A DNA stretch of 64,000 nucleotides from the NCBI GenBank assembly GCA_947488435.1, contig CANKZG010000001.1, positions 1,976,308 through 2,040,307 of the forward strand, in the 5' to 3' direction. The stretch comes from an uncultured Flavobacteriaceae bacterium. Its GTDB lineage: Bacteria; Bacteroidota; Bacteroidia; Flavobacteriales; Flavobacteriaceae. Below are positions 1-64,000 of this stretch, piece by piece. Below the pieces are notes generated by a model. It searched no databases. It was given only the letters and a program-made list of their open reading frames with translations, and had not been told where the DNA came from. Each line of letters opens with the position of its first letter. The stretch's first letter is position 1. A program made the position numbers and the translations under genes.

Positions 1-232
1 CAAAATCAGTAATAATTTCAAGGTTCTTATTTTGAAAAGTATGATATCTTCCAAGAAAAGCATCATTAAAAATCCATTCTTGTCGCTCAGTTTGCTTGCT
101 GGCACTTTCAGGTGAAATTGTGGCCTCTATAGCCCATACACCTAATACAGGGTCATTGTTCTCCTCTGGAGCAGAACAATTCGTAGTGCATAACAATACA
201 CCAGCGCTAATGAAAAATAAATACCTTTTCAT
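1..232 (-). CDS. Putative lipoprotein, C-terminus cut by window edge
   Basis: The frame is open from an ATG at 232 to the left edge, giving 77 codons without a stop. The N-terminus has a short basic start, a hydrophobic stretch and a cysteine at residue 19 (TTNCSAPEE) followed by acidic residues, which looks like a Bacteroidota lipoprotein signal. The visible mature part (PVLGVWAIEA, then a Trp/Phe-rich stretch) resembles the beginning of small lipocalin-like lipoproteins, but too little is present to name a family. It is transcribed divergently from mdh across a 259-bp gap. Confidence 0.6.
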   Translation of the reverse strand, partial: MKRYLFFISAGVLLCTTNCSAPEENNDPVLGVWAIEATISPESASKQTERQEWIFNDAFLGRYHTFQNKNLEIITDF

Positions 233-447
233 TTAAGTAGGTTTACTAAGATTTGGGATTATTATAACGATAGCCTATTTGTCGTATTGTTAAAATTCGA
301 CGTACGACACAATAATTTCATTTTCTTCGTTGAAGTGCAACTTTTTTTAACATTATCCATTATTTTAATGTAAGAAAGGTGTAATTTGCTCCGACTAAAA
401 ATGCAGTTTTAAACTTTTTTTGTTTCTCCTATTTGTTCTAAAAACCG

Positions 448-455
448 TATTTTTG
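448..455 (+). promoter_or_regulatory. Probable -7 promoter element of mdh
   Basis: TATTTTTG matches the Bacteroidota -7 consensus TAnnTTTG and lies 36 bases before the mdh start codon. The nearest upstream TTG (420-422) is 25 bases away, slightly longer than the usual spacing, so the -33 element is uncertain. Confidence 0.4.
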
Positions 456-491
456 GATCAAAGAGAAATTAAACCTTAACAAATTAAATAG

Positions 492-1418
492 ATGAAAGTT
501 ACCGTAGTAGGGGCAGGTGCAGTAGGTGCTAGTTGCGCGGAGTATATTGCCATTAAAAATTTTGCTTCAGAAGTTGTTTTATTAGACATTAAAGAAGGTT
601 ATGCCGAAGGTAAGGCAATGGATCTTATGCAAACTGCTTCACTTAATGGTTTTGATACAAAAATAGTAGGAAGTACGAATGATTATAGTAAAACTGCAGG
701 AAGTGATATTGTAGTAATTACTTCTGGAATACCTCGCAAACCTGGAATGACTCGCGAAGAATTGATAGGAATAAATGCGGGTATTGTGAAAACGGTATCC
801 AGTAGCTTATTGGAGCATTCTCCAGATACAATTTTTATTATCGTGAGTAACCCTATGGATACAATGACCTATTTGGTTCATAAAACACTAGATATTCCTA
901 AGAATAGAATTATAGGAATGGGAGGAGCTTTAGATAGCGCCCGCTTTAAATACCGTCTTGCAGAGGCTTTAGCCGCTCCAATATCCGATGTTGATGGAAT
1001 GGTAATTGGTGGACATAGTGATAAAGGAATGGTGCCACTTATTGGACATGCAACTAGAAACAGCCTTAAAGTTTCAGAATTTTTGAGCGAAGAACGAATG
1101 TCTCAGGTTGTAGAAGATACTAAAGTTGGGGGAGCTACATTAACAAAGCTGTTAGGTACTAGTGCTTGGTATGCTCCGGGAGCTGCAGTATCAGGTCTTG
1201 TGCAAGCCATAGCTTGTGATCAGAAAAAAATGTTTCCCTGTTCCACTTATCTAGAAGGAGAATATGGTTTGAAGGATTTGTGTATTGGAGTACCAGTTAT
1301 ATTAGGTAAAAATGGTATTGAAAAAGTTGTTCAAATGGAGCTTACTGCTGCCGAACAAGCAAAAATGGAAGAGAGTGCCGCAGGAGTTACCAAGACTAAC
1401 GGACTTTTAGATTTATAA
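492..1418 (+). CDS. mdh: Malate dehydrogenase
   Basis: Oxidises malate to oxaloacetate with NAD in the TCA cycle; cytoplasmic. The 308-residue length is typical of the LDH-like malate dehydrogenases of Bacteroidota. The N-terminus carries the Rossmann glycine motif GAGAVG (residues 7-12) and an acidic residue at the end of beta-2 (LLDIKEG), which favours NAD. The stretch VSNPMDTMTYL is the substrate-side loop typical of the family, and GGHSDKGMVPL contains the catalytic histidine. The gene is monocistronic: it has its own -7 element upstream and a strong hairpin terminator 17 bases after the stop. Confidence 0.96.
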   Translation: MKVTVVGAGAVGASCAEYIAIKNFASEVVLLDIKEGYAEGKAMDLMQTASLNGFDTKIVGSTNDYSKTAGSDIVVITSGIPRKPGMTREELIGINAGIVKTVSSSLLEHSPDTIFIIVSNPMDTMTYLVHKTLDIPKNRIIGMGGALDSARFKYRLAEALAAPISDVDGMVIGGHSDKGMVPLIGHATRNSLKVSEFLSEERMSQVVEDTKVGGATLTKLLGTSAWYAPGAAVSGLVQAIACDQKKMFPCSTYLEGEYGLKDLCIGVPVILGKNGIEKVVQMELTAAEQAKMEESAAGVTKTNGLLDL

Positions 1419-1435
1419 ATAAGACATCAATTTTT

Positions 1436-1470
1436 AACAAGTACACCCGCTATTAGCGGGTGTACTTGTT
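1436..1470 (+). terminator. Strong intrinsic terminator after mdh
   Basis: A perfect 15-bp stem (AACAAGTACACCCGC pairing with its complement) with a 5-base TATTA loop. The arms begin with A and end in TTGTT, so it may work in both directions, but only mdh needs it. Confidence 0.85.
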
Positions 1471-1489
1471 TACAAAACTTCCAAATATA

Positions 1490-1520
1490 TTGTCAGTTCT
1501 TGACGGAAATGATATATTTG
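1490..1520 (+). promoter_or_regulatory. Promoter of secDF
   Basis: TTG at 1490-1492 and TATATTTG at 1513-1520 are separated by 20 bases, a textbook match to the Bacteroidota sigma-A promoter (TTG, 17-23 bases, TAnnTTTG). The secDF start codon follows 40 bases later. Confidence 0.7.
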
Positions 1521-1560
1521 CACGCTGTTTACAGATGCAACTAATAAATTCATTTAACTA

Positions 1561-4536
1561 ATGCAAAATAAAGGACTTATAAAGCTTTTTGCTTTTTTGT
1601 TTGGTATCATAAGTATATACCAATTATCATATACTTTTATTACCGGTAAGATTGAAAATGATGCAGAAAAGTTTGCCATTGCGAATATTTCCGATTCAGA
1701 AAAAGATTTCCCAGCAAAACGTGAGGCAGAGATCACTAGATATTTGGATTCCGTTGGGAACAATACCGTTTTTGGCTATACTACTTATAATGATGCAAAA
1801 ACAAAAGAACTTAATAAAGGTCTGGATCTTAAAGGAGGAATTAATGTTACTTTACAGATATCCGTTAAGGATATTTTAAAGGGTCTTGCAAATAATACAA
1901 CAAGTCCAATTTTTGCCAGAGCTTTAGCCGATGCGGATAAAGCTTCTACAGATAGTCAGGATACCTATTTGAATTTATTTTTTAGAGCATTTGATGCGAT
2001 AAAAGGAGATAGTAAGTTGGCTTCTCCAGATATTTTTGCAAACAAAGGTTTAAGCGACGAAATCAATTTTCAAATGACAGATGATGAGGTAAAACCCATT
2101 ATCCGAAGAAAGATTGATGAAGCAGTAGTTTCTGCTTTTGAAGTCTTACGAAAACGTATCGATGCATTTGGGGTTACGCAACCTAATATTCAACGCGAAG
2201 GAAATTCAGGTCGTATTGTAGTAGAATTGCCAGGTGCACGTGATATCGCAAGAGCACAAGAATTGGTTTCGAGAACGGCTGAATTACAATTTTGGGAAAC
2301 CTATCAGCCTCAAAATACAAGCTTACTTACCTTTATAAGTAGTGCTAATGAAAGATTAAAAACAATCTTAAAGCCTGAGACAACGGAAACAGAAGAAGTT
2401 TCCAAACCAGAAGCTGAAATAGATTCGTTGTTATCAGATATCGCTGAAGATGACGCTAATACAGCGCCAGAAAATAACCCATTACTAGGGAAGCTTAACT
2501 TTGGTGTAGGTGGGAGCTATGCTTTTGCAGAAGCTGCAATCAAAGATACCGCAGCGATTAATGGATATTTAAAGATGCGCGAAATCAGACGTCTTTTACC
2601 TGCAGATATTCAATTTGTAAAATTTGTATGGAAACGCCCCGATGCAAAAGATTCTGAAACACTTAAATTATTTGCTTTAAAATCCAATCGTCAAGGTAAC
2701 CCTAGGATGAGTGGAGATGTGGTAAGTGATGCCAGTGATACGTTTGATGAGTTTGGGAAACCAGCCATTAGTCTTAATATGAACACCAAAGGTTCTAAAG
2801 ACTGGGAAAAACTTACGGGAGATGCATTTGATAACAGAACGGGTATTGCTGTTGTTTTAGATGATATTGTTTATACAGCACCTGGAGTGAGTCAAGGACC
2901 AATTTCGGGAGGAAGAACTCAAATTTCAGGACCTAATTTTACGGTAAACGAAACCAAAGATATTGCTAACGTGCTGCGAGCTGGTAAATTACCGGCATCT
3001 GCTGAGATTATAGATTCTTTTGTTGTAGGGCCATCCTTAGGGCAAGAAGCTATAGATAGTGGCTTGCTATCCTTTGTAATAGCGATGGTTTTTGTTCTTA
3101 TATGGATGATCTTTTACTATGGTAAAGCAGGAATCTTTGCTGATATCGCTCTTGTATTAAATATCGTATTAATTTTTGGGGTACTTGCTAGTTTAGGTGC
3201 GGTGCTTACGTTACCTGGTATTGCCGGTATTGTTTTAACGATTGGGATGTCTGTAGATGCAAACGTGCTTATTTTTGAACGTATAAAGGAAGAACTTGCT
3301 AAAGGGAAAGGAAAAGGACAAGCCATTGCAGATGGTTTTGGAAATGCACTATCTTCAATTTTAGATGCAAATATTACCACAGGTCTAACGGCCTTAATAC
3401 TATATGTCTTTGGTTCTGGACCTATAAAAGGTTTTGCAACTACTTTAATTATAGGTATTTTAACCTCCTTATTTACTGCAATATTTATTACACGATTGTT
3501 GGTAGAATGGTATATTTCAGGAAAAGGAAGACGTTTGGATTTTTCTACCTCAATTACCAAAAACCTATTTACCAATATGAAAGTAGGATTTCTTGGTAAG
3601 CGTAAAATAGCTTATATCTGCTCAGGTATTTTAGTAGTTGTAGGTTTAGTATCTCTAGTAACTCAAGGATTGGATCCCGGTGTGGATTTTGTAGGAGGGC
3701 GTAATTATCAAATTCGTTTTGAGACCCCTGTGAATCCTACAGAAATAACAAATGCGCTTGAAGAAAGTTTAGGTAGTGCGAGTGCTAAAACTTTTGGAGA
3801 GGATAATCAAATCATGGTTACCACGAATTATAAATTCGATGTGCAAGGGATTGAAGTAGATAATGAAATTTTAGATTCGCTATATGTTTCCTTACAAAAA
3901 TACTTCCCAGAAGGAACGTCTAAATCAGACTTTATCCCGGGAGGAACTAATGATGATATAGGGGTATTAAAGTATCGTAAGGTGGGTCCAACAATAGCAG
4001 ATGATATTAAAAAGAATGCAATTTGGGCTATTTTTGGTTCTCTTGCTGTAGTATTCCTTTATATTCTATTGCGATTTAAAAAATGGCAATTTTCTTTAGG
4101 CGCAGTAGCAGCGGTTTTCCATGATGTACTTATTGTACTAGGAATCTTTTCGTTACTCGGGAAATCAGGGATATTACCATTTAGCTTAGAAATTGATCAG
4201 GCATTTATCGCGGCAATACTAACGGTAATTGGGTATTCTTTGAATGATACCGTGGTAGTTTTTGACCGTATTCGAGAAATTATCGGAGAACGTGGTTGGA
4301 AAGCTGGAGAAAACGTAAATCTAGCTCTAAACAGTACTTTAAGTAGGACTTTAAATACGTCATTAACGACACTTGTTGTTTTATTGGCCATCTTTATTTT
4401 TGGAGGAGAATCCCTAAGAGGATTTATGTTTGCTATGATTATTGGGGTTATTGTAGGTACCTACTCTTCATTGTTTATTGCAACTCCGGTAATGTTCGAT
4501 ACCTTAAAGAAAAGAATTTTATCTAGAAAAGAATAA
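1561..4536 (+). CDS. secDF: Protein translocase subunit SecDF (fused)
   Basis: Inner-membrane accessory of the Sec translocon that uses the proton gradient to help pull proteins across the membrane. At 991 residues it is a single-chain SecD-SecF fusion, the usual form in Bacteroidota. The SecD half has an N-terminal membrane helix, the GLDLKGG motif near residue 90, a large periplasmic region containing RIDAFGV and ELPGARD, and a membrane bundle with GMSVDANVLIFERIKEE. The SecF half starts near residue 680 and has DFVGGRNYQ, then a second bundle with GYSLNDTVVVFDRIRE. An inserted acidic stretch (about residues 275-310) sits in the periplasmic part. It is transcribed alone between its own promoter and a terminator. 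Confidence 0.95.
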   Translation: MQNKGLIKLFAFLFGIISIYQLSYTFITGKIENDAEKFAIANISDSEKDFPAKREAEITRYLDSVGNNTVFGYTTYNDAKTKELNKGLDLKGGINVTLQISVKDILKGLANNTTSPIFARALADADKASTDSQDTYLNLFFRAFDAIKGDSKLASPDIFANKGLSDEINFQMTDDEVKPIIRRKIDEAVVSAFEVLRKRIDAFGVTQPNIQREGNSGRIVVELPGARDIARAQELVSRTAELQFWETYQPQNTSLLTFISSANERLKTILKPETTETEEVSKPEAEIDSLLSDIAEDDANTAPENNPLLGKLNFGVGGSYAFAEAAIKDTAAINGYLKMREIRRLLPADIQFVKFVWKRPDAKDSETLKLFALKSNRQGNPRMSGDVVSDASDTFDEFGKPAISLNMNTKGSKDWEKLTGDAFDNRTGIAVVLDDIVYTAPGVSQGPISGGRTQISGPNFTVNETKDIANVLRAGKLPASAEIIDSFVVGPSLGQEAIDSGLLSFVIAMVFVLIWMIFYYGKAGIFADIALVLNIVLIFGVLASLGAVLTLPGIAGIVLTIGMSVDANVLIFERIKEELAKGKGKGQAIADGFGNALSSILDANITTGLTALILYVFGSGPIKGFATTLIIGILTSLFTAIFITRLLVEWYISGKGRRLDFSTSITKNLFTNMKVGFLGKRKIAYICSGILVVVGLVSLVTQGLDPGVDFVGGRNYQIRFETPVNPTEITNALEESLGSASAKTFGEDNQIMVTTNYKFDVQGIEVDNEILDSLYVSLQKYFPEGTSKSDFIPGGTNDDIGVLKYRKVGPTIADDIKKNAIWAIFGSLAVVFLYILLRFKKWQFSLGAVAAVFHDVLIVLGIFSLLGKSGILPFSLEIDQAFIAAILTVIGYSLNDTVVVFDRIREIIGERGWKAGENVNLALNSTLSRTLNTSLTTLVVLLAIFIFGGESLRGFMFAMIIGVIVGTYSSLFIATPVMFDTLKKRILSRKE

Positions 4537-4560
4537 ATTTAAAAATTACTGACTAATTCA

Positions 4561-4594
4561 AAAAAAGGAGGTCATTTTTTAATGGCCTTTTTTT
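4561..4594 (+). terminator. Terminator between secDF and the convergent ABC gene
   Basis: GGTCATT (4570-4576), a TTTT loop and AATGGCC (4581-4587) form a stem that extends into an upstream A-run and a downstream run of seven T. It ends secDF and, because of the A-run, probably also the convergent gene. Confidence 0.7.
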
Positions 4595-4618
4595 ATACCC
4601 AAAAATGTGATAATACAC

Positions 4619-5896
4619 TCAATAGGAGGATTTAACTTTTCCAGTAGACCCATTTGATGTAAGCATTAGTTCGTAAGTGAAATCTGGTTTTAAATTGGGC
4701 TCTTTTCGATGAGCAACAAAGATGATGGCTGTGTTACTATTAGCCGCTATGGTATTGACTAGATGTATAAAAACCGCAGCGCTTTGGTCATCAAGACCCG
4801 CTGTGGGTTCATCTAATATTAATAATAGCGGGTGCTTTATCATAGCTCGTATAGTCATTACCATGCGTTGTTGCCCTGTGGAAAGTTCATGAAAATAATA
4901 ATCTTTTAAATGCCACATTCCTATAAGTTGTAACCATTGTTTGGCTAGTCTTTTTTGCAAGTCTCCTGGCTTAAAATATAAGCCTACAGAATCGTACAAT
5001 CCGGAAATAACCATATGTTCAACCGAATGATAGCCTCTAAAAGTGTCGGTCATTGCAGGTGTAAAATATCCTATTTTTTTCTTGAGGTCCCAAACACTCT
5101 CTCCACTTCCTTTCTTGTAACCAAAAATGTATAATTCCTGCCCATACCCCTTACTGTTTTCCCCGGTTATCATCGATAGTATGGTAGTTTTTCCACTGCC
5201 ATTTTTTCCAATTAATTCCCAAAATTCCCCTGGTTTTATAGCCCAAGTTATATTTTTAAGTATCGCAGTGTTTTCATAGCTGACGGATACATCATTCAGC
5301 GAAATAAGGTGAGTACCCTCATAGATATATGGTTTTGGAGATAATGGAAGGGGTTTTGATAAGGGAAGAACAATCTTGTCCCAATCTTGATATAAGTTAG
5401 TTAAAGAGGCATAAGGTTGTAAGAACGCTTTATTGAGAATGTAAAATCGGGTAGCGAAGGATAGTAGATCAGATTTACGACTAATTAATTGAATAATGCA
5501 TAGTCGCTCGGAAATTTGATGGAACTGTTGCCTAAGGTACTCTTGTGTTGCTGTATCTAAATGATCAAATGGATTATCTAAAATCAGATAATCCATGGGT
5601 TGCGCAAGTAGATGTGCTAGCAATACCTTCTTTTGCTCACCACTGGACATGGATTTTAAAGATTGAATCTTTCCTTGCGTGATTGCGCGATCATCGTGTC
5701 TATCTTCCTCAGTAAGAAACCATTTTAACTGAAGTTCGGAAAATAGCATTCCTTTTAACTGTTTCAGATGTTTCAACTCCTGTGGAGGATTACACCCTAA
5801 TAAGTCTTGTGCCAATTTATGCGTTGCAATAGTATTGGGAATGAATATAGCATGATGCTCTCTGGGACGCATGAATGGATATTTACTGATACTCAA
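4619..5896 (-). CDS. ModF/PhrA-like double ABC ATPase
   Basis: A 425-residue cytoplasmic protein with two ABC ATPase halves and no membrane segment. The second half is complete: Walker A GKNGSGKT (230-237), signature LSTGQQ (339-343), Walker B with LDEPTAGLD (361-369) and an H-loop His396. The first half keeps a signature (MSSGEQ, 83-87) and a Walker B-like LILDNPFDHLD (104-114) but has no P-loop. An in-frame stop shortly upstream shows that no P-loop-bearing extension was missed. The start is a TTG at 5896; an ATG at 5872 is the alternative. ModF-like proteins are known, but their role is unclear; a function in molybdate transport is not supported here because no mod genes are nearby. Confidence 0.8.
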   Translation of the reverse strand: MSISKYPFMRPREHHAIFIPNTIATHKLAQDLLGCNPPQELKHLKQLKGMLFSELQLKWFLTEEDRHDDRAITQGKIQSLKSMSSGEQKKVLLAHLLAQPMDYLILDNPFDHLDTATQEYLRQQFHQISERLCIIQLISRKSDLLSFATRFYILNKAFLQPYASLTNLYQDWDKIVLPLSKPLPLSPKPYIYEGTHLISLNDVSVSYENTAILKNITWAIKPGEFWELIGKNGSGKTTILSMITGENSKGYGQELYIFGYKKGSGESVWDLKKKIGYFTPAMTDTFRGYHSVEHMVISGLYDSVGLYFKPGDLQKRLAKQWLQLIGMWHLKDYYFHELSTGQQRMVMTIRAMIKHPLLLILDEPTAGLDDQSAAVFIHLVNTIAANSNTAIIFVAHRKEPNLKPDFTYELMLTSNGSTGKVKSSY

Positions 5897-5992
5897 AACT
5901 ACCTATTTTCTACCTAATCCTCCGTATTATTGTCGTAGTAATGAGTACCGTCTTAATTATTTTTATACATTTAATGAGCCAAACCGAACATT

Positions 5993-7084
5993 GTGAAAGA
6001 AGATAACACCGCACCAGAAATCAATTGCCTAAATTGTGATTTGCCCTTTGAAGAGCGGTATGCTTATTGCCCCAATTGCGGTCAAAAGGCGGCAGAAGAT
6101 CTTACTTTTGGGGTGTTGTTTAACAATACGATTAGCAATTACTTTTCTTACGATGCTCGTTTTTTAAAAAGTTTTATCCCATTAGTACTTAAGCCAGGGT
6201 TTGTGGCTAGGGAATTTATAAAAGGGCGACGACTAAAATACCTGCATCCTGCACAGTATTACCTTTTTGTTTCTGTTATTTTTTTCTTTTTATTTTCTAT
6301 AAGTACACGTAGGAATACGGAGAATGTCGATAATATATTGGAAAAAGGCTTGGAAAATTCTCGTAATTTTTCATTGGATTCCTTAGAAGGAAAAAAAATG
6401 GATTCTATAGGGTTTGCAAAAACCATAGAAGCTATTGAGAACGCCCAATTTAAAATGGATGAAGAAGATCGAAAGATACTAGATTCGCTAAAAAATAGTG
6501 GAGGAAACTTTAATACGAGCTTTAATACCGTAGATGGCGTAAATTTAGGACAAAATGAACTTCGAAAGTTAGATTCTTTAATTAAAATTGAAGCCCCTGA
6601 AGAAGAGAAATTAGCAATATTTGGTGTGAATGAAGAAACTGGAATGTTCAATAAATTTATGGCTAAACAGGCACTAAAATTATACGAAAGTAGTGGAAAA
6701 GGTATTTTGAATGCTTTTTACGATACCATTCCGATTTCCATGTTTTTTTTAATACCAATTTTTGCTTTGATCCTAAAAATATTGTACTTCAAGAGAACGA
6801 AATTTGCACATAGCATGGTGTTTAGTTTTTATTATTTCACCTTTCTATTTATCGTTTTAAGTTTAATGTTACTGATCAATTATATCATCGATATCCCCAA
6901 CTGGATTGACTGGCTTATAGGACTTTCGACCTTTATATACTTATGGATAAGTCTTAAACGATTTTATGAACAAGGATATTTTGTAAGTTTTATGAAACTC
7001 GGAATCTTGAGTTTTGTATATATCTCTTTTATTGTGCCTTTATCCTTAGTGATTATGATGGTGGTCGCTTTTGCTACCTATTAA
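5993..7084 (+). CDS. DUF3667-type zinc-ribbon membrane protein
   Basis: Function unknown. The 363-residue protein begins with a double CxxC zinc ribbon (CLNCDLPFEERYAYCPNCGQK), followed by a conserved segment with FIKGRRLKYLHPAQYYLF that leads into the first membrane helix. A charged, probably soluble, loop (about residues 105-240) follows, then four to five further membrane helices. The start is GTG at 5993, since an in-frame TGA lies at 5975 and the nearby ATG at 5974 is in another frame. It is the largest of three proteins with this architecture in the window (see 33396-34193 and 34245-35084). The family assignment rests on remembered architecture, not on a search. Confidence 0.75.
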   Translation: MKEDNTAPEINCLNCDLPFEERYAYCPNCGQKAAEDLTFGVLFNNTISNYFSYDARFLKSFIPLVLKPGFVAREFIKGRRLKYLHPAQYYLFVSVIFFFLFSISTRRNTENVDNILEKGLENSRNFSLDSLEGKKMDSIGFAKTIEAIENAQFKMDEEDRKILDSLKNSGGNFNTSFNTVDGVNLGQNELRKLDSLIKIEAPEEEKLAIFGVNEETGMFNKFMAKQALKLYESSGKGILNAFYDTIPISMFFLIPIFALILKILYFKRTKFAHSMVFSFYYFTFLFIVLSLMLLINYIIDIPNWIDWLIGLSTFIYLWISLKRFYEQGYFVSFMKLGILSFVYISFIVPLSLVIMMVVAFATY

Positions 7085-7093
7085 AGATTTTAC

Positions 7094-7618
7094 TTAAAAT
7101 AATGCAGTTACCCTATAAATATATACTGGATTATTGCTATAGGTAGTGGTTTTATCGATATGCATTCCATTGTTTAGAGCCACTTTTTGAGATCCTTTAT
7201 TTTCAAGACTGATAATAGAAATTAGTGATTCGCTTAATTGGTGTTTAAAAGCGTAATATTTACAATGCTGTGCTGCTTCGGTTGCGTACCCCCTTTTCCA
7301 AAATTCCGGAAGAATAGAATATCCGATTTCTAACTCTTCGATACCGTCTACGGTTTGTTTTAACAAGCCACATTGACCGATAAGCTCCCCTGTTTTTTTA
7401 GAAATAAGTGCATTTTTGCCTCCCAAATTGTTTTGATAGCGATAAAAAGTACGCTCAAAATCTTCTGAACAAGCTGTTTTAGGAATTTGCGACCCTCCAA
7501 CCCAATGTTGTGTACTCAAGGGGTTCTGATAAAATGGTAACCACGCATCAAAATCATCAAGTCTTAGCGGTCTAAAAAGTAAACGTGAGGTTTCTTCACC
7601 ATCAAGTAAATACTTCAT
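7094..7618 (-). CDS. GNAT family N-acetyltransferase (RimJ/RimL-like)
   Basis: Transfers an acetyl group from acetyl-CoA to an unknown amine. The protein shows the order typical of the Acetyltransf_3 group: RLLFRPLRLDDFDAW at the N-terminus, then a GELIGQCGLLK strand and EIGYSILPEFWKRGYATEA, which holds the pyrophosphate-binding loop (R-G-Y-A-T), and NxxSxxVxxNxG-like ENKGSQKVALNNGM. The ATG at 7618 is preferred over one at 7666, because the longer form would overlap the upstream gene and adds residues unlike the family. It is the last gene of an lgt-DUF192-GNAT operon, 10 bases after the previous stop. Confidence 0.85.
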   Translation of the reverse strand: MKYLLDGEETSRLLFRPLRLDDFDAWLPFYQNPLSTQHWVGGSQIPKTACSEDFERTFYRYQNNLGGKNALISKKTGELIGQCGLLKQTVDGIEELEIGYSILPEFWKRGYATEAAQHCKYYAFKHQLSESLISIISLENKGSQKVALNNGMHIDKTTTYSNNPVYIYRVTALF

Positions 7619-7628
7619 ATTGATGAAA

Positions 7629-8129
7629 TTATTTCGAGTCGGTTTTTGAGAAACGAATAGAGTCACCTATTGCTAAACCCCATGTGTCCGTAAGACCGGC
7701 ATTTATCTCCAACACATATTGTATAGGGACTTTAGACGATAATGATGTTTCATCTCCAGGAATCGCATTCTTTTGGAAACTTACTATTTTGAGGTCTTGA
7801 TCGATATAAATAATATCTAAGGGAATTAAGGTGTTTTTCATATAAAATGAATGCATAGCTACATCCGGAAAAACAAAAAGCATTCCTTGTTTTTCTTCCA
7901 TTGCATCACGATGCATTAACCCTGTTTGCGTTTCATAATCCGTTTCAGCTATTTCAATGTCCAGTTGCGCCACAATAGCATCCGTTGCCGATTTATGAAT
8001 ACTAAGCTCTCCTTCTTTTGTAAAAGTAATAGTTGCCGTTTTTATTATTTTGGTCGAAGCCTCCTTACAGCCCAATATATGTACTGCAAAAACAGAAAAC
8101 ACAAACAAATATAATACACGTTTTACCAT
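7629..8129 (-). CDS. DUF192 family lipoprotein
   Basis: A protein of about 166 residues of unknown function. The ATG at 8129 gives a clean lipoprotein signal (MVKRVLYLFVFSVFAVHILG, then Cys), whereas the longer reading frame from 8216 would add unrelated residues and overlap lgt, so 8129 is preferred. The mature part has the DUF192 hallmarks: QTGLMHRDAMEEKQGMLFVF, then HSFYMKNTLIPLDIIYID and a C-terminal VLEINAG with GLAIGD. It lies 8 bases downstream of lgt, whose product would lipidate it. Confidence 0.85.
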   Translation of the reverse strand: MVKRVLYLFVFSVFAVHILGCKEASTKIIKTATITFTKEGELSIHKSATDAIVAQLDIEIAETDYETQTGLMHRDAMEEKQGMLFVFPDVAMHSFYMKNTLIPLDIIYIDQDLKIVSFQKNAIPGDETSLSSKVPIQYVLEINAGLTDTWGLAIGDSIRFSKTDSK

Positions 8130-8137
8130 AACCCGAG

Positions 8138-9109
8138 CTATGAAGTGCCTATCGTTTTTTTTGTGGGTCTGAACATAAAATACAGTCCTGCAATAACAAA
8201 TGGAATACTTAACCATTGTCCTGTGGAAAGAAGCCCTAAAGACTCTTCAAAACCACCCTGACTTTTCTTAACAAATTCTACAAAAAACCGAATAGTCCAT
8301 AGCGATACCAGAAAGAAACCGAAAAGAAAACCAATTTTATCTTTCTTATCAGTTTTCCAGTAGAAATAATATAAGGCGATAAAAACAAAAATATAACAAC
8401 CTGCTTCGTACAATTGTGCAGGATGCCTGAAGGGAATTGTTTCTAAATACTGCGCATACTGCGAATCTGTTTCCAGAAGACGATAGGCCTCATTTACAGT
8501 TCTTTTACCAGTAATAGACATTGCTTGTGAGATAGACATATCATCAGAATCTCGAACAAATTTTGTGGCAAAAGCAAAGGATTCATCCACTTCTTTTCCA
8601 TTGATTTCAGAATTGAAAAAATTTCCAATTCGAATAAAAATACCTCCACTGGCAACGGGAATAACAACACGATCCAAGATCCAAAGTGGTTTAAATTCAG
8701 GATTCTTACGACAATACAGCACCATCCCTAAAATAATTCCGATTGCTGCACCATGGCTTGCTAAACCAGCAAATCCTGTAAACTCATATCCATTAATAAA
8801 CCCGAAAAGAGCACTCCCAGCGCGTTCCCGAATAGGAAGCAAAATTTCCAACAGATGATTTTTATAGTAAGGCCAATCGTAAAAAAATACATGCCCCAAA
8901 CGAGCTCCCAACAAAGTGGCCACAAAAGTGTAAATAAAAAGAGAATCCAATTGTTCCATAGATTTCTTTTCATTCATAAAAATACGTTTCATGATATACC
9001 AACCTGAAGCAAAAGCAATAAGCCAAAGCAAATTATAGTACTTTATGGGAACAGCGCCAAGTTTAAATAAAGTATCATTAGGATTCCAAATAAAACTCAA
9101 GAAGTGCAT
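8138..9109 (-). CDS. lgt: Prolipoprotein diacylglyceryl transferase
   Basis: Adds the diacylglyceryl group to the lipobox cysteine of prelipoproteins at the inner membrane, the first step of lipoprotein maturation. The 323-residue protein has about seven membrane helices and the family motifs in order: GARLGHVFFYD, GLASHGAAIG (with the conserved His), RIGNFFNSE (the Lgt signature), RHPAQLYEA and RFFVEFVK. It heads a three-gene operon. The window contains at least ten predicted lipoproteins that depend on this activity. Confidence 0.95.
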   Translation of the reverse strand: MHFLSFIWNPNDTLFKLGAVPIKYYNLLWLIAFASGWYIMKRIFMNEKKSMEQLDSLFIYTFVATLLGARLGHVFFYDWPYYKNHLLEILLPIRERAGSALFGFINGYEFTGFAGLASHGAAIGIILGMVLYCRKNPEFKPLWILDRVVIPVASGGIFIRIGNFFNSEINGKEVDESFAFATKFVRDSDDMSISQAMSITGKRTVNEAYRLLETDSQYAQYLETIPFRHPAQLYEAGCYIFVFIALYYFYWKTDKKDKIGFLFGFFLVSLWTIRFFVEFVKKSQGGFEESLGLLSTGQWLSIPFVIAGLYFMFRPTKKTIGTS

Positions 9110-9361
9110 GTGTATTTTTTTAGAGCGACTAAGATACGTAATTCAACGAAATTGAAGTTTGTTAAGCTAGTAAAGAATACTAAAGTTAAACCAGATTATC
9201 ATGTTTCTTTATGGTTTATGGTATAATATGATAATACGCCTTAATCAAAATTAAATTTTAGAAATTGACGTAACATATATCGCGATCATTCGTCCTTTTT
9301 GAGAACGCTTTTATCCATTGACCTATCATTAAAAAATATAACTTTTTTTAAAAAACAGACA

Positions 9362-10210
9362 ATGAATAAAACTAAAGATGTTTCCCCTTTTTCCTACGCT
9401 TTCTTCCTTTTGTTAAGTATCGGACTTATATTACTTCTACCTTTAGATGAACTAATTACTGCGGCTCACTTTTCAGTTTTTCAAGTTGAATATGTGATAT
9501 TATTTATTAAAATGATGCTAATTTTCTTTATAGGTTGGGGAAGTATTAAAAAGCTGAGCACGTTGGCATTATCCGGTCTAGCAACCACCTATAAATGGTC
9601 TTATAAATTTTTAAACCTCATACCCTTTTATCTTTTTGTTTTAGGAATATTAGGGTTTATTACTAAGGATTTTTCTCAGATAAAAATTGATAATGTTCTT
9701 TTATTACTTGGAGCCTGTTTAATGGTGGGTTTTGGAGAAGAGTTTGTATTTCGAGGATCGTTACAACCGCTCTTTATAAAGAAGTATATCGATCACAAAA
9801 ATGGCATCTATTTAGCAGTATTTTTTCCAGCTTTATTTTTTGGACTGTCTCATTTGTTTAATCTAGCAGTAAACGATAATATACCCCAAGTAATAGGACA
9901 AGTTATCTATGCTGTTTTTATTGGTTATTTCTTTGGTGCATTGTTACTAAAAACGAATAAACTAATACCAATAGCAATAACCCATGGACTTATTAATTTT
10001 TTCTTTCTATTTGGTTCATTGCCGGCTTTCAGGGAAGATGAGTTTGTGGACTTGAAAGAGACAAGCGCCTCGCTTATGGATCAGATTGTTGGCGCATTAG
10101 GGCCACTACTTATCTTTTTCCCATTACTATTGGTGGGCTTATTGATTGTGCGAAAATTAGATAAGGAACAGCTCCTTGCTAAAATTACATTTGATGCCGA
10201 TGACGTATAG
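9362..10210 (+). CDS. CPBP family intramembrane protease
   Basis: A membrane protein with about eight helices, belonging to the CAAX-protease/bacteriocin-processing (CPBP, ABI) family. The catalytic motifs are visible: GEEFVFRG (E126, E127, R131), FGLSHL (H164) and THGLIN (H208, N212). The ATG at 9362 is preferred to a TTG at 9299, because the extra residues are polar and unlike the family. Substrate unknown. It stands alone, with 251 bases before and 188 after; no bacteriocin-like gene is seen nearby. Confidence 0.85.
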   Translation: MNKTKDVSPFSYAFFLLLSIGLILLLPLDELITAAHFSVFQVEYVILFIKMMLIFFIGWGSIKKLSTLALSGLATTYKWSYKFLNLIPFYLFVLGILGFITKDFSQIKIDNVLLLLGACLMVGFGEEFVFRGSLQPLFIKKYIDHKNGIYLAVFFPALFFGLSHLFNLAVNDNIPQVIGQVIYAVFIGYFFGALLLKTNKLIPIAITHGLINFFFLFGSLPAFREDEFVDLKETSASLMDQIVGALGPLLIFFPLLLVGLLIVRKLDKEQLLAKITFDADDV

Positions 10211-10398
10211 TTTAATGGTATATCGATCACATAGTATAGTGCTAGTTATCACGATCTGTCTGTTTTAAACAGCATGTCTTTTTTTCAGTATATATCAATT
10301 AGTCATAATTAAGTATCTTCGATAGCTAATGTTATAAGCCATGAAAATCAAGGTTATTCAGCTATAAATACATTTAAAAATTAACATCAAACAAGGTT

Positions 10399-11082
10399 GT
10401 GGGAAAAAAGGTTAAAACAATTAATTGGCGTTATGCCTTAGGAGAACTATTACTGATATTCCTAGGTATTACTATGGCTATTTGGTTTAATAACTGGAAT
10501 GAAACTCAAAAATCTGAGGAGATAGAGGTTAAATCAATGCGAGAAATAAAGAGTGCCATACAACAAGATTTACGAGATATTAATGAAAATATTTTGGGGT
10601 TTACTAGTAGAGTAACCCTATACGAACAAATCATACAGCACATAGAAGAGGATCTTCCAATGAATGAAGGTTTGCAAAAGAAACTGCCTTATTTACAGGG
10701 TATAACTACATTTCTTTCGAATACAGGACCTTATGAAACATTAAAGTCAAGAGGGCTAGAAACAATTAATAATGATGATCTTCGATTGAAAATATCACTG
10801 TATTATGATTTTGAATACGAAAAAATTCAAACCAATGAAAGGCAACATTACGAACACGCTATTAATTACTTGAAACCTATGGTAATGAAGCATTTTGATT
10901 TGTCTAACTATAGCTTAGAACCGCTTAATTACGAGCAGTTATTCAATAATTTTGAGTTTGAACAAACGATTAGATGGGCTTTAAGAATTGATAGCTATAT
11001 GCTTGAATTGTATAAAAGTTTACAGGTAATAGGAGAATCACTAGTTGAAGAATTAGATGCAGAAATCACCCGAATCGATTAG
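10399..11082 (+). CDS. DUF6090-type single-pass membrane protein
   Basis: Function unknown. The 227-residue protein has a short basic N-terminus, a single membrane helix (LGELLLIFLGITMAIWF) followed by NNWNE, then a helical, probably periplasmic domain. The NNWN element directly after the helix is typical of DUF6090 proteins, which are common and often multi-copy in Flavobacteriia. The start is a GTG at 10399; no ATG fits upstream. No partner gene is evident; the neighbours have their own signals. Confidence 0.65.
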   Translation: MGKKVKTINWRYALGELLLIFLGITMAIWFNNWNETQKSEEIEVKSMREIKSAIQQDLRDINENILGFTSRVTLYEQIIQHIEEDLPMNEGLQKKLPYLQGITTFLSNTGPYETLKSRGLETINNDDLRLKISLYYDFEYEKIQTNERQHYEHAINYLKPMVMKHFDLSNYSLEPLNYEQLFNNFEFEQTIRWALRIDSYMLELYKSLQVIGESLVEELDAEITRID

Positions 11083-11207
11083 AAAATGTTATTGGAGTTG
11101 TCTAATGATATTAAAATACTGAGTGGTGTGTCGCAGAGGACAGAAGATTCGAATTAGAACTAGTTAAAGTCTAGTACTCTTAACAATTCAATTTGCTCAA
11201 TTAAAAT

Positions 11208-11238
11208 TTGTGTAACCGAATGGTTTCGTTTATATTTG
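11208..11238 (+). promoter_or_regulatory. Promoter of the ArsR-SRPBCC operon
   Basis: TTG at 11208-11210 and TATATTTG at 11231-11238 are 20 bases apart, an exact Bacteroidota promoter. The start codon at 11260 gives a very short leader. Confidence 0.7.
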
Positions 11239-11254
11239 TAACCAAACAGTTACA
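11237..11254 (+). promoter_or_regulatory. Likely operator of the ArsR-type regulator
   Basis: TGTAAC-CAAACA-GTTACA is a perfect 6-bp inverted repeat that overlaps the last bases of the -7 element and the expected transcription start. The same half-site with its next base, TGTAACC, occurs again at 11211-11217, just after the -33 element. Both positions suit repression by the ArsR-type protein encoded immediately downstream; this is an inference from placement. Confidence 0.5.
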
Positions 11255-11259
11255 TAAAA

Positions 11260-11589
11260 ATGCGAAGAGATGTTTTTCAAGCTATTGCAGATCCAGTTAG
11301 AAGAGATATCATTACGCTTTTGGCAGAAGAGCCACTTACGGTAAATGCAGTAGCCGAAAAATTTAAAGTAAGTCGTCCCGCCGTTTCCAAACATCTTAAA
11401 ATTCTAAAAGAATGTGAAATAATTGCTATACGGAAGCAAGGAAGGGAGCGATTTTGTGAAATACAGCCCAAAAACCTAATTCCAGCATTTCTATGGATAG
11501 GCCAATATCAAAAACTTTGGGAGGATAAATTAGATTCCTTTGAAAACTATCTAATGCAATTGCAAACTAAAAAAACAGAAAATGAGTAA
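11260..11589 (+). CDS. ArsR family transcriptional regulator
   Basis: A 109-residue winged-helix DNA-binding protein. It begins with ADPVRRDIITLLAEEP, then the helix-turn-helix VAEKFKVSRPAVSKHLKIL and a wing with RKQGRERFCEI. No cysteine pair for metal sensing is present, so it belongs to the metal-independent group that is commonly paired with SRPBCC proteins. The stop overlaps the start of the next gene by 8 bases, implying translational coupling. The palindrome over its own promoter suggests autoregulation. Confidence 0.88.
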   Translation: MRRDVFQAIADPVRRDIITLLAEEPLTVNAVAEKFKVSRPAVSKHLKILKECEIIAIRKQGRERFCEIQPKNLIPAFLWIGQYQKLWEDKLDSFENYLMQLQTKKTENE

Positions 11590-12043
11590 AACTAATGATG
11601 CTAGCAATCGTACATTAACTTTAGAAAGAACATTTAATGCGCCAATTGCATTGGTATGGGAAGCCTGGACCGAACCTGAGCATATTGCACAGTGGTGGGG
11701 GCCAAAAGGAATGAAAACCAATGTAATTTCTCATGATTTTCAGGAGGGTGGTTCCTGGAAGTACAGCATGCAAATGCCCGATGGAAGTGCTTTTATTGCT
11801 GAAGGAATTTATACTGAAATTATTAAGCACAAAAAAATAATATCATCTGCAGATTTCAAACCCATGACGGAAGGTGTTGAAATTCAGGCGTTATTTGAAG
11901 AAGTAGGGAACAAAACCAACTTTACATTTAGTGTGGTTCATGCTACCGAAGCGTACTGCAAGCAACAAGAGCAAATGGGCTTTATGAATGGATGGGGATC
12001 TGTTTTCGATCGATTAAAAGCGTTTGTTGAAGACAAGGCATAA
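11582..12043 (+). CDS. SRPBCC (AHSA1-like) family protein
   Basis: A 153-residue protein of the START/Bet v1-like fold related to the activator domain of Hsp90 ATPase (AHSA1). It begins with LERTFNAPIALVWEAWTEPEHIAQWWGP, the hallmark opening of the family, with the later segments EGGSWKYSMQ and a C-terminal GWGSVFDRLKAFVE. Such proteins bind hydrophobic ligands; no enzymatic role can be read. It is co-transcribed with the ArsR-type regulator, with an 8-base overlap, and may carry or titrate the signal that the regulator responds to. Confidence 0.85.
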   Translation: MSKTNDASNRTLTLERTFNAPIALVWEAWTEPEHIAQWWGPKGMKTNVISHDFQEGGSWKYSMQMPDGSAFIAEGIYTEIIKHKKIISSADFKPMTEGVEIQALFEEVGNKTNFTFSVVHATEAYCKQQEQMGFMNGWGSVFDRLKAFVEDKA

Positions 12044-12099
12044 AAGAATCTAATGCAACCGGGAAAAAGGTAAAGCTATATAAGTAGTACATAATTTTA

Positions 12100-12336
12100 T
12101 TATGGTACGGGATCATATCCCTTTCCACCCCATGGATGACAACTAAAAATGCGTTTTACAGCCAGCCAACCACCTTTGAATAAACCATGTTTTTTTAATG
12201 CCTCTAACGAATATTGAGAACAGGTAGGTGTATAGCGACATGAAGCAGGGGTAAAGGGAGAGATATAGCTTTGATAGCAGCGAATTAAGAATGTAAAAGG
12301 AACAGTAATCATTTTTTTAAATTCCATAAGTAACAT
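12100..12336 (-). CDS. yidD: Membrane protein insertion efficiency factor YidD
   Basis: A 78-residue protein that assists YidC in inserting inner-membrane proteins. The family pattern is complete: [28 protein letters not shown], then [20 protein letters not shown] and a final GYDPVP. It is the last gene of a folE-cysS-yidD run, 18 bases after cysS. The first or fourth methionine could be the start. Confidence 0.92.
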
Positions 12337-12354
12337 TCAAATGATTATATGGAT

Positions 12355-13836
12355 TTATTGCAAGCTAAAACTGGTACCATCTTTACCATCTTTCAATTGA
12401 ATATCCATAGCTAATAATTGATCTCGAATTTTATCTGAAGTAGCAAAATCTTTGTTCAATCGAGCCTCATTACGCAATTCAATAAGCAAGTTTACTACGC
12501 CGGTAAGTTTATCTGAATTGTCATTAACAGTATTTTTGGCTTCCAAACCTAAGACATCAAAAACAAAGGCTTCTAGTGTTTGTTTTAAAATGGTTTTGTC
12601 CGTTTCTGAAATTTGTTCTTTTCCCTCTTTAATCAGATTGATGTGCTTTACTGCATCAAAAAGCTGAGCAATTAGAATAGGAGAATTAAAATCATCATTC
12701 ATTGCATCATAACAACTTTGTTTCCAGCCCAATACATCAAAACCCGAATTGGCGGCAACAGGCAAATTATTTACCGCTTCCATGGCTTCCATAAGCTTAA
12801 AATAGCCTTTTTCAGATGCTAAGAGCGCATCGTCGCTTAAATCCAGGATACTTGTATAATGCGCTTGCATCATAAAAAAACGAACTACTGCTGGGGTATA
12901 AGCTTTGCTTAAAATAGAATTATCTCCGGTAAATATCTCATAAGGGAACAAGTTATTATCGGTAGATTTAGACATTTTACGTCCATTTAGAGTAAGCATA
13001 TTTGCATGTAACCAATAATTTACTGGAGTACACCCTGTGCTTGCTTCGGCTTGTGCTATTTCACATTCATGATGAGGAAATTTCAAATCCATTCCACCAC
13101 CATGAATATCAAAGTTTTCACCTAAATATTTGGTACTCATAGCGGTACATTCCAAATGCCATCCCGGAAATCCATCTCCCCAAGGTGATGGCCATCGCAT
13201 AATGTGTTGCGGTTCGGCCTTTTTCCAAAGTGCAAAATCTTGAGGATTTTTTTTCTCATCTTGAGCAGAAAGCGCACGGGTATTTGCAATCATATCTTCC
13301 AGCTTTCTTCCACTCAGCTTGCCGTAATTGTGATTTTCATTAAACTTTACAACATCAAAATAAACCGACCCATTTATAGCGTAAGCGAATCCCTTCGAAA
13401 TAATGTCTTTAATGATCTCAATTTGTTCAATAATATGTCCCGTAGCTGTAGGTTCGATACTAGGCGGGAGCATATTGAACTTCTCAGAAATTTGATGAAA
13501 ATCTACCGTATACCGCTGCACTACCTCCATGGGTTCCAGCTGTTCTAATCTTGCTTTTTTAGCAATCTTATCCTCTCCTTCATCCGCATCATTTTCCAAG
13601 TGACCCGCGTCCGTAATATTTCGAACATAGCGAACTTTATATTCCAAGTGTTTCAGATACCTGAAAATCATATCAAAAGACATAAACGTTCTACAATTTC
13701 CTAAATGCACATTACTGTAAACGGTAGGACCACATACGTACATGCCAATATGTCCTTCGTTGATTGGTTTGAAAATTTCTTTTTTACCGCTTAGGGAATT
13801 GTAAATTTTTAAGGTCTGATCTTGATATAAAGGCAT
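12355..13836 (-). CDS. cysS: Cysteine-tRNA ligase
   Basis: Charges tRNA-Cys with cysteine in the cytoplasm. The 493-residue class I synthetase shows a zinc-ligand cysteine in CGPTVY (residue 35), the HIGH-like HLGN (44-47), WHLECTAM and [14 protein letters not shown] typical of CysS, and the KMSKS loop at about 287-291. The C-terminal DALR-type helical domain with IRDQL is present. It starts 13 bases after the folE stop. Confidence 0.96.
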
Positions 13837-13849
13837 TGTTTTAAAACAA

Positions 13850-14530
13850 TTAGAAAGTGGTATCTAAATTAATATAATCGAGAAATTCACGTCGAAAAGA
13901 TTCTTCTTTGAACTTTCCACCGTATTCCGCAGTAACAGTACTACTATCAATATCTCGTATTCCACGTGAATTTACACATAGATGCTTTGCATCAATAACA
14001 CAAGCGACATCCTCAGTATTTAGAACATTTTGTAACTCTTTAACGATCTGTAGATTAAGTCTTTCTTGTACTTGAGGTCGTTTAGCATAATAATCTACAA
14101 TACGATTCATTTTAGAAAGTCCAACTACCGTGCCATTAGAAATATAGGCAATATGAGCTTTACCCACAATTGGAAGTAGATGATGTTCACAGGTAGAATA
14201 TAGTGTAATGTTCTTTTCTACCAACATCTCGCCGTACTTGTATTTATTATCAAAAGTGGAAGATTTAGGCTTGCGTTTAGGGTGTAGTCCACCAAAAATT
14301 TCATTCACAAACATCTTCGCTACGCGCTTAGGTGTTCCTTTTAAACTATCATCTTCTAAATCTAGGCCTAGTGTTAATAATATCTCTCTAACATTATCCT
14401 GAATCCGATTTATTTTTTCATCATCATCTAGCATAAAAGCATCCTTGCGCAAAGGCGTGTCCTGAGTTGAACTTGCATGATCATCGCCTAAAGATTCAAA
14501 CTGATCTTCAATGGCTTTATCCGTTTTCAT
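13850..14530 (-). CDS. folE: GTP cyclohydrolase I
   Basis: Converts GTP to 7,8-dihydroneopterin triphosphate, the first step of folate and pterin synthesis. The 226-residue protein has an N-terminal extension of about 35 residues, then the core: [15 protein letters not shown], the zinc/active-site [36 protein letters not shown], and a second zinc cysteine in CVNSRGI. The folate gene folP lies elsewhere in the window (35926-36759). A TATCTTTG -7 element lies just upstream. Confidence 0.95.
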
Positions 14531-14552
14531 AGTCTCTTACGGTTTAAGATGG

Positions 14553-14560
14553 CAAAGATA
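14553..14560 (-). promoter_or_regulatory. Probable -7 promoter element of folE
   Basis: On the minus strand this reads TATCTTTG, matching TAnnTTTG, 22 bases before the folE start codon. No well-spaced TTG is seen further upstream. Confidence 0.4.
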
Positions 14561-14665
14561 TACATAATCTGCTATTTAATGCCCTATTCCTAGCTATTGA
14601 CAACATAAATTAGTGTTAAGAGAAAGACGACGTTAATTTTAAGAGATTAAAACTTTAGACTACCT

Positions 14666-16462
14666 ATGAAACAATATCCTATTGTTTTATTTTTAATGTT
14701 GTTTGTTGGAGTCTTCAGTGCGGTTGCTCAAGTTTCTCCGGACTGTGCTACTGCTATCTCTATTTGCGATAATACACCATTGAATTTTGGTACGTCAGGT
14801 TTTGGAATGGATGATTTTAATGGTGCTTCTAGAACGGGTTGTTTGGAAACGACCACTAGTGGGGCAATAGAATCTAATGCAGCCTGGTATCGTTTTAGAG
14901 CTGGTGCGGCGGGTCAATTGGGGTTTAATATTGGTTTTGATAATTCTGAAGACTGGGATTTCGCCTTATACAAAGCTTCGGATTGTAGTGATTTAGGGGA
15001 ACCGCTGCGATGTAATTTTTTCGACAATTCACAACAACGTTCTTTTATGGGAGTAGGACAGGACCCAACAGGTATACAAAATTCCTTACAGTACGAAGAC
15101 TGGTTAGAAGTTTTACCTGGAGAAGAATACTTGCTTTTAATCAATAATTTCAGCGCGACAAATTCGGGGTTTTCTATACAATTTAGTGGTCAGCTATTTG
15201 AAACAAATCCATTTGATGCACTGGATTGCACTATTGTAACCAATCTATTAGGACCGCCGATAGCTGCATGCGAAGGAGATGCCATTGTTTTGGATGGTAC
15301 GGTTACAAATGCAATAGCTTATATGTGGTTTAGAGATTTGGAAGATGGAAATGGGTTTCAAGAAATCTTAGGAGAATCGGATGCATATTTGGAGCCTACA
15401 ACCCCAGGGATTTATCGTGTTGAAGTGCGAACAAGCTTGGGAGATGTTTTGCAAAGTGATGTTCAAGTTGCGTTTGCGGATAGCGCGTCTAGTTTTCCAG
15501 CAGCAGATGTTACTTTATGTGTTTCCACCAATAACTACGATTTATCTCAGAAAGATATAGAGGTTTTAGGAATACAAAACCCGAATGACTTTATGGTTAG
15601 TTATCATAGAACGCTTTCGGACGCTGTGGATGGAAGCAATAGTTTACCAAAAGACCTCCCGGTTGTTATAGGAATCCAAACCATTTTTGTGCGAATTTCG
15701 CCATTGGCAAACCCGAATTGTTTTGATATTGCTCAAGATTTTGAAATTAACGGTGTTGAAGTTCCTTTTTTGGATTTTCCAGATCAGGTTTTTTTGTGTG
15801 AGGGAATACCAGGTATTACCATTGGAGAAGAGAACCCAAACTCCAGTTTTCAATATTTCTGGGATTCTGGACAAGCAACTTCAAGCATAACCGTTTCTGA
15901 AGCAGGTTCTTATACGCTCACTGCTACAAATCAAGGCTGTGCCAATTCTAGAACCGTAGAAGTAATTAGTTTAGAGACTCCAGAAATTACTGCAATTAAA
16001 GTAGACGGTATCCAAAGTTCCAATACTATTACTATTGAGACCAATCGCGATGGTTTAAATTATCAATTGGATGATGGTGCTGTGCAAATAAGTAATACAT
16101 TTCAAAGTGTTGATGCAGGAATGCATAGTGTTACGCTCATAGATACTAGGGGATGCGGCTCGGTTACAGAAACTATTGTAGTTGTGGGACCTCCTAATTT
16201 TTTTACACCGAATGGGGATGGAATTAATGATAGTTGGCATATTATTGGAATTTCAACACTCGAAAACCCTCAAGTTTTTGTGTATGATCGGGTTGGGAGA
16301 TTAATTATCCATTTAACAGAAGATTCGATAGGGTGGGATGGAACCTTTGGAGGGGAGGAGATGCCGGCTACAGATTATTGGTTTAAACTCACTTATATAG
16401 ATGGCAATGGTCAAAATATGACCGCGCGATTCCTTCAAAATCATTTCGCGCTACGTCGCTAA
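14666..16462 (+). CDS. Secreted protein with T9SS type B sorting domain
   Basis: A 598-residue protein with a signal peptide (MKQYPIVLFLMLFVGVFSAVAQ). An N-terminal region of about 150 residues contains paired cysteines (SPDCATAISICDN, GCLETT, DCSDLGEPLRCN) and an AWYRFRAG motif, resembling a jelly-roll or adhesion module. Ig-like stretches follow. The end (residues 512-598) is the gliding-motility-associated type B sorting domain: FFTPNGDGINDSW, VFVYDRVGRLI, GWDGTFGG, DYWFKL. The mature protein should therefore be exported through the type IX system. A shorter paralogue follows directly at 16592. The specific function is unknown. Confidence 0.85.
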   Translation: MKQYPIVLFLMLFVGVFSAVAQVSPDCATAISICDNTPLNFGTSGFGMDDFNGASRTGCLETTTSGAIESNAAWYRFRAGAAGQLGFNIGFDNSEDWDFALYKASDCSDLGEPLRCNFFDNSQQRSFMGVGQDPTGIQNSLQYEDWLEVLPGEEYLLLINNFSATNSGFSIQFSGQLFETNPFDALDCTIVTNLLGPPIAACEGDAIVLDGTVTNAIAYMWFRDLEDGNGFQEILGESDAYLEPTTPGIYRVEVRTSLGDVLQSDVQVAFADSASSFPAADVTLCVSTNNYDLSQKDIEVLGIQNPNDFMVSYHRTLSDAVDGSNSLPKDLPVVIGIQTIFVRISPLANPNCFDIAQDFEINGVEVPFLDFPDQVFLCEGIPGITIGEENPNSSFQYFWDSGQATSSITVSEAGSYTLTATNQGCANSRTVEVISLETPEITAIKVDGIQSSNTITIETNRDGLNYQLDDGAVQISNTFQSVDAGMHSVTLIDTRGCGSVTETIVVVGPPNFFTPNGDGINDSWHIIGISTLENPQVFVYDRVGRLIIHLTEDSIGWDGTFGGEEMPATDYWFKLTYIDGNGQNMTARFLQNHFALRR

Positions 16463-16591
16463 AAAAAATAGAAAACTACCTAAAAAGCGTCAGTTCATCG
16501 ATTAAGTGCATAATTTTCCGTTGAAATATACTAAACCTATTTTGGGAGAGTTATAAATAATGATCATCAAGTATAACGTTATCCCATAACT

Positions 16592-18013
16592 ATGCGAACA
16601 CTGACTTGCGTTGTATGTTGTTTCCTCTTTGCAGGGTATTTTACCCTTGCGCAAACCTCACCTGATTGTAGAAGTGCTATTCCTGTTTGTGCTGATACTC
16701 CTATAGTATCTGAAGCTGATGGTAGTGGTGATATTGACGATTTTGATCCGGATGTAATTACACAAATTGGATGTTTGGAGAAGGGAAGTGTAAGCTCAGC
16801 AAATATAGAGAACAATACAGTTTGGTATGTTTTTAGAGCAGGTACCGATGGTCAAATAGGTTTTGATATAGAAGCGTTATCCGTAACTGCGGAATGGGAT
16901 TTTGCAGTTTTTGGTCCTGACGTAGATTGCGGTGATATTAGTAGCGGATCTGCAGAGCCTATTCGTTGTAACTACGAAGTAAATACAACCTCCTTTACCG
17001 GAATAGGTGTAAATCCCGAAAATGGACAGCAAGGAGCTCCTTTTTTAGTAGGAAGTCAAAATACCTATGATGAATGGTTAGATGTTCAGGCTGGAGAGAT
17101 ATACTATATTCTTATCAATAATTTTAATATTAATTTTAACGGAGATCCAGAACCTTTTTCATTGACATTTACAGGGAGTTCGGTCGATGCAGATCAAGAT
17201 ACCGCATTAGATTGTACGTTACGAGATGAATTTTTGGGATTAGATATTATTGCTTGTGAAGGAGATCCTGATATTACCTTAAGCGCATTAAATTCACCTG
17301 CGGGTGCTGATATTAGTGATGTGCGCTGGTCTGCAGATTTAGATGGTGATGGAGTTCCAGAAACTGTTTTAACGGGTACAGGACCGTTTGGCGCCGAATT
17401 AGTGGTTGCTAGCCCCAACTCCGGTAGATATTTTGTTGAAGTCATAGATACATTTGGAGTCACTTTTACAGATCCAGGAGGTATTTTAATTACTTTTTTT
17501 GGTCCCCCAATACTCGAGGAAGTTGTTATTTTAGAATCAAATGTAGATGATGACCCTACTGATATTAATAGTGTAGAAATTGTGGTTGACGGAGATGGAG
17601 AATATGAATATGCTATTAATGGAGGTGAATTCCAGGATGACCCTATTTTTTTAGACGTCCCTCCAGGAATAAATACAGTGATCATTAATGATAAAAACGG
17701 CTGTGGTACTACAGAACCTTTGGAGTTTTTAGTAGTGGGCTATCCCAAATTTTTTACACCAAATGGTGATGGTATTCATGATAGCTGGAACGTATTAGGA
17801 ATAGAAACGTTAACCAATCCTGAAGTTTTTATTTTTGATCGCTATGGTAAATTACTAAAACAGTTGGATGAAAGCACAATAGGCTGGGATGGAACTTTTA
17901 ATGGACGCCCACTGCCTTCATCGGATTATTGGTTTAAGTTCGATTATGCTAGAGATGAAGGAGGCGTTATTGTTGCCCGTAATAAACGAGCTCACTTCAC
18001 ACTAAAACGTTAG
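16592..18013 (+). CDS. Secreted protein with T9SS type B sorting domain (paralogue)
   Basis: A 473-residue relative of the preceding gene product. It has a signal peptide ending ...FTLAQ, the same cysteine-rich N-terminal module (SPDCRSAIPVCADTP, IGCLEKG, TVWYVFRAG, PIRCNYE) and the same type B C-terminal sorting domain (FFTPNGDGIHDSW, VFIFDRYGKLL, GWDGTFNG, DYWFKF) from about residue 386. The middle part is shorter and Asp-rich. The two genes are 129 bases apart and most likely arose by tandem duplication. A hairpin terminator follows. No enzymatic motif is seen. Confidence 0.85.
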   Translation: MRTLTCVVCCFLFAGYFTLAQTSPDCRSAIPVCADTPIVSEADGSGDIDDFDPDVITQIGCLEKGSVSSANIENNTVWYVFRAGTDGQIGFDIEALSVTAEWDFAVFGPDVDCGDISSGSAEPIRCNYEVNTTSFTGIGVNPENGQQGAPFLVGSQNTYDEWLDVQAGEIYYILINNFNINFNGDPEPFSLTFTGSSVDADQDTALDCTLRDEFLGLDIIACEGDPDITLSALNSPAGADISDVRWSADLDGDGVPETVLTGTGPFGAELVVASPNSGRYFVEVIDTFGVTFTDPGGILITFFGPPILEEVVILESNVDDDPTDINSVEIVVDGDGEYEYAINGGEFQDDPIFLDVPPGINTVIINDKNGCGTTEPLEFLVVGYPKFFTPNGDGIHDSWNVLGIETLTNPEVFIFDRYGKLLKQLDESTIGWDGTFNGRPLPSSDYWFKFDYARDEGGVIVARNKRAHFTLKR

Positions 18014-18070
18014 TGAAAATCTTGCCTTTCTTTTCAACACTTTCCTGTAATATAGATTATGTTAAATTTA

Positions 18071-18099
18071 AAAACCCCATAGCAAAGCTATGAGGTTTT
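18071..18099. terminator. Bidirectional terminator between convergent genes
   Basis: AAAACC-C-CATAGC, an AAA loop, then GCTATG-A-GGTTTT: a 12-bp stem with one C/A mismatch, flanked by A and T runs, placed between two convergent genes. Confidence 0.75.
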
Positions 18100-18128
18100 A
18101 ATGTTTCAATTTTCGTTGCTAGTTTTCC

Positions 18129-19634
18129 CTAAAAACTAAAAGTGTAACTAAGTGAAACATTGTTTCGTATGCGATTAATTGCTGCTGGTGTGGGTAATCC
18201 AGTATCAAAAAGTAATTGCTGAAAATCTTGTTCTGATCTGCTATAGGCTAAATCAAGGCGACTTCCGCCAAAAGAGTAACCAATACCTCCAGAGTAGGCT
18301 TCCAAATCCCCAATAGTCTGACCATCTAATGAAGGACTTTCTTGAAAACGATAACCAGCTCTTAAACTAACTTGCTGCAAACGTATTTCTCCTCCTACTC
18401 GATATGAAGAAGATGTTCCTAAAGTATCGTTAATTAAAACATTTTCAGCGGCAAAACTAGGATCTCCCGTTGGGCGTAATTCTGCTTCAGAAAAGTCCTG
18501 GTAATCATAATCAAAACTCAATAAACCATATTTTCCAAAAATAAGTGCTAAACTTCCTGTTAATTTTCCAGGAGTCTTTATACGATATGAGTCAAATAGG
18601 TTAATAATATTAAAATCAATAAAGTTAATATCACTATCTGCTAAATCAGAATTAATGCGTTGGGAAGTATCATCGGTTAGGCGATACCATGTTGGGGATT
18701 GATAACTACCACCTATTCTTATATTTTCATTAAGTTTTGCTATGGCACCAACAGCAAGTGAAAATCCAACTCCTTCGGTATGCAGTAAATTGTCAAAATC
18801 GACGAAACTTATTTCCGAATCGGCATCAAAACCTGTTTCTCTTAATTGCGTAATTTCATCGTATACTACCGTATGAAAATTAAGCGCGGCACCTAAATAT
18901 AGACTTTCTCTAAATTGTGAAGCTAGGTTAAAGGTGAATTTGCTATTAAAACCAGAAGTGTTCTTTACAAAACTCTGATCCAAACTAGTGTATTGCGCAT
19001 TAGAGATATAGGAAGTATTGTCATCTGTTAAGGCTACAGGATCTATGATGCCCCCAAAATATCCTAAAAAAGTTTGTTGCGCTCCAAAACCTAAATTAGC
19101 ACCAATGTCCAAATAAGCTTCTTCAATAAATTCTCCATCATCTAGGAATAAAGGTCCTAATTCCTGACCCTGTGCTATATTTAAGAAATAATTGTCAATA
19201 CCCTGAGTACTATTTCCACGAATGGCAATAGTTTCATCAAAGTTTTGAACGAGATCATAGTTTATTGCCAAAACAATTTTTTTCCAATCTGCATCGGGAT
19301 CGGTATTTTTAAAAACAAATGCAGCTCCTCCTTGATTAAATTCTAAGTTATTATTATCAACTGCGGTAAAACTATTAAAATAATTAGCTTCATTATCTGT
19401 ATTATAGTTCGTGCCGGTAACGGTAATAAGATTGTTTTTGAAAATTGCTGAACCCGCTGGATTAATTGCAATGGCAGATAAATCACCGCCCAGAGCTCCG
19501 AAGGCTCCTCCAAGCCCCTGAAACCTTGCTGTTCCCTGTACATTTTCAGTGCTATATCGAAGTACATCATTAATGTTCTGTGCACTAGCGACTAGGCATA
19601 CGAATGCCATTAGAAATGTGATATAATTTCTCAT
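18129..19634 (-). CDS. OmpP1/FadL-like outer membrane porin
   Basis: A 501-residue predicted outer-membrane beta-barrel. The signal peptide ends ...LVASAQ. The mature N-terminus carries the FadL-like hatch pattern TARFQGLGGAFGALGGDLSA followed by NPAG. The rest is made of alternating beta-strand-like segments, and the chain ends in an aromatic residue (SLSYTFSF), as expected for an outer-membrane barrel. FadL-type proteins pass hydrophobic molecules; the substrate here is unknown. It lies 39 bases downstream of the Ser/Arg-rich lipoprotein gene, so the two are probably co-transcribed. Confidence 0.8.
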   Translation of the reverse strand: MRNYITFLMAFVCLVASAQNINDVLRYSTENVQGTARFQGLGGAFGALGGDLSAIAINPAGSAIFKNNLITVTGTNYNTDNEANYFNSFTAVDNNNLEFNQGGAAFVFKNTDPDADWKKIVLAINYDLVQNFDETIAIRGNSTQGIDNYFLNIAQGQELGPLFLDDGEFIEEAYLDIGANLGFGAQQTFLGYFGGIIDPVALTDDNTSYISNAQYTSLDQSFVKNTSGFNSKFTFNLASQFRESLYLGAALNFHTVVYDEITQLRETGFDADSEISFVDFDNLLHTEGVGFSLAVGAIAKLNENIRIGGSYQSPTWYRLTDDTSQRINSDLADSDINFIDFNIINLFDSYRIKTPGKLTGSLALIFGKYGLLSFDYDYQDFSEAELRPTGDPSFAAENVLINDTLGTSSSYRVGGEIRLQQVSLRAGYRFQESPSLDGQTIGDLEAYSGGIGYSFGGSRLDLAYSRSEQDFQQLLFDTGLPTPAAINRIRNNVSLSYTFSF

Positions 19635-19673
19635 TGTTTTATTAACTAAGTTTTTGATTAATGTTAGACCTGA

Positions 19674-20990
19674 TTATTGTCTTCTTCCTCCTCGACTACT
19701 ACTTGAAGATCGTAGACCTCCCGAAGATCTTGAACTTCTTGAGCCTCTGCTAAAACTTCCTGAGCTTCTGCTTCCGCTACTTCTTCCCGAACTTCTGGCA
19801 CTACTGCTTCGACTTCTAGAGCCACTGCTTCTAAAACTTCCTGAACTTCTTGATGAAGAACGTGACCTTGAAAAAGTAGAACTTCTTGGAGCACTACTTC
19901 TAGATCTTGTAGCACTGCTTCTTCGTACACCAGTAGAAGATCCTCTTCGGATGGTACTTGTTCTAGGAGATGAACTTCTAAATGACTGATTTGATCGAGT
20001 ACTTCTATTAAAGCTAGGAGCTGTTCTTGTAGTTCTGCTGGATCTGAAAGATCTATTTCTTGCAATTGAAGCGGTGCTGTTACTTCTTCTTACATCAGCA
20101 GAAGATCGGAATCTATTTGCACTTCTTCCGGCAGCCAGCGTTCTACTTCTTCTAGCTGCAGTAGCTCGCCTGTTTTCTAGATTAGATCTGCCACTTCTTG
20201 CTATAGTACTTCTAGTTGAACGGTTTCCTAAATTGGATCTTCCACGAAAACCAGCTCTCGAGTTTACCCCAGCGATAGTATTGTTTCGAGAATAAATACC
20301 TCTTCTACTCCTGTTGAAAGCAAAGCGATTATTATTAAAGCCTCCATAAAAGCCACGACCGTAGAAACGATTGAAGCCATAAAAAGGATAGCCAAATCTA
20401 CTATATCCAAAACCAAAACGGTTAAACCCAAAACCAAATCCGCCATAATACGGAATACCATATCCTAAACCACTAAATCCAAATCGGTTAAATCCAAACC
20501 CAAATCCTCCATAATAAGGGAATCCAAATCCAAATCCGCCAAACCCAAACCTATCGTAACCAAATCCGCCCCAATAGCCATAATTGCGAAAATTGATATT
20601 CACCTCTGTAGGGTTATCTCCCCACCCAGGATTGCCGTTATAATCATTTTCCGTAGTAAAATAGTTTTCATCATCGACAACGGCTAAGCTATCTTGAACA
20701 GCTCCCCCATAATAATCATCTACATCCGTGAAGATTTCACTATCTAATATTTCCTGATACTCCTCAGCTTTTTCCCCAAAATACTCGCTATAGGCATTAC
20801 TTTCCTGTTGCGGAACTTGCTTTTTTACAACGCGATCTCCAGCATTAACTCGCTGTCCACGACTGGAGTATATACCATCGTCGTCGTAATATGATGCCTG
20901 CTGATACGATCCACAGGATACCAGTAAAATACTTGATAGAATAGGGAGCGTTGCGGATAAAAATTTTCGGCGGAGTATGAATTCAATCAT
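19674..20990 (-). CDS. Lipoprotein with Gly/Phe repeats and Ser/Arg-rich tail
   Basis: Not recognised as a named family. The 438-residue protein starts with a lipoprotein signal (LPILSSILLVSCGS). A short acidic region follows (to about residue 125), then a segment of repeated GFGF, NRFGF and YYGGFGFG units (about 135-215), and finally some 200 residues built almost only of Ser, Arg, Gly and Ala (many RSS and SRS units). The tail is strongly basic and must be disordered. The frame is certain because it runs for 1.3 kb and starts with a clean signal. It is divergent from proS and upstream of the porin gene. Confidence 0.75.
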   Translation of the reverse strand: MIEFILRRKFLSATLPILSSILLVSCGSYQQASYYDDDGIYSSRGQRVNAGDRVVKKQVPQQESNAYSEYFGEKAEEYQEILDSEIFTDVDDYYGGAVQDSLAVVDDENYFTTENDYNGNPGWGDNPTEVNINFRNYGYWGGFGYDRFGFGGFGFGFPYYGGFGFGFNRFGFSGLGYGIPYYGGFGFGFNRFGFGYSRFGYPFYGFNRFYGRGFYGGFNNNRFAFNRSRRGIYSRNNTIAGVNSRAGFRGRSNLGNRSTRSTIARSGRSNLENRRATAARRSRTLAAGRSANRFRSSADVRRSNSTASIARNRSFRSSRTTRTAPSFNRSTRSNQSFRSSSPRTSTIRRGSSTGVRRSSATRSRSSAPRSSTFSRSRSSSRSSGSFRSSGSRSRSSSARSSGRSSGSRSSGSFSRGSRSSRSSGGLRSSSSSRGGRRQ

Positions 20991-21020
20991 CGTTGTAAAT
21001 TTTATTGTTGAACATAGTAA

Positions 21021-21046
21021 AAATAGTTAGTTTTACCGAACTATTT
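21021..21046. repeat. Inverted repeat in the divergent proS region
   Basis: AAATAGTT and AACTATTT are perfect 8-bp arms around a 10-base spacer. It lies between the lipoprotein gene (start 20990) and proS (start 21086), where an operator or leader hairpin could act on either gene. No known motif is matched. Confidence 0.4.
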
Positions 21047-21085
21047 ACGAGAATAAGTCACAAGTTTTGTGCCAAACTAAAAATA

Positions 21086-22561
21086 ATGGGTAAAAATTTA
21101 ACAAAGAGAAGCGAAGATTATTCCAAATGGTATAACGAATTGGTGGTGAAAGCTGATTTAGCGGAAAACTCTGGTGTACGAGGTTGTATGGTTATTAAGC
21201 CTTACGGCTTTGCTATATGGGAAAAAATGCAGGCTGCTTTGGATAAAATGTTTAAGGAAACCGGACATGAAAATGCGTATTTCCCTTTATTTATACCCAA
21301 ATCCTACTTAAGTAAAGAAGCTAGTCATGTAGAAGGTTTTGCAAAAGAATGTGCTGTGGTAACGCATTACAGACTTAAAAATGCGGATGATGGTAGTGGA
21401 ATTGTAGTAGATGAAGATGCAAAATTGGAGGAAGAACTCATTGTTCGCCCCACTTCAGAAACTATAATTTGGGATACGTATAGAAGATGGATACAATCCT
21501 ATAGAGATCTACCATTGCTTATTAATCAATGGGCAAATGTAGTGCGTTGGGAGATGCGTACACGTTTGTTTTTACGTACGGCAGAATTTTTATGGCAAGA
21601 GGGGCATACTGCGCATGCTACGAAAGATGAAGCGATCGAAGAAGCTAAGCAAATGATGGAAGTGTATGCAACATTTTCTGAACAGCATATGGCCGTGCCC
21701 GTAATTCGCGGAACGAAAACGGAGAGCGAACGTTTTGCAGGAGCGGAAGAAACGTATTGTATTGAGGCACTTATGCAGGATGGAAAGGCGTTACAGGCAG
21801 GTACTTCTCATTTTTTAGGTCAGAATTTTGCGAAAGCTTTTGATGTTACTTATGCAACTAAAGAAGGTAAAAAAGAACATGTATGGGCTACCTCTTGGGG
21901 GGTTTCTACACGTCTCATGGGAGCGCTCATTATGACGCATAGTGATGATAATGGTTTGGTTTTGCCTCCAAAGTTAGCACCAATTCAGGTAGTTATCGTT
22001 CCTATTTATAAAGGTTTGGATCAATTGGATTTGATTTCGGAAAAAGTAGCACCCTTGGTAAAGGATTTGCGAAGCAAAGGAATCTCGGTTAAATATGATA
22101 AGAGAGACACACACAAACCAGGATTTAAGTTTAATGAATATGAATTAAAAGGAGTTCCAGTTCGAATTGCCATAGGTAAGAGAGATCTGGAAAATGATAC
22201 TTTTGAATTGGCGCGACGCGATACTTTGGAAAAAGAAACCATTGCAACAACTGAAGTTGTAAGTAAGGTGGAATTTTTATTGGAAGATATTCAGAAAAAC
22301 ATCTATCAAAAAGCATTGGATTATCGATCAGAGAAGATCACTGAAGTAGATTCTTATGATGAATTTAAGATGGTTTTGGAAGAAAAGGGAGGCTTTATTT
22401 CCGCCCATTGGGATGGTACTATGGCTACAGAGGAACAGATAAAAGAGGAAACAAAAGCTACTATACGTTGCATTCCAATTGCTGTGGAGGCAGAAGCGGG
22501 AAGTTGCATGGTTACTGGTAAACCTTCGCCACATCGCGTGTTATTTGCCAAAGCCTATTAA
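21086..22561 (+). CDS. proS: Proline-tRNA ligase (short form)
   Basis: Charges tRNA-Pro. From the ATG at 21086 it is 491 residues long, starting [20 protein letters not shown], the usual opening of the archaeal/eukaryote-type ProS that lacks the inserted editing domain; an in-frame ATG at 21005 would add 27 unrelated residues. Class II motifs are visible: [12 protein letters not shown] (motif 2 region), [24 protein letters not shown], and [14 protein letters not shown] with [11 protein letters not shown]. The C-terminal anticodon-binding part and the zinc-binding-like end (residues 370-491) follow. Confidence 0.95.
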
Positions 22562-22578
22562 AAGAACTTAAAAAATAG

Positions 22579-22598
22579 ACTATTGCTCTTGCAATAGT
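22579..22598 (+). terminator. Weak hairpin after proS
   Basis: ACTATTGC-TCTT-GCAATAGT forms an 8-bp stem 18 bases after the proS stop, but without a T-run. It overlaps the -33 element of the tRNA promoter, so its role as a terminator is uncertain. Confidence 0.35.
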
Positions 22599-22618
22599 TA
22601 AAAATAGTTGTATTTTTG
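22589..22618 (+). promoter_or_regulatory. Promoter of the tRNA-Glu/rpsT unit
   Basis: TTG at 22589-22591 and TATTTTTG at 22611-22618 are 19 bases apart, matching the Bacteroidota promoter. The first tRNA begins 24 bases after the -7 element. Confidence 0.6.
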
Positions 22619-22641
22619 CATCCGCAATTATATAAATATTT

Positions 22642-22713
22642 GGTCCGTTCGTCTAGGGGTTAGGACGCCAGGTTTTCATCCTGGTAACAGGGGTTCGATT
22701 CCCCTACGGACTA
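22642..22713 (+). tRNA. tRNA-Glu (anticodon TTC), copy 1
   Basis: A complete cloverleaf: acceptor GGTCCGT pairing with ACGGACT (G1-T72 wobble), D arm GTCT...GGAC, anticodon stem CCAGG/CCTGG with loop TTTTCAT (anticodon TTC), T arm GGGG-TTCGATT-CCCC, discriminator A. CCA is not encoded. Confidence 0.97.
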
Positions 22714-22762
22714 CTAAAAAAGGGCAAGTTTAGATTTTGCACTTTGTATTGAAATGTATAAT

Positions 22763-22834
22763 GGTCCGTTCGTCTAGGGGTTAGGACGCCAGGTTTTCAT
22801 CCTGGTAACAGGGGTTCGATTCCCCTACGGACTA
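22763..22834 (+). tRNA. tRNA-Glu (anticodon TTC), copy 2
   Basis: All 72 bases are identical to copy 1, which ends 49 bases upstream. The spacer and flanks differ. It ends 19 bases before rpsT, so the tRNAs and rpsT appear to share one transcript. Confidence 0.97.
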
Positions 22835-22853
22835 CAAAAATAAGTAAAGAGAA

Positions 22854-23105
22854 ATGGCAAATCACAAGTCAGCATTAAAGAGAATAAGAAGAAACGAAGC
22901 GGTAAGAGTCCGTAATAAATATCAGCACAAAACTATGCGTAATGCAGTAAGAAAGTTACGTGGTGAAGAGGATAAAAAAGCTGCGGAAACGATGTTACCT
23001 ACTGTTGTTAGTATGATAGATAAATTAGCAAAGCGTAACATAATTCATGCAAACAAAGCTGCCAATTTAAAAGGTAAGCTAACTAGACAAGTAGCCGCTC
23101 TTTAA
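22854..23105 (+). CDS. rpsT: 30S ribosomal protein S20
   Basis: An 83-residue basic protein of the small ribosomal subunit. It has the family opening [21 protein letters not shown] and the later [17 protein letters not shown]. The gene starts 19 bases after the second tRNA-Glu and has no promoter of its own in that space, so it depends on the tRNA promoter and on release by tRNA processing enzymes. A strong terminator follows. Confidence 0.96.
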
Positions 23106-23126
23106 AATAGTTTTGCATAGCAATAA

Positions 23127-23156
23127 AAGAACGCCCATTGAAAGATGGGCGTTCTT
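23127..23156 (+). terminator. Terminator after rpsT
   Basis: AAGAACGCCCAT-TGAAAG-ATGGGCGTTCTT, a perfect 12-bp stem with a 6-base loop followed by AGTTT; placed between convergent genes. Confidence 0.85.
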
Positions 23157-23185
23157 AGTTTAAAGTATTGGGAAAACTTTAGGTA

Positions 23186-25252
23186 TTAATTGTTTCTAAT
23201 TTTATCGCTGTTTCGATAGCCATCTCGGTCAGTATACCAATCATTAAACTGAATTCCTCCCGTTTCTGCCCAATTTACAAAGAAGTTATAGGCTTGATTG
23301 ATCGGAACTCTTTCTCTTGGAGGTCTGAAGTTATGAATTATATTAATACCCCACGGCAAACCGCTATCCGTTGCATAATTGCCATCTGGATCTTGATTTA
23401 CACCATCCACACTAACCACCGCTTCTCCTAAATCAGTAGGTTGTTCATTTATAAGATGCACTTCCATTGCTCGATTTCGATTAACAATTATAAAGGGATT
23501 GAAAGGAGCAGATCCAAGTGCTGAAAGTGGAATAGGTTCATTCAATGCTACAGATACCACAAATGGTTGCCCTACCATATTCGCATTATTATCATGAGTT
23601 ATAATTACAGCCGTACTCTGATCTTGTTCTGTACCATTAGCATTAAGACTAATGTAATTCTCGGTAATTACCTGCCCTGAAACAGATTCTATTTGAGATG
23701 GAGTTAAATTATCTAAGGCAATACCAAAACCGTTGGTAAAGGTACCTCCGTTGGCAGTTACTTCAAGATTAAAGTCCAATTGAACAGCTTCGTTTTGTGC
23801 ATTTGCAATGGCTACAACACGGTAGTTGACCACTACATCATTAAAATCATAATCTCCTAAAAACGGCCATAAATCTTCGAAAGCTATGGTGCCCCAACCA
23901 AATTTACTTGGTGTGAATACTTCGGCTGCTTTTTCCGCGTCATCAGGAAAGGTGTCTAATCTGTCTACAACACCATCCCCATCGGTATCTGTATCCACAT
24001 AGGTTTCGTCAACTATTCTAAAGGTAGTGAGATCATTAATAGCACGGTCATATGAGATATTTGAATCTGAGTCTGGTCCATAACGGTATTCAAAACCACC
24101 CGTTTGCGTATCCATAATAATAAGATTACTATTATTGCCATTATGTGCCAACCATAACTCTCCATTAGAATCAAAAGTCATTGATGTTGGTTGAAAAGGT
24201 AAATTTTCCCCACTAATTCGGGTGGCGTCATACTCATTTTGGTTGTTTAAATCCAAGCGATAGAGACCAGAAAATGTACAAACGAATAGTGTGCCATCAT
24301 TTGCAAAAGCCAAATCTCCTCCGCGGGTGCTATCTAATCCATTAATATTCCAACTGGAAATAGTGTTTCCGTTTGTAGGGTCAATACTTCGTATAAAATC
24401 ATTATTAGAAAAATAAAGTAGGCCTTCATCAGCTCTATAGTCTAGTCGCGGACCTCCAAAACCTAGGTTAGCTATATTTTCCCAAGTATCATTTTCAATA
24501 TCATATTTCATCAATGGATTTCCATTAAAGCGACCAATTGAATAAAGTACTTTGTTAGGTTGATCAATTGCTGCAGTAAAACTTCCTTGATCATCTGGCA
24601 TTTGTGAAATTAAAGTAAATGCGCCATCTAATGGATCTACTTGAAAAAGATTTCCTGCGCCATTAACACAATAAAGGAAATCAGCTATCATTACATTGTT
24701 ATCATTAAAAAAGTCCTGGCGTATTCCACCCTTGCCTGTAGCACCTGTCTCATAGGTGAAAGTGGCAGTTTCTTGGGTTGCATCTATTATTGCAGAAGAG
24801 TATCGAAAATCATCATTTCGTCTTATGTAAAGTTTATCAAAATATCCTGGAAGCGTCACTTGTTGCTCCAATACTCCGTTAAATGCAACTCCGCTTAGAA
24901 TGGGGTTATTTAATTGATCGGTTACAATTTTATAAGCAACTTCTTCTTCTCCTGCTTCATTGGTATAGGTGAATTCTTCACTGGTTTCTCCTTCAGAAGA
25001 ATAAGCATAGACATCATAACGAACATTTGGAGTCGGATCATTGATTAATATTTGAACATCACGTTGCGTGGTAAAATCAAAACCTTCTGGTATTTGAAGT
25101 TCTAATAAGGCAGCAGCGGGATTGTCAGGTGTTTCTTCCTCTTCGGAAACCTCAGGAGGTACAGTTGGTTCGAAGCCATCCTTTACGCACGAAACATAAG
25201 TTAGTTGCATTAGGATGATTACTAGTAACGAAAAGATTTGGGTTTTTTTCAT
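23186..25252 (-). CDS. LruC-domain lipoprotein
   Basis: A 688-residue lipoprotein (signal ...LMQLTYVSC) with a proline/glutamate-rich linker after the cysteine. The middle (about residues 190-410) contains repeated strands such as YCVNGAGNLFQVDP, DYRADEGLLYFSNND and FANDGTLFVCTFSGLYRLD, which look like a beta-propeller. A calcium-binding type stretch DTDTDGDGVVDRLDTFPDD follows (about 420), then the LruC domain with WPFLGDYDFNDVVVNYR and a C-terminal HNFRPPRERVPI. LruC proteins are surface lipoproteins of unknown role in Bacteroidota and Leptospira. It is monocistronic, with a 289-bp empty region upstream. Confidence 0.8.
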   Translation of the reverse strand: MKKTQIFSLLVIILMQLTYVSCVKDGFEPTVPPEVSEEEETPDNPAAALLELQIPEGFDFTTQRDVQILINDPTPNVRYDVYAYSSEGETSEEFTYTNEAGEEEVAYKIVTDQLNNPILSGVAFNGVLEQQVTLPGYFDKLYIRRNDDFRYSSAIIDATQETATFTYETGATGKGGIRQDFFNDNNVMIADFLYCVNGAGNLFQVDPLDGAFTLISQMPDDQGSFTAAIDQPNKVLYSIGRFNGNPLMKYDIENDTWENIANLGFGGPRLDYRADEGLLYFSNNDFIRSIDPTNGNTISSWNINGLDSTRGGDLAFANDGTLFVCTFSGLYRLDLNNQNEYDATRISGENLPFQPTSMTFDSNGELWLAHNGNNSNLIIMDTQTGGFEYRYGPDSDSNISYDRAINDLTTFRIVDETYVDTDTDGDGVVDRLDTFPDDAEKAAEVFTPSKFGWGTIAFEDLWPFLGDYDFNDVVVNYRVVAIANAQNEAVQLDFNLEVTANGGTFTNGFGIALDNLTPSQIESVSGQVITENYISLNANGTEQDQSTAVIITHDNNANMVGQPFVVSVALNEPIPLSALGSAPFNPFIIVNRNRAMEVHLINEQPTDLGEAVVSVDGVNQDPDGNYATDSGLPWGINIIHNFRPPRERVPINQAYNFFVNWAETGGIQFNDWYTDRDGYRNSDKIRNN

Positions 25253-25541
25253 TTTGATTTTTTAAACAGTTATTTTTTAATATAAATGAACGAAAAAACT
25301 TACAAAAGGTTATATTTTATCGTTTAACGGCATTGCTTTGTTGTAAAACCTTACAAAACCGTTGTGTAAATAATATCTTACAAAAAATATTTTTTAAGAC
25401 ACCTATTTGATTGTCGGTATTTACGAGAGTAAAATTCTAATAAAATTGATAAGAGAGCGGTTATTTATAGCCTAGCTTACTATTGCTGTAGATGAGAAGG
25501 TTCAGAAGTGTAGATCAATGGTTTTAAAACCTCCTAGTATT

Positions 25542-26231
25542 TTATCGAAAAGCTCTTTTGCGCATCAGTAAAAAACCAACGATAAAACTACAATACATTA
25601 TAACAATCAAGGCTAGATGAATGGTTCTTAAATGGATAAATTCCTGAAATTTTTCGAAATAGTAGTCATGCGTCATTATGGCTATAGGAATATAGCCTAA
25701 ATGAAAAAGCAGTAAGCCCAAATCAAACCAAAGCATGGCGTTGTTATGAATACCAAAAGGTCCATAATTAACACGGATGGTAGTAAGGTGAAGAATAATA
25801 CAAGCCACCAATATGGATGCACCAATGACATAAGCGTAAATTTGCATATGCAATAAGGGATCTTGAATAAACGGATTGATCAGAACACTTATAATATATG
25901 CGAAGGTAGCATACCAGATCCATTTTTTATACTTAGATTTTTGAAGAAGTTTACGATATAAATAGTAGAAATATAGAAAAAAGAAAACGTCATAGATGTT
26001 ATAAATGATTACGTTATAATCGGCATGTTTGTTGTCAGAAACGAATTGAAATTCTTCAAAATTATGAATAAACGTACCTAAAAGTTCGTTGAAAAAAGTA
26101 TATACCAAAAGTATTGGCAGATATTTTAAGGATGTATCATAGTATTTGCGATAGTTTAACAATGCTACTATTAAAGTTATCCCGTATAATACCAGATAGA
26201 AATCTTCAATTAAAATATCTATAAATCGCAA
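25542..26231 (-). CDS. Unknown seven-helix membrane protein
   Basis: Not recognised. The 229-residue protein is almost entirely membrane helices (about seven), with polar positions such as NYRKYYDTS, FFNELLGTFIHNFEE and YNIYDVFFFLYFYYLY between or within them, and a basic end (MRKRAFR). It begins 22 bases after a lipoprotein gene (26254-26940) on the same strand and is probably co-transcribed with it. Position and topology allow a sensor or carrier, but no motif supports either. Confidence 0.65.
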   Translation of the reverse strand: MRFIDILIEDFYLVLYGITLIVALLNYRKYYDTSLKYLPILLVYTFFNELLGTFIHNFEEFQFVSDNKHADYNVIIYNIYDVFFFLYFYYLYRKLLQKSKYKKWIWYATFAYIISVLINPFIQDPLLHMQIYAYVIGASILVACIILHLTTIRVNYGPFGIHNNAMLWFDLGLLLFHLGYIPIAIMTHDYYFEKFQEFIHLRTIHLALIVIMYCSFIVGFLLMRKRAFR

Positions 26232-26253
26232 AATTACTATCGTTTAGGTGTAT

Positions 26254-26940
26254 TTAAAAATCGCCTAGAGTGTGTGGAGGGGGTACACTGCCGCCTCTAT
26301 TCATGATTAAACTTTGATCTCCTTGAAACATGGCTGGTGCTATGGAAAAGTTTAAATTAAACCCTGCATAGGTTTTTTTGGTTTTCCGTTGTAATAGGCC
26401 TAACCCACTTGCATTAGGTTGGGTAACTTCTCTTAATAGAACAGCTTTCCTTCCATTACCATCGGCAGTTGTGAAAAACCCGAAATCTTGCCCATCTTTG
26501 TTTAATGTTGGAACAATGAAGATCGAATTTTGTCTTGGATGTTGAATTTTACTACCATCTTCAAAACTTACTTGATCTGGATAGTTGGCAAAATAAAAAC
26601 GTAAACTTGAAATTTCAACATTCGCTTTCGCAGCCTCCTGTTCAATAAAAGCAAGGTATTGCTTAATAGTCTTGTAGTCGTAAGTAGTATATCTGGCAAC
26701 ATCAAACTTTTGTTCAGGGACTCGCTTTGCTTCGTAGGCTTCAATTAAAGGAGCTCTATTTTTTGAATAATTTTGATATAAAGCTTGCGCTTCTTTAGTA
26801 GAAATAATCTGTTCTGGTGCTGTTACTTCCTTTGGAGGTACTTCTTCTTTTCGATTTTCATTTCTTGGTTGTTGCTGACAACTACTAATGCATAAAGAAA
26901 AAACACTTAATACAGTTAAGACCTTCAAATAATACTTCAT
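26254..26940 (-). CDS. Unknown lipoprotein
   Basis: A 228-residue protein with a clear lipoprotein signal (SVFSLCISSC) and a charged, proline-rich linker. The globular part contains KQYLAFIEQEA, SSLRFYFANYPDQ and a segment IFIVPTLNKDGQDFGFFTTADG, which suggests an alpha/beta domain. No family was recognised. It lies upstream of the seven-helix membrane protein gene by 22 bases, suggesting a two-gene unit in the envelope. Confidence 0.65.
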   Translation of the reverse strand: MKYYLKVLTVLSVFSLCISSCQQQPRNENRKEEVPPKEVTAPEQIISTKEAQALYQNYSKNRAPLIEAYEAKRVPEQKFDVARYTTYDYKTIKQYLAFIEQEAAKANVEISSLRFYFANYPDQVSFEDGSKIQHPRQNSIFIVPTLNKDGQDFGFFTTADGNGRKAVLLREVTQPNASGLGLLQRKTKKTYAGFNLNFSIAPAMFQGDQSLIMNRGGSVPPPHTLGDF

Positions 26941-27013
26941 AGTGGTGTTATTTAACGATTAAAAAAAGGGAACTTTAACTGTACTAAAGGTATGGTTTTT
27001 TATAACAGAGAAC

Positions 27014-27042
27014 AAAAAAACCCCAACCTACTATGGTTGGGG
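27014..27042 (-). terminator. Terminator of rho
   Basis: On the minus strand an 8-bp stem (CCCCAACC with GGTTGGGG) and 6-base loop are followed by seven T. It lies 28 bases after the rho stop. Confidence 0.8.
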
Positions 27043-27069
27043 CTGCTTATCTTTATTTTGATGGTAACT

Positions 27070-28698
27070 TTAATCGTTCATCGTCATTAAAAATTCTTCA
27101 TTACTTCGTGTCTGTTTAAACCGTTGCTCAATAAATTCCATTGCTTCTACAGGATTCATATCGGCAAGATATTTTCGCATGATCCACATACGTTGAATTG
27201 TATTTTCTTCCAATAACAAGTCGTCCCTACGTGTACTTGAAGAAGTAAGATCGATAGCAGGGAATATTCTTCGATTCGAGATTTTACGATCCAATTGTAA
27301 TTCCATGTTACCCGTTCCCTTAAACTCCTCAAAAATCACTTCATCCATCTTAGAGCCTGTTTCGGTAAGGGCTGTTGCAATGATAGATAATGATCCGCCG
27401 TTTTCAATTTTACGAGCGGCACCAAAGAAACGCTTAGGTTTATGTAGTGCATTGGCGTCTACCCCACCACTTAATACTTTACCAGATGCAGGTTGAACGG
27501 TGTTATAGGCTCTTGCTAGACGTGTAATGGAGTCTAATAAAATCACAACATCATGCCCACATTCTACCAAACGTTTTGCCTTTTCTAAAACAATATTAGC
27601 CACCCGAACATGTTCAGTTGCTTCTTTATCAAAAGTAGAAGCTACAACTTCTCCACGAACGTTACGTTGCATATCCGTTACTTCTTCAGGGCGTTCGTCG
27701 ATCAATAAAATAATTTGATATACTTCAGGGTGATTAGCAGCAATACCATTAGCAATGTCTTTTAATAGCATTGTTTTACCTGTCTTAGGCTGTGCTACAA
27801 TCATTCCTCTTTGCCCTTTCCCAATTGGTGAAAACAAATCAATTATTCGAGTAGAAATGTTGCTTTGTCTTTCTGCTAGTTTAAAACGTTCTTGTGGAAA
27901 TAAGGGTGTTAAATGCTCAAATGAAACCCGATCTCTTACCACTTGAGGATCCAGACCGTTAATTTTATTTACTTTAATTAAAGGAAAGTATTTTTCTCCT
28001 TCCTTAGGAGGGCGAACATTACCAAGTACCGTATCTCCTGTTTTAAGACCAAACAATCGAATTTGTGACTGCGATACATAAATATCATCTGGTGAAGAAA
28101 GATAATTGTAATCTGATGATCTCAGAAAACCATATCCATCCTGCATAATATCTAAAACACCTTCACTTTCAATGATGCTATCAAATTCAAATTCAGGTTC
28201 TTTATAACGGTTTTTAAGATCTTTATCAAAATTACTGTTCTTATCGTGACCCCCTTTTTGATGATGATTTCCTTTTCGATTATTCTGATTTCGCTGCCCT
28301 TGGTTTTTTTGAAAATCTTTTTTGTTGTTATTTCCGTTTTGATTTCCCTGCTGATGCGGTTTTCTTTCTTCTTTGGTTTCTTTCACTTCTTTTGCTGCAG
28401 CCGCAGTTTTAGGAGTTTCTTTGGCAACTGAGGGAATAGTTTTAGCTTCTTTTTCATTAGCAGCTGGGGCTATTCTTTCCTTTCTTGCTCTAGGTTTTCT
28501 GGGTGCTGCAACTGGAGCGGATTCCGGAGCTTTTTCAACTACTTTTTCCACCACTTTTGGGTTAGCTGCCTGTACATCAAGTATTTGATATACCAAATCC
28601 AATTTTTTTAGGGTTTTGAATTTAGGAACTTTAAGTCCTTTGGCAATTTCTTGTAACTCTGGGAGCTTTTTGGCTTTTAAATCTGAAATCTCAAACAT
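27070..28698 (-). CDS. rho: Transcription termination factor Rho
   Basis: RNA-dependent hexameric helicase that ends transcription. The 542-residue chain is longer than the 419 residues of E. coli Rho because of an insertion. Order: Rho N-terminal domain (residues 1-45), a Lys/Glu/Ala then Asn/Gln/His-rich disordered stretch (about 50-170), the cold-shock-like RNA-binding domain ([15 protein letters not shown], about 178-250), and the ATPase with Walker [32 protein letters not shown] (Walker B) and [19 protein letters not shown]. The insertion is common in Bacteroidota. The 5' leader holds a small GGGGT-GAG-ACCCC hairpin (28763-28775). Confidence 0.96.
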
Positions 28699-28856
28699 TA
28701 AATATGAAATAAATTAAAATATCTTAAAAATTGAAGTATGTATTTTTATTTGGGTATTATATGGGGTGAGACCCCGAACTGGTAAGTAAAAACTAATATT
28801 GAAGCAATATTACAAATAATTTTGAACATTTCGTGAATAAATCTTAAAAAGACTAT

Positions 28857-28864
28857 TATTTTTG
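28857..28864 (+). promoter_or_regulatory. Probable -7 element of the DUF4293 gene
   Basis: TATTTTTG matches TAnnTTTG, 17 bases before the ATG; this would give an almost leaderless message. The -33 part is not clear. Confidence 0.35.
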
Positions 28865-28881
28865 CAACTCAATATTATAAA

Positions 28882-29292
28882 ATGATCCAACGAGTTCAAA
28901 CCATTTATCTTATTATCGTAGCGCTTTTGGCTGGTGGATTGCCCTTTTTATTGGCATTATGGACCAATAGTAATAGAGAGCAGGTTTTTGCACATGATAT
29001 TTTGGGATATGCAATTGCCTTTTATGGATCCGGGGTTTTAGCACTAGTTGCTATTGGGTTATTTAAAAAAAGACAAAATCAATTTGTTGTAAACAGATTG
29101 AATATGATATTAAATCTTTTTATACTAGGATTTTTCGTTTACCGATCGCTAAACTTATCCGGAGAGATTACGATCTCTGAGAAGGGTATTGGGATGTTGA
29201 TTCCGATTTTTTCTATCGTTTTTTTAGTGCTAGCTAATAGGGCTATTAAGAAGGATGAAGATCTTGTAAAATCTGTTGATCGCTTACGTTAA
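28882..29292 (+). CDS. DUF4293 family membrane protein
   Basis: A 136-residue protein with four membrane helices and the family opening MIQRVQTIYLIIVALL. The basic loop KKRQNQFVVNRLNMILNL and the end FLVLANRAIKKDEDLVKSVDRLR (the ANRAIKKDE part is diagnostic) agree with DUF4293. In Bacteroidota this gene is often found divergent from rho, as here, but its function is unknown. Confidence 0.85.
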   Translation: MIQRVQTIYLIIVALLAGGLPFLLALWTNSNREQVFAHDILGYAIAFYGSGVLALVAIGLFKKRQNQFVVNRLNMILNLFILGFFVYRSLNLSGEITISEKGIGMLIPIFSIVFLVLANRAIKKDEDLVKSVDRLR

Positions 29293-29320
29293 ACCTAACA
29301 TCTTAGTAATATTAGTGTGT

Positions 29321-29349
29321 AAAACCCTGACGGAAACGTCAGGGTTTTT
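29321..29349. terminator. Bidirectional terminator
   Basis: AAAACCCTGACG-GAAA-CGTCAGGGTTTT: a perfect 12-bp stem closed by a GAAA tetraloop, with A and T runs on the two sides, between convergent genes. Confidence 0.9.
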
Positions 29350-29361
29350 ACATTATTAATG

Positions 29362-30213
29362 TTAGTTCAAAATAGTTTCCGCCGTAAAGCCACTATTAAA
29401 TTTTACATTGCTTATAGTCTGTACAATGTTAGGTTGCTCACCATACCCGTCAGGGCTAGGCATAAAATAGGTACGTTTTGTCGCTATTTTTTGTCCTTCA
29501 ATATCTTCATATTCATAGTTGGCAATAATTAGTGGGTCGTTAACACCTAAAATTGGTAATGAAAAGTAAAACCGATCAATAAGCTTAGTTTCAGGATTTA
29601 CATAAAGAATATACGTGTCGTTTTGAGCTTTACCAGTTATTGCTGGATCGTAAGTTACATGGATCTTATCATAATTGATGTCGTTATAGGTCTCTTGCCC
29701 CATATATGAAGCAATAGTTCCATGATCATTTAACTTATAGGGCATGGTAAACCAAAAATAATTAGCACGTCTTAAAAATTCTGCACCTCCTATTAATTGA
29801 GGGTCATCCATTACTTCATCGTTGAGTTTAACCATAGTGGTTTTTCCATCAAAATATTGCATTACCTCTCCATCTTTTTCTGGCATAGCGTTGATGTCGT
29901 GTTGGGTATATTTCCCGAAAGACGCTTCGGTGTTGAAGATGTAACGTTCTGTGGAAACATCTGCCTTCCCATCTGGATATCTATAATCATAGGTATATTC
30001 AACATCCTTTTTGTTCCAAAGATCACTCCAACCGCCCGAGGCATGTTCAATAGCAGCTAAAACTGTTTGAGGTTCGGCCGTGTTATATATGGGAGCTTGT
30101 ACTTCCTCAACAATTTTGGCTTCTGTTTCTTGTTTTTTGTTTTTTTCGGCACAGGAAATGGCGAAAAGCCCTAAACCCATAAGGATTAGCGCCATAAATT
30201 TTTGTGTTTTCAT
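29362..30213 (-). CDS. DUF6503-like lipoprotein
   Basis: A 283-residue lipoprotein (signal ...GLGLFAISC). The mature part begins with AIEHASGGWSDLWNKKDVEYTYDYRYPD in two stretches and continues with beta-rich segments including FLRRANYFWFTMPYKL and YNDINYDKIHVTYD, then YILYVNPETKLIDRFYF. This resembles outer-membrane lipoprotein-sorting-like (LolA/LolB-type) half-barrels that bind lipids; the DUF6503 name is from memory. Function unknown. It is probably monocistronic. Confidence 0.6.
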   Translation of the reverse strand: MKTQKFMALILMGLGLFAISCAEKNKKQETEAKIVEEVQAPIYNTAEPQTVLAAIEHASGGWSDLWNKKDVEYTYDYRYPDGKADVSTERYIFNTEASFGKYTQHDINAMPEKDGEVMQYFDGKTTMVKLNDEVMDDPQLIGGAEFLRRANYFWFTMPYKLNDHGTIASYMGQETYNDINYDKIHVTYDPAITGKAQNDTYILYVNPETKLIDRFYFSLPILGVNDPLIIANYEYEDIEGQKIATKRTYFMPSPDGYGEQPNIVQTISNVKFNSGFTAETILN

Positions 30214-30296
30214 GGTGTTTGTATATTATGTTTAAGAATTAGACGAAGTTATGCTATTTTCTTACAATCGCTTCAGAGGTAAAAAATAGCATACGA

Positions 30297-30794
30297 TTAT
30301 CCACGTTTACCTAACTCAATAATTTCTAAGTTTTTGATTTCCGTTCCTTCAATAACAAATTGAAGCATTGTGCGTATTTGATGAAAACCATGTTTTCCAC
30401 AGGCTCCTGGGTTCATATGAAGCAAGCCTAATTTTTTATCCCACATCACCTTTAAAATGTGAGAGTGTCCACATATGAATAGTTTGGGAGGTTTCTGTTG
30501 TATTTCTTCTCTAATTCGAATATTATACTTTTGGGGATACCCGCCGATATGCGTCATCCATACTTCGACACCTTCACAAGTAAATCGATTATCCAATGGA
30601 AATTCTTTTTGGATAATATGATCATCAATATTGCCATGAACTCCGCGTACAGGCTTATAACTCGAAAGTTCATCAGTTACTGATAAGGTTCCAATATCCC
30701 CTGCATGCCATATTTCATCAGCTTTTTTTGCATATTTTATGATAGTATCGTCCATATGACTATGGGTATCAGATAGGAGTAAAATTCGAGTCAT
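30297..30794 (-). CDS. YfcE/MJ0936-like metallophosphoesterase
   Basis: A 165-residue phosphodiesterase with two metal ions. All the motifs are in place: LSDTHSH (Asp9, His11), HAGDIG, GVHGNIDD, MTHIGGYP and ICGHSHI, ending in NPGACG. Proteins of this size hydrolyse phosphodiesters in vitro; the true substrate is unknown. It is divergent from truA with 91 bases between. Confidence 0.88.
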   Translation of the reverse strand: MTRILLLSDTHSHMDDTIIKYAKKADEIWHAGDIGTLSVTDELSSYKPVRGVHGNIDDHIIQKEFPLDNRFTCEGVEVWMTHIGGYPQKYNIRIREEIQQKPPKLFICGHSHILKVMWDKKLGLLHMNPGACGKHGFHQIRTMLQFVIEGTEIKNLEIIELGKRG

Positions 30795-30885
30795 AAAACT
30801 TAAAATATGCTTAAATATGTGTGTTTCTGGTCTTGATTAAAGAAGATTAGGGTATCTTTACAAAGTGCAAAATTAGCGTATTCTC

Positions 30886-31629
30886 TTGAGATATTTTGTG
30901 GTTTTTTCTTATTTCGGTCAGGCCTATCACGGCTGGCAAAAACAACCTAATGCTCGCAGTGTTCAAGAAGTTTTGGAGGAGGCATTTGTGACCTTATTGA
31001 GACAACCAATTGCTTTAGTTGGTGCTGGGCGTACGGATGCAGGAGTTCATGCCAGGGAAATGGTCGCGCATTTTGATTTTTCAGATGATATTTTTCCGGA
31101 AAAACTAGTATTTCGTCTTAATGCCTTGCTGCCCAAGGATATTGCAGTATATCGCATTGTTATGGTGTCCAATGAAACACATGCGCGTTTTGACGCAGTT
31201 TCTAGAACCTATGAATACTGGATTACTCAATATAAAAATCCTTTTTACATGAATACTGCCCATTATGTAAAGCATCCGCTTAAGATAAAAGAAATGAATA
31301 AAGGAGCACAACTACTTCAGAAATTTGAGGACTTTGAATGCTTTTCAAAATCAAATACCGATGTAAAAACCTATTTGTGCAAGATTTCATATGCTAATTG
31401 GGAGGAGAAGGAGAACAAACTTGTTTTTACCATTACCGCAGATCGATTTTTAAGAAATATGGTAAGAGCTGTTGTAGGAACACTATTAGATATCGGAATA
31501 GGAAAGACTTCTCTTGAGGATTTGACACGGATTATTGAAAGTAAAAATAGAAGTAAAGCAGGTGCCTCAGTACCGGCAAAAGGTTTATATTTAACTAAAG
31601 TTTTATACCCGAATAATATTTTTAAATAA
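30886..31629 (+). CDS. truA: tRNA pseudouridine synthase A
   Basis: Makes pseudouridine at positions 38-40 of the tRNA anticodon arm. The 247-residue protein shows FSYFGQAYHGWQKQP, the catalytic GRTDAGVHA (Asp in RTD), and the later RFLRNMVRAVVGTLL. The start is TTG at 30886: an in-frame TAG lies at 30874 and no ATG fits, and the following residues RYFVVFSYFG match the family N-terminus. It is followed after 3 bases by an ABC exporter gene. Confidence 0.94.
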   Translation: MRYFVVFSYFGQAYHGWQKQPNARSVQEVLEEAFVTLLRQPIALVGAGRTDAGVHAREMVAHFDFSDDIFPEKLVFRLNALLPKDIAVYRIVMVSNETHARFDAVSRTYEYWITQYKNPFYMNTAHYVKHPLKIKEMNKGAQLLQKFEDFECFSKSNTDVKTYLCKISYANWEEKENKLVFTITADRFLRNMVRAVVGTLLDIGIGKTSLEDLTRIIESKNRSKAGASVPAKGLYLTKVLYPNNIFK

Positions 31630-31632
31630 CAT

Positions 31633-33399
31633 ATGGAGAAAGAAGCGGGAAAGGCATTTGATATTGGGTTGTTTAAACGCGTAATGGCGCATACTAAACC
31701 TTATAATTTAACCTTTTATGGGGTGGCTTTTGCTGCAATCCTTTTATCTAGTTTTGCGGTACTCTCACCACTCGTTGTGGGTAATGTAGTGGATGAGGCT
31801 ATAAAGCAAACGAATGCAGAAAAGCTCCTTTATCTTACCATGGTGATGCTGGGGTTGCTTATTGGGCAGGTTACTTTTCAGCTTTTGTTTAATTACTACG
31901 CCAACTGGTTAGGGGAATCTGTTATAAAAGATGTTCGTATTAAACTATTTCGAAAAATGATAGGCTTTCAAATGCAATACTTTGACAACTCTTCTATTGG
32001 GCTTTTAGTAACGCGAGCAGTAGCAGATATGCAGCGTATTGGTGAAATCTTCAGTCAAGGGTTTTTTGTTATTGTTGCCGATTTACTAAAAATGATGGCT
32101 GCCGCCGGGATAATGCTATATCTAAATTGGCGATTAGCATTAATTGTTTTTGCAGTCCTTCCAATAATTCTATATGCAACACGATTGTTTCAACAGGCTA
32201 TGAAAGTAGCCTTTATTGAAGTGCGTGCTCAGGTTTCAAATTTAAACTCCTTTGTTCAAGAGCGAATTACAGGAATGAAAATTGTTCAATTATTTCATCG
32301 TGAAGAAATTGAAAAAGAAAACTTTAGAAAAATTAATGAAAAACATCAAAATGCTTGGTTAAAAACAGTTTGGTATAACTCGATATTTTTTCCAATTGCA
32401 GAAATTGTAGGCTCTATTGCTATTGGATTGATTGTTTGGTATGGAGGCTTACAAAATGTAGCAAACATTAGCTCAGAGGAATATGGAACGGTGTTTACTT
32501 TTATTTTGCTGATTGAAATTCTATTTAGACCGCTAAGACAAATAGCAGATAAATTTAATACGTTGCAAATGGGAATGGTGGCTGCCAATCGCGTTTTTGC
32601 TATACTCGATACAGAGAGTAATATTGAAGATAATGGACAGGTTAATCAAACGGATATTAAAGGTACAATAGCCTTTAAAGAAGTGCGATTTGGATATTTA
32701 GCCGATGAGGAGGTACTTCACGGAATTTCTTTTGATGTTAAAGAAGGGGAGACTATCGCAATTGTTGGAGCTACAGGTGCAGGAAAATCTACTATAGTGA
32801 ATTTGTTGAATCGGTTTTATGAGATTTCCGGTGGAACTATTTGTATCGATGGGGTAAGTATAAGCGATTATCCTTTAGCTGTTTTGCGATCTCATATCGC
32901 GGTGGTTTTGCAGGACGTGTTCTTATTTGCAGATACAATTGCAAACAACATTTCATTGAAAAATGAAATGATTAGCATTGAAAGTATGGAGGAAGCTGCA
33001 AAACAAATAGGAGTTCATGATTTTATAAGTAGTTTACCAGAAGGTTATCAATACAACGTAAAAGAACGGGGAAGTATGCTTTCAAGTGGACAGAGACAAC
33101 TTATCGCTTTTTTAAGGGCTTACGTAAGTAACCCAAGTATTTTAGTGCTAGATGAAGCAACGTCGTCAGTAGACACTTACTCCGAACAATTGATACAGCG
33201 TGCTACAGAAAAGATAACTGAGGGAAGAACTTCTATTATTATTGCACATCGCCTAGCAACTATTAAAAAAGCAGATAAAATATTAGTGATGGATGCTGGT
33301 GAAATTATTGAAATGGGCACGCATCAAGAACTCCTAAAAAAGGGAGGCTATTATCGAAACTTGTATGAGGCACAATTCTTAGCAGAAGAAGTAGCTTAA
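31633..33399 (+). CDS. ABC exporter (MsbA-like permease-ATPase)
   Basis: A 588-residue half-transporter that works as a dimer in the inner membrane. Six membrane helices occupy about residues 20-310, including the coupling region QERITGMKIVQLFHRE. The ATPase follows: Walker A GATGAGKST, Q-loop VVLQDVFLF, signature LSSGQRQ, Walker B ILVLDEATSSVD, H-loop IIAHRLATI. The substrate cannot be read; lipids, peptides or drugs are possible. It is likely co-transcribed with truA (3-base gap). Its stop overlaps by 4 bases the stop of the convergent DUF3667 gene. Confidence 0.88.
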   Translation: MEKEAGKAFDIGLFKRVMAHTKPYNLTFYGVAFAAILLSSFAVLSPLVVGNVVDEAIKQTNAEKLLYLTMVMLGLLIGQVTFQLLFNYYANWLGESVIKDVRIKLFRKMIGFQMQYFDNSSIGLLVTRAVADMQRIGEIFSQGFFVIVADLLKMMAAAGIMLYLNWRLALIVFAVLPIILYATRLFQQAMKVAFIEVRAQVSNLNSFVQERITGMKIVQLFHREEIEKENFRKINEKHQNAWLKTVWYNSIFFPIAEIVGSIAIGLIVWYGGLQNVANISSEEYGTVFTFILLIEILFRPLRQIADKFNTLQMGMVAANRVFAILDTESNIEDNGQVNQTDIKGTIAFKEVRFGYLADEEVLHGISFDVKEGETIAIVGATGAGKSTIVNLLNRFYEISGGTICIDGVSISDYPLAVLRSHIAVVLQDVFLFADTIANNISLKNEMISIESMEEAAKQIGVHDFISSLPEGYQYNVKERGSMLSSGQRQLIAFLRAYVSNPSILVLDEATSSVDTYSEQLIQRATEKITEGRTSIIIAHRLATIKKADKILVMDAGEIIEMGTHQELLKKGGYYRNLYEAQFLAEEVA

Positions 33400-34193
33400 T
33401 CAACAGCGGTAGGTCCAAAATCAGCCAAACTACTTTGTCCAAAAATAAGTGATAAAATCCCTATCAAAAGGAACGTTCCAAAGTACTGAACAAAGAAAAG
33501 AATACTAAAAACAAAAGCTTTTGCTAAAAAGGTCAGGGCATCAGCTTTTATAATACGTTGTATCACGTAAATTACATATCCTAACATAATGGGTAACATT
33601 ACAAATGACAGATTCATATACCAATCAGATTTAAATAGTAGCGTGCATATACTAATTGGAAACGCAAAAATGCTGTACTGAGACATTGCATAGGAGAAAA
33701 CAACAGAACGCTCGGCAAAATTATATTTTTTTACATCGAAAGCTAGCCATCCTGCGATAGCCATTATGGGAATGAATAAGATGAATACCAGCGCTTGAAA
33801 ATCAAAAATAATATTTACCATTTGCTCACTTCCTTTTTGCTCTAATCCCGTTCCAAACGGATCCATGTTAATAGCAGTATCGAAGTAGAATTTTTGTAGA
33901 ATATAAATAACAAGACCGGTAAGGGTAATAGCAATTCCTAAATAACTAATAGGATTGATATATTTTTTTCGAATCCCTTTAATATAACCTTCAATAACCT
34001 CCTCAGGTTTTGTGATTAAATGCACCATGGTAATAAAAAGGGCGTTGTCATAATTGAAAAATTGTTCTGCAAAGTGGTCAAAGAGATTCTTAATAGTTAA
34101 TCGGTTTCGAATCACTTTTGCTCCACAATCCGAGCAGTAATTTACACTAGGTTCTAGTTGAATTTCACAATTTTTACAGTTTGTTGGCGCCAT
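33396..34193 (-). CDS. DUF3667-type zinc-ribbon membrane protein
   Basis: A 265-residue protein of the same build as the next upstream gene: a zinc ribbon with two CxxC knuckles (NCKNCEIQLEPSVNYCSDCG), then LTIKNLFDHFAEQFFNYDNALF, a conserved EVIEGYIKGIRKKYINPISY, and about five membrane helices. Function unknown. It is the last gene of a folP-cdaA-DUF3667-DUF3667 run, 51 bases after its paralogue. Placement next to cdaA hints at envelope or osmotic functions, but that is inference. Confidence 0.75.
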   Translation of the reverse strand: MAPTNCKNCEIQLEPSVNYCSDCGAKVIRNRLTIKNLFDHFAEQFFNYDNALFITMVHLITKPEEVIEGYIKGIRKKYINPISYLGIAITLTGLVIYILQKFYFDTAINMDPFGTGLEQKGSEQMVNIIFDFQALVFILFIPIMAIAGWLAFDVKKYNFAERSVVFSYAMSQYSIFAFPISICTLLFKSDWYMNLSFVMLPIMLGYVIYVIQRIIKADALTFLAKAFVFSILFFVQYFGTFLLIGILSLIFGQSSLADFGPTAVD

Positions 34194-34244
34194 GTAAAAC
34201 TTACTTAGTTAATTATATATATAGTGCAAATATAAACTTAGATG

Positions 34245-35084
34245 CTATAACCGTATCACACTTGTATAGGAGGCAATGTAGGCTACCGCCTTTTTTGCCT
34301 TTGCATTCTCAATAATTTCTTTGAATCCATCAGAAAAGAAAAATAAAAAGATCATTGTAATGATGGATAGTATTATATATAGAATTAGCATCACCACAAA
34401 GAAAAGCAGCGTTTTAAGAATAATTTTCTTAAAACTAAGTTTAAAAATTTTAGCAAGTGCATATATGTAATAAGCAATTTGTATGGGCATAGCAAACAGC
34501 AACATTATACGATAGGTGGGTTGGTGAAAAATCGTAAGAATATAGAGTGCGGCAACAACTATGGATACCTGTGAATAACAATAGGTGTTTAAAATAAGGT
34601 GTTCTCCGAAATTGTATTTTTTATAATTTAAAAAAACAAGTTTGGAAATTAGTGCGAAAACAGGAATCATTAAAAAAGTCCAAAATGAAAAATACTCAAA
34701 CATATTTTCCATCATAGCAGTAAAAACATTTTGAAATTCTTCAGATTGATCAGATGCCATTAACATCTGATCAATCATATTGGGATAGAACTTATTTTGA
34801 ATAAAAAAATAAGCTCCATTTGCAGCTAGTGCTATGGTAAAATAAGATATTGGATCTACATATTTTTTTCGTGTTCCCTCAAGATAGCCAATTACAACAT
34901 CCTTAGGGTTTTTAAAGAGACCAATAAAGGTTTTAAAGAGTTTATTGTCAATATTAAATAGCTTCTCCTGTACTTCCTTTAAAAGTCCTAGCAATGTAAT
35001 TCTACCTAAAACAACTCTTGCTCCACACGATGGGCAAAAACTAAATTTTGAGTCAAGCTGATCGTTACAATTTTTGCAATTCAT
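34245..35084 (-). CDS. DUF3667-type zinc-ribbon membrane protein
   Basis: A 279-residue protein with an N-terminal zinc ribbon (NCKNCNDQLDSKFSFCPSCG), followed by ITLLGLLKEVQEKLFNIDNKLF, DVVIGYLEGTRKKYVDPISY and about five membrane helices. It is clearly a tandem paralogue of the 33396-34193 product and more distantly related to that at 5993-7084. It begins 10 bases after the cdaA stop, so it is almost certainly co-transcribed with it. Function unknown. Confidence 0.75.
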   Translation of the reverse strand: MNCKNCNDQLDSKFSFCPSCGARVVLGRITLLGLLKEVQEKLFNIDNKLFKTFIGLFKNPKDVVIGYLEGTRKKYVDPISYFTIALAANGAYFFIQNKFYPNMIDQMLMASDQSEEFQNVFTAMMENMFEYFSFWTFLMIPVFALISKLVFLNYKKYNFGEHLILNTYCYSQVSIVVAALYILTIFHQPTYRIMLLFAMPIQIAYYIYALAKIFKLSFKKIILKTLLFFVVMLILYIILSIITMIFLFFFSDGFKEIIENAKAKKAVAYIASYTSVIRL

Positions 35085-35094
35085 TATCCGTCCG

Positions 35095-35880
35095 TTAGAT
35101 AAGATCTTCTTTTATAAAATTGGTCAGTTCTTCAATATCTTTATACTTTATAAACTCTCCATTTTTGATATACGAGATCAATCCGGTTTCCTCACTTACA
35201 ACTAAAGCCAGCGCATCTGTTTTTTCCGTAATACCAACAGCTGCTCTATGTCGTAAACCAAAGCGAAGTGGTATGGTACGCTCATTCGAGACAGGAAGAA
35301 TAACTCTTGTGGCAACAATATAATTATTCTCAATTACTGCCGCGCCATCATGCAAAGGACTGTTTTTATAAAAAATACTTTCAATAATGGGTTGTGTTAC
35401 CTCAATATTCATGGAATCCCCAGTAGACTTTATAAAATCTAAAGAGTTGTTTCTTTCTAGAATTAAAATTGCTCCAGTTTTGCTTTGACTCATTTTTTGA
35501 CAAGCATCTAGAATTGCTTTTATATTGGTATTGGTAACTCGCCCTTCTTGTTTTAAAAATTTAAAATGCCGAACAAAACTACGTTTACTAGCAAAATTTG
35601 TAGAGCCAATCATCAGTAGAAACTTTCGAATCTCTTGTTGAAAAACGATAATTAAGGCGATAAGTCCAATATTCATAAATCCGCCGACCATACTACTGAT
35701 CATTTTCATCTCTAAAAGTTCAGTGAGTTTCCAAAGTGCCCAAACGATAACGATACCAATAAAAATATTGATCGCTACGGTGCCTCTAACTAACTTGTAG
35801 ATGTAATAAAGCAGCACAGCAACCAGAATAATATCGATGATATCTGTGATCTTAAACTCTAGAAAATTAAGAAAATCCAA
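35095..35880 (-). CDS. cdaA: Diadenylate cyclase CdaA
   Basis: Makes the second messenger c-di-AMP from two ATP at the inner membrane. The 261-residue protein has three N-terminal membrane helices (to about residue 95) and the DisA_N domain with both catalytic motifs: PLHDGAAVI (DGA) and RFGLRHRAAVGI (RHR). No CdaR gene is adjacent; instead two DUF3667 membrane protein genes follow. c-di-AMP usually controls potassium and osmolyte uptake and cell-wall homeostasis. Confidence 0.94.
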   Translation of the reverse strand: MDFLNFLEFKITDIIDIILVAVLLYYIYKLVRGTVAINIFIGIVIVWALWKLTELLEMKMISSMVGGFMNIGLIALIIVFQQEIRKFLLMIGSTNFASKRSFVRHFKFLKQEGRVTNTNIKAILDACQKMSQSKTGAILILERNNSLDFIKSTGDSMNIEVTQPIIESIFYKNSPLHDGAAVIENNYIVATRVILPVSNERTIPLRFGLRHRAAVGITEKTDALALVVSEETGLISYIKNGEFIKYKDIEELTNFIKEDLI

Positions 35881-35925
35881 TCTTGGTGGTTTTTGTAAAT
35901 TTAGGAAAAATAAGGCAACGACAAA

Positions 35926-36759
35926 CTATCGTATTTGCGTCCATAGTTTTATGCACTCTACGGCTTCACGAACATCATGTACTCGAAGCAAATGTGCTCC
36001 TTGTTGTAAGGCAAACATATGCAAGGCCGTAGTTCCGTTTAGGGCTTCATTTGCACTTGTATTGAGAAATTTATAAATCATAGATTTTCTGCTTACCCCA
36101 ACAAGTATAGGTAGTTCAAAAGATTGTAAAAGCGATAGCTGTTTCAATAATTCGTAATTCTGCTCTAAGGTTTTAGCAAATCCAAAACCGGGATCTAAAA
36201 TAATATCACTTACACCTAGGGCATGAAGTTCAGCCACTTTTTTAGAAAAATAGAAACGTACTTCCTTTAATAGATCTTTATAATCTGTATGCAATTGCAT
36301 TTCTTGAGGATTACCTTTCATATGCATTGCCACATAAGGGACATTATACTGCGCAATGATTTTAAACATTTCCGAGTCAAGTGTTCCCGCAGAAATATCA
36401 TTAATCATGGATACTCCTGTGTCTAAACATTCTTTAGCAACACCACTTCTAAAAGTATCTATGGATAGCAAAACATCTGGAAACTCTTTCAATACTAATT
36501 CAGTAATAGGTAATACACGCTGTAACTCTTCATATTGAGAGACATTATTGGCATTAGGTCTAGAGCTATACCCGCCAATATCAATAAAAGTAGCTCCTTC
36601 TCTTAGCATGCGCTCTACCTGAGGCAATACCGTATGTATATTTCTGAACTTCCCACCGTCATAAAAAGAATCTGGAGTAACATTTAATATTCCCATTACT
36701 TTTGGGATGGACAGATCAACTAACTTTCCTTTGCAATTAATTGTTAATGGTAATTTCAT
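35926..36759 (-). CDS. folP: Dihydropteroate synthase
   Basis: Joins p-aminobenzoate to the pterin pyrophosphate in folate synthesis. Family motifs: MGILNVTPDSFYDGG, GATFIDIGGYSSRPNA, SIDTFRS, INDISAG, ILDPGFGFAKT, VGVSRKSMIY and a final LRVHDV. The ATG at 36759 (MKLPLTINCKGK) is preferred over one at 36795, whose extra 12 residues do not resemble the family. It heads the folP-cdaA-DUF3667 run, 45 bases before cdaA. Confidence 0.93.
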   Translation of the reverse strand: MKLPLTINCKGKLVDLSIPKVMGILNVTPDSFYDGGKFRNIHTVLPQVERMLREGATFIDIGGYSSRPNANNVSQYEELQRVLPITELVLKEFPDVLLSIDTFRSGVAKECLDTGVSMINDISAGTLDSEMFKIIAQYNVPYVAMHMKGNPQEMQLHTDYKDLLKEVRFYFSKKVAELHALGVSDIILDPGFGFAKTLEQNYELLKQLSLLQSFELPILVGVSRKSMIYKFLNTSANEALNGTTALHMFALQQGAHLLRVHDVREAVECIKLWTQIR

Positions 36760-36840
36760 ATAATCAAGAACATTAAAAAAATGTTGTTTTAACACCGATC
36801 AACAGCATACAATTACCTCTTAAAAAAGCGCAGTAACAAA

Positions 36841-36848
36841 TATTTTTG
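36841..36848 (+). promoter_or_regulatory. Possible -7 element of the DUF1599 gene
   Basis: TATTTTTG matches TAnnTTTG, 47 bases before the ATG at 36896. No TTG stands at the right distance. Confidence 0.35.
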
Positions 36849-36895
36849 AACAGGTGAAAATTTTAAGCGAAATTTACGCAAATTACAAACAATAG

Positions 36896-37435
36896 ATGCA
36901 GCAAACCTCAGAACAATATGATGCGGTTGTAAAAACTTGCCGAGATTTATTTCAAAAGAAGATGAAAGATTATGGCAGTGCCTGGCGAATCTTGAGACTT
37001 CCCTCGCTTACCGATCAAATTTATATCAAAGCGCAACGTATACGAAGTTTACAAGAAAACAAAACTCGAAAGGTTGATGAGGATGAGCGATCCGAGTTTA
37101 TTGGTATTATAAACTACGCTGTAATGGCCTTAATTCAATTGGAAAAAGGAATTGTTGAGCAACCCGATTTGGATGTAAAAGAAGCTATTCTATTATATGA
37201 TCAACATATTTCCGTTACCAAATCTCTAATGGAGAATAAAAATCATGATTATGGAGAAGCTTGGCGAGAAATGCGAATAAGCTCGTTTACCGACTTAATT
37301 TTACAAAAACTATTGCGTGTAAAGCAAATCGAGGATAACAAAGGAAAAACGTTAGTAAGTGAAGGGATTGATGCAAATTATCAGGATATGATTAACTATG
37401 CGATTTTTGCGATGATTCATCTTAATCAGCACTAA
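36896..37435 (+). CDS. DUF1599 family protein
   Basis: A 179-residue soluble protein of unknown function, built of two copies of one unit of about 75 residues: KMKDYGSAWRILRLPSLTDQ with INYAVMALIQLEKG in the first, and NKNHDYGEAWREMRISSFTD with INYAIFAMIHLNQ in the second. The helical KxxDYGxAW pattern recalls the DUF1599 family, thought to be related to all-alpha NTP pyrophosphatase folds; that relation is uncertain. It is followed after 67 bases by the DoxX-like gene on the same strand. Confidence 0.8.
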   Translation: MQQTSEQYDAVVKTCRDLFQKKMKDYGSAWRILRLPSLTDQIYIKAQRIRSLQENKTRKVDEDERSEFIGIINYAVMALIQLEKGIVEQPDLDVKEAILLYDQHISVTKSLMENKNHDYGEAWREMRISSFTDLILQKLLRVKQIEDNKGKTLVSEGIDANYQDMINYAIFAMIHLNQH

Positions 37436-37502
37436 TTTTTTGAAATTGATCACTAGGTTTATAACCCGTTAAATTTTTATAAAGATTTAGAATTTTGATT
37501 TT

Positions 37503-39176
37503 ATGAAGTATATAGTAGGTATTAGTAGGGTTTTCGTGGGAGTTCTTTTTATTATTAGTGGATTTATTAAGCTAAACGATCCCGTTGGTTTTTCCTTTAA
37601 ACTCGAAGAATACTTTAGTCAGGCAGTTCTAGATCTTCCTTTCTTCATGCCTTATGCTTTGGCCATATCGATTTTCGTGGTGATTTTAGAGGTGGTTCTT
37701 GGGGTAATGCTCCTTGTTGGATACAAAACAAAATTTACGGTATGGAGTCTCTTGGCTTTAATTGTATTTTTTACTGGATTAACATTATACTCTGCCAGCA
37801 CTGGAAAGGTTACAGATTGTGGTTGTTTTGGAGATGCGGTAAAATTAACACCCTGGGAGTCTTTTACAAAAGATGTGATTTTACTAGTACTAATTCTGAT
37901 CTTAGTTTGGGGGCAAAAGCACATTAAGAAGATATTTGGTAAAATTATAGGAAATGGAGTGGTTTACGGTTCAATTTTGGCTTGTGCCATTTTTGCATAT
38001 CATGTGCTAAACCATCTTCCTTCAATAGATTTTAGGGCGTACAAGATTGGGACTAACATTATAGAAGGGATGTCGGTACCTGAGAATGCCCCAAAGGCTA
38101 TTTTTGAATATGCTTGGCGATTCAAAACAACCGATGGCGATAAGATAGCGGTTACTAACGGAGATTATCCTACGGTAGATGGGGAATTTATAGATGTAAA
38201 AACAAAAGAAATTCAAAAAGGTTATGAACCTCCTATTCATGATTTTAGTATCGAGCAACAAGGCGTGGATTTTACGGAAAAATTGATGGAGGAAGAAAAA
38301 CTACTAATGGTAATAGCGTATGATCTGCAAAAAACTGAAAAAGAAGTTTATCCAAAAATAAAAGAAGTTACTGATAACGCTATAAGAAAACATTACAAGG
38401 TAATTGGAATGTCGGCTTCTGGAGAAGAACTTTCCAAGCAATTGGTTCTGGAAAATGAACTCAATTTTAATTTCTATTTTACAGATGAAACAACGCTCAA
38501 AACCATTGTGAGATCAAACCCTGGAGTTTTGGTTTTAGAAAAAGGAACTATTCAGCAAAAAAAGCATTACAATGACTTAGATGATTTGGTATTGACAAAC
38601 GACTATGCTCAGGAATTAAATCTTGATCTTAAAAAAAGCTTAGATAGTATTTTAGTTTTAGATCAAAAATACCGTTCGAATTTTTCGATGGATACCTGGA
38701 AACAGCAAATGGAAATCGATAGTTCCAATATGCAATATATTGCAGCAATAATAGACAAACATGGGTATCCCGGTAAAAGCTTGGTGGGTGGAAAAACAGC
38801 ATCAACTGCCTGGTATGTAATTCAACATTCCAATAGAATTCCGAAATATATAACTATGATAAAGGAAGCTGCAGAGGCTAAAGAACTGCCGTATAGGTTG
38901 TATGGAATGATGTTAGATCGTCATTTAATGGCACAGCAAAAGCCTCAAGTCTATGGCACTCAAGGAAGTTCTTATTTTATGAATACTCCTGAGGAAATAT
39001 CTTTTATTTGGCCTGTAGCGGAACCGGATAACGTTAATCAGTTACGAAAAGAAGCGGGATTTTCGGATACGATTGAAGAAAATGCAAAACGAATTTTCGG
39101 AGAGAATTTTGAATATCAACATTTAAACATGGCAGAAGTAAATACAATTTTAGCAAAAATTGAATCAAAAAAATAA
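37503..39176 (+). CDS. DoxX/BT_3928-like membrane protein with DUF6624-like C-terminus
   Basis: A 557-residue protein. The first 145 residues form a four-helix DoxX/MauE-like membrane domain (GFIKLNDPVGFSFKLEEYF, then TDCGCFGDAVKLTPWESF with a CxC pair at 106-108). A linker helix and a thioredoxin-like periplasmic region follow (about 155-370). The C-terminal part (about 390-500) contains NMQYIAAIIDKHGYPGKSLVG, AWYVIQHSN, LDRHLMAQQKPQVYGTQ, which fits DUF6624. The usual BT_3928-type protein ends before this part, so this looks like a fusion. It is followed by tpiA after 24 bases. Confidence 0.75.
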   Translation: MKYIVGISRVFVGVLFIISGFIKLNDPVGFSFKLEEYFSQAVLDLPFFMPYALAISIFVVILEVVLGVMLLVGYKTKFTVWSLLALIVFFTGLTLYSASTGKVTDCGCFGDAVKLTPWESFTKDVILLVLILILVWGQKHIKKIFGKIIGNGVVYGSILACAIFAYHVLNHLPSIDFRAYKIGTNIIEGMSVPENAPKAIFEYAWRFKTTDGDKIAVTNGDYPTVDGEFIDVKTKEIQKGYEPPIHDFSIEQQGVDFTEKLMEEEKLLMVIAYDLQKTEKEVYPKIKEVTDNAIRKHYKVIGMSASGEELSKQLVLENELNFNFYFTDETTLKTIVRSNPGVLVLEKGTIQQKKHYNDLDDLVLTNDYAQELNLDLKKSLDSILVLDQKYRSNFSMDTWKQQMEIDSSNMQYIAAIIDKHGYPGKSLVGGKTASTAWYVIQHSNRIPKYITMIKEAAEAKELPYRLYGMMLDRHLMAQQKPQVYGTQGSSYFMNTPEEISFIWPVAEPDNVNQLRKEAGFSDTIEENAKRIFGENFEYQHLNMAEVNTILAKIESKK

Positions 39177-39200
39177 ACACTATAAATTAAGGATAGCACA

Positions 39201-39950
39201 ATGAGAAATCAGATCGTAGCAGGGAATTGGAAAATGAATAAAACACATGCGGAAACAGAAAAACTGCTTTCGGAGCTTTCGGCGAAACTGCCAAATACAC
39301 ATGCTGAAGTAATGGTAGCACCTACTTATGTAAATCTTCTAGGAGCGGTGCAGGAATTAGAGTCTTCAACAATAGAAGTTATTGCGCAAAACATGCATTT
39401 TGCAAAAAATGGTGCATATACTGGGGAAATATCGGCGGATATGCTTCAGGATATAGGAGTTGAAACTGTTATTATCGGACACTCAGAGCGCAGGGCTTAT
39501 TTTGGAGAAACTGATGCTATTTTAAAAAAGAAAGTTGCTGCAGCCTTAGAAAACAATATGCGCATAATGTTTTGTTTTGGAGAAGAATTGGAAGATCGCA
39601 AATCGGGAAATCATTTTAATATTGTAGAAAACCAACTCAAGGAAGCCTTATTTGAATTGGAAGCGGAAAGCTGGCAGCGTATTGTATTGGCTTATGAACC
39701 AGTTTGGGCAATTGGCACTGGAGAAACTGCTTCGCCGGAACAAGCACAGGAGATGCATGCCTTTATTCGTGAAACCATTACAAAAGCTTATAACGAGACA
39801 ATTGCAAATGAGGTATCTATTTTATATGGAGGTAGCGTAAAACCTGGAAACGCGGCGGAAATATTTTCCAAACCTGATGTAGACGGAGGATTAATTGGTG
39901 GTGCATCCTTGGTAGCTGAAGATTTCGTAGCTATTATTCGAGCAATATAG
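39201..39950 (+). CDS. tpiA: Triose-phosphate isomerase
   Basis: Interconverts dihydroxyacetone phosphate and glyceraldehyde 3-phosphate in glycolysis. The 249-residue protein has all landmarks: AGNWKMNKT (Lys), IIGHSERRAYFGE (His), AYEPVWAIGTG (catalytic Glu and flexible loop) and LYGGSVKPGNA, GLIGGASL. The prmA start follows one base after its stop. Confidence 0.97.
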   Translation: MRNQIVAGNWKMNKTHAETEKLLSELSAKLPNTHAEVMVAPTYVNLLGAVQELESSTIEVIAQNMHFAKNGAYTGEISADMLQDIGVETVIIGHSERRAYFGETDAILKKKVAAALENNMRIMFCFGEELEDRKSGNHFNIVENQLKEALFELEAESWQRIVLAYEPVWAIGTGETASPEQAQEMHAFIRETITKAYNETIANEVSILYGGSVKPGNAAEIFSKPDVDGGLIGGASLVAEDFVAIIRAI

Positions 39951-39951
39951 A

Positions 39952-40788
39952 ATGTCTCAAGCCTATATTGAATATAATTTTAAAGTTGTTCCAAGACAAC
40001 CGGCAACCGATATTTTGATTGCAACCTTAGGGGAGTTAGGCTTTGAAAGCTTTGTAGAAACAGAAACGGGCGTATTGGCTTATGTTGTTAAAACTGTATG
40101 GGATAACATGGACCACGCAAGTATAGAAACACTTAAATACCCTGACTTTACAATCAGCTCTACTTTTAAAGAAATTAAGGAACAGAATTGGAATGCCGTT
40201 TGGGAATCTAATTTTGAACCTATTCTTGTTGATAATCGTTGTGTGGTACGAGCGCCTTTTCACGATACTTATGATACGGAATTTGATATTGTTATTGAAC
40301 CCAAAATGAGCTTTGGTACGGGGCATCACGAAACTACTTTTATGATGCTGCGCTACATATTAAAAGAAGAAGTGATCGGTAGAAGTGTGCTCGATATGGG
40401 AAGTGGTACGGGGGTTTTAGCAATATTAACAGCGTTAAAAAGAGCAAGAACAATTGATGCCATTGATATAGACCATTGGTGTTACCTAAATGCGAGAGAA
40501 AATGCTAAACGGAACAAATGTGAACATATTAATATTCGTGAAGGAGATGCGACACTGTTAAATAACAGTACTTTTGACCTGATTTTTGCTAATATAAATC
40601 GTAACATACTTTTGAAAGATATTCCCATATATGCAAGCTCATTAACACCAGGAGGGCATCTTTTTTTGAGTGGCTTTTATGAAGAGGATTTAGACCAGAT
40701 TATAGCGCGATGCAAGCAAGAAGGATTGACGTATATAAATCACCTAGAACAAAAGAAATGGATAGCTGCTAAATTCAAAATATCTTAA
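39952..40788 (+). CDS. prmA: Ribosomal protein L11 methyltransferase
   Basis: Methylates ribosomal protein L11 using S-adenosylmethionine. The 278-residue protein has the N-terminal domain, the MSFGTGHHETT motif, the SAM-binding VLDMGSGTGVLAI and the NINRNILL motif (NPPY-type position) of PrmA. It is coupled to tpiA by a one-base gap, an arrangement common in Flavobacteriia. Confidence 0.94.
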   Translation: MSQAYIEYNFKVVPRQPATDILIATLGELGFESFVETETGVLAYVVKTVWDNMDHASIETLKYPDFTISSTFKEIKEQNWNAVWESNFEPILVDNRCVVRAPFHDTYDTEFDIVIEPKMSFGTGHHETTFMMLRYILKEEVIGRSVLDMGSGTGVLAILTALKRARTIDAIDIDHWCYLNARENAKRNKCEHINIREGDATLLNNSTFDLIFANINRNILLKDIPIYASSLTPGGHLFLSGFYEEDLDQIIARCKQEGLTYINHLEQKKWIAAKFKIS

Positions 40789-40896
40789 AATAATCTTAAT
40801 TTTTAACAATAAATTAATAATAATTTTCCTACATTGTAGAATATTGTGAGTAAAATTTGTGCATTTACACATTTTTAACCTAATAATCTACACAAA

Positions 40897-41745
40897 ATGA
40901 AAACCTTAAAAACATCCCTCATTACGCTTACCGCCTTAGTAACACTCTTTTCTTGTCAGAAGGAAGGCGACTTCGAAATTGAACAAGAAAATACCCTGAA
41001 TGAACAAGTCTCCCTAGAAGTAACAGCAGAAATCGTTGATCTACTAAAAGGTAATTTCTTTAATGTTGGAGAAGTAACGGTGATAGATTTTCAATTACCA
41101 GATGGAACAACCGAACAGCGGTATCAAATTGAAGATGATATTACTTTTTCTGCAGCCCAAATAGAAAGTTTACAGCAATTAACAGGTACTACCGATCGAA
41201 ACTATCATACCAATAACCTAGTGAGTCCTGGAACTATTACTATTATTGGATATACCGGTGGTGGTGGTTTTGGATTATCTTCCAAAGAAAGAACGGCTTT
41301 GCAATATGCTGTAAACAATTATAATCGATTGAATTTAAGTATTCGTTTTTCGCTAACGTTTGGTACCAATTTTCAAAGTAGAGATATGGTAGTATACCAT
41401 AACCCTAACCAATCTGGTAGTGGAGGTAGCGCTGGTTTTCCAAGTAATGGAAATCCGAATAAGTTTGTTCAAATTTATGGACTAGATAATTTTTCAACAG
41501 ACGTAAATGAACATGTTATAACCCATGAAATTGGGCACTCAGTTGGTTTTAGACATACCGATTGGTTCAGCAGACAAAGTTGTGGAGAAAATATTAATGA
41601 AGGAACTGCGGGGGTTGGAGCTAATCCTATTCCAGGGACACCAGCTGGATTTGATCCTACTTCTGTAATGCTAGCTTGTTTCAGTAACAATGAAGATGGA
41701 GAATTTAATAGTAATGATATTATTGCATTGAATTACTTATATTAA
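40897..41745 (+). CDS. M57-like zinc metallopeptidase lipoprotein
   Basis: A secreted zinc protease of 282 residues. The lipoprotein signal ends ...LVTLFSC, followed by an acidic stretch. The metallopeptidase core holds HEIGHSVGFRH (His210, Glu211, His214, His220), the HExxHxxGxxH metzincin-like pattern seen in family M57, and a Met-turn candidate near PTSVMLACF. The preceding region TNNLVSPGTITIIGYTG belongs to the same family build. Cysteines in SCGEN and LACF may form a bridge. The substrate is unknown. It is flanked by a terminator. Confidence 0.88.
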   Translation: MKTLKTSLITLTALVTLFSCQKEGDFEIEQENTLNEQVSLEVTAEIVDLLKGNFFNVGEVTVIDFQLPDGTTEQRYQIEDDITFSAAQIESLQQLTGTTDRNYHTNNLVSPGTITIIGYTGGGGFGLSSKERTALQYAVNNYNRLNLSIRFSLTFGTNFQSRDMVVYHNPNQSGSGGSAGFPSNGNPNKFVQIYGLDNFSTDVNEHVITHEIGHSVGFRHTDWFSRQSCGENINEGTAGVGANPIPGTPAGFDPTSVMLACFSNNEDGEFNSNDIIALNYLY

Positions 41746-41777
41746 TTTGGTATCACAAAAACCGTACTCACAATAGT

Positions 41778-41804
41778 AAAAGTGCTCTTAAGAGCACTTT
41801 TTTT
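41778..41804 (+). terminator. Terminator after the M57 peptidase gene
   Basis: AAAAGTGCTC-TTAA-GAGCACTTTT, a perfect 10-bp stem running into seven T. Confidence 0.88.
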
Positions 41805-41876
41805 AGTTTAAAAAAATGGTATTACCATATTCAACCTATCTTATATTTATTATATTAGTCAAAAAATAACTTGCAT

Positions 41877-42152
41877 ATGAGCACTAAAGAACAAAGCTCG
41901 GAAGAAGTTCTTTTAGAAAAAGAACAAGTTAAACAATACGAGATTGTTTTGTTTAATGATGAAGTAAATACCTTCGATCATGTTATTCAGACACTTATTG
42001 CTGCCTGTGATCATACAGCAGAACAGGCAGAACAATGTGCACTTATTGTGCATTATAATGGCAAGTGTACTGTAAAAACAGGAGAATATAATGATCTAAA
42101 ACCACGTTGTAGTCAATTACTACAAGCAGGATTAAGTGCAGAGATCGTATAG
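41877..42152 (+). CDS. clpS: ATP-dependent Clp protease adaptor ClpS
   Basis: Delivers N-degron substrates to ClpAP-type proteases. The protein of 91 residues contains the core YEIVLFNDEVNTFDHVI with the Asn-Asp pair that binds the substrate amino group, and a helix with TAEQAEQCALIVHYNGKC. The ATG at 41877 is preferred over a TTG two codons earlier. It lies between a terminator and the regulator of the polysaccharide locus. Confidence 0.92.
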   Translation: MSTKEQSSEEVLLEKEQVKQYEIVLFNDEVNTFDHVIQTLIAACDHTAEQAEQCALIVHYNGKCTVKTGEYNDLKPRCSQLLQAGLSAEIV

Positions 42153-42165
42153 TTCGAACTACATA

Positions 42166-42200
42166 TTCATCTAATTTTCTTTTCCTATCTTTAGATGAAT
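42166..42200 (+). promoter_or_regulatory. Inverted repeat before the PUL regulator
   Basis: ATTCATCTAA and TTAGATGAAT are perfect 10-bp arms around a 15-base pyrimidine-rich spacer. The repeat begins 14 bases after the clpS stop and ends 21 bases before the next start codon. It could be a clpS terminator or an operator; it also encloses TATCTTTA (42186-42193), close to a -7 element. Confidence 0.4.
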
Positions 42201-42221
42201 ACAATGGGTCTTAGCTAATTC

Positions 42222-45032
42222 ATGCAAAAAATAAAATTACCTATATTTCTGATATACTGTTTTATTTCCTTTTTTGGGATAGCTCAGGAATTACCACCTA
42301 TTCAGAATTTCTACCCCAGTGATTATAATGGTGAAAACCAAAATTGGGCCATTTCTCAATCTTCAAAAAAAGTCATTTATATCGCAAATAGTAGTGGGTT
42401 GCTCGCCTATAATGGAGCTACCTGGCAGCTTTTTCCTTCGCCAAATGAAACTATCATGCGGTCGGTTAAAGTGGTTGAAGATCGAATATATACCGGCTGT
42501 TTTATGGAGTTTGGGTATTGGAAAAATAATGACTTAGGAACTTTGGACTATACCTCGCTGTCCAAACATCTAACTATAGATTTATTGGAAGATGAGGAAT
42601 TCTGGAATATTATAAACCTAGATGACTATATTGTTTTTCAGTCCCTAAAACGAATTTACATCTATAATGTAAATGATGAGTCGATAAATACCATAAATTC
42701 TGAAAAGACAATCACCAAAATATTTAAAGTTGGTCAAAAGGTTTATTTTCAGCGAATTGGCGAAGGAATTTTCAAAATTGAATCTGGAAAGGATTTTTTG
42801 GTCTTCTCGGACGACATTGTTAAAAATGATGAAGTCATTAATATTTTTGAAAGAGAAACAGGTCTGTTAGTTCTTACAAAACGTAATGGTTTCTATGCTG
42901 TAAGCGAAGGGAATTTGGAACCACTTGATGCTTTTCCAAATACATTTTTGTCAGACTTTAGTATGTATGATGGTATTCAACTACGTGATGGAAGTTTTGT
43001 TTTAGGTACAATATCCAGCGGAATTATTCATTTAAGCGAAACAGGAGCATTAATTTTTCGTATAGATCAAAACAACGGCTTGTCTAATAATACCGTTCTT
43101 GCGCTATTTGAAGACATGGATACAAATATTTGGCTTGGGCTAGACCATGGTATAAGTTATGTAAATAAAGATGCCCCTTACGAAGTTTTCAATGATTACA
43201 AAGGAGTTCTGGGAAGTGTATATACCGCGGCTTTGTATGAGGATAAATTGTATGTAGGAACGAATCAAGGCTTGTTTTATAAAGATTTTACAAATAAGAA
43301 TAATCAGGATTTTACACTTATTCCTGGTACGCAAGGACAAGTATGGTGCCTAAAGGAAATTGAAAATGTATTGTTTTGCGGACATCATTCGGGAACGTTT
43401 ATAGTAGATAATGATAGAATTCAAAAGATATCAGATGTCCCAGGTACCTGGAATATTGCAAATGTTGTGAAGCAATCGAACCTACTGCTTCAAGGGAATT
43501 ACGATGGTTTATATGTTTTGGAAAGGTCAAATAATTCTTGGAAGCTCCGCAATAAAATTCAAGAATTTAATAATTCATCGCGCTACTTTGAAATGTTCGG
43601 AAATTGGATTTTTGTAAATCATGAATACAATGGGGTATTTAAACTTAGTGTAGACGCTTCCTTATCTAAAGTAAAAAACGTAATTAAGGATACTTCAATA
43701 CAAGGATCTAATTCTGGACTTGTGCGGTATAATGAGGATTTGTTGTATTCCTATAAGCAAGGGATTTTTAAATTTGACAGCCTTAGTAATCGCTTTGTTA
43801 AAGATAGTCTCCTAACCAGCGTATATGATGAAAATGACTATGAATCTGGTAAATTAATTGTCAATGCAGATGATGATAAACTTTGGATTTTCACTAAATC
43901 CAAAATAAACTTTGTTGCACCGACCGGATTAACAAGCAACTCTACCATAAAAAGTATACCGCTAACTAAAGAAATGAGAGATGGTATTCTTGGATATGAG
44001 AATATCATAAAACTTGGAGATAACGGAACTTATTTACTGGGGAAAACCTCAGGGTACATTGCCGTTAATATTAATGATAATAGGAATGATGATTTCCAAG
44101 TACATATTGGAAATATTGGAAATGGAACACGTAAAACGAACGATACCTTGATCAATAAAAATATCGCTGGTAGTTTCGAAAATCATAGAAACGATTTTAA
44201 TTTTTCTTTTTACGTACCAGAATATAACAGGTATTTACGCACGGAATATCAATATCAACTTCAGGGAATGTATGATGATTGGAGTGATTGGTCTGAAAGC
44301 GCTGAAGTATTTTACGAAAACCTTCCTTTTGGGGATTATTTGTTTAACGTAAGGGCAAAAATTGGTAATAAAGTTTCAGATAACATTGCTTCATATTCTT
44401 TTGAAATTCGCAAACCATGGTATGTTTCTAATACTATGGTTGTTCTGTATATCTTAGGATTCATTATACTTATCTTTTTAACACATAACATTTACAAACA
44501 ATATTATAAAAAGCAAGGATTAAAACTAATAGAGAAGAATAAACAAGAATTAAAACTTGCTCGAATTCAAAATGAGAAAGAGATCATCAAAATTCAAAAT
44601 GAACAGTTGGAACAAGAAAATAAAAGTAAGAGCAAAGAATTAGCTGCTTCAACTATGAGTATTATTAAGAAAAACGAATTGCTTACTGCTATTAAAGAAG
44701 AATTGAATACGGTCTCGGATAAGAATACTGTAAGATCAGTTATTAAAATAATTGATAAGAGTCTTCGACAAAATGATGATTGGGAACTCTTCCAAGAAGC
44801 TTTCAATAATGCGGATAGTGAGTTTTTGAAGAATGTAAAAACTTTACACTCCTCTTTGTCGCCAAATGATCTTAAATTGTGTGCGTATTTAAGACTTAAT
44901 TTATCCTCAAAGGAGATTGCGAAACTGTTAAATATTTCACCTAAAAGTGTCGAAATCAAACGTTATAGATTGCGTAAAAAGTTAAATTTACAGCATCATG
45001 ATAATTTGGTAAACTACATTTTGGAGTTATAA
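42222..45032 (+). CDS. Sensor/LuxR-type regulator of the polysaccharide locus
   Basis: A 936-residue one-protein sensor and regulator. After a signal peptide (...FFGIAQ) there is a long periplasmic region with beta-propeller repeats (reg_prop-like, e.g. ALFEDMDTNIWLGLDHGISYV), a Y_Y_Y-type domain (about 665-735, EYQYQLQGMYDDWSDWS), one membrane helix (about 743-762), a charged coiled coil, and a C-terminal helix-turn-helix (about 880-930: LSSKEIAKLLNISPKSVEIKRYRLRKKL) of the LuxR/GerE type. It lacks the histidine kinase and receiver of hybrid two-component PUL sensors, so the signal must pass directly to the DNA-binding end. It is separated by a terminator from the operon that it likely controls. 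Confidence 0.85.
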   Translation: MQKIKLPIFLIYCFISFFGIAQELPPIQNFYPSDYNGENQNWAISQSSKKVIYIANSSGLLAYNGATWQLFPSPNETIMRSVKVVEDRIYTGCFMEFGYWKNNDLGTLDYTSLSKHLTIDLLEDEEFWNIINLDDYIVFQSLKRIYIYNVNDESINTINSEKTITKIFKVGQKVYFQRIGEGIFKIESGKDFLVFSDDIVKNDEVINIFERETGLLVLTKRNGFYAVSEGNLEPLDAFPNTFLSDFSMYDGIQLRDGSFVLGTISSGIIHLSETGALIFRIDQNNGLSNNTVLALFEDMDTNIWLGLDHGISYVNKDAPYEVFNDYKGVLGSVYTAALYEDKLYVGTNQGLFYKDFTNKNNQDFTLIPGTQGQVWCLKEIENVLFCGHHSGTFIVDNDRIQKISDVPGTWNIANVVKQSNLLLQGNYDGLYVLERSNNSWKLRNKIQEFNNSSRYFEMFGNWIFVNHEYNGVFKLSVDASLSKVKNVIKDTSIQGSNSGLVRYNEDLLYSYKQGIFKFDSLSNRFVKDSLLTSVYDENDYESGKLIVNADDDKLWIFTKSKINFVAPTGLTSNSTIKSIPLTKEMRDGILGYENIIKLGDNGTYLLGKTSGYIAVNINDNRNDDFQVHIGNIGNGTRKTNDTLINKNIAGSFENHRNDFNFSFYVPEYNRYLRTEYQYQLQGMYDDWSDWSESAEVFYENLPFGDYLFNVRAKIGNKVSDNIASYSFEIRKPWYVSNTMVVLYILGFIILIFLTHNIYKQYYKKQGLKLIEKNKQELKLARIQNEKEIIKIQNEQLEQENKSKSKELAASTMSIIKKNELLTAIKEELNTVSDKNTVRSVIKIIDKSLRQNDDWELFQEAFNNADSEFLKNVKTLHSSLSPNDLKLCAYLRLNLSSKEIAKLLNISPKSVEIKRYRLRKKLNLQHHDNLVNYILEL

Positions 45033-45095
45033 ACAACTTAACACCCTATTTTGCTGCCTCAACACGCCTAGTTTAAACCTTAACATCACCTATAC

Positions 45096-45139
45096 AAAAA
45101 CCAATTTTGCAAGTTTCATCTTGCAAAATTGGTTTTTTT
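45096..45139 (+). terminator. Terminator after the PUL regulator
   Basis: A perfect 18-bp stem (5' arm 45096-45113, starting AAAAACCAATTTTGC) with loop TTTCAT, ending in a run of seven T. It separates the regulator from the enzyme genes. Confidence 0.9.
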
Positions 45140-45301
45140 AACATTTAAGCGAAACACCCATTATAGCTTTCCTTAGCGCTGTTTGTAGTGCGAAATCCAC
45201 AATATTTTATTGTTTTTATTATCATGTATGTTTTTTGTGGAGGTAATTTTTATGAGATCTGTAATTATTTACAATAAGTTTAGTCAATCAATAATAGTTC
45301 T

Positions 45302-48300
45302 ATGACTACACTTCAGAAAAAACTACTTAAACTAACATTTTTCCTGATCACAACATTTGCCTTTGCACAATCAAGTAAAGTAACCGTTGTGAACGATGAA
45401 AAAGGAATGCAATTGATCGTAAATGGGGAGCAATTTATGATTAATGGAATGAACTGGGATTACATCCCAATCGGTACTAATACAGTTAATGCCAATTTTT
45501 GGAAAAAATCGGATGACGTTATTAGAGCTGGCTTAGACACAGAAATGTCGCTTTTAAAGAATATGGGGGTTAACGTTATACGTCAATATACTGGTGTTCC
45601 AGCTAAGTGGATTCAGTATATCTATGAGAATTATGGTATTTACACCATGCTAAACCATTCTTTTGGAAGATATGGCTTAACCATAGATGGAGTATGGACT
45701 CCAGTTACGATATATGATGATGAAAAGACGGCGGCCTTACTGTTAGCAGAAATGGATCAGTTAGTGAAAGACTATAAAGATACTCCAGGGCTGCTAATGT
45801 ATCTTTTAGGAAACGAAAACAACTATGGATTGTTCTGGGCTGGTGCCGAAACTGAAGATTTTCCGGATGATGAAGAGGAAAAGAGGTTCATTGGAGAAAA
45901 AAGGGGAAGACCAATGTATCGTTTGATGAACGAAGCTGCCAAAAAAATGAAGGCTATTGACGGATCACATCCCGTCGCAATTTGTAATGGAGATGTCTTG
46001 TTTATAGATATCGTAGCGGAAGAATGTAAAGATATCGATATCTATGGTACCAACACCTATCGTGGAGTTTCCTTTGGAGATATGTTTCAAGTGGTTAAGG
46101 AAAAACTGAACATGCCTATAATGTTCACAGAATTTGGAGCTGATGCCTTTAATGCTATTAATAATAAAGAAGATCAATATTCGCAGGCTTATTATATGGT
46201 TGGCAATTGGAAGGAGATTTATGAAAATGCCGCTGGAATAGGCAAAGCGGGGAATTCCATTGGAGGATTTACATTTCAATTTAGTGATGGATGGTGGAAG
46301 TTTGGTTTTGATGATCGCAAGAATTCAGAGATTCATGATAATAATGCATCATGGTCCAATGGTGGATATGCCAGAGATTTGCCTGGAGAAGGAATCAATA
46401 ATATGAACGAAGAATGGTTTGGGATATGTGCCAAGGGAGCAACAGATCCAAGAGGACTTTATGAACTCTACCCACGTGCGGCATATTATGCCTTAAAGGA
46501 GGCGCATCAATTAAATCCCTACGAACAAGGGGTTAATTTAGATTTTATTCAGAATCATTTCAACAATATTCAACTTGCTGATGCTGTGCTTAGGGCACGT
46601 GGCGATAAAGCTGCATTGGTTGGTGAGCAAGGCAAACTACTGCGTATAAGTAACCTACAAGCAAAGTTTGCAACATTTAGCACAGGAGGTAGTTTGATAA
46701 CAACCCCAGATAATCCTGATCCAGATGATCCCAATACCTTTCCAAATCAATTGGGTTTTGATCATATGCAATCCTATTTTATAGGAGTGGAGGGGAATCC
46801 TGCTCCAAATATGAGAGCTAAGGTAAATTTAAATGTTGTAGGAAATGTGGCCTTAAATCCAATTAACGAGATTTTCTATGAAAATAGAGCAAGACCGATT
46901 ACCGTAAGCTCTCCAGATGGAGATATAATATTAGGAGACAACAATAGGGTGGCCGTATATCAAGCAGAGTTTGAATGGAATGCAAAAGAGTTCGACCTGA
47001 GAGGTTTTTTTAGAACGGGTCATTACCACTGGGCATATGAAGGTGACTTTTTTAACCTATATCGAGAAGCGAACTATGGTCCTAATTTAGATATTTACAA
47101 TGGGGAAACATTGGGAATTGAAATTGACGGTAAGGGAATTTTTAAAGGCTTAAAGGCCGCGATTGGTCCACAGGTATGGTGGGGAGCGAACCCTACAATG
47201 CTTTATAAGTATAATACCCATATAGGAAAGTTTGGAGTTAGTGGAATTTACCAGAGAGATTTTGAAACCGATATTATCTTAGATGAAAACGGGGTTCGTG
47301 TTCTTGATGCAAATCAGGTAGCCAGTGGTATAATTCCTCCATTTCCAACAGAGCGAGCAACACTAGCGATAGAACGAGAGTTTGGAAAAGTAGGAGTGCA
47401 AGTGGGTGGTATTTGGGCTGGAAATCCTTTAAATGGTACTACGTTTCAGGATGTTAGAGGTACTCCGGGCAATTATGTGGTTTTTGAAGATAGAATTCAA
47501 TCTAAAGATAACTGGGGAGGAAAAGTTAAGATCACCTATGAAGGAGGTAAATTCAATTGGTATGGTCAGGCCGCTGCCATGGGATTGGTTGCCAACGGAG
47601 GTGCAGACCAAACCCTAACATTTACGGGTTGGAAACTAAAAGATTCTGGAAGTGGGAATCAAACCAATATTCTTACCGGGTTTACCTATAGCTTTGGTAA
47701 TTTTCAGATTGCGCCTAACTTCTTGTGGCAACAGCCAATTGTTGATGCTATTCCAGAAGGTGTTCAGGGCCCTGGACGTTTACGAAATGTTATTGATGAT
47801 CCCTTTGCTGTAAGAGCAAACAGGGAGACTACTGGAGGAGAATTATTATTAACTTTTGACCCTACACCAGGTACTTGGATGTATGAATGGGACAATGATA
47901 GGGCAGAAGATGCTAAATTTGCAATGAACCTTGGTTTTGTGTACCGTCATTTACCTACAACGCAGGACGCACATGTAGGATTCTTGGCAACAAGACAGTT
48001 TTTTGCTTTCCCAAATTCTGTTCCTGCGGAAGACTTGTGGGAAGTGCATTCTAGAATGGTTTCTAAACTTACTCCGGATTTAGGTCTTATAGGTAATTTT
48101 TATTACGGGAACGGACAAGCTAATGGTGATAGTGATCGCTTAATTAGACGTTTTGGTGGGGATGTAAGAGCCTTGTATAAGAACTTTAAGTTCGCAACAC
48201 ATGTGAAGATAAACGATTGGGGTCCTTTTGATTATCATCGAGATTTTAACTTAACCTTTCCACTGCAGTTAATGCTAGATGTATCTACAACACTTGGTAA

Positions 48301-48496
48301 GCCAGATTGGTTTATACTTCCAAGTACTCAAGTAGGTATACGTGGTATATGGCGATCGTTGGATCAGTTCTCGCCACGATTTTTACCAAATGAAGCTCTT
48401 GAATTTTCGAATGAACCCATTATAAGTCCAGTAGGATTTGGTAATGGTAGTGAATGGGAAATTATGACATACATACATATTAATATCGGGAAATAA
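45302..48496 (+). CDS. Clan GH-A glycosidase fused to a predicted outer-membrane beta-barrel
   Basis: A 1064-residue protein with a signal peptide (...TTFAFAQ). Residues 25-410 look like a GH2/GH72-type TIM barrel: FMINGMNWDYIPIG, LKNMGVNVIRQY, LLGNENNYG with Glu172 as likely acid/base, DIYGTNTYRG, and MFTEFGADAF with Glu277 as likely nucleophile. From about residue 490 to the end the sequence turns into alternating hydrophobic/polar strands with many aromatic residues (e.g. AEFEWNAKEFDLRGFFRTGHY, ATHVKINDWGPFDYHRDF) and ends with a strand-like MTYIHINIG, as in a porin. The GH family is not certain. It is the first gene of the locus after the regulator's terminator, 13 bases from the next gene. 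Confidence 0.7.
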   Translation: MTTLQKKLLKLTFFLITTFAFAQSSKVTVVNDEKGMQLIVNGEQFMINGMNWDYIPIGTNTVNANFWKKSDDVIRAGLDTEMSLLKNMGVNVIRQYTGVPAKWIQYIYENYGIYTMLNHSFGRYGLTIDGVWTPVTIYDDEKTAALLLAEMDQLVKDYKDTPGLLMYLLGNENNYGLFWAGAETEDFPDDEEEKRFIGEKRGRPMYRLMNEAAKKMKAIDGSHPVAICNGDVLFIDIVAEECKDIDIYGTNTYRGVSFGDMFQVVKEKLNMPIMFTEFGADAFNAINNKEDQYSQAYYMVGNWKEIYENAAGIGKAGNSIGGFTFQFSDGWWKFGFDDRKNSEIHDNNASWSNGGYARDLPGEGINNMNEEWFGICAKGATDPRGLYELYPRAAYYALKEAHQLNPYEQGVNLDFIQNHFNNIQLADAVLRARGDKAALVGEQGKLLRISNLQAKFATFSTGGSLITTPDNPDPDDPNTFPNQLGFDHMQSYFIGVEGNPAPNMRAKVNLNVVGNVALNPINEIFYENRARPITVSSPDGDIILGDNNRVAVYQAEFEWNAKEFDLRGFFRTGHYHWAYEGDFFNLYREANYGPNLDIYNGETLGIEIDGKGIFKGLKAAIGPQVWWGANPTMLYKYNTHIGKFGVSGIYQRDFETDIILDENGVRVLDANQVASGIIPPFPTERATLAIEREFGKVGVQVGGIWAGNPLNGTTFQDVRGTPGNYVVFEDRIQSKDNWGGKVKITYEGGKFNWYGQAAAMGLVANGGADQTLTFTGWKLKDSGSGNQTNILTGFTYSFGNFQIAPNFLWQQPIVDAIPEGVQGPGRLRNVIDDPFAVRANRETTGGELLLTFDPTPGTWMYEWDNDRAEDAKFAMNLGFVYRHLPTTQDAHVGFLATRQFFAFPNSVPAEDLWEVHSRMVSKLTPDLGLIGNFYYGNGQANGDSDRLIRRFGGDVRALYKNFKFATHVKINDWGPFDYHRDFNLTFPLQLMLDVSTTLGKPDWFILPSTQVGIRGIWRSLDQFSPRFLPNEALEFSNEPIISPVGFGNGSEWEIMTYIHINIGK

Positions 48497-48509
48497 AAAA
48501 GATTGAAAA

Positions 48510-49916
48510 ATGAAAAATAACAAATATATAAACGTACTATATATACTTCTTCTGAGCTTCGGTATTACTGTTTTTTCAGGATGTGAAAGAAGTTTTTCAG
48601 ACGATGTAGAGTTTGCCACATTCCCAGCAAATGGAGATGTTTTTATCGACAACTTTTCAGCAGGACTGGATTTCTTTCCCTTTGTTGATGCAGGGGCAGA
48701 TCCGGAAGCATTTAGTGTAGTAACAGATGAAGTTTTCTCGGGGTCTTCGGCAATGCGATTCGACGTTCCTTCATTTGGAAATGGATTCGTAGGAGCTACA
48801 TTTAATACAACTGCAAATAGAGACCTTTCTGGTTTTGATGCGCTAACATTTTATGCAAGAGCATCACAAGCTGCCAGTATTGACGCCATAGGTTTTGGTA
48901 TTGATGGGAGCACAAACAACAGATTTCAAGTTACCGTAAACAATTTGGATGTAAGTACACGATGGGAAAAATATGTAATACCAATTCCAGATCCCACGAT
49001 GTTAGTTAATGAAAGTGGACTATTTTGGTTGGCAGAAGGAGCATCCTTTGAAGGAGATGAAGGAGGTTACGCGCTATTTTTTGATGAAATTAAATTTGAA
49101 AGATTAGGTACAATAGCACAACCCAATCCAGCAATTTTTTCTGGTCAAGATGTTACAGAACAAGTATTTACAGGTTCTAGCCTTGTGATAAGCGGTCTTA
49201 CGCAAACCTTTAATTTGGCATCGGGAATCAATCAGACCGCTACGGCGGCACCTGCTTATTTCGATTTTTCATCGTCCGATAATTCGGTGGCGATTGTTAA
49301 TGAACTTGGAGAAGTTTCTGTTATAGGTGTTGGTACAGCAACAATTAGTGCTTTACTTGGTGGAGTAGCGGCACAAGGTTCTTTAGCCGTTACATCGGGT
49401 GGAGGTTTACCATTTGCTCCCACCCCAACAATACCAGAAGCTAACGTAAGCTCTATATTTAGTAATGCTTATCCAGATGCTACCGCAATTAATTTTGCAC
49501 CAGGTTTTGGGGGGTCTACAACCGAAACTACCTTGACTTCAAATAATGGAGATGAGATATTGTCATACACCAATAACAACTTTACAGGAATAATTTTTGA
49601 CAATACGGTGGATGCTTCTGGCTTGACTTTCCTTCATGTAGATGTATTTGTACAAGATGCGGGAACTCAGGTAGGGCTTCAGATTAGAGATATTGGAGCC
49701 AATCAAATGATTGAAACAGATGTAAACAACGGATTTCCTATAGGAGATGATGTTGATTTTAGAATTGATTTAACAGGGTTAACCGTTGGTCAGTGGACCT
49801 CGATAGATATTCCACTTGGAGGAGATCTAACAACACAAAGAAATAATCTAGGAGCTTTAATATTGGTAGGTGGTCCCAACTTTATATTGGACAATATTTA
49901 TTTCTTCACTGAGTAG
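48510..49916 (+). CDS. Surface glycan-binding lipoprotein candidate
   Basis: A 468-residue lipoprotein (signal ...TVFSGC, followed by ERSFSDDVE, an acidic stretch that favours surface export in Bacteroidota). Three parts can be seen: a jelly-roll-like module (about 40-205), a bacterial Ig-like module (about 210-295: SDNSVAIVNELGEVSVIGVGTA in two stretches) and a C-terminal module (about 305-468) with APTPTIPEANVSSIFSNAY and ILDNIYFFTE that has the same outline as the repeats of the 1312-residue lipoprotein two genes downstream. No catalytic pair is visible, so glucan binding is inferred from context. Confidence 0.7.
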   Translation: MKNNKYINVLYILLLSFGITVFSGCERSFSDDVEFATFPANGDVFIDNFSAGLDFFPFVDAGADPEAFSVVTDEVFSGSSAMRFDVPSFGNGFVGATFNTTANRDLSGFDALTFYARASQAASIDAIGFGIDGSTNNRFQVTVNNLDVSTRWEKYVIPIPDPTMLVNESGLFWLAEGASFEGDEGGYALFFDEIKFERLGTIAQPNPAIFSGQDVTEQVFTGSSLVISGLTQTFNLASGINQTATAAPAYFDFSSSDNSVAIVNELGEVSVIGVGTATISALLGGVAAQGSLAVTSGGGLPFAPTPTIPEANVSSIFSNAYPDATAINFAPGFGGSTTETTLTSNNGDEILSYTNNNFTGIIFDNTVDASGLTFLHVDVFVQDAGTQVGLQIRDIGANQMIETDVNNGFPIGDDVDFRIDLTGLTVGQWTSIDIPLGGDLTTQRNNLGALILVGGPNFILDNIYFFTE

Positions 49917-49938
49917 TATCGTCCTCAAAATAAAAAAA

Positions 49939-50808
49939 ATGATGAAAAATATGAATAGAAAAATAATATCAGCCTTAGTACTGAAAGCTATTATTATAGT
50001 AGCAATAGGTGTTATGGGTAGTTGTTCAACCGATGAAACGCAAACTGTAGCCACATTTAACAATTTAATTTTCGAAGATGAATTCGATATTGATGGAGAA
50101 TTGAATACTGCAATTTGGAATTTCGATATTGGTGATGGAACAGCTCAAGGTATCCCTGGATGGGGAAATAATGAACTACAATATTATACCGATCGCCCGT
50201 CAAACATTACGGTAGAAAATGGTTTTTTGCTCATTACAGCAATGCGAGAAGATTTTAATGGGTCTCAATTTACATCGGCAAGAATTCAAACGGAAGGAAA
50301 ATTTGAACAAAGGTTTGGACGATTTGAAGCCCGAATGAGATTGCCTTTTGGTCAAGGTATGTGGCCAGCATTCTGGATGTTAGGGGATGATGAAGATGGT
50401 GCTATAATCTGGCCACAACGAGGGGAGATCGATATTATGGAGTATCGAGGACAGAACCCAACCGAAGTTCTTGGAAGTGTTCATGGACCTGGTTTTGCAG
50501 GAGCAGAATCAATTACAAAATCTTTTTTCTTAGAAGAGGATAGATTCGATACTGGTTTTCATGTTTTTGGAATTGAATGGGGTCCTAATTTCATCAATTA
50601 CTATGTAGACGATGTATTGTACAACCAAATTACTCCCGACGACGTTCCCGAGGGTGGTGAATGGGTATTTAATGAAAGACCATTTCATATTCTTTTGAAT
50701 TTAGCCGTAGGTGGCGATTTTGTTGGAAGCCCCAATGACGAAACAGTTTTCCCTCAGACCATGTTGGTCGATTATGTAAGGGTATATGAAAATACGAATG
50801 CAAACTAA
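49939..50808 (+). CDS. GH16 endo-beta-1,3-glucanase (laminarinase-like), lipoprotein
   Basis: Cleaves beta-1,3-glucan chains internally, most likely at the cell surface. From ATG 49939 it has 289 residues; an earlier ATG at 49870 overlaps the preceding gene and spoils the signal. The lipoprotein signal ends ...GVMGSC, followed by STDET. The GH16 catalytic motif is GEIDIMEYRG (Glu163 nucleophile, Glu168 acid/base). Other laminarinase landmarks: GWGNNELQYYTD, GRFEARMRLP, WPAFWMLG, HVFGIEW and a C-terminal LLNLAVGG, with VDYVRVYE. It sits in the same unit as the two binding lipoproteins. Confidence 0.92.
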   Translation: MMKNMNRKIISALVLKAIIIVAIGVMGSCSTDETQTVATFNNLIFEDEFDIDGELNTAIWNFDIGDGTAQGIPGWGNNELQYYTDRPSNITVENGFLLITAMREDFNGSQFTSARIQTEGKFEQRFGRFEARMRLPFGQGMWPAFWMLGDDEDGAIIWPQRGEIDIMEYRGQNPTEVLGSVHGPGFAGAESITKSFFLEEDRFDTGFHVFGIEWGPNFINYYVDDVLYNQITPDDVPEGGEWVFNERPFHILLNLAVGGDFVGSPNDETVFPQTMLVDYVRVYENTNAN

Positions 50809-50829
50809 ATTAATTAACAAAACCAAATT

Positions 50830-53800
50830 ATGAAAGAGTTACTAAAAAGAACAAAGTATATTTTTGTATGCGTTTTAGCTATATCAATGCTAGGATGTGA
50901 TGCAGATGACTTTAACTTACCACGAGTTACTGCGGGCTTTACGTTTACCGTAGTTGAAAACTCAGGAGTGGTTACTTTTATAAATACTTCTGAAGAGGCC
51001 CAAAATTTCACATGGGATTTTGGCAATGGAAATACGTCCACAGAAATAAACCCGACAAACGTTTACGAAGCTGGAACATTTACGGTTTCTCTAACGGCAA
51101 CAAATGGTGCCGGAGGTTCTGATACCTTTGAAGATGAGATCACCATAGATATTATGATGTCTACTTTCGATTCGGGATTACTTGTCAATGGTGATTTTGA
51201 GAATGGAGATGCTCCGTGGATAGGAAATGCACTAAATATACAGACCGAAGGAGGCAACTCTTTTAATTTTGCTAATGTCGAGACGGCTGGAAATCCGTTT
51301 GACGTGAACCTTAGTCAAGTAGTTGAAATCACTCAGGGTACCAATTATATATTAACCTTTGATGCATCTTCCGATCAAGCAAGAACAATGTTAGCAGGAA
51401 TAGGTTTAAATGAAGACCCTTTTACAAATACAGCACCAGAAATTAATCTTACAACAGAGACACAAACATTTACTCTTCAGCTGGCCGCAAGTGATTTTGG
51501 TGGAGCCAATAGTCGTGTACTTTTTGACATGGGAGCAGCAGTAGGAACGGTTGTTTTAGACAATGTTTCCTTAGTAGTAGGTGGAGATGGAAGTGACTCT
51601 GGCACAGGTGGCGGAGGCGATACACCAACTGAAGCGGCACCAACACCTCCAACAAGAGACGCTGCAGACGTAATTTCTCTTTTCAGTAATGCATATGCAA
51701 ATATTACAGTAGATACTTTCTTCGCAGGATTTAGCGCAGGAGCAGGACAAACAGAAGAGCAGGTAGCTGGTGATGATGTATTGCGCTATGCAGATTTAGA
51801 TTTTGCAGGTGTTGAAACGATAAACACTGCTGTTGATTTAACTTCAATGACGAACTTTAGTATTGATGTTTGGACAGCTACGGAATTTGATTTTATTGCA
51901 GGAATTGTAGACTTTGCAGGTGATGGTTTTGATGGTGGAAATGATACCCGAGGTGATGCTCGCGAAACCCTTCAGGCAGGACAATGGACTACTATCGATG
52001 TAACCATAGCAGATTTACAGGCAGCAGGACTTACCGCTACTCCAGCAGATTTTAGTCAGTTGATCTTAGATGTTGTTGACGTTGTAGGAACAGTTTATAT
52101 CGATAATATTTATTTCTACAATGATACCGGCACTGGTGGTGGAGGCGATACGCCAACTGAAGCAGCACCAACACCTCCAACAAGAGACGCTGCAGATGTG
52201 ATTTCACTTTTCAGTAATGCATATTCAAATATTACAGTAGATACCTTCTTCGCAGGATTTAGCGCAGGAGCAGGACAAACAGAAGAGCAGGTAGCTGGTG
52301 ATGATGTCTTACGTTATGCGGATTTAGATTTTGCAGGTGTTGAAACGATAAACACTGCTGTTGATTTAACTTCAATGACGAACTTTAGTATTGATGTTTG
52401 GACAGCTACGGAATTTGATTTTATTACAGGAATTGTAGACTTTGCAGGTGATGGTTTTGATGGTGGAAATGATACCCGAGGTGATGCTCGCGAAACCCTT
52501 CAGGCAGGACAATGGACTACTATCGATGTAACTATAGCAGATTTACAGGCAGCAGGGCTTACCGCTACTCCAGCAGATTTTAGTCAATTGATCTTAGATG
52601 TTGTTGACGTTGTAGGAACGGTTTATATCGATAATATTTATTTCTATAATGACGGCAGCACCGGTGGTGGAGGCGATACGCCAACTGAAGCAGCACCAAC
52701 ACCTCCAACAAGAGACGCTGCAGATGTGATTTCACTTTTCAGTAATGCATATGCAAATATTACAGTAGATACCTTCTTCGCAGGATTTAGCGCCGGAGCA
52801 GGGCAAACAGAAGAGCAGGTAGCTGGTGATGATGTCTTACGTTATGCGGATTTAGATTTTGCAGGTGTTGAAACTATTTCAACTGCAGTTGATTTAACCA
52901 TGATGACGAATTTTAGTATTGATGTATGGACAGCTACAGGTTTTGATTTCATTTCCGGAATTGTAGACTTTGGTGGAGATGGTTTTGGTGGTGCTAACCC
53001 AGATACTCGAGGCGATGTACGCGAAACCCTTCAGGCAGGACAATGGACTACTATTGACGTAACTATAGCAGATTTACAGGCAGCAGGGCTTACCGCTACT
53101 CCAGCAGATTTCAGTCAATTGATTTTAGATGTTGTTGATGTTGTAGGAACGGTTTATATCGATAACATTTATTTCTACAACGACGGTAGCGCAGGTGGTG
53201 GCGGAACTACCCCTTCTATGCCAGCACCAACACCACCTATGAGAGATGCTGCAGATGTGATTTCGCTTTTCAGTAATGCGTATGCAAATATTACGGTAGA
53301 TACCTTCTTTGCAGGATTTAGTGCAGGAGCAGGACAAACCAACGAACAAGTAGCTGGTGATGATGTCTTACGTTATGCGGATTTAGATTTTGCAGGTGTT
53401 GAAACTATTTCAACTGCAGTTGATTTAACTTCAATGACGAATTTTAGTATTGATGTATGGACAGCTACAGGTTTTGATTTCATTTCCGGAATTGTAGACT
53501 TTGGCGGCGATGGTTTTGGTGGTGCTAACCCAGATACTCGAGGCGATGTACGCGAAACTCTTCAGGCAGGACAATGGACTACTATCGATGTAACCATAGC
53601 AGATTTACAGGCAGCAGGACTTACTGCTACTCCGGCAGATTTCAGTCAGTTGATTTTAGATGTTGTTGACGTTGTAGGAACGGTTTATATCGATAACATT
53701 TATTTCTACAACGACGGTAGCGCAGGTGGTGGCGGAACTACGCCTTCTATGCCAGCACCAACACCACCTATGAGAGATGCTGCAGATGTGATTTCGCTTT

Positions 53801-54768
53801 TCAGTAATGCGTATGCAAATATTACGGTAGATACCTTCTTTGCAGGATTTAGTGCAGGAGCAGGACAAACGAACGAACAAGTAGCTGGTGATGATGTATT
53901 ACGTTATGCGGATTTAGATTTTGCAGGTGTTGAAACTATTTCAACTGCAGTTGATTTAACTTCAATGACGAATTTTAGTATTGATGTATGGACAGCTACA
54001 GGTTTTGATTTCATTTCCGGAATTGTAGACTTTGGTGGCGATGGTTTTGGTGGTGCTAACCCAGATACTCGAGGTGATGTACGCGAAACCCTTCAGGCAG
54101 GACAATGGACTACTATCGATGTAACCATAGCAGATTTACAGGCAGCAGGACTTACTGCTACTCCGGCAGATTTCAGTCAGTTGATTTTAGATGTTGTTGA
54201 TGTTGTAGGAACGGTTTATGTGGATAATATCTATTTCTATAATAATGGTGGCTCCGGTGGAGGAGGAGTAACTGCACTATCTGCTTTACCTGCAGATTTT
54301 GAAAATGGAGAAGAATTTAGTGCAGTCTTCGAGCCTGCAAATGTTAATGGCTCAATTACGGCAAATGTAGTATCGGGGGGTATTAACACTTCTGCAAATG
54401 TTTATACGTTTAATAAACCTGCAGGTGGAGAATTCTTTGGCGGAATGGAAAATGTTTTTGCTACGCCGCTAGATTTAACTACCACAAGAACGTTTAGGGT
54501 ACAAGTTTACTCAACAAAACCAAATGTAGTAGTTCGGTTTGAGTTACAAACTCGACCTAATGGTCCGAATTTTAGTATAGATCAAACCGTAACAAATGCA
54601 AATGAATGGGTAGAATTAACTTTTGATTTTAATGCTATTACCTCTGGTGATCCAGGTTTTAATCCAAGTATTTATAATGCTATTGTTATAATTCCTGATT
54701 TTGATCCAGGAAACGACCCAACAACTACTTCAGAAACTTATTATATCGATAATATTATTCTGGAATAG
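50830..54768 (+). CDS. Giant multimodular glycan-binding lipoprotein with PKD and five tandem modules
   Basis: A 1312-residue lipoprotein (signal ...AISMLGC, then DADDFN). Modules in order: a PKD domain (about 30-105, with FTWDFGNGNTST), a CBM4/9-like jelly-roll (about 110-255, LLVNGDFENGDAPW), five tandem copies of one module (residues 269-1139), and a distinct C-terminal jelly-roll (about 1145-1312). Each copy begins with a Pro/Thr linker (APTPPTRDAADVISLFSNAY) and ends with YIDNIYFYN. No glycosidase motif is seen. The organisation suggests a long surface antenna that holds glucan by several weak contacts. Genes of enzymes on both sides support binding of laminarin-like glucan; this is inference. 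Confidence 0.75.
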   Translation: MKELLKRTKYIFVCVLAISMLGCDADDFNLPRVTAGFTFTVVENSGVVTFINTSEEAQNFTWDFGNGNTSTEINPTNVYEAGTFTVSLTATNGAGGSDTFEDEITIDIMMSTFDSGLLVNGDFENGDAPWIGNALNIQTEGGNSFNFANVETAGNPFDVNLSQVVEITQGTNYILTFDASSDQARTMLAGIGLNEDPFTNTAPEINLTTETQTFTLQLAASDFGGANSRVLFDMGAAVGTVVLDNVSLVVGGDGSDSGTGGGGDTPTEAAPTPPTRDAADVISLFSNAYANITVDTFFAGFSAGAGQTEEQVAGDDVLRYADLDFAGVETINTAVDLTSMTNFSIDVWTATEFDFIAGIVDFAGDGFDGGNDTRGDARETLQAGQWTTIDVTIADLQAAGLTATPADFSQLILDVVDVVGTVYIDNIYFYNDTGTGGGGDTPTEAAPTPPTRDAADVISLFSNAYSNITVDTFFAGFSAGAGQTEEQVAGDDVLRYADLDFAGVETINTAVDLTSMTNFSIDVWTATEFDFITGIVDFAGDGFDGGNDTRGDARETLQAGQWTTIDVTIADLQAAGLTATPADFSQLILDVVDVVGTVYIDNIYFYNDGSTGGGGDTPTEAAPTPPTRDAADVISLFSNAYANITVDTFFAGFSAGAGQTEEQVAGDDVLRYADLDFAGVETISTAVDLTMMTNFSIDVWTATGFDFISGIVDFGGDGFGGANPDTRGDVRETLQAGQWTTIDVTIADLQAAGLTATPADFSQLILDVVDVVGTVYIDNIYFYNDGSAGGGGTTPSMPAPTPPMRDAADVISLFSNAYANITVDTFFAGFSAGAGQTNEQVAGDDVLRYADLDFAGVETISTAVDLTSMTNFSIDVWTATGFDFISGIVDFGGDGFGGANPDTRGDVRETLQAGQWTTIDVTIADLQAAGLTATPADFSQLILDVVDVVGTVYIDNIYFYNDGSAGGGGTTPSMPAPTPPMRDAADVISLFSNAYANITVDTFFAGFSAGAGQTNEQVAGDDVLRYADLDFAGVETISTAVDLTSMTNFSIDVWTATGFDFISGIVDFGGDGFGGANPDTRGDVRETLQAGQWTTIDVTIADLQAAGLTATPADFSQLILDVVDVVGTVYVDNIYFYNNGGSGGGGVTALSALPADFENGEEFSAVFEPANVNGSITANVVSGGINTSANVYTFNKPAGGEFFGGMENVFATPLDLTTTRTFRVQVYSTKPNVVVRFELQTRPNGPNFSIDQTVTNANEWVELTFDFNAITSGDPGFNPSIYNAIVIIPDFDPGNDPTTTSETYYIDNIILE
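51634..54246 (+). repeat. Five tandem ~530-bp coding repeats
   Basis: Unit starts at 51634, 52162, 52690, 53221 and 53752; the first two periods are 528 bp, the next two 531 bp. Units 1-3 share the linker GGGDTPTEAAPTPP, while units 4-5 use GGGTTPSMPAPTPP. Units 1 and 2 share the core NTAVDLTSMTNF; units 3-5 have STAVDL and GANPDTRGDVRE. Long stretches are identical at DNA level, which indicates recent duplication or gene conversion. Confidence 0.92.
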
Positions 54769-55142
54769 ATAAAAATGTAATCTTCAATTTGAAATGGGTT
54801 GGTATAAAATTAAAATTGCGTGCCAACCTGTTTCAATATACTATTATTATATTGCCTGCCAACCTCATAAAGGCATCAAAACTAAAATTTGAATCAATAG
54901 AATATAGTCATGAACGCTAGTGATCAAGTACTTCAAATGAATAGGTTATATACATTTGTTATTTATATATCTTAATTTCCATTGACTATATTTCTTGTTT
55001 TTAACCATATAATTGAAACAAAAAGAAAGACCTTGAGGGAAGCAGAAGTATTGATAATTAAAAATTAAATAGTAAACGGGAAAATTTGTCGAAAAGAGGT
55101 TTAAAATTTTAGTTGGATAAAAAATAGATTTCATAAAATAGA
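54769..55142 (+). other. 374-bp gene-free gap with repeated TGCCAACCT sites
   Basis: No credible gene. TGCCAACCT occurs at 54821-54829 and again at 54857-54865, exactly 36 bases apart, and an inverted partial copy GGGTTGG stands at 54796-54802. A TACATTTG (54951-54958) matches the -7 consensus but lacks a placed TTG and lies 184 bases before the next start codon. No terminator hairpin is seen. The gap probably holds a second promoter and its regulatory sites for the phosphorylase gene set. Confidence 0.45.
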
Positions 55143-58100
55143 ATGAATAAGAATACGATTTACAAAGGGAACAAGGGAAGTGCTAATGCTGAAAAAAAGG
55201 TAATAGGTGAGTTGATAGAACTTAATGGTGAAACTTACTATAAAATCTCCAATTGCGATATCATGCGTCCCTTTTTTATGAGTATAGTTAGTGATGCTAA
55301 TCATTGGATGTTTATTTCTAGTAACGGGGGTTTATCTGCAGGTAGAAAAAATTCAGACAATGCATTATTCCCATATTATACAGACGATAAGATTACCGAG
55401 TCTTATGATTTAACAGGTAGCAAGTCCATTTTTCAAGTAACTAAAAGGGATGAAAAGTATATTTGGGAACCTTTTTCCAAACGCTATACGGACCGTTATA
55501 GTCTTAGTAGAAATCTCTATAAAAATGACTACGGGAACAAGGTTATTTTTGAAGAAATTAATCATGACCTTGAGCTTACCTTTCAGTATCAATGGAATTC
55601 AAGTAATCGCTTTGGCTTTGTAAAAAAGAGCAAACTTATAAATAATGCGAATACTCCTCTTACAGTAAAAGTATTGGATGGAATTCAAAATATTATACCT
55701 TACGGAGTTGGAGCAGCTACCCAACAGGCTAGCAGTAATTTAGTAGATGCCTACAAACGGAGCGAACTTATTGAGGATTCTAAACTAGGTATTTTTGCGT
55801 TGAGCGCAATTATTGTAGATAAAGCTGAACCTAGTGAGGCGTTAAAAGCAAATATAGTTTGGTCTATTGGACTTGAAAATGCTACAACCTTATTGTCCTC
55901 TTTACAACTAAATAATTTTCGAGCGGGAAACCCAGTACAAGAAGAAATTGATATTAAAGCAGAAAAAGGCGCCTATTTTTCTGTAGCAGAAGTACACCTG
56001 GAAGTTAAAGAGAAAAGACAATGGGCTTTTATAGCAGATGTAAATAAGAGCTCTGCAAAAGTCATTAATATCTCTGAAGAAATTAAATCAAACAAAAGAC
56101 TTTGGGGTGAAGTATTTGAGGATATCGAAAAAGGTTCGAAGAATCTATTACAACTTATAAACGCTTCAGATGGGAAGCAACTGACATCAGATAAGAGAAG
56201 TAATATACGGCATCATGCTAATGTGATGTTCAATATAATGCGCGGCGGAATATTTGATGATAATTACAATATTGAAAAATCAGACTTCATTACATACATC
56301 GCTAAAGCCAATACCGAAGTTTTTAAGCGCAAAAAACATCTCTTGGAGAATTTGCCTGATAGGTTTGCACATACGAGTTTAAAGGCAATAGCAAAAGAAA
56401 ATACCGATAAAGATTTTGGGAGATTATGCTTAGAGTATTTGCCGTTGAAATTTAGCAGAAGACATGGAGACCCGAGTAGACCTTGGAATAGATTTTCTAT
56501 CAATACTACCACTGAAGACGGAAAGAAAGTATTGGATTATGAAGGAAATTGGCGCGATATATTTCAGAATTGGGAAGCACTCGTGCATTCGTTTCCGGAG
56601 TTTATTGAAAGTATGATTCATAAGTTTTTGAATGCTACTACTTTTGATGGTTACAACCCCTATCGTGTAACAAAAGATGGTTTTGATTGGGAAACAATTG
56701 AACCCGATGATCCATGGTCTTATATCGGATATTGGGGAGATCATCAGATTATATACTTATTAAAATTTCTAGAGTTTAGTGAAAACCATTACCCGGGGAA
56801 TCTGGCGAATTACCTAGGGGACAAAATCTTTGTTTATGCCAATGTGCCATATAAGATTAAGGATTATGCCGCCATTCTAGAAAACCCTAAGGACACTATA
56901 CTGTTTGATGAAGCGCTTGATACCCTAATTCATAAAGAACGGTTGCAGCTGGGAGCAGATGCTGCATTGTTGAAAAACCCAGACGTATCCATTTATAAAG
57001 TGAATTTGCTTGAGAAATTGTTAGCCACCGTATTGGCTAAAGTTTCTAATTTTATTCCTGAGGGAGGTATTTGGATGAATACACAAAGACCAGAATGGAA
57101 TGATGCAAACAACGCTTTGGTGGGGAATGGTGTTTCTATGGTAACGCTAAATTATTTAAGAAGATTTTTAAATTTCTTTGAAAGAGTTCTTGAAGAAACG
57201 CCTGAGAAAGATTACGAAGTATCGAAAGAGTTGATTACTTTTTTTAATCAAGTTAGGGTAACGCTTACCGAAAATCTACCCATACTTTCGGGTAGCATTT
57301 CTAATGCGGATAGGAAACGAATAACGGATGGCTTAGGTAAGGCTGGAAGTACGTATCGAAATACCATATATGCTAGTGGTTTTAGCAATCAAATGAAAGT
57401 AGTTACTAAAGCGGATATCCTCCAATTTATAGCAATAGCTATAAAGTATATGGATCATAGTATTAAAGCAAATAAGCGAGAGGATAACTTGTATCATGCA
57501 TATAATCTAATGACAGTTGAGAATACTGACAAAATTTCGATTTCCAATTTATCTGAGATGTTAGAAGGTCAGGTAGCTGCATTGAGCTCAGGCTATTTAT
57601 CTAGCAGAGCGGCTTTAGATTTGTTAGATGGTTTAAAAAATAGCGCATTGTTTAGACCTGATCAATATAGTTATTTACTATATCCCAATAAAAACTTGCC
57701 AAAGTTTGTAGCTAAGAACAATATTCCAACAGAGAAGATCAAACAATCAGAATTAGTACTAAAACTACTAACTGAAGGGAATACTAGCATTGTAGAAAAA
57801 GATATTCAAGGCAATTATCATTTTAATGGTGCTTTCAATAATGCCGAAAGCTTAAAAAGTGCCCTTTCAGAATTATCGCAGGAACAATATGGCGCATTGA
57901 TTGAAAAGGATAGAATTTTATTATTATCCATTTTTGAAGACATTTTTGATCATAAATCATTTACAGGAAGATCCGGAACTTTCTTTGGATATGAAGGTTT
58001 AGGTTCCATTTATTGGCATATGGTTTCCAAATTGCTGTTAGCAGTTCAGGAAACCTGTTTTAGAGCATTTGAAGAAAATGAGAGTGAAGAAACAATAGGT

Positions 58101-58601
58101 AGATTATTGGAACATTATTACGAAATAAATGAAGGCATAGGAGTTCATAAATCTCCTGAATTATATGGTGCTTTTCCTACGGATCCGTATTCACATACTC
58201 CTGCAGGTAAAGGGGCACAACAACCTGGTATGACGGGGCAGGTAAAAGAAGATATTTTAAGTAGATACGGAGAACTGGGTGTTTTTGTAACAGCAGGAAG
58301 GCTACTATTTAAACCGTATTTGTTGCGTAAAGATGAATTTCTTAAAGAACCATCGATATTTGAGTATGTTAAATTATATGGCGGTTTGGAAAAAATTTCT
58401 CTTGAAAAGAATTCCCTAGGCTTTACATATTGTCAAGTACCAATGATTTATCAGCAATCCAATAGTGAAAAGCTCAAAGTATTTTTTAATGATAATTCGA
58501 TTGTCGAGTCTGATACCTTGAGTTTGGATGCAGAAACCAGCAGAAAACTTTTTGAAAGAACCGGAGAGATCCGTCAAATTGTAGTTGCCATTAAAAATTA
58601 A
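55143..58601 (+). CDS. Putative beta-1,3-glucan phosphorylase (GH149-like)
   Basis: A 1152-residue protein without signal peptide or membrane segment, so cytoplasmic. The build is that of GH94-related glucan phosphorylases: an N-terminal beta-sandwich (about 15-300, with FFMSIVSDANHWMFISSNGG and an aromatic, Trp-rich surface), a helical linker, then an (alpha/alpha)6-type catalytic region with SRRHGDPSRPWNRFSI, YEGNWRDIFQNWEA, FDGYNPYR, SYIGYWGDHQIIYLL and GGIWMNTQRPEWNDANNAL. Its length and gene context (GH16, GH17, GH30) suit GH149, whose characterised members phosphorolyse beta-1,3-oligoglucans to glucose 1-phosphate; GH161 or another relative is possible. It begins the second gene set of the locus. 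Confidence 0.65.
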   Translation: MNKNTIYKGNKGSANAEKKVIGELIELNGETYYKISNCDIMRPFFMSIVSDANHWMFISSNGGLSAGRKNSDNALFPYYTDDKITESYDLTGSKSIFQVTKRDEKYIWEPFSKRYTDRYSLSRNLYKNDYGNKVIFEEINHDLELTFQYQWNSSNRFGFVKKSKLINNANTPLTVKVLDGIQNIIPYGVGAATQQASSNLVDAYKRSELIEDSKLGIFALSAIIVDKAEPSEALKANIVWSIGLENATTLLSSLQLNNFRAGNPVQEEIDIKAEKGAYFSVAEVHLEVKEKRQWAFIADVNKSSAKVINISEEIKSNKRLWGEVFEDIEKGSKNLLQLINASDGKQLTSDKRSNIRHHANVMFNIMRGGIFDDNYNIEKSDFITYIAKANTEVFKRKKHLLENLPDRFAHTSLKAIAKENTDKDFGRLCLEYLPLKFSRRHGDPSRPWNRFSINTTTEDGKKVLDYEGNWRDIFQNWEALVHSFPEFIESMIHKFLNATTFDGYNPYRVTKDGFDWETIEPDDPWSYIGYWGDHQIIYLLKFLEFSENHYPGNLANYLGDKIFVYANVPYKIKDYAAILENPKDTILFDEALDTLIHKERLQLGADAALLKNPDVSIYKVNLLEKLLATVLAKVSNFIPEGGIWMNTQRPEWNDANNALVGNGVSMVTLNYLRRFLNFFERVLEETPEKDYEVSKELITFFNQVRVTLTENLPILSGSISNADRKRITDGLGKAGSTYRNTIYASGFSNQMKVVTKADILQFIAIAIKYMDHSIKANKREDNLYHAYNLMTVENTDKISISNLSEMLEGQVAALSSGYLSSRAALDLLDGLKNSALFRPDQYSYLLYPNKNLPKFVAKNNIPTEKIKQSELVLKLLTEGNTSIVEKDIQGNYHFNGAFNNAESLKSALSELSQEQYGALIEKDRILLLSIFEDIFDHKSFTGRSGTFFGYEGLGSIYWHMVSKLLLAVQETCFRAFEENESEETIGRLLEHYYEINEGIGVHKSPELYGAFPTDPYSHTPAGKGAQQPGMTGQVKEDILSRYGELGVFVTAGRLLFKPYLLRKDEFLKEPSIFEYVKLYGGLEKISLEKNSLGFTYCQVPMIYQQSNSEKLKVFFNDNSIVESDTLSLDAETSRKLFERTGEIRQIVVAIKN

Positions 58602-58625
58602 ATTCAGAACCAAAAAAAAAGAAAC

Positions 58626-59903
58626 ATGAAAAACTATTTCAAAACAATTGGTTATTTAACATTAGTATTGCTAGTTTTCTCATGTAAAAACAATACCAAA
58701 TCAGAAAATAATACAACTACAGTGACGCAAACATCAAATATAAGTGCAAAAGATATTTTGGGTAATCCTGAGTATTTGGCTATGTCTTATGGTGGATATA
58801 GATATGTTGATCATGATATTGAACCCACTTTAGAAGAACTAAAAGAGGATATGAAAATATTAGCAGCAATGGGAGTTAAAATGCTGCGTACCTATAAAGT
58901 CCATTTGCCACAGGCAACTAACCTCTTACAAGCGATAAGTGAATTAAAAAAAGAAGATCCAAGTTTTGAAATGTATGTTATGTTAGGAGCATGGATTGAT
59001 TGTAAAAATGCTTGGACAGATCAGAAACCGGATCATAATGAAGAAAGTGAAAGAAATGCAGTAGAAATTGCCACCACAGTAACATTAGCCAAAAAATATC
59101 CAGATATCGTAAAGGTAATAGCTGTGGGTAATGAAGCAATGGTAAAATGGGCTGCCAGTTATTATGTGCAACCCTGGGTTATCTTAAAATGGGTTAATCA
59201 TCTTCAAGACTTAAAAAAATCAGGAGAACTTCCGGAGGATTTATGGATTACGAGTTCGGATAATTTTGCTTCATGGGGAGGTGGAGATGCTGAATATCAT
59301 GTTACCGAATTAAATGAGTTGATTGCAGCAGTTGATTTTTTATCGGTGCATACCTATCCTATGCATGATACGCATTACAATCCAGATTTTTGGGGAGTCA
59401 GAGAAACAGAAAAGGATAAGTCAGATCTAGAAAAGATAGATGCTGCTATGTTACGCGCCAAAGCATATGCCCAGGCACAATACAATAGTGTACGAACTTA
59501 TATGAAAAGTTTAGGTATCGATAAACCCATACATATTGGTGAAACGGGATGGGCAACAACTTCTAACGGTCATTATGGACCCAATGGGTCTAAAGCAACA
59601 GATGAGTACAAAGAAGCATTATACTACAAACATTTACGCGACTGGACGAATGCTGAAGGAATATCGTGTTTCTATTTTGAAGGTTTTGACGAGCAATGGA
59701 AGGACGCTGCTAATCCTCTAGGTTCTGAGAATCATTTTGGATTAATAAACCTAAAAAGTCAAGCCAAATTTGCAATCTGGAGTTTAGTAGATGAAGGAGT
59801 TTTTGATGGACTGACGCGAGATGGTAAACCCATTACAAAAACATATAATGGAGATAAAAGTGCATTGATAAAAGAGGTTTTAGCACCACCATATCACCAA
59901 TGA
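58626..59903 (+). CDS. GH17 beta-1,3-glucanase-like lipoprotein
   Basis: A 425-residue lipoprotein (signal ...VLLVFSC, then KNNTKSENN). The body is a clan GH-A TIM barrel with the GH17 pattern: MGVKMLRTYKVH, AVGNEAMVKW (Glu170, likely acid/base), DFLSVHTYPMHDTHY, IHIGETGWAT (Glu306, likely nucleophile), and SCFYFEGFDEQWK. It probably trims beta-1,3-glucan oligosaccharides at the surface or in the periplasm. Its stop overlaps the start of the GH30 gene by 4 bases (ATGA). It differs clearly from the two GH17-like sequences further downstream, which lack signal peptides. Confidence 0.85.
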   Translation: MKNYFKTIGYLTLVLLVFSCKNNTKSENNTTTVTQTSNISAKDILGNPEYLAMSYGGYRYVDHDIEPTLEELKEDMKILAAMGVKMLRTYKVHLPQATNLLQAISELKKEDPSFEMYVMLGAWIDCKNAWTDQKPDHNEESERNAVEIATTVTLAKKYPDIVKVIAVGNEAMVKWAASYYVQPWVILKWVNHLQDLKKSGELPEDLWITSSDNFASWGGGDAEYHVTELNELIAAVDFLSVHTYPMHDTHYNPDFWGVRETEKDKSDLEKIDAAMLRAKAYAQAQYNSVRTYMKSLGIDKPIHIGETGWATTSNGHYGPNGSKATDEYKEALYYKHLRDWTNAEGISCFYFEGFDEQWKDAANPLGSENHFGLINLKSQAKFAIWSLVDEGVFDGLTRDGKPITKTYNGDKSALIKEVLAPPYHQ

Positions 59904-61426
59904 GTATGCGAAAATTGAATAGAAGATATAGTTATTTAAAAGCTATTAAGCTTAGTCTTGTGGTATTCATAACACTTATAATTGGTAGTTGTATGAACAA
60001 TGAAAACGAATTGGAAGTAGTTGTGTATGAAACAGCGGCAAATGGAAATAAACTGAAACAAATAACTACATTTTCTAAAGCTGATAATGAGATAGACGTA
60101 AAATTAAATCCAGATAAAGAATACCAAAGCATTACCGGTTTTGGAGGATCATTTACGGAATCATCGGCATATTTATTAAATCAACTGGGAAAGGAGAATA
60201 GAGCAAAAGTTTTAGCGGCCTATTTTAGCGATGAAGGTGCAAAATACTCGCTTACAAGAACACATATGAATTCGTGTGATTTTTCACTCAGTAATTATTC
60301 ATATGCTCCAGTGGAAGGAGATATAAACTTAGATCATTTTTCAATCGATGAAGATCGTGATGATATTATCCCCATGATTAAAGATGCAATGAACGTGTCG
60401 AAAGACGGGTTTAAAATTTTAACTTCACCCTGGACAGCTCCACCATGGATGAAGGATAATAACGATTGGAGAGGGGGAAAGCTCTTACCAGAATACAACA
60501 CCACCTGGGCTCTGTTTTTTTCAAAATATATTGAAGCCTATAAAGCTGAAGGGATTAATATTTGGGGATTTACAGTCGAAAATGAACCCTTGGGAAATGA
60601 TAACAATTGGGAGAGCATGCACTTTACGGCTGAAGAGATGACCAATTTTGTTCAACATTATTTAGGTCCTCAATTGGAAAAGGATGGACACGATGTCAAA
60701 ATATTAGGCTACGATCAAAATAGAGAGCACTTAAAGGAATGGGTAGATGCAATGTATAAAAACGAAAGTACTTCGAAGTATTATGATGGTACTGCCATTC
60801 ACTGGTATGCGAGCACCTTCGAAGTTTTTCCAGAAGCTTTACAATATGCGCATCACAAAGCCCCTAATAAATACTTAATACAAACAGAAGCTTGCGTTGA
60901 TGCAGAAATTCCAAAATGGAAGGATGATGCTTGGTATTGGAAAAAAGAAGCTACTGATTGGGGATGGGATTGGGCACCAGAAAAAGATAAACATTTACAT
61001 CCAAAGTATGCTCCTGTAAATCGGTATGCAAGAGATATTATTGGATGCCTTAATAATTGGGTTGATGGTTGGATAGATTGGAATATGGTGTTAGATAAGC
61101 AAGGAGGACCAAACTGGTTTAAAAATTGGTGTGTAGCCCCAGTTATTGTTGATGCGGAAAATGATGAGGTATATTTTACTCCTATTTACTATATAATGAC
61201 GCACTTTAGCAAGTATATTAGACCTGGAGCCATTAAAATAGGAGTAACATCATCCGACGAAAAGTTAATGATTACAGCGGTAAAAAATCCTGATAATACC
61301 ATAGTTGTAATAGCTTTTAATGAAGAAGGAAATGCACAAAATTTAAACTTACAATTAGATGATAAAGCGGTAACAATACCAATGAGTGAGCGGGCCATTC
61401 AAACGATTGTAATTCCGAATATTTAG
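59900..61426 (+). CDS. GH30 glucosidase/beta-1,6-glucanase-like lipoprotein
   Basis: A 508-residue lipoprotein (signal ...FITLIIGSC). GH30 landmarks: YQSITGFGGSFTESSA, RTHMNSCDFSLSNYSY, SPWTAPPWMKDN, GFTVENEP with Glu229 as acid/base, IQTEACVD with Glu330 as nucleophile, and the C-terminal beta-domain (from about 430, IAFNEEG). GH30 enzymes next to laminarinases usually remove beta-1,6-linked glucose branches, which fits here. The start is ATG at 59900 within the previous stop; a second ATG at 59906 is possible. Confidence 0.9.
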   Translation: MSMRKLNRRYSYLKAIKLSLVVFITLIIGSCMNNENELEVVVYETAANGNKLKQITTFSKADNEIDVKLNPDKEYQSITGFGGSFTESSAYLLNQLGKENRAKVLAAYFSDEGAKYSLTRTHMNSCDFSLSNYSYAPVEGDINLDHFSIDEDRDDIIPMIKDAMNVSKDGFKILTSPWTAPPWMKDNNDWRGGKLLPEYNTTWALFFSKYIEAYKAEGINIWGFTVENEPLGNDNNWESMHFTAEEMTNFVQHYLGPQLEKDGHDVKILGYDQNREHLKEWVDAMYKNESTSKYYDGTAIHWYASTFEVFPEALQYAHHKAPNKYLIQTEACVDAEIPKWKDDAWYWKKEATDWGWDWAPEKDKHLHPKYAPVNRYARDIIGCLNNWVDGWIDWNMVLDKQGGPNWFKNWCVAPVIVDAENDEVYFTPIYYIMTHFSKYIRPGAIKIGVTSSDEKLMITAVKNPDNTIVVIAFNEEGNAQNLNLQLDDKAVTIPMSERAIQTIVIPNI

Positions 61427-61453
61427 AAATTAATTAACTAAAAACCTAATGAT

Positions 61454-63820
61454 ATGTCAAACCAAAATGTAGCAGTGAAAGATAAAGTCCCATTCGGACA
61501 AAAAGTAGCCTTTGGAATTGGCATGTTTGCCAATCAGATGTTTCCGGCGATACTAGGTATCTTTATGGTAGTTTTAGTTCAAGATTTGGGGTTCCCGGGT
61601 TGGATGTGGGGCGTCTTATTTTTTCTTCCTAGAGTGTTCGACTCTATTACAGACCCTATTATGGGTTTTATTTCCGATAATACGAAATCAAAATGGGGGA
61701 GACGTAGACATTACGTTTTTATAGGTGCCCTAATTATGGGAATTTCTTTCGTAATTATGTGGCAATTGTATAGAGAGAATGGAGTAGATTACAACTTTAC
61801 CTACTTTTTACTTTGGTCTTTTGCATTCTATCTAGGGTTGACCATTTTTAGTGTTCCTTATGTAGCAATGGGTTATGAAATGAGTAATGATTTTCATGAG
61901 CGTACGGATATTATGGCTATTGCACAATGGATAGGGCAATGGGCTTGGGTAATTGCGCCATGGTTCTGGGTTTTTATGTATGATCAGGATTGGTTTACAT
62001 CTGCGGACGTGGCAACGCGAGAGCTTGCCATATATGTAGGCATAGCATGTATGGTTTTTGCAATGGTTCCGGCGATTTTTATAAAAAGTAAATCTACCGT
62101 TGATGCAGACTATGCCCCACTAAATATAAAAACCATTGGAGGCAGTTTGAAAAAAATACTTGAGGGTTTTAAAGAAGCTTTTAAGTCAAGACCCTTTAGA
62201 CAGTTGTGTATTGCTACCTTTTTTATATACAATACTTTTTACACCATTGCTAGTTTCTCTTTTTTTATTGTTGTTTACTACCTTTTTGGGGGTGATGCTG
62301 GCGCTGCCGGAATTTGGCCTACCTTATTTGGAAGTGTGGGAGCTTTAGCAACAACCTTTATTGTTATTCCTATCATAGCGAATATGTCTAAAAAAATGGG
62401 AAAAAAGAAGGCTTTCATTATTTCTCAGGCCATTTCCATTTTAGGTTATATTTTACTTTGGTTTCTTTTTATACCTGGAAAACCTTACATGTTCTTATTT
62501 GCACTGCCTTTTTTCTCTTTTGGAATAGGAAGTTTATTTACGCTAATGATGTCTATGACCGCAGATGTTATCGATTTAGATGAATTGAATACGGGAGAAC
62601 GACGAGAAGGTGTTTTCGGTGCTATTTATTGGTGGATGGTAAAGTTTGGATTCGCAATTGCAGGATTGTTAACAGGTACCATCATGTCTGTAGTAGGATT
62701 TGATCCAAATGCAGCTGTGCAACCGGACGGAGCAATTTTTGGACTAAGAGCTTTTTACTCTGGTTTTCCCATTATTGGTACGTTAATCGCAATTTATGTA
62801 ATGTGGAAGTATGATTTAACAGAAGAAAGAGCTAATGAAATAAGTGAAGCTTTAGAAAACAGAAAAATAAAAAAGAAAGTTACCGAAGTTTCTTCTGCCT
62901 ATGGTGCGGGATACCTTAATTCAATCCCTGCAGATAAATTGAAACTTGGTAATTATACTGAAGTTAACCTCAGTGGAAAAAACTTATCAGAGTTAAAAGC
63001 TTTATTCATGGCAAAACTAGAGAATCAGGTGCATGGACTTAGCTTTAGCCCTTATGTTGAAGGCCAGGATACAACTGATATTTTATCAGAGTCACAAATT
63101 TGTAAGCGTATGGAGATTATTGCTCCTTATACCAAATGGGTAAGATCCTTTTCATGCACCGAAGGGAATGAAATTATACCAAGAGTAGCTCAGGAAAAAA
63201 AATTAAAATCTATTGTAGGTGCATGGATTAGTAGTGATAAAGACAGAAATGAAAAAGAAATTGAATCTCTAATTGCGCTTGCTAAAGCTGGAGAAGTTGG
63301 AATAGCAGCAGTCGGAAATGAAGTGTTACTTCGCGAGGAGATATCGGAAGCAGAACTTTTAACCTATATCAACAGAGTAAAAGAAGCGTTATCTGAATTT
63401 GATATTCCTGTTAGTTACGTAGATACCTATTACGAATATTATAGACGACCTAAACTGGTGGAGGCGTGTGATGTAATTTTAGCGAATTGCTATCCTTTTT
63501 GGGAAGGTTTTGATGTAGAAGATTCTTTGAAATACCTAAGACAAATGCATGCGATTACCAAGCAAGTTGCAAATGGTAAAAAAATAATAATATCAGAAAC
63601 AGGCTGGCCAAGTCAGGGGCAAGAAATTATGGATGCACATCCTTCTCAATTAAATGCGATGAAATATTTTATTCAAACACAAGAATGGGCAGATTCTGAA
63701 GGAGTGGAAATATTTCATTTCTCATCGTTTGATGAATCCTGGAAGGTTCGTTATGAAGGAGAGTTGGGAGCACGTTGGGGAATTTGGGATAAAAACGAAA
63801 AATTAAAGTACAATTCATAA
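61454..63820 (+). CDS. GPH-type sugar permease fused to a GH17 domain
   Basis: A 788-residue two-part protein in a single frame. Residues 1-460 form a 12-helix GPH (MelB-like) sugar:cation symporter: FDSITDPIMGFISDNTKSKWGRRRHY (in two stretches, with the D-x-T-x-S-x-WGRRR loop) and MMSMTADVIDLDELNTGERREG. After a charged linker (about 465-510) a GH17-like TIM barrel follows: VHGLSFSPYVEGQD, AAVGNEVLLRE (Glu623, likely acid/base), YVDTYYEYYR, IIISETGWPSQG (Glu715, likely nucleophile) and IFHFSSFDESWK. In the GPH family both ends face the cytoplasm, so the enzyme domain should act on sugars just after import. No stop or frameshift separates the parts. Confidence 0.85.
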   Translation: MSNQNVAVKDKVPFGQKVAFGIGMFANQMFPAILGIFMVVLVQDLGFPGWMWGVLFFLPRVFDSITDPIMGFISDNTKSKWGRRRHYVFIGALIMGISFVIMWQLYRENGVDYNFTYFLLWSFAFYLGLTIFSVPYVAMGYEMSNDFHERTDIMAIAQWIGQWAWVIAPWFWVFMYDQDWFTSADVATRELAIYVGIACMVFAMVPAIFIKSKSTVDADYAPLNIKTIGGSLKKILEGFKEAFKSRPFRQLCIATFFIYNTFYTIASFSFFIVVYYLFGGDAGAAGIWPTLFGSVGALATTFIVIPIIANMSKKMGKKKAFIISQAISILGYILLWFLFIPGKPYMFLFALPFFSFGIGSLFTLMMSMTADVIDLDELNTGERREGVFGAIYWWMVKFGFAIAGLLTGTIMSVVGFDPNAAVQPDGAIFGLRAFYSGFPIIGTLIAIYVMWKYDLTEERANEISEALENRKIKKKVTEVSSAYGAGYLNSIPADKLKLGNYTEVNLSGKNLSELKALFMAKLENQVHGLSFSPYVEGQDTTDILSESQICKRMEIIAPYTKWVRSFSCTEGNEIIPRVAQEKKLKSIVGAWISSDKDRNEKEIESLIALAKAGEVGIAAVGNEVLLREEISEAELLTYINRVKEALSEFDIPVSYVDTYYEYYRRPKLVEACDVILANCYPFWEGFDVEDSLKYLRQMHAITKQVANGKKIIISETGWPSQGQEIMDAHPSQLNAMKYFIQTQEWADSEGVEIFHFSSFDESWKVRYEGELGARWGIWDKNEKLKYNS

Positions 63821-63829
63821 GAAAGCACT

Positions 63830-64000
63830 ATGTCATACAGAGAAGGACGTCATTTTTCACAAGCAAAGAATAATTTTAAGGGACATGCCGGAGTAGATTT
63901 TGGTAAAGTTTCTGAAGATGAATTAAAAGAACTATGGTTAGAAACACTTCAGAGCGGAATGCATGGCCTTTGCTTTAGTATGTATGAAGATGGTCAAAAC
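63830..64000 (+). CDS. Soluble GH17-like protein, cut by window edge
   Basis: An open frame of 57 codons from an ATG 9 bases after the permease-GH17 gene to the right edge. It has no signal peptide. The stretch ELWLETLQSGMHGLCFSMYEDGQN (in part) matches ALFMAKLENQVHGLSFSPYVEGQD of the preceding fusion, where it marks the start of the GH17 barrel. The gene therefore probably encodes a free cytoplasmic GH17-like enzyme paralogous to the fused domain. Confidence 0.7.
   Translation, partial: MSYREGRHFSQAKNNFKGHAGVDFGKVSEDELKELWLETLQSGMHGLCFSMYEDGQN

Follow-up and report, generated by a model that had tools for sequence, protein, structure and literature searches.

A MelB-like permease joined to a GH17 domain in a laminarin-type gene cluster of an uncultured Flavobacteriaceae bacterium

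Genes of the cluster

The window (the whole 64,000-nucleotide stretch of DNA that was analysed) comes from the genome of an uncultured Flavobacteriaceae bacterium and holds a run of plus-strand genes (Table 1) that, judged by its gene content, is a laminarin-type cluster; it is in this cluster that the permease-GH17 fusion gene sits. The fusion protein belongs to a locus type that consumes laminarin, one of the major carbon stores of the sea. No signal peptide was seen by eye in the GH149 phosphorylase, whose gene is directly upstream of GH17A, nor in the free GH17 that follows the fusion, which has all three of the residues Tyr144, Trp199 and Glu200. GH17A and GH30 hold the places of two Formosa enzymes, the endo-laminarinase FbGH17A and the beta-1,6-glucosidase FbGH30.

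The PKD/CBM4_9 protein is probably a surface glycan binder, in which a script located five repeats at a spacing of 176-177 amino acids (528-531 bases); Tandem Repeats Finder returned no repeats for 48500-64000, probably because its longest period, 500, falls short of that spacing. Outside residues 36-288 the GH2-type protein has no Pfam match, and its AlphaFold2 model (10 sequences, mean pLDDT 35.4) is unusable. No TonB plug domain (PF07715) was found within or near the locus; the genome has 31, the nearest on the contig being at 1864922 and 2431903, as compared with 1976308-2040307 for the window.

Table 1. Features of the cluster and of the fusion gene (window positions, except where a coordinate is prefixed L003)
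Feature	Position	Strand	Basis or remark
Regulator with Y_Y_Y and LuxR-type HTH domains	42222..45032	+	
GH2-type barrel at residues 36-288 of a 1064-aa protein	45302..48496	+	Pfam
GH16, lipoprotein-like by eye	49870..50808	+	PF00722, 2.8e-25
PKD/CBM4_9 protein, lipoprotein-like by eye	50830..54768	+	Pfam
GH149 beta-1,3-glucan phosphorylase	55143..58601	+	NF058639, 1796.8 bits against a cut-off of 1150
GH17A, lipoprotein-like N-terminus	58626..59903	+	PF00332, 2.3e-6, 27.9 bits, slightly below the cut-off of 28.2; lipobox-like by eye
GH30, lipoprotein-like N-terminus	59900..61426	+	PF02055, 9.4e-76; lipobox-like by eye
Fusion gene, 788 aa	61454..63820	+	ORF reading
MelB-like permease, residues 1-473	61454..62872	+	PF13347, AlphaFold2 helices, MelB alignment
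Junction/linker, residues 474-490	62873..62923	+	Break in identity to near kin; unfused near kin stop at about its start; AlphaFold2
GH17 (beta/alpha)8 domain, residues 491-788	62924..63817	+	PF00332; 4wtp by sequence and structure
Codon of E623, general acid/base	63320..63322	+	Invariant in GH17 alignment
Codon of Leu626, which aligns with the acceptor-platform residue Tyr136 of MlGH17B	63329..63331	+	GH17 alignment; PMC11005184
Codon of E715, nucleophile	63596..63598	+	Invariant in GH17 alignment
Standalone GH17 gene, 302 aa, start	63830..64000, runs past the window (L003:5138-6046)	+	Directly 3' of the fusion
Further GH16, beyond the free GH17	L003:6097-6870		

Architecture and predicted topology of the fusion protein

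The protein is read from a single open reading frame with no internal stop, as an earlier, sequence-only reading of this DNA had it, and each half has its own Pfam match: MFS_2 (PF13347) over residues 20-457 (8.8e-64, 216 bits against a cut-off of 27) and Glyco_hydro_17 (PF00332) over residues 707-787 (8.6e-13, 49.0 bits against a cut-off of 28.2). That reading had also called the permease a GPH symporter, which is borne out by the PF13347 match over the whole length and by the prediction of 12 helices with both ends in the cytoplasm, but not by the curated score of the family: the NCBIfam model for gph (TIGR00792) matches from end to end (residues 17-470, 1.1e-57), yet its 195.6 bits lie below the cut-off of 231.35. 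For this reason the protein is termed here a MelB-like permease rather than a certified GPH member.

Structure prediction, which the sequence-only reading had proposed, returned both folds. In an AlphaFold2 model made from an alignment of 83 fused proteins (mean pLDDT 88.4) there are 12 membrane helices (counted by us), a further, charged helix at residues 457-478, most of which falls within the permease part, a stretch of low confidence at 475-486, and eight barrel strands; the joint between permease and GH17 is probably flexible. The nearest solved permease folds are MelB (PDB 4m64, 8t60) and MFSD2A, which, unlike the window protein, carry no enzyme domain and are also the nearest solved chains by sequence. 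Among the matches listed, the nearest solved GH17 is RmBgt17A of Rhizomucor miehei (PDB 4wtp), both in sequence (1e-24) and in fold (Z 30.2, rmsd 2.0 over 253 residues). RmBgt17A is a free, fungal transferase, whereas the window domain is bacterial and fused. The rows returned by VIA-align are almost all permeases, and the absence of other GH17 structures there is uninformative.

The modelled loops contain 32 Lys/Arg residues on the side of the N-terminus and 2 on the other side, from which the C-terminus is very probably cytoplasmic, and the charged loop that links helices 2 and 3 shares its side of the membrane with the C-terminus. The GH17 domain would therefore very probably lie on the cytoplasmic side, the placement already given in the sequence-only reading; the charge balance and the fold match to inward-open MelB and MFSD2A agree on this point, both as predictions. 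D63 and D67 of the permease, invariant in the 83-sequence alignment, occupy the positions of MelB's two helix-II aspartates, which take part in cation binding; by this analogy the permease is probably cation-coupled. Ser133 is the aligned counterpart of the helix-IV aspartate of MelB (D124), and with this difference at a sugar-site residue the sugar preference of MelB is not transferable.

Relation to known MFS-GH17 fusions

The sequence-only reading knew of no described example of this architecture. The fusion has in fact been in print since 2018, when Unfried et al. (PMC6246565) reported that FORMB_24740 (FbGH17B, GenBank AOR29491.1) of Formosa sp. Hel1_33_131 consists of an N-terminal 12-helix MFS part and a C-terminal GH17. 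Its neighbours are GH17A (FORMB_24720) and GH30 (FORMB_24730), and activities were published for all three; cloned and assayed, FbGH17B hydrolysed debranched laminarin, not native laminarin, and was termed an exo-beta-1,3-glucosidase. The same authors term the MFS-GH17 fusion common among marine Flavobacteriia. In 2023, most variant-1 laminarin loci of North Sea bloom MAGs were reported to have at least one such fusion, the MAGs named including Bacteroidota and the gammaproteobacterial SAR92, Luminiphilus and SAR86 (PMC10108472). These two papers rule out the architecture as a novelty.

Compared by published description, FbGH17B and the window protein agree in architecture (one frame, permease N-terminal, GH17 C-terminal) and in gene order (GH17A-GH30-fusion), and the fusions of PMC10108472 likewise have the MFS-GH17 form in a laminarin locus. 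By anatomy and gene order the window protein is one more fusion of the FbGH17B type. It differs at the acceptor-platform position, where FbGH17B has Met (PMC11005184) and the window domain Leu. A second relative, MlGH17B of Muricauda lutaonensis (PMC11005184, PMC13188888), has no signal peptide and adjoins a permease gene in a laminarin locus; this free, 295-aa transglycosylase with Tyr136 matches the window's free neighbour (Tyr144), not the fused domain (Leu626).

No treatment of domain exchange or loss in MFS-GH17 proteins was found in the available portions of PMC6246565, PMC10108472, PMC11005184, PMC13188888, PMC6484121 and PMC8371827, subscription literature being mostly outside the scope of the search, and among the matches listed for enzyme-barrel fusions none was on point. 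Within that scope, it is the behaviour of the enzyme end as a module that goes beyond the literature found.

Distribution of the fusion

The family search covered 397 genomes; the protein has a match of 1e-40 or better in 136 of them, and at least 27 of these, the window's own included, hold a complete fused frame at loci drawn from the matches listed; one more fused case (G146) is ended by the contig end, and a further fusion was found in a genome of the same order (G038). The genome survey proposed in the sequence-only reading thus yielded at least 27 other distinct fused permease genes, 26 of them in genomes of the same family and one in a genome of the same order, all such counts being lower bounds because the loci come from the matches listed. 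A scan of named genomes found a fused frame in 77 of the best 80 loci, a ratio that is biased by the use of fused proteins as queries and by the restriction to the best loci. The 77 belong to Flavobacteriia (28), Cytophagia (15), Betaproteobacteria (15), Saprospiria (9), Balneolia (5) and Bacteroidia (1), with no class name for 4.

A free GH17 follows within 100 bases 3' of 27 of the 28 fused genes in the family and order set. In the named set (best 80 loci), a free GH17 lies at most 300 bases downstream on the same strand in 55 of 62 cases outside Betaproteobacteria and in none of the 15 within that class, several of which have GH17 genes upstream. Of 90 unfused permeases, 50 have a free GH17 at most 100 bases downstream, and 24 have none on the same strand within 3.5 kb downstream in the stretch read. 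Many permeases thus manage without a tether, and the gain from it may be small.

Since many relatives have a permease and a free GH17 as neighbours, a few bases apart, one might suspect that an assembly error or frameshift has joined two adjacent genes. We consider the probability of this negligible: the distinct fused frames in other genomes and at 77 of the best 80 named loci refute it, and the fused domains form a separate lineage, distinct from the neighbouring free GH17. The GH17 trees likewise rule out an origin of the fused domain from the adjacent free GH17 by loss of a stop codon, as the two are of different lineages. Several candidates were set aside. A supposed MFS-x-GH17 protein of about 1025 aa in G034 and its kin resolves, at the G034 locus L081, into a 476-aa permease, a 206-aa frame and a free GH17, and G006, G241, G391, G363, G069 and G300 have split genes with an inner stop rather than full-length fusions. 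G157, G364, G310 and G344 were flagged with an inner stop like the split genes, yet are true fusions.

Separate histories of the permease and its enzyme end

In GH17 trees a single branch divides the fused from the free sequences, whether the sample holds 29 fused and 95 free (97, starred; quick search), 105 and 167 (95, starred; FastTree) or 105 and 195 (99, starred; FastTree), the last with no free member among the fused. In a more careful tree with outgroup, sampling 24 of the 105 fused domains, 30 of the 167 free ones and 10 of 28 divergent GH17 outgroup candidates, the fused domains form a clade at 90/94, a value that is not starred, and the free ones are a single group in 35% of bootstrap trees. 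In permease trees the fused and unfused forms are interleaved. The fused label changes 18 times over 118 rows, at least 12 changes being forced by starred branches (quick tree), and 25 times over 199 rows, with at least 16 forced by starred, well-supported branches (FastTree); both counts are made on unrooted trees, from which gain and loss are not readable. All trees are quick searches or FastTree runs, except the careful outgroup tree and the two trees behind the AU tests below. Rows were dropped for permeases covering fewer than 380 query residues (G146 among them), for duplicates and for free GH17s cut by a locus end or shorter than 230 aa, and the permease trees leave out the unfused permeases of L260-L279 (20) and of L246-L259.

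These trees show, at the level of sequence phylogeny, that enzyme end and permease have had separate histories; the enzyme end has passed from permease to permease by exchange, has been lost repeatedly, or has done both. Repeated loss would explain part of the fused/unfused scatter. Three fused permeases (L108, L109, L119) are of another class, 46-48% identical to that of the window; yet in the quick tree the main fused group (22 rows; 97, starred) takes in the L108 and L109 GH17 ends, and the GH17 end of L119, a long branch, goes with the other group, of seven rows.

The window protein itself appears to be a chimera. Its permease is 92% identical to that of G237, about 90-91% to that of G233 and 86% to that of G372, and its GH17 end 49%, about 47-48% and 49% identical to theirs; for G217 the values are 76% for the permease and 72% for the GH17 end. 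The drop in identity occurs at about residues 470-490, where the unfused near kin G231, G239 and G326 stop. In AU tests of groups picked after inspection of the trees, grouping the four permease kin as a clade is rejected on the GH17 data (log-likelihood 176 lower, p 2e-58), as is a clade uniting the four GH17 kin on the permease data (196 lower, p 1e-5). Recombination at the joint would be the best account of this mismatch. Either half may have moved: in the comparison with G233, with identities taken from best tblastn pieces and some genes cut by the stretch read, GH149 (69%), GH17A (79%), GH30 (76%) and the free GH17 (78%) lie below the permease (90%) and above the GH17 end (48%). The GH17 ends of G237 and G233 have Tyr at the position of Leu626.

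A more general reading, to which we would give somewhat less than an even chance, is that the tethered GH17 is a transferable enzyme cap: a single lineage, derived once from a free GH17 and so far found only on permeases, that recombination at a fixed joint moves from one permease to another, even across permease classes less than 50% identical, and that exists in a hydrolase-like form (Leu/Met) and a transferase-like one (Tyr). If so, cells would be able to re-equip one importer with a different exit enzyme.

Residues bearing on the activity of the GH17 domain

An alignment of 272 GH17s (105 fused, 167 free) has E623, E715 and the Trp-Glu pair invariant in 105/105 fused and 167/167 free domains, so that the sequence-only reading was right to regard both catalytic glutamates as kept; N678 is invariant in 105/105 fused domains. 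MlGH17B is a beta-1,3-glucanosyltransglycosylase in which Tyr136, Trp191 and Glu192 were proposed to be crucial, by analogy with mutants of RmBgt17A (PMC11005184). The fused domain has Leu626, Trp683 and Glu684 in their place and so lacks the full set, which the free neighbour has (Tyr144, Trp199, Glu200). At the Tyr136 position the 105 fused domains have Leu (68), Met (18), Tyr (8), His (5), Phe (3) or Gln (3), and the 167 free ones Tyr (145) or Leu (22). By this one-residue marker we infer a hydrolase-like fused domain and a transglycosylase-like free neighbour; the marker is not clean, because Tyr occurs in 8 of 105 fused and Leu in 22 of 167 free domains. With Leu in place of Tyr at the acceptor platform, the fused domain looks more likely to act as a hydrolase than as a transglycosylase.

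Proposed function and alternatives

The window protein is, in the explanation we think likely, an FbGH17B-type component of a laminarin-use locus that imports short beta-1,3-gluco-oligosaccharides, which its tethered GH17 trims to glucose at the exit. The lipoprotein-like GH30 and GH17A would debranch and cut laminarin outside the cytoplasm; the MelB-like permease would take up the short beta-1,3-gluco-oligosaccharides, probably coupled to a cation; and the GH17 on the cytoplasmic C-terminus would trim them to glucose as the permease releases them, presumably by hydrolysis and not by transfer, and so hold down the internal concentration next to the exit. The oligosaccharides that remain would be left to two other enzymes, the soluble GH149 phosphorylase and the free GH17. 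In this scheme the substrate of the permease, its coupling ion and a kinetic gain from tethering are all putative. GH149 enzymes phosphorolyse chains from DP 2 (PMC6484121), and hydrolysis at the permease would thus compete with energy-saving phosphorolysis.

Two departures from this scheme concern the side and the chemistry of the enzyme. That the GH17 domain is periplasmic and feeds sugars to the permease from outside would fit the site of action of FbGH17A-type laminarinases, outside the cytoplasm, and the available text of PMC6246565 gives no outright statement of the side on which GH17 lies; the 12 helices, the lack of a signal peptide, the 32 to 2 balance of Lys/Arg and the charged helix 2-3 loop on the C-terminal side nevertheless make it very improbable. 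A fused domain that acts mainly as a transglycosylase, rebuilding longer or branched glucans in the cell, deserves somewhat more weight and is still unlikely. In its favour, MlGH17B, a free relative that shares 53% identity with the FbGH17B domain, has transglycosylase activity (PMC11005184), the nearest solved structure is the transferase RmBgt17A, and the Trp-Glu pair is kept; against this, residue 626 is Leu, fused domains mostly have Leu or Met where free ones mostly have Tyr, and FbGH17B, with Met at that position, is reported to release glucose (PMC6246565, PMC11005184).

More weighty, although in our judgement also on the unlikely side, is the proposal that the tether involves no channelling: the fusion would merely anchor the enzyme at the membrane or set a 1:1 dose, and would be nearly neutral and reversible. 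Fused and unfused permeases interleave in both permease trees (18 changes in 118 rows, 25 in 199), the joint is of low confidence in the model and probably flexible, and permeases 88-90% identical to that of the window (G231, G239, G326) are unfused, from which it follows that the tether is not obligatory for such permeases. Against it speak the single fused lineage, to which none of the 195 free GH17s belongs, and the invariant catalytic residues, in that the linked state seems to have been long kept, across phyla. This proposal changes only the last step of the import-and-trimming explanation, and the probabilities of the two overlap.

The permeases compared here include a set of natural domain swaps. 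At about 90% identity, the enzyme end is a Leu-type GH17 in the window protein, a Tyr-type one in G237 and G233, and absent from G231, G239 and G326; such permeases could show whether tethering to the permease speeds uptake or steers the products.

Fused proteins in Betaproteobacteria

Fifteen of the best 80 loci of the named-genome scan come from Betaproteobacteria, among them Rubrivivax, Hydrogenophaga and Rhodoferax. They carry fused MFS-GH17 proteins, whose best segments are 60-65% identical to the window's protein and which lie in a gene order different from that of the window. These occurrences suggest a transfer of the fusion between phyla. The records are for the most part MAGs, and the fusions may alternatively reflect errors of binning.

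Table. Features of the window and of relatives' loci (L numbers, DNA stretches read round those loci)
Feature	Location	Remarks
Repeat protein with PKD and CBM4_9 domains	window 50830-54768	Pfam, repeat comparison
GH2-type barrel protein, 1064 aa	window 45302-48496	barrel at residues 36-288 (Pfam)
206-aa frame	L081:5277-5897	between second-class permease and next GH17
Betaproteobacterial fusions (15)	L173, L177, L178, L180, L181, L186, L187, L189, L191, L197, L198, L200, L202, L206, L219	
Third GH17 type, examples	L064:6716, L092:6376, L119:6378, L126:7509, L129:6317 and others	

Permease and GH17 genes of related loci

The unfused permease of genome G239 (L228) is 90% identical to that of the window, and a tblastn search of the 16 kb read there found none of the remaining six cluster queries. 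Behind permeases of the second class, 706-733 bases precede the next GH17 gene (L076, L077, L079, L080, L081, L082, L102 and L104); in L081, the only one of these eight loci examined for it, the interval holds a frame with a hydrophobic stretch at its N-terminus. In several relatives' loci the free GH17 is followed by a third, divergent type of GH17, of about 310 aa; 28 candidates were collected, 10 of which served as outgroup.

Other proteins of the window

Of the 60 genomes searched, 10 contain the GH2-type protein: its own and nine others, in which almost the whole length is matched at 65-85% identity. Its later part matches no Pfam domain; in an unreliable structure model (pLDDT 35.4) this part forms long paired strands, a pattern that would fit an outer-membrane barrel. 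A search of the genome placed no TonB plug domain (PF07715) near the locus, and the protein could be a candidate for outer-membrane entry.

The repeat protein contains, beside its PKD and CBM4_9 domains, five repeats spaced at 176-177 aa that fall into two near-identical sets. DNA identity within the sets is 94-98% (ungapped comparison), which points to a recent duplication of probable glycan-binding modules.
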